Program-made: the position numbers and the translations under genes
Notes under the pieces: generated by a model
Databases searched by the model: none
What the model was told of the DNA's origin: nothing
Seen by the model: only the letters and a program-made list of their open reading frames with translations
In this document: piece after piece, positions 1 through 27,247 of the stretch
Layout of the letters: each line of letters starts with the position of its first letter
Position numbering within the stretch: position 1 is the first letter of the stretch
IMG/VR virus record: IMGVR_UViG_3300049810_002348
Coordinates: 1-27,247 of that record
DNA length: 27,247 nucleotides
Strand: one strand, 5' to 3'
Source of the DNA: a virus

Positions 1-498
1 TTCCAAACTCCATTTTTCAGCCATAATTTGTTTTGTAATTCTTCTACTGTTTTCTACATCTACCATCCACATAGTGTTAGTACCACGTGCTTCTGTAAAC
101 GGTGTCCATATAGTTCTACACCCTCTGCCATTACCTACAAAGATACCTTGATGGAAAGCAAGTCTTCGTCCTACACTTGCTTGATTAGGAATAACCACAC
201 GTAAAGTTCCTTGACGCTGAATCATATATCTTTTATTGTCGATACGCTGCGGAATATATTCAGCAACAAAAGCATCAAAGCGTTCCATAAAGTCTTTACG
301 ACTACATGCATTTTGTACATGCCTACTAACAGTTACAATTTCTTTAGGAGATAGTACTTCGTGTAATGTTTCTAGTTTAGTAACTTGTGGTGTTACTTCT
401 TGTACAACACCTAACGCCCATGCAGGCCAGTTGAATTTTTCTAGATCGTATTCTAGTGTACAATTATTCCATTCCTTCTGCAATGAAGTTAGTTCCAT
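1..498 (-). CDS. StrG-like / phytanoyl-dioxygenase-like 2OG-Fe(II) oxygenase, 3' end cut off
   Basis: The first 166 residues are visible and the frame stays open to the left edge, so the C-terminus is missing. A segment at about residues 85-145 (RIDNKRYMIQRQGTL, then RRLAFHQGIFVGNGRG, then TIWTPFTEARGTNTMW) resembles, from memory, the sporadic-carbohydrate-cluster/StrG-type branch of the Fe(II)/2-oxoglutarate oxygenases, which occurs in sugar-modification loci and marine phages. The usual HxD iron motif appears as H116-Q117-G118, so the carboxylate ligand is replaced by glycine; the distal His and the 2OG-binding Arg would lie beyond the window. It is the last visible gene of the leftward unit, its ATG starting 2 nt after the stop of the preceding oxygenase gene. 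Family assignment is moderate; activity and substrate are unknown. Confidence 0.6.
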   Translation of the reverse strand, partial: MELTSLQKEWNNCTLEYDLEKFNWPAWALGVVQEVTPQVTKLETLHEVLSPKEIVTVSRHVQNACSRKDFMERFDAFVAEYIPQRIDNKRYMIQRQGTLRVVIPNQASVGRRLAFHQGIFVGNGRGCRTIWTPFTEARGTNTMWMVDVENSRRITKQIMAEKWSLE

Positions 499-500
499 AG

Positions 501-1001
501 TTACTTCCTTTCGAATGTGTTAATTTGGCAAGTTATAAAATTATCTTGTGTAGCATTTGCGGCACAATGTGAATCATCAATCCCAAAACTCCATACATCT
601 CCCTTTTTCCATCTAGTAAGAATTTTTTCTTCAAACTCTACCATTTGGCCCATTTCCCAATCTTGCAAGAACATTAGGTAACGAATGCATTCGTCTCTTT
701 CAACACCGTACTTTTTTCTTAACTTATAAAATTTATCAGTGTGTACAGGAACAACATTACCTGGAGCAATATTTGTCCACGAAACTGTTCCGTTGGTAAT
801 ATTCAACTCTTCCATAAACCTTGGCCAATACTCTGGGAGGTCATTGTCAAATGCTTGTTCTAACGAGTTTAGCTCATTGATGTAATTAGGGTGAGACCAA
901 TGATCTCGTTGAGCTTGTGTTAATGGTGATAGAACAGCAAACTTAAAATCTTTAAGATCTTGGGACCAGAAATCCGATATGTTCTTCTCGAACTTGATCA
1001 T
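501..1001 (-). CDS. Small 2OG-Fe(II) oxygenase-like protein
   Basis: A 166-residue protein with the core of a single-domain Fe(II)/2-oxoglutarate oxygenase: GNVVPVHTDKF carries H87 and D89, followed by a strand-rich stretch (KKGDVWSFGIDDSHCAAN) with a distal H145. The Arg or Lys that normally binds 2OG about ten residues after the distal His is not obvious, so co-substrate binding is uncertain. It shares the layout HTD, W-KxGDV, then H-xAAN with the oxygenase encoded at 11113-11613, which has the same length. Its ATG overlaps the TGA of the amidinotransferase gene by 4 nt (ATGA), implying translational coupling. Substrate unknown; a hydroxylase acting on a small molecule or side chain would fit the family. 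Confidence 0.65.
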   Translation of the reverse strand: MIKFEKNISDFWSQDLKDFKFAVLSPLTQAQRDHWSHPNYINELNSLEQAFDNDLPEYWPRFMEELNITNGTVSWTNIAPGNVVPVHTDKFYKLRKKYGVERDECIRYLMFLQDWEMGQMVEFEEKILTRWKKGDVWSFGIDDSHCAANATQDNFITCQINTFERK

Positions 1002-2050
1002 GTATAATCTTCTAACTCCCCTTTTCTACGCAAGTCTAGTGTAGCGCAGTGCAATCCTCCACTAAGTGTCATAGCATGTCTAAAGCGTATAGGTACACTT
1101 GTAATACCGTGCTTGTCTAATTCTCTCATCAAAGGTTCTTGTGTGTCATCTACACATACAGTATTGTGATCAACACTTAAAATATTCATTCCTATGTACG
1201 GGCTACAAGGAGCAACACCTCCAGGTATTTTACTTCCTTGTGCAATACAATCATCAAACCAAATTTTATCCCACTTCTCAAATACTTTAGGACAGTTTTC
1301 TGCGGTTACTCTTGAACTGTTTAGTAATACTAATCCAGGACGTAAAGGTACTATTGTACTGTCGAAGTGACCGTAACTGTAAATATGTTCTGCAGGGTGT
1401 ATACGATAACCTCTATGCTCTAATACATTTTGTAGCCATTTTAATCCCCAGTGGTTACCTGTGTTACTAATTTGGAATAATATGTCTTTACCTAAACGCA
1501 CACAGTTAGGTGCATCGAAGATCGGTTCTAAGTTTAGTAAACTAGGCTTACCATCTATATCTTCAAACTGATAACCTTCATCTGGTAGTATAGGCTTAGG
1601 AGCAGAAATCCATTCAACACCATCTTCAATTGCTTCAAACATCACATTTCTATATGCTCTAGTTTCATACTGCCTTGCACGACATGCACTTGGAGTCTCA
1701 ATAACTAAGTTGTCCATAGGTAGCAATAAGTCTCTCGGGCACCATGTGTACCAACCTGTTGTTTTCCATTCAGGTGTACTGAACTCTACGCTATGATCAA
1801 TTGGAATAGGTCTATGTACTTTTACACCTGCTTTAGTTAGTACATCACTTAACCCTTGTAAATCTTCGTTGGCTTCATCAATAAGCCATTCTGGGTACTC
1901 ACCTTCTAAAGGCTTAATTAAATCCATTGGGTGATTAGTGTAGCTCATGCTCATTGTGCTACGATCTACAGTAGGAACTCTTGCATGGTCAGCGATTCCA
2001 ACTACTATTTCTTCTAAGGGATCCCAGTGATTATGTGTCGATACTTTCAT
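998..2050 (-). CDS. Amidinotransferase of the StrB1 / glycine amidinotransferase (AGAT) family
   Basis: A full-length 350-residue amidinotransferase, which moves the amidino group of arginine to an amine acceptor (glycine in AGAT, scyllo-inosamine-4-phosphate in StrB1) through a covalent Cys intermediate. The catalytic triad is visible: D179 (EPIFDAPNCVRLGKD), H228 (YGHFDSTIVPLRPGL) and C335 (GGLHCATLDLRRKGELEDY). The N-terminal THNHWDPLEEIVVG and the CPRDLLL segment (about 104-110) are also family landmarks. The overall wording looks closer to bacterial StrB1-type enzymes than to animal AGAT, but that is a memory comparison. The ATG has AGAAGG upstream and lies about 28 nt downstream of a late-type promoter element, so this gene may head a sub-operon with the two oxygenases that follow. 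The natural acceptor is unknown. Confidence 0.9.
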   Translation of the reverse strand: MKVSTHNHWDPLEEIVVGIADHARVPTVDRSTMSMSYTNHPMDLIKPLEGEYPEWLIDEANEDLQGLSDVLTKAGVKVHRPIPIDHSVEFSTPEWKTTGWYTWCPRDLLLPMDNLVIETPSACRARQYETRAYRNVMFEAIEDGVEWISAPKPILPDEGYQFEDIDGKPSLLNLEPIFDAPNCVRLGKDILFQISNTGNHWGLKWLQNVLEHRGYRIHPAEHIYSYGHFDSTIVPLRPGLVLLNSSRVTAENCPKVFEKWDKIWFDDCIAQGSKIPGGVAPCSPYIGMNILSVDHNTVCVDDTQEPLMRELDKHGITSVPIRFRHAMTLSGGLHCATLDLRRKGELEDYT

Positions 2051-2077
2051 TTTTTGCCTTCTTCTATTATGTGTGTA

Positions 2078-2085
2078 TATTTATC
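2078..2085 (-). promoter_or_regulatory. Late-type promoter element GATAAATA upstream of the amidinotransferase gene
   Basis: On the minus strand GATAAATA sits in the 41-nt gap between the radical SAM stop and the amidinotransferase ATG. A start about 6 nt downstream would give a leader of about 20 nt carrying AGAAGGC before the ATG. Unlike the elements at divergent junctions, this one would make a conventional leadered mRNA. The match to the T4/cyanophage late consensus is by eye. Confidence 0.6.
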
Positions 2086-2091
2086 GGGTGG

Positions 2092-3009
2092 TTATACATT
2101 TGATTGCGATAAATGGTTAACAACATATTCCTTGTTTGGTATCTCTGTTTGCTTGACTAAGTCTATTATTTCTTGCTTGTTTGTATAGTTAGTAATGTTA
2201 AGACGCTTTGGATATGTTAAAACATTAACTGTCCATATGGGAGTAATGCTGTTAACAAACTTTTCTAAATCAGCAATACCATGCCAATTGTTCAAGTGTA
2301 ATACACTGTTAACTTCAAGTCCATATCCTAACTTTTTAATTTGTTCTATAAATTTTAGTATGTCAGGCCATTTACTTCCACTACGAACTATTTCATTTAA
2401 TGGTCCGACAGCATCAATACTTAATATAAAGTGTACCTTTTTAAATTTTTCTAACAGTTCTATAACATCGTCTTTTAAAAGGAAAGTTCCGTTAGTGTTA
2501 TATATTACTTCAACTTGTTTAGGATTATTAATCTTTTCAAGGAACTGTTGATGCCTTTTTGTCATTAAAGGTTCACCACCAAGAAACAATACTTTCTTTA
2601 CAGTGTCCGGAACTGTTTCTATTTCATCAACACTTGTATACTTTGCAACTCCTGTTTCTTTCTTAGCCCATGCTGAACTAAACTCGCTCCAACAGCCATC
2701 ACATGTTAGATTACATATATTATCAAAGCCTATCTCTAAGTATTCTAAGCCAACAGTATCAGTATCATATTCTTTGTTCATGCGTTGGCGTAAACTTTCT
2801 TTGCCGTTCTTTTCTTCATACATACACTTCGAACATTCCCATAAAGTTGACACATCAGTGTTCCTTAACTTTACATACTCTTCTGATTGTAGTACATCTT
2901 CAAGGCTACCTTTAAATGTTGTTACAGGTGATTTGTATCTACAACACGGAAATACTCTGTTATCACCACGTATATTAGTATGTTTCCAAAATGCTGCACA
3001 CTTAGTCAT
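2092..3009 (-). CDS. Radical SAM protein with N-terminal twitch-type cysteine domain
   Basis: A 305-residue radical SAM enzyme. The 4Fe-4S/SAM motif is CNLTCDGC (C99, C103, C106), followed by the SAM-binding LGGEP (143-147) and a later NTNG strand. Before the barrel is a small cysteine-rich region (C4, C22, C23, C59, C62), the pattern of the N-twitch radical SAM group, where an auxiliary Fe-S cluster domain precedes the barrel. Two larger homologues of this layout lie at 20794-22062 and 24739-26121. The C-terminal part is short. The ATG has AGGAG 8 nt upstream and overlaps the preceding gene by 8 nt. Such proteins modify peptides or small molecules, but no reaction is known that I can assign here. 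Confidence 0.85.
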   Translation of the reverse strand: MTKCAAFWKHTNIRGDNRVFPCCRYKSPVTTFKGSLEDVLQSEEYVKLRNTDVSTLWECSKCMYEEKNGKESLRQRMNKEYDTDTVGLEYLEIGFDNICNLTCDGCWSEFSSAWAKKETGVAKYTSVDEIETVPDTVKKVLFLGGEPLMTKRHQQFLEKINNPKQVEVIYNTNGTFLLKDDVIELLEKFKKVHFILSIDAVGPLNEIVRSGSKWPDILKFIEQIKKLGYGLEVNSVLHLNNWHGIADLEKFVNSITPIWTVNVLTYPKRLNITNYTNKQEIIDLVKQTEIPNKEYVVNHLSQSNV

Positions 3010-4171
3010 TAGGTAATCTCCTAATAAGTTGTGTGTATCCTAAGCCTTCGAAGTAGTAATCTAATTCTTCTTTAGGAATATTAAACTCGTCTTTAAACTT
3101 GGCAAGTAAGTTATCCTGCGTTATAACATGCTTAAGAAACTGCAAGTAATTTTCTTCAGTGTCTAAACGTATGTCATCGTCATGTTCTCTATGCTCTAAT
3201 AGATACTTTGCATTTTCTACAATTGCATTGTTTCTATCGTTTTCATTCGGTAGTTTATAATAGTCTGGTATAGGCAAGTATTCTTCAAACGTTCTGTAGC
3301 CTAAGTCTTTTAAGTATTGGAACTGATCAGGATGTCCTGCAAATATAAATGGATGTCTAAGGTAAAAGCAACGCCAAGACTTTTCTGTTGCAAATGCATT
3401 GTCATCGTCCCAATAGTTTGGACCTTCACTTACTATACTAAACAGTGTATTGGTAAACACACTAGTATCAATGTGTGCAGGTGCTTTGACCCAATCAGTA
3501 TCAATAACATCGTGCCAAACTATATCAGTGTCTTGATTATAAGAACCATAGAAGTCCTTGGCTGTTTCAAACCTTCCATCAAAAGAACGTTTGCAGTCTA
3601 TTAAAAATTTATTATATTGTTTGTCTGTGTAATGAGATAAACAGTTTCTACACCATTCTTTATCTAGTTCAGTCCAAGGAGGAAAGAATGTCCACTCTGC
3701 TTTATTCAACATACCTGCATCATAAAACTTGCTCATAAGTCCTATTCTATTTTCTCTATTAGGCATTCCTGTTAAAAATAAAAACTTATTGTTGTTTGGA
3801 TTATAGTAAGGGTGCTGTGTATTTTTGTAACTATTGTATATCATTCTTACATTATAATCAAAAAAGAAAAATGGAACTGGCAATCCTTCTATAGTTTCTC
3901 CTTGCCCACTTACAATATACATCTGCTCTATACCTTTGCTTGTTGCATGATCTTTGATATCAGATATATGTTGAAGGAAATCTGTAAGTCCAGCCTTAGG
4001 GTGTAAGAATCCATCAAGTAGGTATATGCCCACTATTATATTACAGCCGTCTGCTGCTGCTTGATCAATTTCTTTATTAATTAACTTTGTTCTAAGTACA
4101 TTGAAATCTTCTGCTGACCAATGATTATAATCACGCATCCATTCAAAGTTAATTACTCTACCCTTATTCAT
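3002..4171 (-). CDS. Glycosyltransferase-like phage protein (paralogue 1 of a tandem pair)
   Basis: A 389-residue protein clearly homologous to the next gene upstream: both begin M-x-KG-x-[VI]-x-NFE, share RENRIGLMSKFYDAGML-like text (about 139-155) and carry a C-terminal block with SEGPNYW, TEK at 262-264, RHPFIFAG and LGYRTFEEYLP (about 248-300). The block resembles the nucleotide-sugar-binding end of family GT10 fucosyltransferases (a TEK motif followed by a hydrophobic PFI-x-G strand), and I recall similar proteins of unknown function in marine myoviruses. No signal peptide or membrane segment is seen. Its ATG overlaps the upstream paralogue's stop by 8 nt and has AAGGGA upstream. Sugar transfer is an inference from weak similarity. 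Confidence 0.55.
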   Translation of the reverse strand: MNKGRVINFEWMRDYNHWSAEDFNVLRTKLINKEIDQAAADGCNIIVGIYLLDGFLHPKAGLTDFLQHISDIKDHATSKGIEQMYIVSGQGETIEGLPVPFFFFDYNVRMIYNSYKNTQHPYYNPNNNKFLFLTGMPNRENRIGLMSKFYDAGMLNKAEWTFFPPWTELDKEWCRNCLSHYTDKQYNKFLIDCKRSFDGRFETAKDFYGSYNQDTDIVWHDVIDTDWVKAPAHIDTSVFTNTLFSIVSEGPNYWDDDNAFATEKSWRCFYLRHPFIFAGHPDQFQYLKDLGYRTFEEYLPIPDYYKLPNENDRNNAIVENAKYLLEHREHDDDIRLDTEENYLQFLKHVITQDNLLAKFKDEFNIPKEELDYYFEGLGYTQLIRRLPND

Positions 4172-5303
4172 TCTTTTCCCTTATGAGATGATCTAATCCT
4201 TCGTTGTCCAAGTAGTAATTTATTTCACTTCTCGGAACTGCCATAATATTTTCTAAATTATCAAACAGTCTATCTTGTGTTTCTATTATGTTCATGTACT
4301 GCTTATAATTGTATTCAACATCAGCAGCAATATTTTTATTATGGCTGTCTAGTAGATACTTTGTATTTTCTACAATAGCATCTAGCCTTTTATCTTCATC
4401 TTGAATATAAGCATAATCTTTAATTGGAAGATAGTCTTCAAATGTTTTAAAGCCTAAGGACTTTATATATTTAAACTGTTCTGTGGGACCAGCAAATATA
4501 AAAGGATGCCTGTTTATAATTGTACGCCATGTTTTTTCTGTAACAAAGTCATAGTCGTCTGACCAAAAGTTAGGGCCTTCTGATAGTATACTGAAGTGTG
4601 TATCTTCAAATACCTTAGGTGTTAAATATCCAGGTCTTTTGTAAAACTTTGTGTTTACAATATCGTGCCAATCTCCATAAGTTTCTTGAGCATCTTTAAT
4701 TAACAATTTAACTTCATCGTATCTATCGTCTATGCTTCTTTCAACGGTATCAATAAACTTGCTGTATTCTTTGTCGCTATATCTTTTTAAATGATCTCTA
4801 CACCATTTAACATCTTCAGCATATGTTGGTTTAAAGAAACTCCATTCTGCTTTATCTAACATTCCTGCGTCATAAAACTTACTAAGCAGTCCTATTCTGT
4901 TTGACCTAGTTGCTGCACCACCAAGAAACAAAAACTTGTCCTTATTATCATACAACGGAAGTTGTGACTTTTTGTAGCAGTTGTAAACAAATCTTGCATG
5001 GTAAGGAAAATAGTGTATCTCAAACGGAACAGTAATATTTTTAAATTGTTCTCCTAGTGAAGATAGTATTACTAATTGAATGCCAAGTTCAGTTGTTTGT
5101 TTTTGTAAGTTATTAAAAAATTGCTGTAAGTTGCTGTCATCAAATGGTAGTATTCCTTCGTTTAGAACTATTCCTACAACGTGGGTACAACCTTCATCTG
5201 CGGCCTTTTGTATATCCATAGGAATATACTTCTCCGCCAAGGACACTAGTCCTTCGTCAGTATCCCACAGGATTTCGAAATTAAGTATTTTGCCTTTTTT
5301 CAT
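4164..5303 (-). CDS. Glycosyltransferase-like phage protein (paralogue 2 of a tandem pair)
   Basis: A 379-residue paralogue of the protein encoded at 3002-4171. Matching landmarks are the start (MKKGKILNFE against MNKGRVINFE), RSNRIGLLSKFYDAGMLDKAEW (about 133-154, shared almost word for word) and the C-terminal block SEGPNFW, VTEKTW (TEK at 255-257), NRHPFIFAG and LGFKTFEDYLP. The shared N-terminal words support this ATG although it lies 23 nt inside the end of the PLP-enzyme gene and no strong Shine-Dalgarno is present. The C-terminal half is better conserved between the two than the middle, suggesting duplication followed by a change in acceptor specificity. GT10-like glycosyltransferase remains the best guess. 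Confidence 0.55.
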   Translation of the reverse strand: MKKGKILNFEILWDTDEGLVSLAEKYIPMDIQKAADEGCTHVVGIVLNEGILPFDDSNLQQFFNNLQKQTTELGIQLVILSSLGEQFKNITVPFEIHYFPYHARFVYNCYKKSQLPLYDNKDKFLFLGGAATRSNRIGLLSKFYDAGMLDKAEWSFFKPTYAEDVKWCRDHLKRYSDKEYSKFIDTVERSIDDRYDEVKLLIKDAQETYGDWHDIVNTKFYKRPGYLTPKVFEDTHFSILSEGPNFWSDDYDFVTEKTWRTIINRHPFIFAGPTEQFKYIKSLGFKTFEDYLPIKDYAYIQDEDKRLDAIVENTKYLLDSHNKNIAADVEYNYKQYMNIIETQDRLFDNLENIMAVPRSEINYYLDNEGLDHLIREKNE

Positions 5304-6216
5304 CTGCTATTGCTTTTATTTCATCTTCAAGGTTATTATTAGACAAGTACTTGTGTAGACTTAGTCTATTTGTTTCTCTATCTCTATTGTACTCATTCCA
5401 TCGGCTGTCCCCTATGCCAAAAAGAATACAATCGCTAGGTTCTACATCTAGTATTTCACAACAGCGTTCTTGCTTTGCTCTATAATTATCATATATGTAG
5501 TCAGGCGAAAAACTGTTGAGTAATTGTAGTCCTATATATGCTGATACCCTATTGATATATCCTGCTTTGTTTGTAACAAACAACGGATCGTCATCATCTT
5601 CTTTAGTTAATCTCATTCCTATTCTAGCATGAGCGCAGTATAGTGTTTTAGATAGACTAAATGTTACGTCAGTAATACATTCTCTATCAAGATTAAAGTC
5701 TATGCCGCTGCACACACCGAGGTAAGCACAATCAAGTAACACAGGTATTTTAAGTTTGTCACACTGATCAAGTAGCAAATCTAAATCCTTAGGTGTGTTG
5801 CCAGTATCGCTAAAAGGTAGACTTATCATAACAACGTCATTTCCAGCAAGAGGAGCATCATCCAACCACTCCCAATCATATCCGTTGTTCCTACAATTTA
5901 GTCTATGATATACATATTCTCCTTTGTAAAATCTAAATCTACGTTTATGATGTTTTGCATAAAACTTTTCAAACGCTTCTGTCGTTCCATTTGCAAAACA
6001 AGCATATGGATATTTTTCTAAACCTGTAACATTATTATTTTTTGTTTCTGATATCCACTCAATATATCTGTCTAAAAACTTTTTCAGTACATCTTGGTCT
6101 TGTGTAACTTTAGTAACGTCAATGTTAAGATTAGACAAGAACGTGGTAACCAGCGGATCTGCTATAGCAAATGCATTTCCAAAAGGCAAATGTTTCTTAT
6201 CGTATTTGTTCTTCAT
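5281..6216 (-). CDS. PLP-dependent fold-type I aminotransferase-like enzyme
   Basis: A 311-residue protein with the class I/II aminotransferase pattern: FANGTTEAF (about 74-82, phosphate-binding loop), SDTGNTP with N140, VLLDCAYLG with D162 (pyridine nitrogen) and Y165, then FSLSK with the probable Schiff-base K190 and ARIGMRL with R198/R202. At about 310 residues it is shorter than usual (about 380-420), lacking much of the C-terminal small domain, so it may be a reduced enzyme or a decarboxylase/lyase variant. The ATG has a strong GGAGGT 5 nt upstream and overlaps the radical SAM gene by 20 nt. Lying in one unit with an amidinotransferase, it could supply an amine for amidination, as in aminocyclitol pathways; that link is inference. 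Confidence 0.8.
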   Translation of the reverse strand: MKNKYDKKHLPFGNAFAIADPLVTTFLSNLNIDVTKVTQDQDVLKKFLDRYIEWISETKNNNVTGLEKYPYACFANGTTEAFEKFYAKHHKRRFRFYKGEYVYHRLNCRNNGYDWEWLDDAPLAGNDVVMISLPFSDTGNTPKDLDLLLDQCDKLKIPVLLDCAYLGVCSGIDFNLDRECITDVTFSLSKTLYCAHARIGMRLTKEDDDDPLFVTNKAGYINRVSAYIGLQLLNSFSPDYIYDNYRAKQERCCEILDVEPSDCILFGIGDSRWNEYNRDRETNRLSLHKYLSNNNLEDEIKAIADEKRQNT

Positions 6217-7051
6217 GTACTACCTCCAACGGTATCTGTTCGTAGTGTTTTCTACTTAATCTAGGATCGTTTTTCCTATGTAATATTTTAGGGTTCTTGG
6301 GACACATTGCACAAAAACTTTCTGCTTTCCTATTAAAAAATTCTTGTAGCTCTTCATCTGTACAATCTGGTGTAAGTGCTTGGTACTTTAAATAAGGATC
6401 CCACTTACTGGATAATTTGTATGTTTTTGCTGTCATAGGCAAGTATGCTAATGGAGCACACTTATACAAATTATTCTCATGTATTTGCCAGCAGTCTTGA
6501 CCTGTAATACAGTTATCCCAACTTTGTTGAGGATCGTTATCTTCATATGGCTCCATTGTAGATCCAAATCCTTTATACATTTTATACCAAATAACATCTG
6601 ACTTCCAAAAGTCAACATTGATTCCGTATTTGTCAATCCAATCTAGTGCAGTTGCTTCTATGCCTTTCCAAAGTTCATTATATTCAGCATTGGTACCGTG
6701 TTTAGATATTTTTAATCCGCAATTATTATCTGCAAGTACTTTTGGTAAATCAGGATATCTATTCAATAGCACACCATTTGTTGTAATATCTAATCTTTCT
6801 AAACTAGGCTTATCCCATTTCTTGCGTGTAAGTTCTACAATATCGCAAATGCGTTTATTAAGTAATGGCTCACCTCCCAGTATATCTATTGTTTTAGGTG
6901 CTATTCTATGCGCCCAACTATCGTACCACTTTTCAATTTGTTCATATGTTACAGGAACACTATGCCCATGATTAGAAAAATGACAGCAGTTTTCGCATGT
7001 AAAATTACAAGCGTGTGCTACATGCCATTCTAAGTGAGATATTGATACCAT
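6197..7051 (-). CDS. Radical SAM protein with C-terminal cysteine cluster
   Basis: A 284-residue radical SAM enzyme, first gene of the large leftward unit. CNFTCENCC carries C15, C19 and C22, with LGGEP at 58-62 and TTNG near 91-94. Five further cysteines (C182, C188, C199, C248, C251; the last two in CAMCPKN) form a probable auxiliary cluster region of SPASM/twitch type. The layout is close to the protein encoded at 7746-8750, and the CxxxCxxCC-x-F-x-H start resembles the partial gene at the right edge. The ATG at 7051 is chosen because the motif then begins at residue 15; the frame extends to a TTG at 7102 but that adds 17 implausible residues and overlaps the divergent gene. No clear Shine-Dalgarno is seen. 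Substrate unknown. Confidence 0.85.
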   Translation of the reverse strand: MVSISHLEWHVAHACNFTCENCCHFSNHGHSVPVTYEQIEKWYDSWAHRIAPKTIDILGGEPLLNKRICDIVELTRKKWDKPSLERLDITTNGVLLNRYPDLPKVLADNNCGLKISKHGTNAEYNELWKGIEATALDWIDKYGINVDFWKSDVIWYKMYKGFGSTMEPYEDNDPQQSWDNCITGQDCWQIHENNLYKCAPLAYLPMTAKTYKLSSKWDPYLKYQALTPDCTDEELQEFFNRKAESFCAMCPKNPKILHRKNDPRLSRKHYEQIPLEVVHEEQIR

Positions 7052-7077
7052 ACTACTACTTATCTTAAATATACGCA

Positions 7078-7085
7078 CATAAATA
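7078..7085 (+). promoter_or_regulatory. Late-type promoter element CATAAATA, leaderless position
   Basis: CATAAATA is followed by 5 nt (TACTT) and then the ATG at 7091. In T4 late promoters the octamer is centred near -10, so the predicted transcript starts at the ATG itself. No Shine-Dalgarno could fit in the leader. The same octamer plus TACTT plus ATG arrangement occurs at 19019-19034. Confidence 0.7.
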
Positions 7086-7090
7086 TACTT

Positions 7091-7756
7091 ATGATAGCAC
7101 AAAATGACTACGAAGTTGCAGATTGGTTACTGAATAGAAGCAATTTTGGCTGGCTTGAGTTAGATATAGAGTTCGATTTAGACGCATGGCAGAAGGAAAC
7201 TGCCGCTGCAAAATTTGTAGATCATAGAGGCGGAGAACATCCTGGATGGAACAGTAGTTGCATACATGGCATTGATGTAGATAAAACTGGTGCGTGGACA
7301 AACTACGGCTATGAAAGAGAAGAAGATGTTCCTTACAAATGGACTAGTATAAGTGAGCATACACCTAGCATCAAAGGCTTTTGGGAATTGTTTCCATATG
7401 AACGCTATAGAAGAATACGTTTTATGCAACTTGAACCTGGCGGCAAAATAAGTCCGCACAGCGATGCTCCTGGAAAGTTACCAGGTGAAGAAAATTTAGA
7501 CATGCTCGAGTTTGGAGTACCTATTAACGTAGCAATTATTCACCCAGACGACTGTCATATGACTCTTGAAGGACACGGTACTGTTCCTTTCAAAGAAGGA
7601 AAGGCTTTTATAATTAATATAAGAAACGTACATAGTTTTGTTAACAATTCTAACACACCTAGAATACACTTAATAGCACATGGTATACCAGGTAAACGTA
7701 AAGATGAATTTGTGGAACTTATAGCAAGAAGTTATAGGAAACAGAATGAACGATAG
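7091..7756 (+). CDS. Aspartyl/asparaginyl beta-hydroxylase-like 2OG-Fe(II) oxygenase
   Basis: A 221-residue oxygenase with the complete set of family residues: RIRFMQLEPGG leads into H123 and D125 (SPHSDAP), the distal H181 (NIRNVHSFVN) and R191 ten residues later (PRIHLIAHG) for 2-oxoglutarate. This resembles the aspartyl/asparaginyl beta-hydroxylase group, which hydroxylates side chains of Asp, Asn or related substrates. Several marine phage proteins of this kind have unknown targets. It opens a two-gene rightward unit with the radical SAM gene that overlaps its 3' end by 11 nt, so the two enzymes may act on one substrate. The ATG lies 5 nt after a late-type promoter element and has no Shine-Dalgarno. 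Confidence 0.85.
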   Translation: MIAQNDYEVADWLLNRSNFGWLELDIEFDLDAWQKETAAAKFVDHRGGEHPGWNSSCIHGIDVDKTGAWTNYGYEREEDVPYKWTSISEHTPSIKGFWELFPYERYRRIRFMQLEPGGKISPHSDAPGKLPGEENLDMLEFGVPINVAIIHPDDCHMTLEGHGTVPFKEGKAFIINIRNVHSFVNNSNTPRIHLIAHGIPGKRKDEFVELIARSYRKQNER

Positions 7757-8750
7757 TATTAAAATATTAGATATATTCTACGGCAACAAATGTCAACTTG
7801 CTTGTGATCACTGCGATACAAGGAGTGACTACATACGACACGGAGAATTTGATCCTACACTTGATAACATTTTAGAAAGTGTTACACTTGCTAGCCAACA
7901 GTTTAATGTAGAGTGTTGGAGTGTGTTAGGCGGAGAACCTTTCTTATACACAGATACAGTTATAGCAATTATTGAACATATTCGAAGTTTAGAAAAAGAA
8001 AAAGATAAAGTTATCTTCTTTCCTACTAATGGTATTGCATTAAACAAACCAAAGGTAATGGATCTTGCTGTAGAGTTAATTACAAAACATAATGTATGGA
8101 TGCAAATTTGTAGTCATGTAGCAGCATGGGACGTTTTAGCAAAGCATAATCAAATGTTAGAAAATGTATACGATCTTGCAGCTCGTGTAGGATATGATAA
8201 AGTTGAACCTACAAGCAGTTGGTGGTCTTCTATAATGAACTTGGGAGGTGGCAATGCTGCTTGGCAAGAGTTTAATAGACGAAAAGGTATGGACTTAACC
8301 ATGGAAGAGTCTCCTAACGAAGCAGCATGGATGAATGGGAAAAGTGGCATATATTATATGGAAGCTCATAGTTTTCAAAAAATACATAACAGAGATGACT
8401 TAGGAAAATTAAGGCCGTTTAATCAAGGAGATCCTGAATCATCATATTGGAATGGTTGTCCTAGTTGTTTTTGTGCAATGCTAATTAACAAGAAAGTTTA
8501 CAAATGCGGAGCATTAGGTACACTTAAAAATGTACTAACAAAAACAAAACAATTAGACGATGAAGATTGGCAGCCGTACTTAAATTACAAACCGGTGGAC
8601 TTAACACTTAACGATCAAGACGCTATAAACAATTTTTATAATACACACTACTCACATATAGATGCTTGTAATATGTGTCCTAAAAATGTTAATCAAGTAA
8701 AACAAAATGAACAAAACGTACTACCCAAGTACGCAAAAAATAGATTATAA
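7746..8750 (+). CDS. Radical SAM protein with C-terminal cysteine cluster
   Basis: A 334-residue radical SAM enzyme. CQLACDHC holds C16, C20 and C23, followed by LGGEP (61-65) and PTNG near 93-96. C238, C241, C243, C254, C308 and C311 (the last pair in CNMCPKN) form an auxiliary-cluster region like the one in the protein encoded at 6197-7051, which has the same overall order, so the two are divergent relatives on either side of one promoter region. The ATG lies inside the oxygenase gene with AGGA about 7 nt upstream. The 3' end overlaps the convergent gene by 6 nt, with both stop codons in the palindrome TTATAA. Substrate unknown. Confidence 0.85.
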   Translation: MNDSIKILDIFYGNKCQLACDHCDTRSDYIRHGEFDPTLDNILESVTLASQQFNVECWSVLGGEPFLYTDTVIAIIEHIRSLEKEKDKVIFFPTNGIALNKPKVMDLAVELITKHNVWMQICSHVAAWDVLAKHNQMLENVYDLAARVGYDKVEPTSSWWSSIMNLGGGNAAWQEFNRRKGMDLTMEESPNEAAWMNGKSGIYYMEAHSFQKIHNRDDLGKLRPFNQGDPESSYWNGCPSCFCAMLINKKVYKCGALGTLKNVLTKTKQLDDEDWQPYLNYKPVDLTLNDQDAINNFYNTHYSHIDACNMCPKNVNQVKQNEQNVLPKYAKNRL

Positions 8751-8756
8751 ATCTAT
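8740..8756. repeat. Inverted repeat holding both stop codons of a convergent gene pair
   Basis: ATAGATT, a 3-nt loop, and AATCTAT form perfect 7-bp arms. The centre TTATAA reads Leu-stop on both strands. It is AT-only apart from one G-C pair per arm and lacks a T-run beyond ordinary composition, so terminator function is doubtful. Confidence 0.5.
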
Positions 8757-9392
8757 CTTATCACTAGGAATATAAACTACAGCAAACACCCAAGGCTCGT
8801 CTGAGTTGTTCCACGCACCGTGTAGGTACTGTGAGTCAAACATAAACATTGGTGCTGCTTCTGGAGTAAACGCTTTATTGTCTACATGAACACCTATGGT
8901 GTCAGGTGGTAGTCCTTTAGGATATTGCAAACTAATAACCAAGTTTCTATTAGAAGACTCACCTACAGGAACTCCTGGCTTATCTACATGATCCTCTATT
9001 CTTGCTCCACTTGCAAGGCTATGTAGTTCAACTTCATAATCAAAAGCCAAAGCGTCAATGTGCTTTTTAAAGTACTCCATTAAGAAGTCTGGAATATATT
9101 CTTCAGGTGAATAAAATTTTATGTATTTCCATGCACCTTTAAAGTCATCAGGATCATCGAGGTATTCTTCGTCCTCTTCTTGCATTATCCAATTACTTGT
9201 ATATGTTGTTCCTGTATCAGTACCGACAGCATTATGCCAATATTCGGCATCCATATCCTCTGTATCTTTGACATTTTTATCTTCCAAAAACTTTATCGCA
9301 GCATTAATATCAAAGTCTTTAAAACTATCAATAAAAGGCTGCAATTTAGGGAAGTCTTTATATGTGTTAAGATCTATCAGTTCGATGTTCAT
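8745..9392 (-). CDS. 2OG-Fe(II) oxygenase-like protein
   Basis: A 215-residue protein whose C-terminal half looks like a double-stranded beta-helix oxygenase: ASGARIEDHVDKPG carries H135 and D137, and FDSQYLHGAWNNS carries the distal H191. The position ten residues after H191 is W201 rather than Arg or Lys, so 2OG binding may be non-standard. Residues 1-90 are acidic and unassigned. The start was set at 9392 because a late-type element lies 5 nt upstream on the minus strand; the frame continues to 9560, but that extension reads through the divergent gene and its hydrophobic N-terminus is an artefact. It forms a single-gene unit. Substrate unknown. Confidence 0.65.
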   Translation of the reverse strand: MNIELIDLNTYKDFPKLQPFIDSFKDFDINAAIKFLEDKNVKDTEDMDAEYWHNAVGTDTGTTYTSNWIMQEEDEEYLDDPDDFKGAWKYIKFYSPEEYIPDFLMEYFKKHIDALAFDYEVELHSLASGARIEDHVDKPGVPVGESSNRNLVISLQYPKGLPPDTIGVHVDNKAFTPEAAPMFMFDSQYLHGAWNNSDEPWVFAVVYIPSDKIDL

Positions 9393-9397
9393 ACCAA

Positions 9398-9405
9398 TAT
9401 TTATG
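9398..9405 (-). promoter_or_regulatory. Late-type promoter element CATAAATA, leftward of a back-to-back pair
   Basis: On the minus strand CATAAATA is followed by TTGGT and the ATG at 9392, a 5-nt spacing that predicts a leaderless transcript. It is separated by one base from the rightward element at 9407-9414. Confidence 0.7.
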
Positions 9406-9406
9406 C

Positions 9407-9414
9407 TATAAATA
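9407..9414 (+). promoter_or_regulatory. Late-type promoter element TATAAATA, rightward of a back-to-back pair
   Basis: This is the exact T4 late consensus TATAAATA, followed by 6 nt (TTTGTC) and the ATG at 9421. The predicted start is at, or one base before, the ATG. The two start codons of this junction are only 28 nt apart. Confidence 0.75.
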
Positions 9415-9420
9415 TTTGTC

Positions 9421-10515
9421 ATGGACTTAAATGACAAATTAGCATTCTGTATTGTAGATGATATAGATACATATAAAAACGATAGCATTAAACAAACTAT
9501 TAGAAATATTGTTGACTTTACAATATCCAATCTGCGTACCAAAGGGTATACAGTAAACATAGGTAAAAACGAAGATCAACTATTACAAAATCTAAAAGGT
9601 TATAAACATGCAGTAGTAATGAGTCCTGGCACAGAATTTATTAACGGCTTTGCGTTCTTTGAAGCACTAGATAAACTAGTAGAACAAGACTTTTTTGTAG
9701 CAGGACATATATTAGATCGTACTATGCACAATGCTTATTATGAACTGCATCATCAATGTTATGTAATTAATATGGATGCCTACAACGCATTTAAACGCCC
9801 TACAGTAGGCGCTTTAGAAAAAGACATAGTACATACCCAACTAGAACCTAAACGCAGCGTAGACAACATACACGACGACTATACGCCTATAACTGTAGCA
9901 AAAGGGTACAAGCAGGTTACGTATGCTAACAGATGTCATGGATGGAATCTATTAAAAGTAGCATTTGAATGGAACTTGCCTGTTATTGTATTTGACGATA
10001 GTATTCGTAATAACAAATGCCATTACTATCCTGAAAGCACAGAGGACTTTTTAAAACAGAAAGAACATATTGATCACAAATTAAAATACTGCGAGGAAGA
10101 ATTCGTACATACTGACAACACAGAATGGACAACTGGCATTACAGAAAAGTATGAACAAGTTGTGCTACCTGCTAGTGGAACACTATACTTAGACTTAATA
10201 GATAAAGGGCGTGTAGTGTTTTATGATTATAATAAAAAAGCACTAGACTACTGGAAAGAAACATGTCCACGTAAGGACGGCATAGATTATTTGTTTGTGT
10301 ATACTAATTTGCTTGAAGAACAGAACCTTATAAACTACTTAGATGTTAATCTAAAAACATTGGTTAACTTATCTAACGTATTCTGTTATGAAGGCACAGC
10401 AGCAAAGTACAGTTTAGAACAAAGGCTAACTGCACAAAACAAATTATTAAAGGTACTAGATACAGTATCTGATGTAAAGATTAACTTTACTATGAAAGCT
10501 GATGCTGGGCATTAA
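9421..10515 (+). CDS. Unknown large protein, possibly glycosyltransferase-like
   Basis: A 364-residue protein that I do not recognise with certainty. The N-terminal half has alternating strands and helices with FCIVDDIDTYK (about 9-19), AVVMSPGTEF (64-73) and a later HHQCYVINMDAYNAF-type segment (about 110-124) that recalls acceptor-binding text in GT-A-like glycosyltransferases. The C-terminal half has GTLYLDLIDKGRVVFYDYN (about 253-271) followed by ALDYWKE, which resembles a nucleotide- or SAM-binding beta-alpha unit. There is no signal peptide or membrane helix. It is a single-gene unit driven by an exact TATAAATA element 6 nt before the ATG. Its 3' end overlaps the convergent hydrolase-like gene by 26 nt. 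A two-domain enzyme is likely; any function is a guess. Confidence 0.5.
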   Translation: MDLNDKLAFCIVDDIDTYKNDSIKQTIRNIVDFTISNLRTKGYTVNIGKNEDQLLQNLKGYKHAVVMSPGTEFINGFAFFEALDKLVEQDFFVAGHILDRTMHNAYYELHHQCYVINMDAYNAFKRPTVGALEKDIVHTQLEPKRSVDNIHDDYTPITVAKGYKQVTYANRCHGWNLLKVAFEWNLPVIVFDDSIRNNKCHYYPESTEDFLKQKEHIDHKLKYCEEEFVHTDNTEWTTGITEKYEQVVLPASGTLYLDLIDKGRVVFYDYNKKALDYWKETCPRKDGIDYLFVYTNLLEEQNLINYLDVNLKTLVNLSNVFCYEGTAAKYSLEQRLTAQNKLLKVLDTVSDVKINFTMKADAGH

Positions 10516-11122
10516 TTAACTCAAACACATCTTGATTATTTTTGTTACCACCTATATGGTTGGCTGCCCATGTGTCAAACCCTTTTATGTCTTGATCAAC
10601 AAAATTATACAAAGGAGTTTCTATTTCAACTCCGTGTTTCCAATCATATGTTTTTTCAAAACTCCACATATGGATTATTTTACTTTTTACCTTGCTTAAT
10701 ACATTTAGGTCAAAGTATTGCAGTGCTGCTTTTTGCTCAACACTTGCTTTTTCGTAGTCGTGTAAATGTTTAAAATATTCTGCTGCTGCATTAATTTTTT
10801 TACGAAAGAATAAATCCTTGAAAGAATAATCCTTCCATTGTTTGTTTTCAATACTGCCTTTTGTAATGTTTCTAAGTTTAGCATCGTACAACCTGTTATA
10901 GTCTGTCCAGCAAAAGATAGAAATATCAGGTACATCACTTTCATTAAATTGTTTTAACATGACATCCCACACTGAGCTTCCGCCATATCCTAAATTTGTA
11001 ATTTTTGCATCGTGATGATTTCTTAGTTTTTCAATATAAGTATCGTAACCTTTTGCAATGCTATGTGGGTTAGATGTTTCGCAACAGAAACTATCTCCGT
11101 AAAATCCTATTGTTAGTGGCAT
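10490..11122 (-). CDS. SGNH/GDSL-like hydrolase
   Basis: A 210-residue protein with blocks of the SGNH hydrolase fold: IGFYGDSFC near the N-terminus (D10, nucleophile S11), NLGYGGSSVWD (G48, oxyanion block), FCWTDYNR (N76) and a C-terminal WAANHIGG with the probable catalytic H189 and D183 six residues before it. SGNH enzymes remove or transfer acyl groups, commonly acetyl, from sugars and other esters. The His block is not a standard DxxH, so activity is less certain than the fold. It is the third gene of a leftward unit after two 2OG oxygenases, with a 10-nt overlap with the upstream gene and a 26-nt convergent overlap at its 3' end. A role in modifying a glycan or small metabolite would fit. 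Confidence 0.65.
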   Translation of the reverse strand: MPLTIGFYGDSFCCETSNPHSIAKGYDTYIEKLRNHHDAKITNLGYGGSSVWDVMLKQFNESDVPDISIFCWTDYNRLYDAKLRNITKGSIENKQWKDYSFKDLFFRKKINAAAEYFKHLHDYEKASVEQKAALQYFDLNVLSKVKSKIIHMWSFEKTYDWKHGVEIETPLYNFVDQDIKGFDTWAANHIGGNKNNQDVFELINAQHQLS

Positions 11123-11613
11123 GAGTATTCAGTCACCTGTAATACTATTCTTGGAACAAAAGAAAGATTAGCAGCACCGTGTTCGTCTTGTGAGTTTTCA
11201 TATTGGAACACATCACCTCTCTTGTAATTTGCTACCATTGAGTTACCGTATATAAAAACATGTCCCGGAATAAAATCTTGTAAAGGAACCCAATAACGTT
11301 TACAGTTTTGATCATCATGAGTATGTGGATCTGTGTGCATAGGCATCATTTGCCCAGGTAGAAGTTTAGTAATCCACCAATGACATTTACCGTCTGCCCA
11401 AGGAAATGTTAAATCTATCTGTAGGTCTTGTTGCTCGTATACATACCACATTGTCTTACTAAAATCTAGTGCGGATTTTCCTTTTTCCCAAAGTGCTTTT
11501 TCAACTTCGTTTACAGGTTTCCAATCTCCAGGACGGGCTTGTCCTTCTGTAATCATCACAAGGTCATTAAGGTCTCTGCTTAGATCCTTACCGAAGTTAC
11601 CTATCCACTCCAT
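11113..11613 (-). CDS. 2OG-Fe(II) oxygenase
   Basis: A 166-residue single-domain oxygenase with a full ligand set: LLPGQMMPMHTDPH carries H93 and D95, SQDEHGAANL carries H145, and R155 ten residues later (VPRIVLQV) is placed to bind 2-oxoglutarate. The W-VPL strand and KRGDVFQY strand are typical of the family. The frame extends upstream to a TTG at 11640, but the ATG at 11613, 4 nt after the upstream stop, is preferred because it suits reinitiation and gives the same length as the related protein at 501-1001. No strong Shine-Dalgarno is visible. It sits between another oxygenase gene and the SGNH-like gene. Substrate unknown. Confidence 0.75.
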   Translation of the reverse strand: MEWIGNFGKDLSRDLNDLVMITEGQARPGDWKPVNEVEKALWEKGKSALDFSKTMWYVYEQQDLQIDLTFPWADGKCHWWITKLLPGQMMPMHTDPHTHDDQNCKRYWVPLQDFIPGHVFIYGNSMVANYKRGDVFQYENSQDEHGAANLSFVPRIVLQVTEYSCH

Positions 11614-11617
11614 GTTT

Positions 11618-12433
11618 CTAATATGTTTTGAGATGATCAATCCCTAGCCTCTTTCTAAAATCGTTTGTAAATTTACAGTCAATGCGTAAACCGTATTCAA
11701 CTTCTACACTGTTTTCTCCGCCGTGCCAGTCTTGGTCATTCCAAAAAGCAGCGTTACAGTTTAAGTAATGTTTGTTCTCGCTCTCTGGATCCCAAATATA
11801 AAATCCTCTCTTTGTGCGATAGCGTATATGTATGAATTCATTATTGTGCGGACTATATTGTTTATCATCGTGTACTCCGTTGTCTGCATCTAGGTCTCTG
11901 TGTTCAAATGCTCTACCATTATGATCGCAGTGAAAGAAAATAACTCTACCAATGCGTTCAATGATATTATTTGCTTGTAAATCTTCTACCCATTTTACGA
12001 CACCTGGAAAGTATTTGCTTTCTTCAGTCTTTTGTCTTTCAGCGTTACGTTCATTCCAGTCACCTTCATTCCAAAGGAAGTAGTAAATGTATGGATCATT
12101 AGCACCCATTGTTGCTTTTAAATAGCGTGTGAATATATTACGCTGTTTGTAATCGCCAAAGTCTGTAGGCAATATTTTGTTACCTTCGATTTTAATAGGA
12201 TCGTTATCATCTAATGCTTGATACTCGTCCCATGCTTTGTAAATTGGTTTCCAATTAAGAATATAACTGCTATCCTTCCATTCAAAGCCAGGAGCCATCC
12301 AAGTACCTTCTTTTGCATAATCTCTTGCTAATGCAAACCCTCTAGCAATCTCAGGATGCAGATCTTTGAAAGACGAAATGTCTAGGTGTGAATCTAAGTT
12401 AATGTAAGGCTTTCCGCCAATTCCTCTAATCAT
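11618..12433 (-). CDS. 2OG-Fe(II) oxygenase-like protein with long N-terminal region
   Basis: A 271-residue protein with an oxygenase core in its C-terminal third: GRAFEHRDLDADNG carries H178 and D180, and WNDQDWHGGENS carries the distal H237, with R250 (EYGLRIDCKF) as the probable 2OG anchor, slightly further away than usual. Between them lies HIRYRTKRGFYIWDP, a typical strand pair. The first 150 residues are rich in aromatic and charged residues and match nothing I know. It opens a leftward unit with a second oxygenase and an SGNH-like hydrolase. The ATG lies 5 nt after a weaker promoter-like element (GGTAAGTA). Confidence 0.65.
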   Translation of the reverse strand: MIRGIGGKPYINLDSHLDISSFKDLHPEIARGFALARDYAKEGTWMAPGFEWKDSSYILNWKPIYKAWDEYQALDDNDPIKIEGNKILPTDFGDYKQRNIFTRYLKATMGANDPYIYYFLWNEGDWNERNAERQKTEESKYFPGVVKWVEDLQANNIIERIGRVIFFHCDHNGRAFEHRDLDADNGVHDDKQYSPHNNEFIHIRYRTKRGFYIWDPESENKHYLNCNAAFWNDQDWHGGENSVEVEYGLRIDCKFTNDFRKRLGIDHLKTY

Positions 12434-12438
12434 GTATA

Positions 12439-12446
12439 TACTTACC
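12439..12446 (-). promoter_or_regulatory. Weak late-type promoter element GGTAAGTA
   Basis: On the minus strand GGTAAGTA followed by TATAC reaches the ATG at 12433. Spacing matches the stronger elements (5 nt), but the octamer has G for the sixth-position A and GG for the first two bases, so this is only a candidate. It directly abuts the rightward element at 12447-12454. Confidence 0.35.
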
Positions 12447-12454
12447 GTTAAATA
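12447..12454 (+). promoter_or_regulatory. Late-type promoter element GTTAAATA, leaderless position
   Basis: GTTAAATA is followed by GTACT and the ATG at 12460, the same 5-nt spacing as at other unit starts. The TTAAATA form is shared with the leftward element at 26732-26739. Confidence 0.6.
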
Positions 12455-12459
12455 GTACT

Positions 12460-13152
12460 ATGAGTAACAACTTTGAATATTATTATAACACAGTTCCTGG
12501 TAAAGGTCAATGCCGAAATAATCTAATATACACCAGTTTGATTAGTAAGGATAAAAAGACATTTTGCCAATGGTACTACAATGATGAACAATATCATGGC
12601 GGGCATAATCAAGTAGTGGATCCTAACCTAATGGAGGAAAAATGGTTACGTGAAATTAACTTTATACAGCAAATGGAAATGAAGTACCCACAGCATGTGC
12701 CAGAAATACAAGATATTGACTTTATCAATAAAAAATTATACTTAAAAATTGATGGGCCTGACATGTGGGAACTAGCAGGCTGTGAAGGTAACGACTACAG
12801 TGTAGTTGATAATTGGGAAGAACAAATGCTTGAGATTATTCAAGCACACAAGGACTTGGGGTTGTACAAATACAGTATGCACCCTAGCAGTTATTTTGTA
12901 GTTGAGGGGAAACTAAAAAGTATTAATTACTTCTTTACATATAGTGATCAGGATCTTGGTATTAGTTTACGCAGTGTAATGAGTCACATCAGTGAAGATA
13001 GACAAGCAGACTTATTTCCTAAAATGGAAGCTGCTGGAATCGACGTAAACAAAGATACTCCTCATTCACAAATACAGTTACTAGCATTTGATAGTTTTAA
13101 AACAAACTTCCCTGATGAAGTTATGGAAAAGGCAAAAGCAATCTATGCATAA
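12460..13152 (+). CDS. Kinase-fold-like protein, paralogue of the protein at 17411-18094
   Basis: A 230-residue protein related to the one at 17411-18094. Shared landmarks are SKDKKTFCQWY against SEDGKTFCKNY, then P-x-[VI]-x-DIDF-x-NKKLYLKIDG (about 82-98) against PEVKDIDYKNQKIYIKWYG, and GLYKYSMHPSSYFVV (about 133-147) against GIYKLTMYPHCHYIT. The order (Lys-containing strand, Glu helix, hinge-like glycine, then an H-P/C-x-Y loop) resembles a reduced protein-kinase or phosphotransferase fold, but the catalytic Asp is absent and the DFG position reads SINYF, so it may be a pseudokinase or another fold. The ATG lies 5 nt after a late-type element. It overlaps the next gene by 8 nt. The kinase link is tentative. 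Confidence 0.45.
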   Translation: MSNNFEYYYNTVPGKGQCRNNLIYTSLISKDKKTFCQWYYNDEQYHGGHNQVVDPNLMEEKWLREINFIQQMEMKYPQHVPEIQDIDFINKKLYLKIDGPDMWELAGCEGNDYSVVDNWEEQMLEIIQAHKDLGLYKYSMHPSSYFVVEGKLKSINYFFTYSDQDLGISLRSVMSHISEDRQADLFPKMEAAGIDVNKDTPHSQIQLLAFDSFKTNFPDEVMEKAKAIYA

Positions 13153-13705
13153 GATGGTACAGTGGCACAAAGACTTAGACTTGTCTGAGTTTTACAATGA
13201 AGCAGGTCGCCGCGGCTTTGTTAATAACGCAAGTCAAAAAGTAATGATCGACTGCTTTCACAATGAACGTGAATGGAATGCTTGGATACTTTATAGTGAT
13301 GACAAAGCAATAGGGAGTGTAGCAGCTCACTCCTTTGATGATGTTATGGGGCCTAACTCATATAGAATACTTACAAGAGTATGTACGTTTGGAGAAGCAA
13401 GACCACACAACGGATTAGTAAAAGCAAATAGGCTTTGTGCTGAACATCAAAACTTGACAGATCAGTTTATGCTTCCTGCTTGTTTAGAATGGACAAAAGG
13501 TAAAGGTAGAGTGTATGCAACTTCAAACAAAAGTAAAGAAGGAAGTCAACGTTTAGTACATTCAATATACTTTCCTACACTTGCTAAGATAGGTGTTGTA
13601 AGCAAAGTCAAAGAAGTGCATTACAGGCATACTGACCAAACAGTTTGGGAAATACACCCCGATAAATTTTATGCTAATTTAGAATTGTACCCTAGATGGG
13701 TCTAA
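13145..13705 (+). CDS. Unknown protein, possibly GNAT-like acyltransferase
   Basis: About 186 residues from the ATG at 13145, which overlaps the upstream stop by 8 nt; a second ATG at 13154 is equally possible, and the longer frame to 13088 lies within the preceding gene. Visible features are AWILYSDDKAIGSVAAHSFD (about 42-61, two strands with a GSV turn), YRILTRVCTFGEARPHNGL (about 68-86), and a C-terminal VHYRHTDQTVWEIHP. The central strand-turn-strand arrangement and the Arg-rich segment recall GNAT acetyltransferases, but the canonical Q/RxxGxG/A loop is not seen. It ends with a 27-nt tail-to-tail overlap with the SDR gene. I would treat it as unknown. Confidence 0.4.
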   Translation: MHKMVQWHKDLDLSEFYNEAGRRGFVNNASQKVMIDCFHNEREWNAWILYSDDKAIGSVAAHSFDDVMGPNSYRILTRVCTFGEARPHNGLVKANRLCAEHQNLTDQFMLPACLEWTKGKGRVYATSNKSKEGSQRLVHSIYFPTLAKIGVVSKVKEVHYRHTDQTVWEIHPDKFYANLELYPRWV

Positions 13706-14281
13706 GTTAGGATTAATACGTTCTAATTCTTTTCTAACGTGTTCAGTTAGTTTCCACCTAAATTCAATTTGCCTTATAGTAGGCTTCTGTGCCCAAAACA
13801 TAATTGTGTCAACAATATCATTTAATGGTGTATTGTAATCGCTTAAAAACGCTGTAGTATCGTCACCTTGTATTTCGGTGCCTTCTATAAAACTTAAATC
13901 TAAATGCAGTATAGGAATGCCGTTAGGATTAATACTCTCTAACCTACATGCTTCTGCAAGTGCTTGTTTATCATGCACATAGTCTGTAGGAATAAGCTCA
14001 GGATAGTGTCTACTAACGCTGCCCATAACAACCATCATATTCACTTTGTCTTTAAGTGCGTGGAACAGTTTTAATTGCTGTCCGTCCCTATATGCATTGT
14101 TTACAAAAAAGTCTGCACCAGTAGCTTCTTGTACAATCTTATCAAAGTCTTTTTCAATGTCATAACCGTTACTACGACTCATACCTATAATCTCATGACA
14201 ACTAACTTCTGTAAACTTATCAAATATTGCTTTACCAATACCTTTGGTATGTCCTGTAATTACAATTTTATTTTCACTCAT
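13679..14281 (-). CDS. Short-chain dehydrogenase/reductase (SDR)
   Basis: A 200-residue classical SDR. The dinucleotide loop is ITGHTKGIG (G10, G14, G16), the NNAG-type strand is VNNAY (N61, N62), the catalytic Ser is S88 (VVMGSVS) and the YxxxK pair is Y101/K105 (YVHDK). It is shorter than the usual 240-260 residues, mainly in the substrate-binding C-terminal part. It is the last gene of an eight-gene leftward unit and overlaps the next SDR upstream by 8 nt, so the two may form a heterodimer or act in sequence. Its 3' end overlaps a convergent gene by 27 nt. An NAD(P)-dependent alcohol or ketone step is likely; substrate unknown. Confidence 0.85.
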   Translation of the reverse strand: MSENKIVITGHTKGIGKAIFDKFTEVSCHEIIGMSRSNGYDIEKDFDKIVQEATGADFFVNNAYRDGQQLKLFHALKDKVNMMVVMGSVSRHYPELIPTDYVHDKQALAEACRLESINPNGIPILHLDLSFIEGTEIQGDDTTAFLSDYNTPLNDIVDTIMFWAQKPTIRQIEFRWKLTEHVRKELERINPNLDPSRVQF

Positions 14282-14723
14282 TTATATCGTATCCTGCAAA
14301 TGTAAAGCCTGGGTTATCTAACCAAAACTTAATAGTATTACTAATTAGGTCATAGTTGGCATAACTGCTGCTGGTTAATCTCAAATAGAGCATAGGATGT
14401 TTGCTGTGCAACGACTGCTCTACTACATAATTTTCAAGTTCTAACTTTTGTTCACTGTATGTTGGCATACTAAAATCTTTAAACGTTGAAGCAATACTGC
14501 CACATACAACTAGTCTACATCTATCCTTTAATGCTTCTACATATTTGATCTGAGCACCTTTTGCGTGTGCGTTTAAAATAACAACACTGTCAGAATCAAT
14601 GTGAGAGCATATAGCATCTATGTCTTGTGAAAGGTCATAAGGTCTATCAAAATTTACGCAATTAAATTCTTTGCGTAAATGTAATCCTAATCCTTTGTTG
14701 CTTCCTACTATATAAAATTTCAT
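14274..14723 (-). CDS. Very short SDR-like protein
   Basis: A 149-residue protein that keeps the SDR landmarks in a compressed form: IVGSNKGLG (G7, G11, G13), LNAHAKG (N51), VCGSIAS (S76) and YSEQK (Y89, K93). At 149 residues it is about 100 shorter than a classical SDR, lacking much of the helices after the first strand and the C-terminal cap. All catalytic positions remain, so it may be an active minimal reductase or a partner of the 200-residue SDR downstream. The ATG overlaps the stop of the cold-shock/hydroxylase gene by 4 nt (ATGA). Both SDRs share ALKDKV/ALKDRC followed by a hydrophobic strand and GS-x-[SA]-S, which supports common descent. Confidence 0.75.
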   Translation of the reverse strand: MKFYIVGSNKGLGLHLRKEFNCVNFDRPYDLSQDIDAICSHIDSDSVVILNAHAKGAQIKYVEALKDRCRLVVCGSIASTFKDFSMPTYSEQKLELENYVVEQSLHSKHPMLYLRLTSSSYANYDLISNTIKFWLDNPGFTFAGYDINE

Positions 14724-15751
14724 TTTACTAGGTCATCTAGATTATCGAAAAAGTCGTCACCTAAATGATTTTCAATTACCTGTCGTAGTTTACTGTTTTC
14801 TAAATTTTTAAGTTTGCGATATAGCACTACGTTACCTCGCTGAATATCCATAAACTTTTTAACGTAAAATGTATCATCAAATGTTGGATTTTCTTCTGGC
14901 ACAAAGTCCTCCCTGTCTGTAAAACCTACTCTGTTTGTTTCACTAAAGAAACAACTGGCTATCCATTTTGTTCCTTTACTAATTACTGTACTTTCGTGTA
15001 TTGTACTCCAATTCTTGGCTTCATCGTAAGATTGCTTAAAGTATAACATGCTTCCTTTCTTAGGTTTTACATCAACGTTTAACTTTGGAAAGAATGTTGT
15101 GCCACCTTCGTAGTCATCATTAAGATACAGTATAGCAGTTCCTACTCTATCATTGCTTCCGTGAGAGTAGTAATTAATTTTATCAGGGAAATAAGGATAA
15201 TCGTGGTGTAAGTCTAAGTATCTACCTTTATCATAATTGTATATGTCAATAGCTTCAATATGAGAGTGTTGTAGTCCGCAGTTATCTACAATTGAATTTG
15301 CAATAGTATTATAGTGATGTGGATCCATACCAAGACTAATACCTCTTTGTTCCACATCTTCTGTTACCTGTGTATAACTTTCTTGTCTGCTCTGCTTTCC
15401 GCTGTCTGGATTCATTCCATCTGCAATGTGTTTAGCAATAATTTCGTCACACATGTCTTCTGAGACAGCATTGTCAAAAACTATGATAAGAGGTTCTTCA
15501 CAATATATTCTACCTTTAGCCATATTTAATACTGGCAACGGAACGGCATCATCTTCTAAAACAGTTATCTGCCCAGCGTGTTCTTTACCGTTGTACATAA
15601 ATCTTTCAAAAGAAATCTTTTGTCTTTCTTTCATAGTCTTTGGTTCACTAATCATGTGCCATTTCTCACATATAATCTGATCGCCCTTATCAGTCTTGAC
15701 AAAGCCAAAACCTTTTGCGTCATTGAACCACTGTACTATTCCTGTTTCCAT
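14720..15751 (-). CDS. Cold-shock domain fused to a prolyl-4-hydroxylase-type 2OG-Fe(II) oxygenase
   Basis: A 343-residue two-domain protein. Residues 1-66 form a cold-shock domain: METGIVQWFNDAKGFGFV has the RNP1-like KGFGFV used to bind single-stranded nucleic acid, ending with HAGQITVL. Residues 75-275 form a prolyl-4-hydroxylase-type oxygenase: YDKGRYLDLHHDY carries H182 and D184, then GTAILYLNDDYEGGTTFFP, the distal H252 (STIHEST) and K262 (GTKWIASCFF) for 2-oxoglutarate, as in P4H enzymes. About 70 C-terminal residues are charged and unassigned. The start at 15751 overlaps the upstream stop by 1 nt (TAATG) and matches the usual start of cold-shock proteins; an ATG at 15766 would add five residues. 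The fusion suggests a hydroxylase directed to RNA, ssDNA or a ribonucleoprotein. Confidence 0.9.
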   Translation of the reverse strand: METGIVQWFNDAKGFGFVKTDKGDQIICEKWHMISEPKTMKERQKISFERFMYNGKEHAGQITVLEDDAVPLPVLNMAKGRIYCEEPLIIVFDNAVSEDMCDEIIAKHIADGMNPDSGKQSRQESYTQVTEDVEQRGISLGMDPHHYNTIANSIVDNCGLQHSHIEAIDIYNYDKGRYLDLHHDYPYFPDKINYYSHGSNDRVGTAILYLNDDYEGGTTFFPKLNVDVKPKKGSMLYFKQSYDEAKNWSTIHESTVISKGTKWIASCFFSETNRVGFTDREDFVPEENPTFDDTFYVKKFMDIQRGNVVLYRKLKNLENSKLRQVIENHLGDDFFDNLDDLVK

Positions 15752-16284
15752 TACCATGCGTTCCATATGTACTTAGGCACTGTTCCGCAATTAGTTCCGG
15801 CGTGCCAAATCTTTCTATCTACCCACTCGTATGTTGCACCTTGTGGAATATTATAAAATGTTTCATTGCCTGCAATAAAAATATGCCCCCATTGCGGACT
15901 ACCTATATGGCAATGATATCTAGGACAATCAGGAATACTTTCTTCATTGTCATGTACGTCCCAATGAATAGGTGCAAAACGTCCTGGGTGTATTCTACTT
16001 ATCCACACATTTTTACAGTCTAATCCGTAAAACTCGTTCCAAGCATCAACTATGCTTTGGTCAAACTGTTTGCCTGGAATAAACATATCCCAACCTGCTG
16101 TGCCACCTTCGTGTACAGTTTTATATCCTGCTTGTTCCCACATATCTAATATAGGATCTAATCCAGGAACAGTATCACCACGTTTATGGCTAGGTCCTAC
16201 ATATTCAGGATCAACACTTGCACATTGATCAATTACACTATCCCAATCAATAGTGTTACATATTCCTAAATGTTTAATCTGCAT
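15751..16284 (-). CDS. HWD-type 2OG-Fe(II) oxygenase-like protein
   Basis: A 177-residue protein with the probable iron ligands H107 and D109 (RFAPIHWDVHD) and distal H161 (KIWHAGTN), and K171 ten residues later. The text SRIHPGRFAPIHWDV, QWGHIFIAGN and YEWVDRKIWHAGT is repeated in modified form in the paralogue at 16846-17418, and the two flank the alternative oxidase gene. The second ATG (16284) is chosen because TAGG lies 7 nt upstream; the first (16290) is too close. It overlaps the oxidase gene by 11 nt. The family resembles small aspartyl-hydroxylase-like proteins of marine phages, with unknown substrate. Confidence 0.65.
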   Translation of the reverse strand: MQIKHLGICNTIDWDSVIDQCASVDPEYVGPSHKRGDTVPGLDPILDMWEQAGYKTVHEGGTAGWDMFIPGKQFDQSIVDAWNEFYGLDCKNVWISRIHPGRFAPIHWDVHDNEESIPDCPRYHCHIGSPQWGHIFIAGNETFYNIPQGATYEWVDRKIWHAGTNCGTVPKYIWNAW

Positions 16285-16849
16285 CTGCATACCTATGATT
16301 TACTTTACTGTGATGTTCTTCATCTGCTCTTACACATTTAATTAAGTCTGACAGTCTAGCAGTCTTTTTCATCTTGTAATAATCAATTGCTAGTTGTGGA
16401 GCAGGAACATTTTCTACTTCTCCATTCTCTACCATTGCTAGATAGTCTGTATAACTCCTAACTGCTTCTTCTTCAAAGTATGCAATCATTCTGTGTGCAA
16501 GTCTATAACTGATAATGTAAATTATAAAATAGAATATCATAAAAATGATTTGTGCTAACACAACTAATAGTCTTTCAAACACATTAGGTTTAGCAATTGC
16601 AATGAAAAACATTAAATGCATTCTTTCATTTTCTGCTTCTTCTAACATCTCTCTGATATCAGGACCAAAACCTGTTTTCATTTTACGCAAACTTTTAAAA
16701 TGCAACCACATGCCTGCAACCATACCAGGCACACCTGCTACTGTTTCTAGTACAACTGCTCTGTGTCCATATCTTTTAGCAAAAAATGTATCTGCAAAGA
16801 ATCTAAAAAACTTTGTCATTCCCATTGCTAATGCATTTCTAATTTTCAT
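16274..16849 (-). CDS. Alternative oxidase (di-iron ubiquinol oxidase)
   Basis: A 191-residue alternative oxidase, which oxidises ubiquinol and reduces oxygen to water at the membrane without pumping protons. All signature motifs are present: LETVAGVPGMV (E35), EEAENERMHLM (E75, H78), FEEEA (about E126) and RADEEHH (E177, H180), supplying the six di-iron ligands. NVPAPQLAIDYY and a hydrophobic segment (about 93-114) that helps anchor the enzyme are also typical. The wording matches the proteobacterial/mitochondrial type rather than cyanobacterial PTOX. It is shorter than mitochondrial forms because it lacks the long N-terminal extension. AGGAAGG precedes the ATG, which overlaps the upstream stop by 4 nt. 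It may keep electron flow going when cytochrome oxidase is limited during infection, or serve the surrounding oxygen-dependent enzymes. Confidence 0.95.
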   Translation of the reverse strand: MKIRNALAMGMTKFFRFFADTFFAKRYGHRAVVLETVAGVPGMVAGMWLHFKSLRKMKTGFGPDIREMLEEAENERMHLMFFIAIAKPNVFERLLVVLAQIIFMIFYFIIYIISYRLAHRMIAYFEEEAVRSYTDYLAMVENGEVENVPAPQLAIDYYKMKKTARLSDLIKCVRADEEHHSKVNHRYADAD

Positions 16850-17418
16850 TTGTTTGGCCTTCCTAAAAAATGAAACAGGTATTGTTTGTGTATTCCCATA
16901 CTTGTTCCTGCATGATGGCTTCTATAATTATCCCATTCATATATGCTACCTTGTATTTCATTATGGAAGCACTGGTTTTCTAGTATAAGAACATTACCCC
17001 ACCTTGGCTTATCTATAAAGCATACCCAACGTTTTAGCTCTCCTAATGATAACCATTCTTCTTCTTTATCTTCGACATCCCAATGATATGGAACATTACG
17101 CCCAGGATCAACTTCGCTTACAAAAACTCTTAATGGCTGTGCGTTTACTAGTTTTGCAAACTTATTTTGTATTTCAATATCAAAATGTTCACCTGGATAG
17201 TAGTCATGCCAGTATATTTCTTCTAAATTATAACCAGCACCTTGCCATGTTCCTATAATATCTCTATAACTTTGAAGTAGTGGACCATCTGATTCTGCTT
17301 CGCTACGGTCAACTACACTTGTAACTGTATTCTTATCACCTGTAGTACATTCCATACATTTCTTTACAATAGGATCCCAATCAATAATAGATTGTGTACT
17401 ACCAAAAAATTTAGGCAT
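16846..17418 (-). CDS. HWD-type 2OG-Fe(II) oxygenase-like protein (paralogue)
   Basis: A 190-residue paralogue of the protein at 15751-16284. It carries H112 and D114 (RNVPYHWDVED), then KPRWGNVLILENQ, YEWDNYRSHHAGT with distal H169, and a Lys/Gln at +9/+10 instead of Arg. The shared order (SEVDPGR, HWDV, WGN, YEW, HAGT) makes the relationship clear. The N-terminal 90 residues differ more. It begins with IIDWDPIVKKC, matching TIDWDSVIDQC in the paralogue. GAGGAG lies 7 nt before the ATG, and its start overlaps the upstream gene by 8 nt while its TGA overlaps the alternative oxidase ATG. Confidence 0.65.
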   Translation of the reverse strand: MPKFFGSTQSIIDWDPIVKKCMECTTGDKNTVTSVVDRSEAESDGPLLQSYRDIIGTWQGAGYNLEEIYWHDYYPGEHFDIEIQNKFAKLVNAQPLRVFVSEVDPGRNVPYHWDVEDKEEEWLSLGELKRWVCFIDKPRWGNVLILENQCFHNEIQGSIYEWDNYRSHHAGTSMGIHKQYLFHFLGRPNK

Positions 17419-18094
17419 TGAATAACTCCTCGTATATGTAACTCATATTCTGATCTCCCCATAAAACATGTGTGCTTAAACTACGCTTAAACATAATTTC
17501 TAAGTTTATTTTGTCTTCAACAAGCTCACCTGTTTCATCTAACCTAAATTGTGCTGTATCGTGTATAATACCTTGCATGTACTTTTCTTCAATATAAGGA
17601 TCATCAATAGGAACACAGCCGTACCAGTCTATACATTTCATTTGTTTGTAATCTGTAATATAATGACAATGTGGATACATTGTTAATTTGTATATACCTT
17701 CGTCAAATTGATCAACAATTATATCTCTAATTTGTCTACGCCACATATACTCTGGCCACTCTTCAACTTCAGTATCATAAATTACTTGGTTACAACTTTT
17801 ACCATACCACTTGATGTAAATTTTTTGATTTTTGTAATCTATATCTTTTACCTCTGGTGCATACTTTTTATCTTTGAATAATTCAAGATAAGTTAATTCG
17901 TTTTGAAAAAACCAATCAACAACTTCTTTTGTATACAATGGTCGATGCTGTATATCTCTATATGCGTATTCGTTTGGAAATCCGTAGTTCTTACAAAATG
18001 TTTTTCCATCTTCACTTACAAGAGGTTCATAAGTTTGTTGTGCCATACAAGGACGGCCAATGCTATCAAGTTTTAAGTAATGGTTCCATTTCAT
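17411..18094 (-). CDS. Kinase-fold-like protein, paralogue of the protein at 12460-13152
   Basis: A 227-residue protein related to that at 12460-13152. SEDGKTFCKNY (about 27-37) has the Lys of a possible ATP-binding strand, followed by a Glu-containing helix (FFQNELTYLELF), PEVKDIDYKNQKIYIKWYG, then GIYKLTMYPHCHYIT and MKCIDWYGCV. The last two segments sit where the catalytic loop and the DFG motif fall in kinases, here HCHYI and DWYG, so this copy looks less degenerate than its paralogue. ATP-dependent phosphotransfer is possible but unproven. The ATG at 18094 overlaps the epimerase stop (ATGA) with AAGG 7 nt upstream, which rules out the longer frame to 18109. Confidence 0.5.
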   Translation of the reverse strand: MKWNHYLKLDSIGRPCMAQQTYEPLVSEDGKTFCKNYGFPNEYAYRDIQHRPLYTKEVVDWFFQNELTYLELFKDKKYAPEVKDIDYKNQKIYIKWYGKSCNQVIYDTEVEEWPEYMWRRQIRDIIVDQFDEGIYKLTMYPHCHYITDYKQMKCIDWYGCVPIDDPYIEEKYMQGIIHDTAQFRLDETGELVEDKINLEIMFKRSLSTHVLWGDQNMSYIYEELFNA

Positions 18095-19002
18095 ACAATA
18101 GCCTTCCATATCTCGATAGTTTTATCAAGTCCTTCGTCTAATGTAACTTTTGGTTCCCACCCTAGTTTTTTCTTAATTAGTGTATTGTTAGAGTTAAGCC
18201 AGTAAATCTCTCCTGCACGAAATAGTTTTGTATCCCAGTTGATAGTTCCTTTCCAGTCTAACTTTTTAGCAATTAGTTCTGCATAGTCTCTAATCTTAAT
18301 AGGATTATCCGGACCAATTGTAAAAATACTTCCGTCATTACATTTATCAGGATTGTTAATTACTGTTTCCCAGGCATCTAGCATATCGTCAACAAAAATA
18401 AAATTACGATACGGCTCAGCATAACCTAAGTTACACTTGTCTGGATTAGTTAACATTTGATTAATAATTTGTTCAGTTACAAAAAACTCATTATCCTTTC
18501 TGCCATAGCAGTTTGTTTGCCTTAGAGCTGTAAAAGGAAAGTCATAACAACGATGTGCATATTCTAAATATTTTTCACAACCATACTTTGCAACTGCATA
18601 CGGAGCATTAGGATTAGGAACAGTGTTTTCGTCAAATGCTATAGATTGCTTTGGTGTACCGTGTTCTTCAATTTCATCTGAAATAGGTTGCCACCCGTAC
18701 ACTTCCATTGTACTTGCAAACACAAAGTTTCTTAAATTTTTTACCTTGGCTGCTGTTTCAATTAAGTTAACTGTGCCAACATAATTAATTTCACTAAATG
18801 TAATCTGCTCGTAAAAACTTTGTTCGACTTCTGTACGTGCAGCAAGATGAACAATAATATCAGGTTTTACTAATAATACTTCGCCAGCAACTGATTGATG
18901 ATCTAGCAAATCGCTTTTCAAATGATGCACTTCGTGATTCTTTAGTCTTTCGGATAGATGAGAACCTATGAATCCAGATGATCCTGTCATTAAAATTTTC
19001 AC
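18091..19002 (-). CDS. NAD-dependent epimerase/dehydratase (extended SDR)
   Basis: A 303-residue extended SDR of the nucleotide-sugar epimerase/dehydratase group. The Rossmann loop is TGSSGFIGSHL (G7, G10, G13), then VHLAA (51-55), the catalytic ST pair in FASTMEVYG (S97, T98) and Y135/K139 in PYAVAKYGCEKY. RNFIFVDDMLDAW is the usual substrate-binding strand, and the C-terminal LGWEPKVTLDEGL is typical. Members isomerise or dehydrate UDP-, GDP- or dTDP-sugars; which sugar cannot be told. It opens the eight-gene leftward unit. The GTG at 19002 is chosen because GGAG lies 8 nt upstream; a TTG at 19008 in the same frame is too close to that site. Confidence 0.9.
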   Translation of the reverse strand: MKILMTGSSGFIGSHLSERLKNHEVHHLKSDLLDHQSVAGEVLLVKPDIIVHLAARTEVEQSFYEQITFSEINYVGTVNLIETAAKVKNLRNFVFASTMEVYGWQPISDEIEEHGTPKQSIAFDENTVPNPNAPYAVAKYGCEKYLEYAHRCYDFPFTALRQTNCYGRKDNEFFVTEQIINQMLTNPDKCNLGYAEPYRNFIFVDDMLDAWETVINNPDKCNDGSIFTIGPDNPIKIRDYAELIAKKLDWKGTINWDTKLFRAGEIYWLNSNNTLIKKKLGWEPKVTLDEGLDKTIEIWKAIV

Positions 19003-19018
19003 TGCCAATACTCCATAT

Positions 19019-19026
19019 AATAAATA
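19019..19026 (+). promoter_or_regulatory. Late-type promoter element AATAAATA, leaderless position
   Basis: AATAAATA is followed by TACTT and the ATG at 19032, the same leader as at 7078-7093. The opposite strand of TACTTATG reads CATAAGTA, a possible weak leftward element for the epimerase gene with a leader of about 19 nt that contains GGAG. Confidence 0.65.
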
Positions 19027-19031
19027 TACTT

Positions 19032-19376
19032 ATGCTAAAAAGTGCTACTATTAAAGAATTCAGGCAGACCGCAAAAGGTTATAACGATATACCTGATGAT
19101 GTTAAAATACTAGTAGAAACAAACGGTAACAGTGACGCTGCTTTTTACATAAGTGATTGGTATCTACTAAAAATTTACGATGAATCTTTAACAATTAGCA
19201 GTGATGTGCAACAAAAGTATTCTACACTTATTGAAAAAGTAAAAGAGCATAATCTAAACTATGCTGCCATTCATGTATGCAATACTGCTATGATGGAAGA
19301 AGTAAAACGTAAAAATAAAGGAAGAACTGTAATAGAAGTTAGTGCAAATACTTTATTGGTATTACACCGTTATTAA
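19032..19376 (+). CDS. Small protein of unknown function (orphan unit)
   Basis: A 114-residue protein with no recognised motif. It has a helical start (LKSATIKEFRQTAKGY), an acidic strand (FYISDWYLLKIYDES, about 38-52), a charged helix and a C-terminal strand (RTVIEVSANTLLVL). No signal peptide, membrane segment or metal-binding cluster is seen. It is the only gene of its rightward unit, with its own late-type element 5 nt before the ATG, and it ends in a 15-nt overlap with the convergent oxygenase gene. The start at 19032, rather than the longer frame to 18978, is decided by the promoter position. The promoter and the intact frame between two well-defined neighbours argue that it is real. 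Confidence 0.65.
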   Translation: MLKSATIKEFRQTAKGYNDIPDDVKILVETNGNSDAAFYISDWYLLKIYDESLTISSDVQQKYSTLIEKVKEHNLNYAAIHVCNTAMMEEVKRKNKGRTVIEVSANTLLVLHRY

Positions 19377-20018
19377 TTTCATATTTGGTGGAACAGGAAT
19401 TTGATTTACTAATCCTGCTTCAATGTCAAACTCTATACCTTGCTCAACAACTTTTACGTTGCTAATGACTTTTTGATTGTTTGCTGCTCTGTTTAACCAT
19501 GGACTTAGATACTTATCAAACTCGTATCTTACGTTTCCTTCTGAGCCTGTTATTCTAACATGCTTTGGATCATTAATAATATTCTTAGGTAGTAACTTTC
19601 TTACAACTAGTTGAGCTCTTATGTGAGCACCTATATTCATTGCAGTGTGTGGAATACCTGCGTCCATGTCATACCATTTACCGTCAAGCACAGTTTTAAA
19701 CATTTCTTCTTTTTCTAAGTCAATAAGATAGGCTTCGTCGCCACATAAATTTAAGTGCCATCGATTGTCAATGTCTGCATGTGAAGTATAGCAACTAGGC
19801 GATTCTAAAATAATAATTCTAGCTTGTCCTTTAGGTTCTGGTAAACTATTCCAAATAGATTCCCATTGTGTACCCAAGTACTCTGGTTTTAACTGCCAAG
19901 GATCATAAAAGAAACTGCCAGTCTGTTCTGAAATATTAAACTTTCCTATTTCGTAAACATCGCCCATTACACCCTCTATCACCTCTAAAGGTACTGTATA
20001 TTTGGTATTTTGGATCAT
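19362..20018 (-). CDS. Aspartyl-hydroxylase-like 2OG-Fe(II) oxygenase
   Basis: A 218-residue oxygenase with H80 and D82 (CYTSHADIDN), the distal H124 (DAGIPHTAMN) and R134 exactly ten residues later (AHIRAQLVVRK), a full set for iron and 2-oxoglutarate. WHLNLCGDEAYLIDL is a typical pair of core strands. About 70 residues follow the core, ending in a strand-rich tail (VKVVEQGIEFDIEAG). Two in-frame ATGs lie 6 nt apart; the second (20018) is chosen because a GGTAAATA element then lies 5 nt upstream, as at other unit starts. It forms a single-gene unit. Substrate unknown. Confidence 0.75.
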   Translation of the reverse strand: MIQNTKYTVPLEVIEGVMGDVYEIGKFNISEQTGSFFYDPWQLKPEYLGTQWESIWNSLPEPKGQARIIILESPSCYTSHADIDNRWHLNLCGDEAYLIDLEKEEMFKTVLDGKWYDMDAGIPHTAMNIGAHIRAQLVVRKLLPKNIINDPKHVRITGSEGNVRYEFDKYLSPWLNRAANNQKVISNVKVVEQGIEFDIEAGLVNQIPVPPNMKLITV

Positions 20019-20023
20019 ATGCA

Positions 20024-20031
20024 TATTTACC
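20024..20031 (-). promoter_or_regulatory. Late-type promoter element GGTAAATA (leftward)
   Basis: On the minus strand GGTAAATA is followed by TGCAT and the ATG at 20018. An identical octamer points the other way at 20060-20067, so the divergent junction is nearly symmetrical. Confidence 0.65.
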
Positions 20032-20059
20032 GGAACTACGATATGTGCGTATAAAACTT

Positions 20060-20067
20060 GGTAAATA
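20060..20067 (+). promoter_or_regulatory. Late-type promoter element GGTAAATA (rightward)
   Basis: GGTAAATA is followed by TCGTT and the ATG at 20073. This position selects the ATG at 20073 over an in-frame TTG at 20058 that lies upstream of the element. Confidence 0.65.
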
Positions 20068-20072
20068 TCGTT

Positions 20073-20810
20073 ATGCGTAAGATAAAGATCGACAATGTGT
20101 CCATTCCAGTCGATATAAAATGGAAAAACATTGGTATTAGTTTAAGTGGAGGAGCAGATAGTGCGTTACTTGCGTACTTGATTTGCAAAAATCTACATGA
20201 CAACTGCAAGGTACACATCAGCACACAAGTTAGAATGTGGAAATCACGCCCATGGCAAGAACATATTTCAGCAGAAGTATTTGATTGGTTTGTGGGATAC
20301 TTTCCTGATCTTGAATTTGAAAGGCATGTTAATTTTATACCGCCTGAACTTGAAGAGCCTAATTCAACTATGATTAAAGATGCCTACGGAAAAATGAAAC
20401 CAGGTAACAGAATTATATTGAGGTCTTTTAACGAATATCTTGCACACAAGGTAAACTTAGATGCTTGGTATGCAGCAGTGACACTAAATCCAGATGTAGA
20501 ATTTGATGGTGCAATGAGCGATAGACAAGAACCTACTATAGATACTATAATGGAACACATGGGAGTAACAGTTTGCCATCCGTTTGTTGCAAGTAAGAAA
20601 GACTGGGTTATAGAACAATACATAAAAAATGATATTGCTGAACTGTTAAACATCACTAGAAGTTGTGAAGGCGACAATGATGCATATCCAGAAGTTTTTA
20701 AAGGACTAGATTATACAACATACACACCTGGACAGTATGTACCAACATGCAAAAAATGTTTTTGGTGTCAAGAAAGACAATGGGGAGTAATGAATGCCAT
20801 GCAAAAGTAA
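20073..20810 (+). CDS. QueC-like PP-loop ATPase with zinc-site cysteines
   Basis: A 245-residue N-type ATP pyrophosphatase. SLSGGADSALLAY holds the PP-loop SGGADS (25-30), which binds ATP and adenylates a carboxyl or carbonyl. The end of the protein resembles QueC (7-cyano-7-deazaguanine synthase): C198 in NITRSC, then C226, C229 and C232 in CKKCFWCQER, the four-cysteine zinc site with following Arg. The middle (about 60-180) is unlike the QueC text I recall, so it may act on a different substrate, by amide or nitrile formation. It opens a rightward unit and overlaps the N-twitch radical SAM gene by 17 nt. No QueD or typical QueE is in the window. Fold confidence is high, QueC function is not. 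Confidence 0.8.
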   Translation: MRKIKIDNVSIPVDIKWKNIGISLSGGADSALLAYLICKNLHDNCKVHISTQVRMWKSRPWQEHISAEVFDWFVGYFPDLEFERHVNFIPPELEEPNSTMIKDAYGKMKPGNRIILRSFNEYLAHKVNLDAWYAAVTLNPDVEFDGAMSDRQEPTIDTIMEHMGVTVCHPFVASKKDWVIEQYIKNDIAELLNITRSCEGDNDAYPEVFKGLDYTTYTPGQYVPTCKKCFWCQERQWGVMNAMQK

Positions 20811-22062
20811 AACATTTTGTATGCACCCTTTTACAGGCTTGGCAACAAGAGAAGACGGAGCCATTAAGGTATGCTGTCGTAGTCAACCAATTGGTTGGAT
20901 ACAAAATGAAACAGTAGAAGAAGTGTGGAATGGCGACAAGATGAAAGAAGTCAGACGCCAGGTAATGAATGACGAGCGACCAGATGTTTGTAAGCCGTGC
21001 TTTGATCTTGAAGATCAGGGTGTAGAGAGCTTACGACAGCGTCATATAGCAGGAGTAATACCTGAAGCAAGGGTAAACTTATACCCTGATGCTTTAGACG
21101 CTTTAAACGAAGATTATACAATGCCGTTTGAACTTCCTACTATGGAAATAAAACTTAACAATCTTTGTAATTTAAAGTGTCGTATGTGCAATCCATTAGA
21201 TAGCACACAATGGAAAGATTGGAATCAAGTTACTGAATTTTATAAAAAAGAAAACAACTATCTTATTCCTACTGTTGAAAAACTAGTTGATACACCTGGA
21301 AAGTATATAGGTCCGTTTGATAACTCAGATAACTGGTGGAGTAGTTTTGAAAAACTATTGCCTTTCTTTAGGCGTGTAGAATTTGCAGGTGGAGAACCTT
21401 TAATGGATCCATACCACTATAAAATTTTAGATAGACTAGCAGAGTATGGAGAAAATATAGAAATTAAGTATGCTACTAACGGCACAACATTAGGTATTAA
21501 AGGTGGACGTACTATTCATGACTACTGGCCTAAGTTTAAAAGTGTTGCAGTAAATATAAGTATAGATGGTTTGCATGATACATATGAATATATTAGAGGC
21601 AATGGTAAGTTTAGTGAAGTAGAAGAAAACGTAAAAGTATTTAAGAGCTTTCCTAACGTAAGTAGAGTAGTAGGCGCTTTTACAGTCCAAGCAAATAACA
21701 TTATGCAGATTTGTGATGTTATTGATTATTTCTTAAATGATATGGGTATTATATTTTACTCACATAGAGTAAACTATCCTATGTCTTTGTCAGCACAAGT
21801 AGTGCCGCCAGAACTAAAAGAAAAAGTAATAAAAGACTTAGAAGCAATGAAAACTAAAGTTTTAAATTATGATGCTATAAAAGAAAATGAATTGCTTAAA
21901 AAAGTTACTCTACAACAAATACAAGACAACATTAATTTTTTACAGGCTAAATGTATGCACGACACACATTGGCAAGACTGTATAGCATTCAACCATAATT
22001 TAGATAAAACTAGGGGGCAAGACTTTCTCACAGCCAACCCTGAGTTCGCTCCTTATGTTTAA
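20794..22062 (+). CDS. Radical SAM protein with N-terminal twitch-type cysteine domain
   Basis: A 422-residue enzyme. The N-terminal domain has C9, C27, C28, C66 and C69 (KTFCMHPF, VCCRS, VCKPCF), the N-twitch pattern for an auxiliary Fe-S cluster. The barrel follows with CNLKCRMC (C125, C129, C132), FAGGEPLMD (199-202) and ATNG, then a helical C-terminal region. It closely parallels the 460-residue protein at 24739-26121, sharing KTFC, CC-S, [AV]-x-x-[VS]-CK-x-CF and GVxSxR words. GGGGAG is 7-8 nt before the ATG. Coupled to a PP-loop enzyme, it may supply or finish a carboxylated intermediate, as QueE and QueC do in sequence, but the CxxxCxxC motif is not QueE-like. Substrate unknown. Confidence 0.88.
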   Translation: MPCKSKTFCMHPFTGLATREDGAIKVCCRSQPIGWIQNETVEEVWNGDKMKEVRRQVMNDERPDVCKPCFDLEDQGVESLRQRHIAGVIPEARVNLYPDALDALNEDYTMPFELPTMEIKLNNLCNLKCRMCNPLDSTQWKDWNQVTEFYKKENNYLIPTVEKLVDTPGKYIGPFDNSDNWWSSFEKLLPFFRRVEFAGGEPLMDPYHYKILDRLAEYGENIEIKYATNGTTLGIKGGRTIHDYWPKFKSVAVNISIDGLHDTYEYIRGNGKFSEVEENVKVFKSFPNVSRVVGAFTVQANNIMQICDVIDYFLNDMGIIFYSHRVNYPMSLSAQVVPPELKEKVIKDLEAMKTKVLNYDAIKENELLKKVTLQQIQDNINFLQAKCMHDTHWQDCIAFNHNLDKTRGQDFLTANPEFAPYV

Positions 22063-22864
22063 CCTTATATTAACAAACGGCAAAGAAGATACTAGTATAC
22101 CATTTAAAGTTAGAAATACTAGTATTGCTAAAAAATGGCACAAAGAACTTTTAAAAAATTATAAATTATACGAAATAGATAGATTTACTAACTGGGGTAC
22201 GCATAATCTTATTGATGAACTTAATCAATGTATTAAAGAAATAAAACACAGTGGAGTTTATATTGATCGATATATCAGTACTAATAGTACTAGTATGCAA
22301 CAAGATTTAAACTATCTGCATAAATTTTTTGAAGACTTACGTGGCGAAGCAACCATAGGAACAGAATGGTTTAATAATTCTCCAAAGAAAATACAAAAAT
22401 GCGTAGAGCGTTTTAATATTCTTATACATAAATTAGAAGCAGAGTTACGAACAACGAATCATCCTACAGTAGTAGTTACTTTTAAAGATAGACCTGTGAT
22501 GAACCTATCACAAGAAGATATGAAACACTTTACATTTCAATGGACTCACGGAACTGTATACATAAATTATTGTCAAGTTGGAAAAACAGTTTTAGATATC
22601 TTTAAAGACAAAGATGGTGTAGCCAAAGGAATAAGACCTCAAGAATTTTATAGTGCAGATTTTATGGTTAAGTTTGGTCCTACAATACCTTATCCAATGT
22701 ACTTACTAAGAAAAATTTATATAAATTTATGGATAAAGTTACAATCATTTAAATTTAAAAATCTTAATTTAGGAATGATTCCTGTAGCAGATCTAATTGA
22801 AGATATTGACATAACACATTTAAAAAAATATAATGAAGTTAAAGGTGTACAATGCATAAAGTAA
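22055..22864 (+). CDS. Unknown conserved-looking protein between two radical SAM genes
   Basis: A 269-residue protein I do not recognise. It starts FNLILTNGKED and has a helical middle (about 88-135, SMQQDLNYLHKFFEDL and a second helix near KCVERFNILIHKLEAEL) followed by strands (TVVVTFKDRP) and an aromatic segment WTHGTVYINYCQVG. The C-terminal part is basic and rich in Lys, Asn and Leu. Only a few Cys residues and no iron-binding motif are present. It overlaps the N-twitch radical SAM gene by 8 nt and the next radical SAM gene by 13 nt, so its expression is tied to both. It could be an accessory or substrate-presenting protein; this is inferred from position only. Confidence 0.6.
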   Translation: MFNLILTNGKEDTSIPFKVRNTSIAKKWHKELLKNYKLYEIDRFTNWGTHNLIDELNQCIKEIKHSGVYIDRYISTNSTSMQQDLNYLHKFFEDLRGEATIGTEWFNNSPKKIQKCVERFNILIHKLEAELRTTNHPTVVVTFKDRPVMNLSQEDMKHFTFQWTHGTVYINYCQVGKTVLDIFKDKDGVAKGIRPQEFYSADFMVKFGPTIPYPMYLLRKIYINLWIKLQSFKFKNLNLGMIPVADLIEDIDITHLKKYNEVKGVQCIK

Positions 22865-23763
22865 TAAGCAAATGGCCGCATCAAGATAGTGTTCATGTTG
22901 AGTGGAACCTTGGCAAACGTTGTAACTTTGATTGTAGTTACTGCCCAACAGAAATACACGATAACACCAGCCCACATACAAATATTAAAGTATTGTTAGA
23001 TGCAGTTGATGCACTATCTGAAATTGATAAATCAATGCGTGTAAGTTTTACAGGCGGTGAACCTTGCGTACACCCAAAGTTTACAGAACTTGTTGATCAT
23101 GCAAGTCAGCGTGTTGATTGGATCAATGTAACTACTAACGGCACACGGACAGCACAGTACTACAGTGATCTTAATGTAAATCATATTGTGTTTAGTTTGC
23201 ATGTAGAAGACGATGAACATTGGAGAAGATGTGCAGAAACTGTATTAATGTTTTCTCAGATAAATGAAGGTGCATATACAAAAAAGCCATTTCAAGTCAA
23301 CTTAATGGCACATCATAAACTTATGGATAGAGTAAAAGAATGTGCTACAATGTTTGACGGACACAGCATTCCTTATGTTGTAAGACGAATACGATGGACA
23401 GAAGGTGACCATGATGTGTTTGATGATTTAAAATATGAAGGTAAAGATTTAGAATGGATACTTAATCAAACATCAACAGCAAAGCCTAATGTTATTATTG
23501 ACGATAAAGAAGAAATGCATGCCAACGATGTTATTAAAAAACATCTAAATCAATTTGAAGGTTGGAAGTGTAGTGCAGGTATAGAAAGCCTAATGATTAA
23601 TTGGGACGGTGAAGTTCACCGTGCTACTTGTAGAGTTGGCGGAAGTATAGGTAACATTTATGACGGTAGTTTTGAACAACCGGAAGATTGGATAACTTGT
23701 ACTCGTAAGTGGTGTACTTGTGCCGCTGACATCCCTCTTACAAAGGAACTTTCCATTTCGTAA
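22852..23763 (+). CDS. Radical SAM protein with C-terminal cysteine cluster
   Basis: A 303-residue radical SAM enzyme with CNFDCSYC (C24, C28, C31), FTGGEP (66-71) and TTNG near 94-97. The C-terminal region has FEGWKCSAGIESLMINWDG followed by a Cys-containing strand and C283, C288, C290 (C-x4-C-x-C), consistent with a SPASM-like auxiliary cluster. The same ending, FKGWKCNVAIENLVITHDG and C-x4-C-x-C, occurs in the convergent neighbour at 23738-24742, so the two are paralogues placed tail-to-tail. AAAGGTG is about 4 nt before the ATG. It is the last gene of the rightward unit. SPASM proteins often modify peptides, but no precursor peptide is evident here. Confidence 0.88.
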   Translation: MHKVISKWPHQDSVHVEWNLGKRCNFDCSYCPTEIHDNTSPHTNIKVLLDAVDALSEIDKSMRVSFTGGEPCVHPKFTELVDHASQRVDWINVTTNGTRTAQYYSDLNVNHIVFSLHVEDDEHWRRCAETVLMFSQINEGAYTKKPFQVNLMAHHKLMDRVKECATMFDGHSIPYVVRRIRWTEGDHDVFDDLKYEGKDLEWILNQTSTAKPNVIIDDKEEMHANDVIKKHLNQFEGWKCSAGIESLMINWDGEVHRATCRVGGSIGNIYDGSFEQPEDWITCTRKWCTCAADIPLTKELSIS

Positions 23764-24742
23764 TGTGTGTGTCAGGTTGACAACTACAACTAGTCCTTGG
23801 ACAAATAATAGTTTTTAAATCCATTTGTGCTTTATTAAATCTTAAAATAAAATCCTCTGCAAACATACTAATATTTGCATCAGCAAATACTTGTTCTTGA
23901 CAACTACCTGTAACTCTACCGTCATGTGTAATAACTAAATTTTCTATAGCAACGTTGCATTTCCAGCCTTTAAAATAGTTTGCCTGTTCCATAATATATT
24001 TGTTTGGTGTTGCAGGTACTATAGCATCGTTATCATATATTGCTATACTTTCATGTATTCTAAATCTATGTAGGTTAGATATAATCCAATCCGAATCTGG
24101 AGCACGTTTTATTGGCTGCTGCAAGTATTTCATTTGTTCATCATTGTAACTACCTATATCGTAGCCGGGAGCATCTACTACTTCTTTTGCTTGTATAATC
24201 CAGCGTTGCTTACTGGTTTTCATTTTCTCAATTAGTTCGATACATCTATCCCACGCTGTTGCATCCATTAACATAAGTGCGGTTACATCTGTTCCTCTTC
24301 CAAAGAGATGATCAGCAACTGCAATAAAGTTATCAATGTCTACATCTTTTTGATGGCAACTTAAAACAAACTCATCTACATCTTGTGTATTTTTTTCAAA
24401 CCATCTTACAGTTCTACTTCCGTTAGTGGTACATTGTATATGAACACTATGATTTTCTTTTATTTCTTTACAAAACTTTGCAAAGTGAGGCCATAATGTA
24501 GGCTCGCCTCCACCTACAACGTTAATCTTAAAATGTGTTTTATTATGTGCTAATGTATAATAATCAAATAATGCTCTAAAGTTTTTTATTACTGTATCTA
24601 TATTTTTAGGATAGCGAAGTCTGTTAGTAACACTACCTGGAAAACAGTATTCGCAAGAGAAGTTACAAATGTCAGTTGGCCAGAACCTAATATCTAATGT
24701 TTCAGGATCTTGTGTAGTAGCAATTTTAATTAATTCTCTCAT
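23738..24742 (-). CDS. Radical SAM protein with C-terminal cysteine cluster (convergent paralogue)
   Basis: A 334-residue radical SAM enzyme. CNFSCEYC has C26, C30 and C33, followed by GGGEP (77-81) and TTNG. The C-terminal region repeats the layout of the neighbour at 22852-23763: FKGWKCNVAIENLVITHDG, a GSCQ strand, then C314, C319 and C321 with the same C-x4-C-x-C spacing and a conserved [LI]TK before the stop. It has about 30 more residues, mainly in the middle. Its ATG overlaps the upstream stop by 4 nt (ATGA). The 3' ends of the two paralogues overlap by 26 nt in antisense. Substrate unknown. Confidence 0.87.
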   Translation of the reverse strand: MRELIKIATTQDPETLDIRFWPTDICNFSCEYCFPGSVTNRLRYPKNIDTVIKNFRALFDYYTLAHNKTHFKINVVGGGEPTLWPHFAKFCKEIKENHSVHIQCTTNGSRTVRWFEKNTQDVDEFVLSCHQKDVDIDNFIAVADHLFGRGTDVTALMLMDATAWDRCIELIEKMKTSKQRWIIQAKEVVDAPGYDIGSYNDEQMKYLQQPIKRAPDSDWIISNLHRFRIHESIAIYDNDAIVPATPNKYIMEQANYFKGWKCNVAIENLVITHDGRVTGSCQEQVFADANISMFAEDFILRFNKAQMDLKTIICPRTSCSCQPDTHITKWKVPL

Positions 24743-26121
24743 AGTAGATGTGCTAACTCTGGAAATACCTTTGCTGCTTCTAAACCTCGTATAGCATCAA
24801 GTTTATTTGTGTATTCCTTGAAGCCTGGTAATAAGTGACTGTTGTCCTGTGCATTCATATGATTAAGAACTGCTTCCCAACGTTTCCACCCATATGGATT
24901 ATGTTTCCAATATTCGTCATCTTGTCTATAGTTTTTCCATAGCCAATCTTTGAAGTCCATAAAACGTTCTTTAACTTCTTCTTTATCTTCTTTAGGTAAA
25001 ATTTGTATACTTAGAAATGTTGGAATGTATAGTAAGTGCATGTTAACTAGCCCACCGCCCATTTGTACTCCACCTGGAACTTCACCAACATTTAATTTTT
25101 TAAAGCCGCTTTCTAGTTTCCATTTCATAAAGTCTGGTAAGTGTTTTACGTTGAATATTTGAATTGCTGTTGCTAAACTTGTTTGTATGTTGTCAGGTGT
25201 GTTATCTAACATGTGTAATGTTTTTTCTACAGTTTCAAAGTTTGTAGGAAAACGTATGTATTCGTCACGTTCGTGACTAGCGTCCATGCTTACAGCAAAT
25301 TTAACTTTCTTAAACTTTGACCAAAGCTCAATCAAATCATCATCAACTAGCAATCCGTTACTGTTATAGCGTAACAGTATTTTATCTTGATATCCTTGCC
25401 TGATAATTTCTTCAATAAATCTTTTGTGTTCTCTAATCATTAACGGCTCGCCGCCTGCAAAGTATACTTGTTTTAAGTTAGGAATCTGTGCATTCATTTC
25501 TTCCCAAAACGTATCTTTTTCATGCCATTTGTTATTGAACTCTTTTCTATCCCATTGCATTTGCCTTTTAACTTCAGGATCTTCTAATACAGGAATTAAT
25601 TTTTTATGGTCAGCGACCCACTTGCTACTATCGTGTGGTGAACACATGACGCATTTAATATTACATGTATGTCCTAAACGTAAGTCTAAATATTTTAAAT
25701 TTTCAGGAACTGTGCCATCTTCTTTTGTTTGTCTTACAAGTTCAGGTATATCAACACCATCTTCCATCCAAGTATAACTTTCCCAAACACGTTTACTTGC
25801 AACTCCTTTCTTCTCTTCCTCAAAGCATTTTTTACAACTTGCAGGAATATTACCTTCAAGCATTGTGGTTCTTACATTTTTCATGTAATCATTATTCCAT
25901 GCTTCCATAGGAGTTTCGTGACCAAAGTTTGCAGGCTTGCCATGATTCATTTTAACTAAACCTACTTCGTGATCACCACCTGCACCACTAGCATTTGACG
26001 AACAACATAATCTCATATCTCCGTTAGGTCTTGTTGCAAAGTGTATCCATGGTAAAACACAAAATGTTTTTGTGCCAGCGGCCTTGGCTATGGCGTCTGT
26101 ATATTTGTCTAATTCAGACAT
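24739..26121 (-). CDS. Large radical SAM protein with N-terminal twitch-type cysteine domain
   Basis: A 460-residue enzyme, the largest in the window. The N-terminal domain has C21, C39, C40, C96 and C99 (KTFCVLPW, RLCCSS, SCKKCFEEE), then the barrel with CNIKCVMC (C153, C157, C160), FAGGEPLMI (G223-P226), NSNG and SMDAS. The C-terminal 130 residues are aromatic and helical without extra Cys clusters. It is the long relative of the protein at 20794-22062 and, more distantly, the short one at 2092-3009. GGAAG lies 6-7 nt before the ATG, which overlaps the methyltransferase stop by 1 nt (TAATG). The unit pairs a methyltransferase with two radical SAM enzymes, implying serial modification of one substrate. 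Confidence 0.88.
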   Translation of the reverse strand: MSELDKYTDAIAKAAGTKTFCVLPWIHFATRPNGDMRLCCSSNASGAGGDHEVGLVKMNHGKPANFGHETPMEAWNNDYMKNVRTTMLEGNIPASCKKCFEEEKKGVASKRVWESYTWMEDGVDIPELVRQTKEDGTVPENLKYLDLRLGHTCNIKCVMCSPHDSSKWVADHKKLIPVLEDPEVKRQMQWDRKEFNNKWHEKDTFWEEMNAQIPNLKQVYFAGGEPLMIREHKRFIEEIIRQGYQDKILLRYNSNGLLVDDDLIELWSKFKKVKFAVSMDASHERDEYIRFPTNFETVEKTLHMLDNTPDNIQTSLATAIQIFNVKHLPDFMKWKLESGFKKLNVGEVPGGVQMGGGLVNMHLLYIPTFLSIQILPKEDKEEVKERFMDFKDWLWKNYRQDDEYWKHNPYGWKRWEAVLNHMNAQDNSHLLPGFKEYTNKLDAIRGLEAAKVFPELAHLL

Positions 26122-26726
26122 TAAAATCTTCCCATTAACATATAACGTGTATATTTAGGTAACTCTAATTCATCTTTAACTAGTATAGTTTTTAATTTAG
26201 ATTTTTTTTCAAAACTGCTAACACTATTAGAACAGTTTACATGTTCTTCTAGTTCAAAATAATTATTAGATTGTAAAATCACTTCAGTACTTGTTGGTAC
26301 ACGTTTTGCCCATTTGTTGTACTGTTGTTGTGTGAGGTGTTCGCAACTTGTGTTAATGACCATGTAAGGTTGATCAGTATATTCATACTCACACATATCT
26401 GCTGTAACTGCTGTAAATTTTCCTTCCATCTCGTAACGCTTATTCATTGTGTTTGCTATTTCTGCACACTTAGGATCAATATCAACACTTGTAATATGTT
26501 TAAATCCTATTGTGCTGTTGAACAATAAATTTGCTAATACGCCATTCCATCCGCCAAATATAACACAACTAACATTACCAACATGATGATGTTTTTGCAG
26601 TGTTTCAACCAACCACGCTTTAGATTTTAATTGGCCTCCCCAAAAACTTTCAAGTGTGCGGTCGCGATCTTCGCTGTTGCGAATTGCATCCATCCAAAAT
26701 TTTATATCTTCAAGTTCTACTTTCAC
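26121..26726 (-). CDS. Class I SAM-dependent methyltransferase-like protein
   Basis: A 201-residue protein with a Rossmann-type SAM fold: VIFGGWNGVLANLL (about 55-68) is the glycine loop, ITSVDIDPKCAEIAN (78-92) ends in the ribose-binding acidic residues, and TAVTADMCEYEY and VINTSCEHL follow as strands 3 and 4. The substrate-recognition part is unknown, and no DNA-methyltransferase DPPY motif is present. The start is a GTG at 26726, supported by a late-type element exactly 5 nt upstream. It opens a leftward unit with two radical SAM enzymes, so methylation of their product or substrate is a reasonable inference. Confidence 0.75.
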   Translation of the reverse strand: MKVELEDIKFWMDAIRNSEDRDRTLESFWGGQLKSKAWLVETLQKHHHVGNVSCVIFGGWNGVLANLLFNSTIGFKHITSVDIDPKCAEIANTMNKRYEMEGKFTAVTADMCEYEYTDQPYMVINTSCEHLTQQQYNKWAKRVPTSTEVILQSNNYFELEEHVNCSNSVSSFEKKSKLKTILVKDELELPKYTRYMLMGRF

Positions 26727-26731
26727 AAGTG

Positions 26732-26739
26732 TATTTAAG
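26732..26739 (-). promoter_or_regulatory. Late-type promoter element CTTAAATA, leftward of a back-to-back pair
   Basis: On the minus strand CTTAAATA is followed by CACTT and the GTG at 26726, a 5-nt spacing. One base (26740) separates it from the rightward element, the same geometry as at 9398-9414. Confidence 0.6.
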
Positions 26740-26740
26740 C

Positions 26741-26748
26741 CATAAATA
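26741..26748 (+). promoter_or_regulatory. Late-type promoter element CATAAATA, rightward of a back-to-back pair
   Basis: CATAAATA is followed by CGAGT and the ATG at 26754. The predicted transcript would start at the ATG. It is identical to the octamers at 7078-7085 and, on the minus strand, at 9398-9405. Confidence 0.7.
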
Positions 26749-26753
26749 CGAGT

Positions 26754-27247
26754 ATGTTACTCCTTCCTGAATTAAGTGTATATATAACCCACACCTGTAC
26801 TTTGGCGTGTGATAGCTGTTGCACGTTTAATCATTTAAATTGGGGTACCCATTTTAAGCCAGATACAACTAAAGAAAAATTAAAAGCTCTACCAGACACA
26901 GTCGACTTTGAAGAAGTTTTTATTATAGGTGGTGAGCCTACGTCTAATCCTGCACTAGGAGATTGGATGGCATACTTAGAAAGTATGTGGCCTAATGCTA
27001 AAAAATGGGTAGTAACCAACGGGAGAGACCTAGATAAATTTGATGAACTGTATCCTGAATGGATAGACCGTGATTGGAAAATAGAAATATCAGCACATTC
27101 ACAACAAGACCTTGACACCATAATGTCGTGGATACACAATAGGTGGGCAGATGTATCCTGTGAGCGATTCAAAGATACTAGACACGAAGATGGTGAGTGG
27201 CATTATAAACTTGTTGTTGACGGAATTGAAAGAGGTGAAATTACAGA
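26754..27247 (+). CDS. Radical SAM protein, 3' end cut off
   Basis: 164 codons are visible and the frame is open to the right edge. CTLACDSCC holds C15, C19 and C22, with IIGGEP at about 58-63 and VTNG near 91-94, so the first half of a radical SAM barrel is present. The text CxxxCxxCC-x-F-x-H resembles the protein at 6197-7051 (CNFTCENCCHFSNH), suggesting they are relatives. Any C-terminal auxiliary cluster would lie outside the window. The ATG lies 5 nt after a late-type element and there is no Shine-Dalgarno. Substrate unknown. Confidence 0.82.
   Translation, partial: MLLLPELSVYITHTCTLACDSCCTFNHLNWGTHFKPDTTKEKLKALPDTVDFEEVFIIGGEPTSNPALGDWMAYLESMWPNAKKWVVTNGRDLDKFDELYPEWIDRDWKIEISAHSQQDLDTIMSWIHNRWADVSCERFKDTRHEDGEWHYKLVVDGIERGEIT

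Follow-up and report, generated by a model that had tools for sequence, protein, structure and literature searches.

A phage gene unit around a StrB1-type amidinotransferase as a candidate guanidino-sugar cassette

What would a phage make with an amidinotransferase that resembles an enzyme of streptomycin biosynthesis and is encoded together with an aminotransferase, glycosyltransferase-like proteins, and oxygenases? The question is raised by IMG/VR virus record IMGVR_UViG_3300049810_002348, a stretch of 27,247 nt that is called the window. A preliminary description of this DNA had compared the genes at one end to parts of streptomycin-type pathways and proposed a guanidino- or amino-modified sugar, with guanidinoacetate metabolism as the alternative. 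The unit, whose relatives occur in many aquatic phages, is here read tentatively, as a serious possibility, as a phage cassette that builds a guanidino-sugar and transfers it to a glycan; its substrate, step order, acceptor, and destination are those that we infer.

Layout of the unit

A compact gene unit was found on the minus strand at 1-7051 of the window (Table 1). The transcription order is radical SAM, PLP enzyme, two glycosyltransferase (GT)-like proteins, radical SAM, amidinotransferase, small oxygenase, and edge gene. Counted from the edge gene on, the gaps are 2, -4, 41, -8, -8, -23, and -20 nt, i.e., the genes overlap by 4-23 nt or lie no more than 41 nt apart, and because of this packing the unit is likely one transcript. 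Promoter and terminator scans gave matches at chance level only. All genes named in the preliminary description were recovered on the minus strand, overlapping or nearly abutting, and its unit had to be enlarged by the twitch radical SAM gene (2092-3009) and by the continuation to the radical SAM gene that ends near 7051. Across the whole window, eight genes are of the radical SAM type, and there are several 2OG oxygenases. The full edge gene is supplied by a near-identical phage contig (L006, in a 77 kb record) whose amidinotransferase is 100% identical.

Table 1. Features of the gene unit and related genes in the window
Feature	Position	Strand	Basis or remark
N-terminal part of StrG/SpoChoClust_2-like protein	1..498	-	cut by contig edge; HQG replaces HxD
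Small 2OG-Fe(II) oxygenase-like protein	501..1001	-	HxD...H triad H87/D89/H145; motif-based
StrB1-type amidinotransferase, 350 aa	998..2050	-	phmmer to 1bwd; D107, D179, H228, D230, C335
Radical SAM enzyme with N-terminal SPASM/twitch domain	2092..3009	-	Pfam; NF033640
GT-B-type glycosyltransferase-like protein	3002..4171	-	44% identity to paralogue 4164-5303
GT-B-type glycosyltransferase-like protein	4164..5303	-	AlphaFold model, structural matches
PLP-dependent fold-type I class I/II aminotransferase-like protein, reduced, 311 aa	5281..6216	-	Pfam, alignment, AlphaFold
Radical SAM enzyme	6197..7051	-	Pfam; neighbours kept in relatives; ATG start 7051, TTG 7102 possible
Asp/Arg beta-hydroxylase-like 2OG oxygenase, divergent from unit	7091..7756	+	Pfam PF05118
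Radical SAM enzyme overlapping the 7091-7756 gene	7746..8750	+	Pfam
SDR of 4,6-dehydratase type (STMEVYG ... YAVAK)	18091..19008	-	family also within cassette in other phages

Amidinotransferase and partner enzymes

The amidinotransferase was matched by phmmer to StrB1 (PDB 1bwd) as the top-ranked sequence, with E 8e-95 and 321 bits, and scored lower against HsvA (205 bits), SxtG (201 bits), and AGAT (about 195 bits). The features of the arginine amidinotransferase superfamily, a catalytic Asp-His-Cys triad and arginine-binding Asp/Arg residues (R247 among them), are aligned and conserved, with one phage-clade row showing Glu in place of Asp179. The motif CPRD and, in most members, PLRPG are common to the phage and StrB1-type enzymes, whereas AGAT and HsvA show MPRD and IIGPG or PLAPG instead. 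By similarity and motifs, the enzyme is StrB1-type over AGAT-type. It had no Pfam or NCBIfam match. In databases, the phage family is labelled 'unknown function' (phrog_25854) or glycine amidinotransferase.

The preliminary description had proposed a phylogeny to decide between StrB1 and AGAT. The phage amidinotransferases formed a separate clade with support 99.9. In the AU test, a joint clade with the antibiotic-cluster StrB1 enzymes was rejected (p 0.00125), and with it the candidate that the phage enzyme is an orthologue of streptomycin-cluster StrB1, whereas a grouping with AGAT/HsvA was not (p 0.57). In phages, the lid before the catalytic His mostly reads YSYA, YSFA, YSYS, or YSYG, against YAST in StrB1 and PNPM in AGAT, with PAPM also present in the AGAT/HsvA set. 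In AGAT, the residues at this position are the 300-flap, which is linked to substrate choice (PMC4887976). Because the phage lid is unlike both AGAT and StrB1, we infer that the acceptor would differ from glycine and from inosamine phosphate.

The PLP enzyme was assigned by Pfam to Aminotran_1_2 (E 2.5e-6), and its AlphaFold model (pLDDT 92) was matched by Foldseek to HisC (E 1e-12). The SLSK lysine K190, D162, R202, and R284 were located in the family alignment; with the PLP lysine, the pyridine aspartate, the phosphate and carboxylate arginines, and the fold all present, the enzyme belongs to class I/II of fold-type I. Its structurally nearest relatives are HisC, CobD, ACC synthase, and the arginine oxidases MppP/RohP, and NCBIfam gave a weak match to CobD as well (E 8e-5). 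Membership in the DegT family, to which the streptomycin aminotransferase StsC belongs, was ruled out by Pfam and structure.

The two GT-like proteins are one family and had no Pfam, PHROG, or NCBIfam match. In the AlphaFold model of 4164-5303 (pLDDT 88), a two-domain GT-B fold is predicted. All 50 of the 50 structural matches listed were GT-B glycosyltransferases, the best among them with Z 11.3 over 257 aligned residues, and the T4 beta- and alpha-glucosyltransferases were among the top matches. No significant relative in the PDB was obtained with a sequence profile of the PLP, GT, small oxygenase, or edge-protein family. The radical SAM protein at 2092-3009 matched NF033640 with 186.8 bits (cut-off 170), and the best PDB match of the radical SAM family was SkfB, a peptide maturase.

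The small oxygenase (501-1001) had no significant Pfam or PDB match, no PHROG or NCBIfam match, and no similarity to StrG. The HxD...H motif is invariant in the family alignment, and by this motif the protein is predicted to be 2OG-Fe(II) oxygenase-like. The StrG-like oxygenase of the preliminary description is instead the gene truncated at the contig edge, as its full-length homologue in L006 matched StrG of S. griseus with E 4e-9. The full-length protein matches TIGR04324 (SpoChoClust_2), with E 9e-22 and a score under the 150-bit cut-off, and after it TIGR04323 (SpoChoClust_1). These two parts are fused in phages and are separate reading frames of the same locus in bacterial contigs. The iron-binding HxD is HQG in 12 of 12 aligned phage members, whereas bacterial members and StrG have HSD or HRD (HRD in StrG). 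The edge protein thus lacks the HxD by which a 2OG hydroxylase binds iron, the Asp being lost and both histidines kept.

A link to sugars was also found in the SDR. It scored best to 4,6-dehydratases, i.e., LegB (117 bits) and dTDP-glucose 4,6-dehydratase (113 bits), both NCBIfam matches below cut-off. STMEVYG was conserved in 40 of 40 family members and PYAVAK in all but one. The SDR gene is 16 kb away from the unit in the window. Its position varies among other phages: in the tail-sheath-side lineage it follows immediately downstream of the core, in L044 it precedes the PLP gene, and in L014 it lies between the radical SAM and amidinotransferase genes. Of 17 long virus records, 12 contain a family member with 70-99% identity.

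Of the same 17 records, which are possibly incomplete so that absence is weak evidence, none had a myo-inositol-phosphate synthase (PF07994), one had a weak GFO/IDH (StrI) domain (PF01408), two had DegT, one had the thymidylate synthase fold family (PF00303), and none had a nucleotidyltransferase domain. With these counts, the inositol-derived scyllo-inosose route is not supported, and neither is DegT/StsC-family transamination as in the aminocyclitol pathway, the cassette enzyme being of class I/II. Since nucleotidyltransferases were absent from these records, nucleotide sugars of the host would be needed. Of the streptomycin-type reading of the preliminary description, transamination, amidination, and sugar transfer are supported, by the StrB1-type score and motifs, the constancy of the neighbours, and the SDR, whereas the aminocyclitol pathway proper is not, given the class of the PLP enzyme, the near absence of inositol genes, and the rejected joining with the StrB1 clade.

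Conservation in viral and cellular loci

A first scan yielded 41 viral loci, and a profile scan gave at least 588 viral loci with amidinotransferase relatives. Neighbourhoods were counted in 71 distinct viral loci flanked by four genes on both sides. Within this distance of the amidinotransferase, the small-oxygenase family was found in 97% (69/71), the PLP enzyme in 85%, and the GT family in 69%, although many loci are near relatives and these percentages are not independent counts. The profile of 501-1001 is broad, and the 97% may be due in part to how common 2OG genes are in this group of phages; the direct adjacency seen in most loci is firmer evidence. In the reciprocal search from the PLP enzyme, the amidinotransferase was within 5 kb in 66 of 80 loci.

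With AMD for amidinotransferase and OX for small oxygenase, the gene orders included PLP-AMD-OX, PLP-GT-(rSAM or other)-AMD-OX, OX-PLP-AMD-rSAM-GT, and PLP-AMD-StrG-like-OX-GT. The oxygenase, PLP, and GT genes thus stay near the amidinotransferase despite the reshuffled order, and the free variation of neighbours that had been set beforehand as refuting was not seen. Many loci carry the core trio (amidinotransferase, 2OG, and PLP) with no radical SAM gene inside. Outside the unit, 28 of 41 related loci had an Asp/Arg beta-hydroxylase-like gene of the 7091-7756 type on the opposite strand, and 18 of 41 had the radical SAM gene of the 7746-8750 type. One lineage carries the cassette amid genes for the tail sheath, a sheath stabiliser, and a head-tail connector, a setting which fits a virion target and does not prove it.

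Ordinary bacterial StrB1-type loci were without PLP or oxygenase partners. The exception was a Bdellovibrionota MAG contig with uvrC, in which oxygenase and amidinotransferase genes overlap and are accompanied by a GT-like gene and a PLP gene in convergent orientation; it is a chromosomal copy of the set. In other genomes of the same phylum, the PLP family adjoins twitch/SPASM radical SAM genes and, once, also a divergent amidinotransferase. Three bacterial matches (L050, L051, and L054) resembled phage contigs that binning had placed in MAGs, and they were excluded as cellular examples.

Proposed function and known systems

The enzyme classes, catalytic residues, gene packing, and a membership kept through reshuffled orders are observed, and transamination, amidination, and sugar transfer are their most economical reading. 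In the proposed route, a nucleotide-sugar from the host would first receive a keto group through the SDR, through the radical SAM and 2OG enzymes, or through both, and the PLP enzyme would put an amine in place of this group. The amidinotransferase would then move the amidino group of L-arginine onto this amine through a covalent intermediate on Cys335. The 2OG oxygenases may tailor the sugar, and the GT-B enzymes would transfer it to a glycan, most likely of the virion or of the infected cell's surface. The logic is like that of streptomycin, i.e., oxidise, aminate, and amidinate, but the parts differ and it is not a streptomycin pathway.

The core membership, the intact catalytic residues, the GT-B fold, the SDR within the operon, the SpoChoClust match, the Bdellovibrionota set, and the tail-gene setting support the guanidino-sugar. 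Against it, the PLP enzyme falls in class I/II, the amino-acid type, whereas sugars are usually transaminated by DegT enzymes, the 17 long records had no nucleotidyltransferase domain, and the SDR is missing from some operons and distant in the window. Radical SAM and 2OG enzymes would equally suit peptide or amino-acid chemistry, and the GTs are assigned by fold.

Among other explanations, a small diffusible guanidino metabolite, derived from an amino acid or amino alcohol and acting on the host or competitors with no glycan involved, is unlikely and is the first to be weighed. The structural neighbours of the PLP enzyme among amino-acid class I/II enzymes and its weak CobD match favour such a product, but GTs near the amidinotransferase in more than two-thirds of loci, the SDR, and the sporadic-carbohydrate proteins argue for a sugar. 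It is less probable still that the target is a peptide or protein, with residues altered by radical SAM/SPASM and 2OG enzymes and a side-chain amine guanidinylated by the amidinotransferase. The eight radical SAM genes, the several 2OG oxygenases, and the SkfB match would suit this explanation, but no precursor peptide gene was seen beside the core in a non-systematic look, and in many loci the core trio does without an internal radical SAM gene. The T4 glucosyltransferases among the structural matches bring up DNA hypermodification, in which a modified base would be the target of the GT-B enzymes and DNA would come to bear the guanidino group. This is quite improbable, as GT-B is a generic fold, the set has a chromosomal copy in a bacterium, and the hydroxymethylase-type fold family (PF00303) was limited to one of the long, possibly incomplete records. 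Least probable is AGAT-type chemistry, i.e., glycine to guanidinoacetate in a creatine-like metabolism. The tree alone would allow it and a viral guanidinoacetate N-methyltransferase has been reported in oceans (PMC11360552), but the scores (321 against 195 bits), CPRD/PLRPG, and the lid (YSYA/G against PNPM) are unlike AGAT, the neighbours are of a sugar type, and the PLP, SDR, and GT partners would be left without a reason.

Within the guanidino-sugar reading, a bolder version may be put forward as a long shot. The sugar would be made by aquatic phages for display on the virion, by an undescribed route through the 4,6-dehydratase-like SDR, the class I/II aminotransferase, and the amidinotransferase, and the edge protein with HQG would act on the same sugar like an Fe/2OG halogenase.

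The presence of the amidinotransferase set in hundreds of viral contigs would make a cationic, arginine-like sugar a common phage product. If the reading is true, such a guanidino-sugar would alter virion charge, receptor binding, or recognition. It would also represent a kind of glycan chemistry new to viruses and would give the phrog_25854-type gene family a defined, testable substrate. A limited literature search found no paper on a phage guanidino-sugar or glycan and nothing useful on the sporadic carbohydrate cluster or StrG oxygenase.

Phage amidinotransferases near radical SAM, aminotransferase, or GT genes are also present elsewhere. The Campylobacter phages CP220 and CPt10 carry amidinotransferase and radical SAM clusters with no defined function (PMC2853527), and in Synechococcus phage S-SCSM2R (PQ898602), an 'inosamine amidinotransferase' adjoins a 2OG gene and GTs. 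However, the amidinotransferases of these three phages are only 23-35% identical to the present one, have other neighbours, and carry the annotation 'glycine amidinotransferase' or 'inosamine amidinotransferase' with no pathway named. Human AGAT and Erwinia HsvA share the fold and catalytic residues, but differ in score and in the MPRD, IIGPG/PLAPG, and PNPM/PAPM signatures. StrG and the TIGR04324/TIGR04323 families align with the edge gene, both families in order, whereas the phage form is fused, has HQG for HxD, and stays below the curated cut-offs. StrB1, the L-arginine:inosamine-phosphate amidinotransferase of streptomycin biosynthesis, shares full-length homology (45% in the alignment), the catalytic set, CPRD, PLRPG, and R247 with the phage enzyme, but the phage clade is separate (joining rejected, p 0.001) and has a YSYA/G lid in place of YAST. 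The partners differ as well, i.e., inositol dehydrogenase and DegT enzymes for StrB1, and class I/II PLP, radical SAM, 2OG, and GT-B enzymes in the phage.

The StrG/SpoChoClust_2-like edge protein

The full-length homologue of the protein at the window edge lies in L006, a near-identical phage locus in a 77 kb record. The iron-binding Asp was gone, HQG being found in 12/12, and the second His was retained. It is possible that the protein is halogenase-like or an inactive oxygenase.

Features of the window
Feature	Window	Strand	Basis or note
StrG/SpoChoClust_2-like protein	1-498		L006 9553-10680
Kinase-like protein (phosphotransferase fold)	12460-13152	+	by eye
Fused cold-shock and 2OG-Fe(II) oxygenase domains, one protein	14720-15766	-	
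Alternative oxidase	16274-16849	-	Pfam AOX, E 1.5e-67
Kinase-like protein (phosphotransferase fold)	17411-18109	-	by eye
Protein with PP-loop-like motif SGGADSALLA	20058-20810	+	

The PLP family and phage-like contigs in bacteria

Relatives of the cassette PLP enzyme, a class I/II aminotransferase-like protein, were matched in 18 of 291 bacterial genomes from the phylum of the Bdellovibrionota MAG, and at the loci L290-L299 of these genomes the family was adjoined by twitch radical SAM genes.

Three matches excluded from the cellular examples, i.e., L050, L051, and L054, are contigs of bacterial MAGs that looked phage-like. T4-like genes were present in L054, and by eye a tryptophan-halogenase-like gene, a carbamoyltransferase-like gene, and several SGNH-hydrolase-like genes were recognized there.

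Kinase-like proteins, radical SAM matches and oxidative enzymes

The two kinase-like proteins and the PP-loop-like protein had no matches in Pfam or NCBIfam. The kinase-like proteins may phosphorylate an aminosugar or some other small molecule.

Radical SAM was matched eight times within the 27 kb (window 1-27247), where 2OG-type oxygenases were numerous as well. The alternative oxidase gene, flanked on both sides by small 2OG-like genes, encodes a respiratory-type enzyme, here in a phage record.
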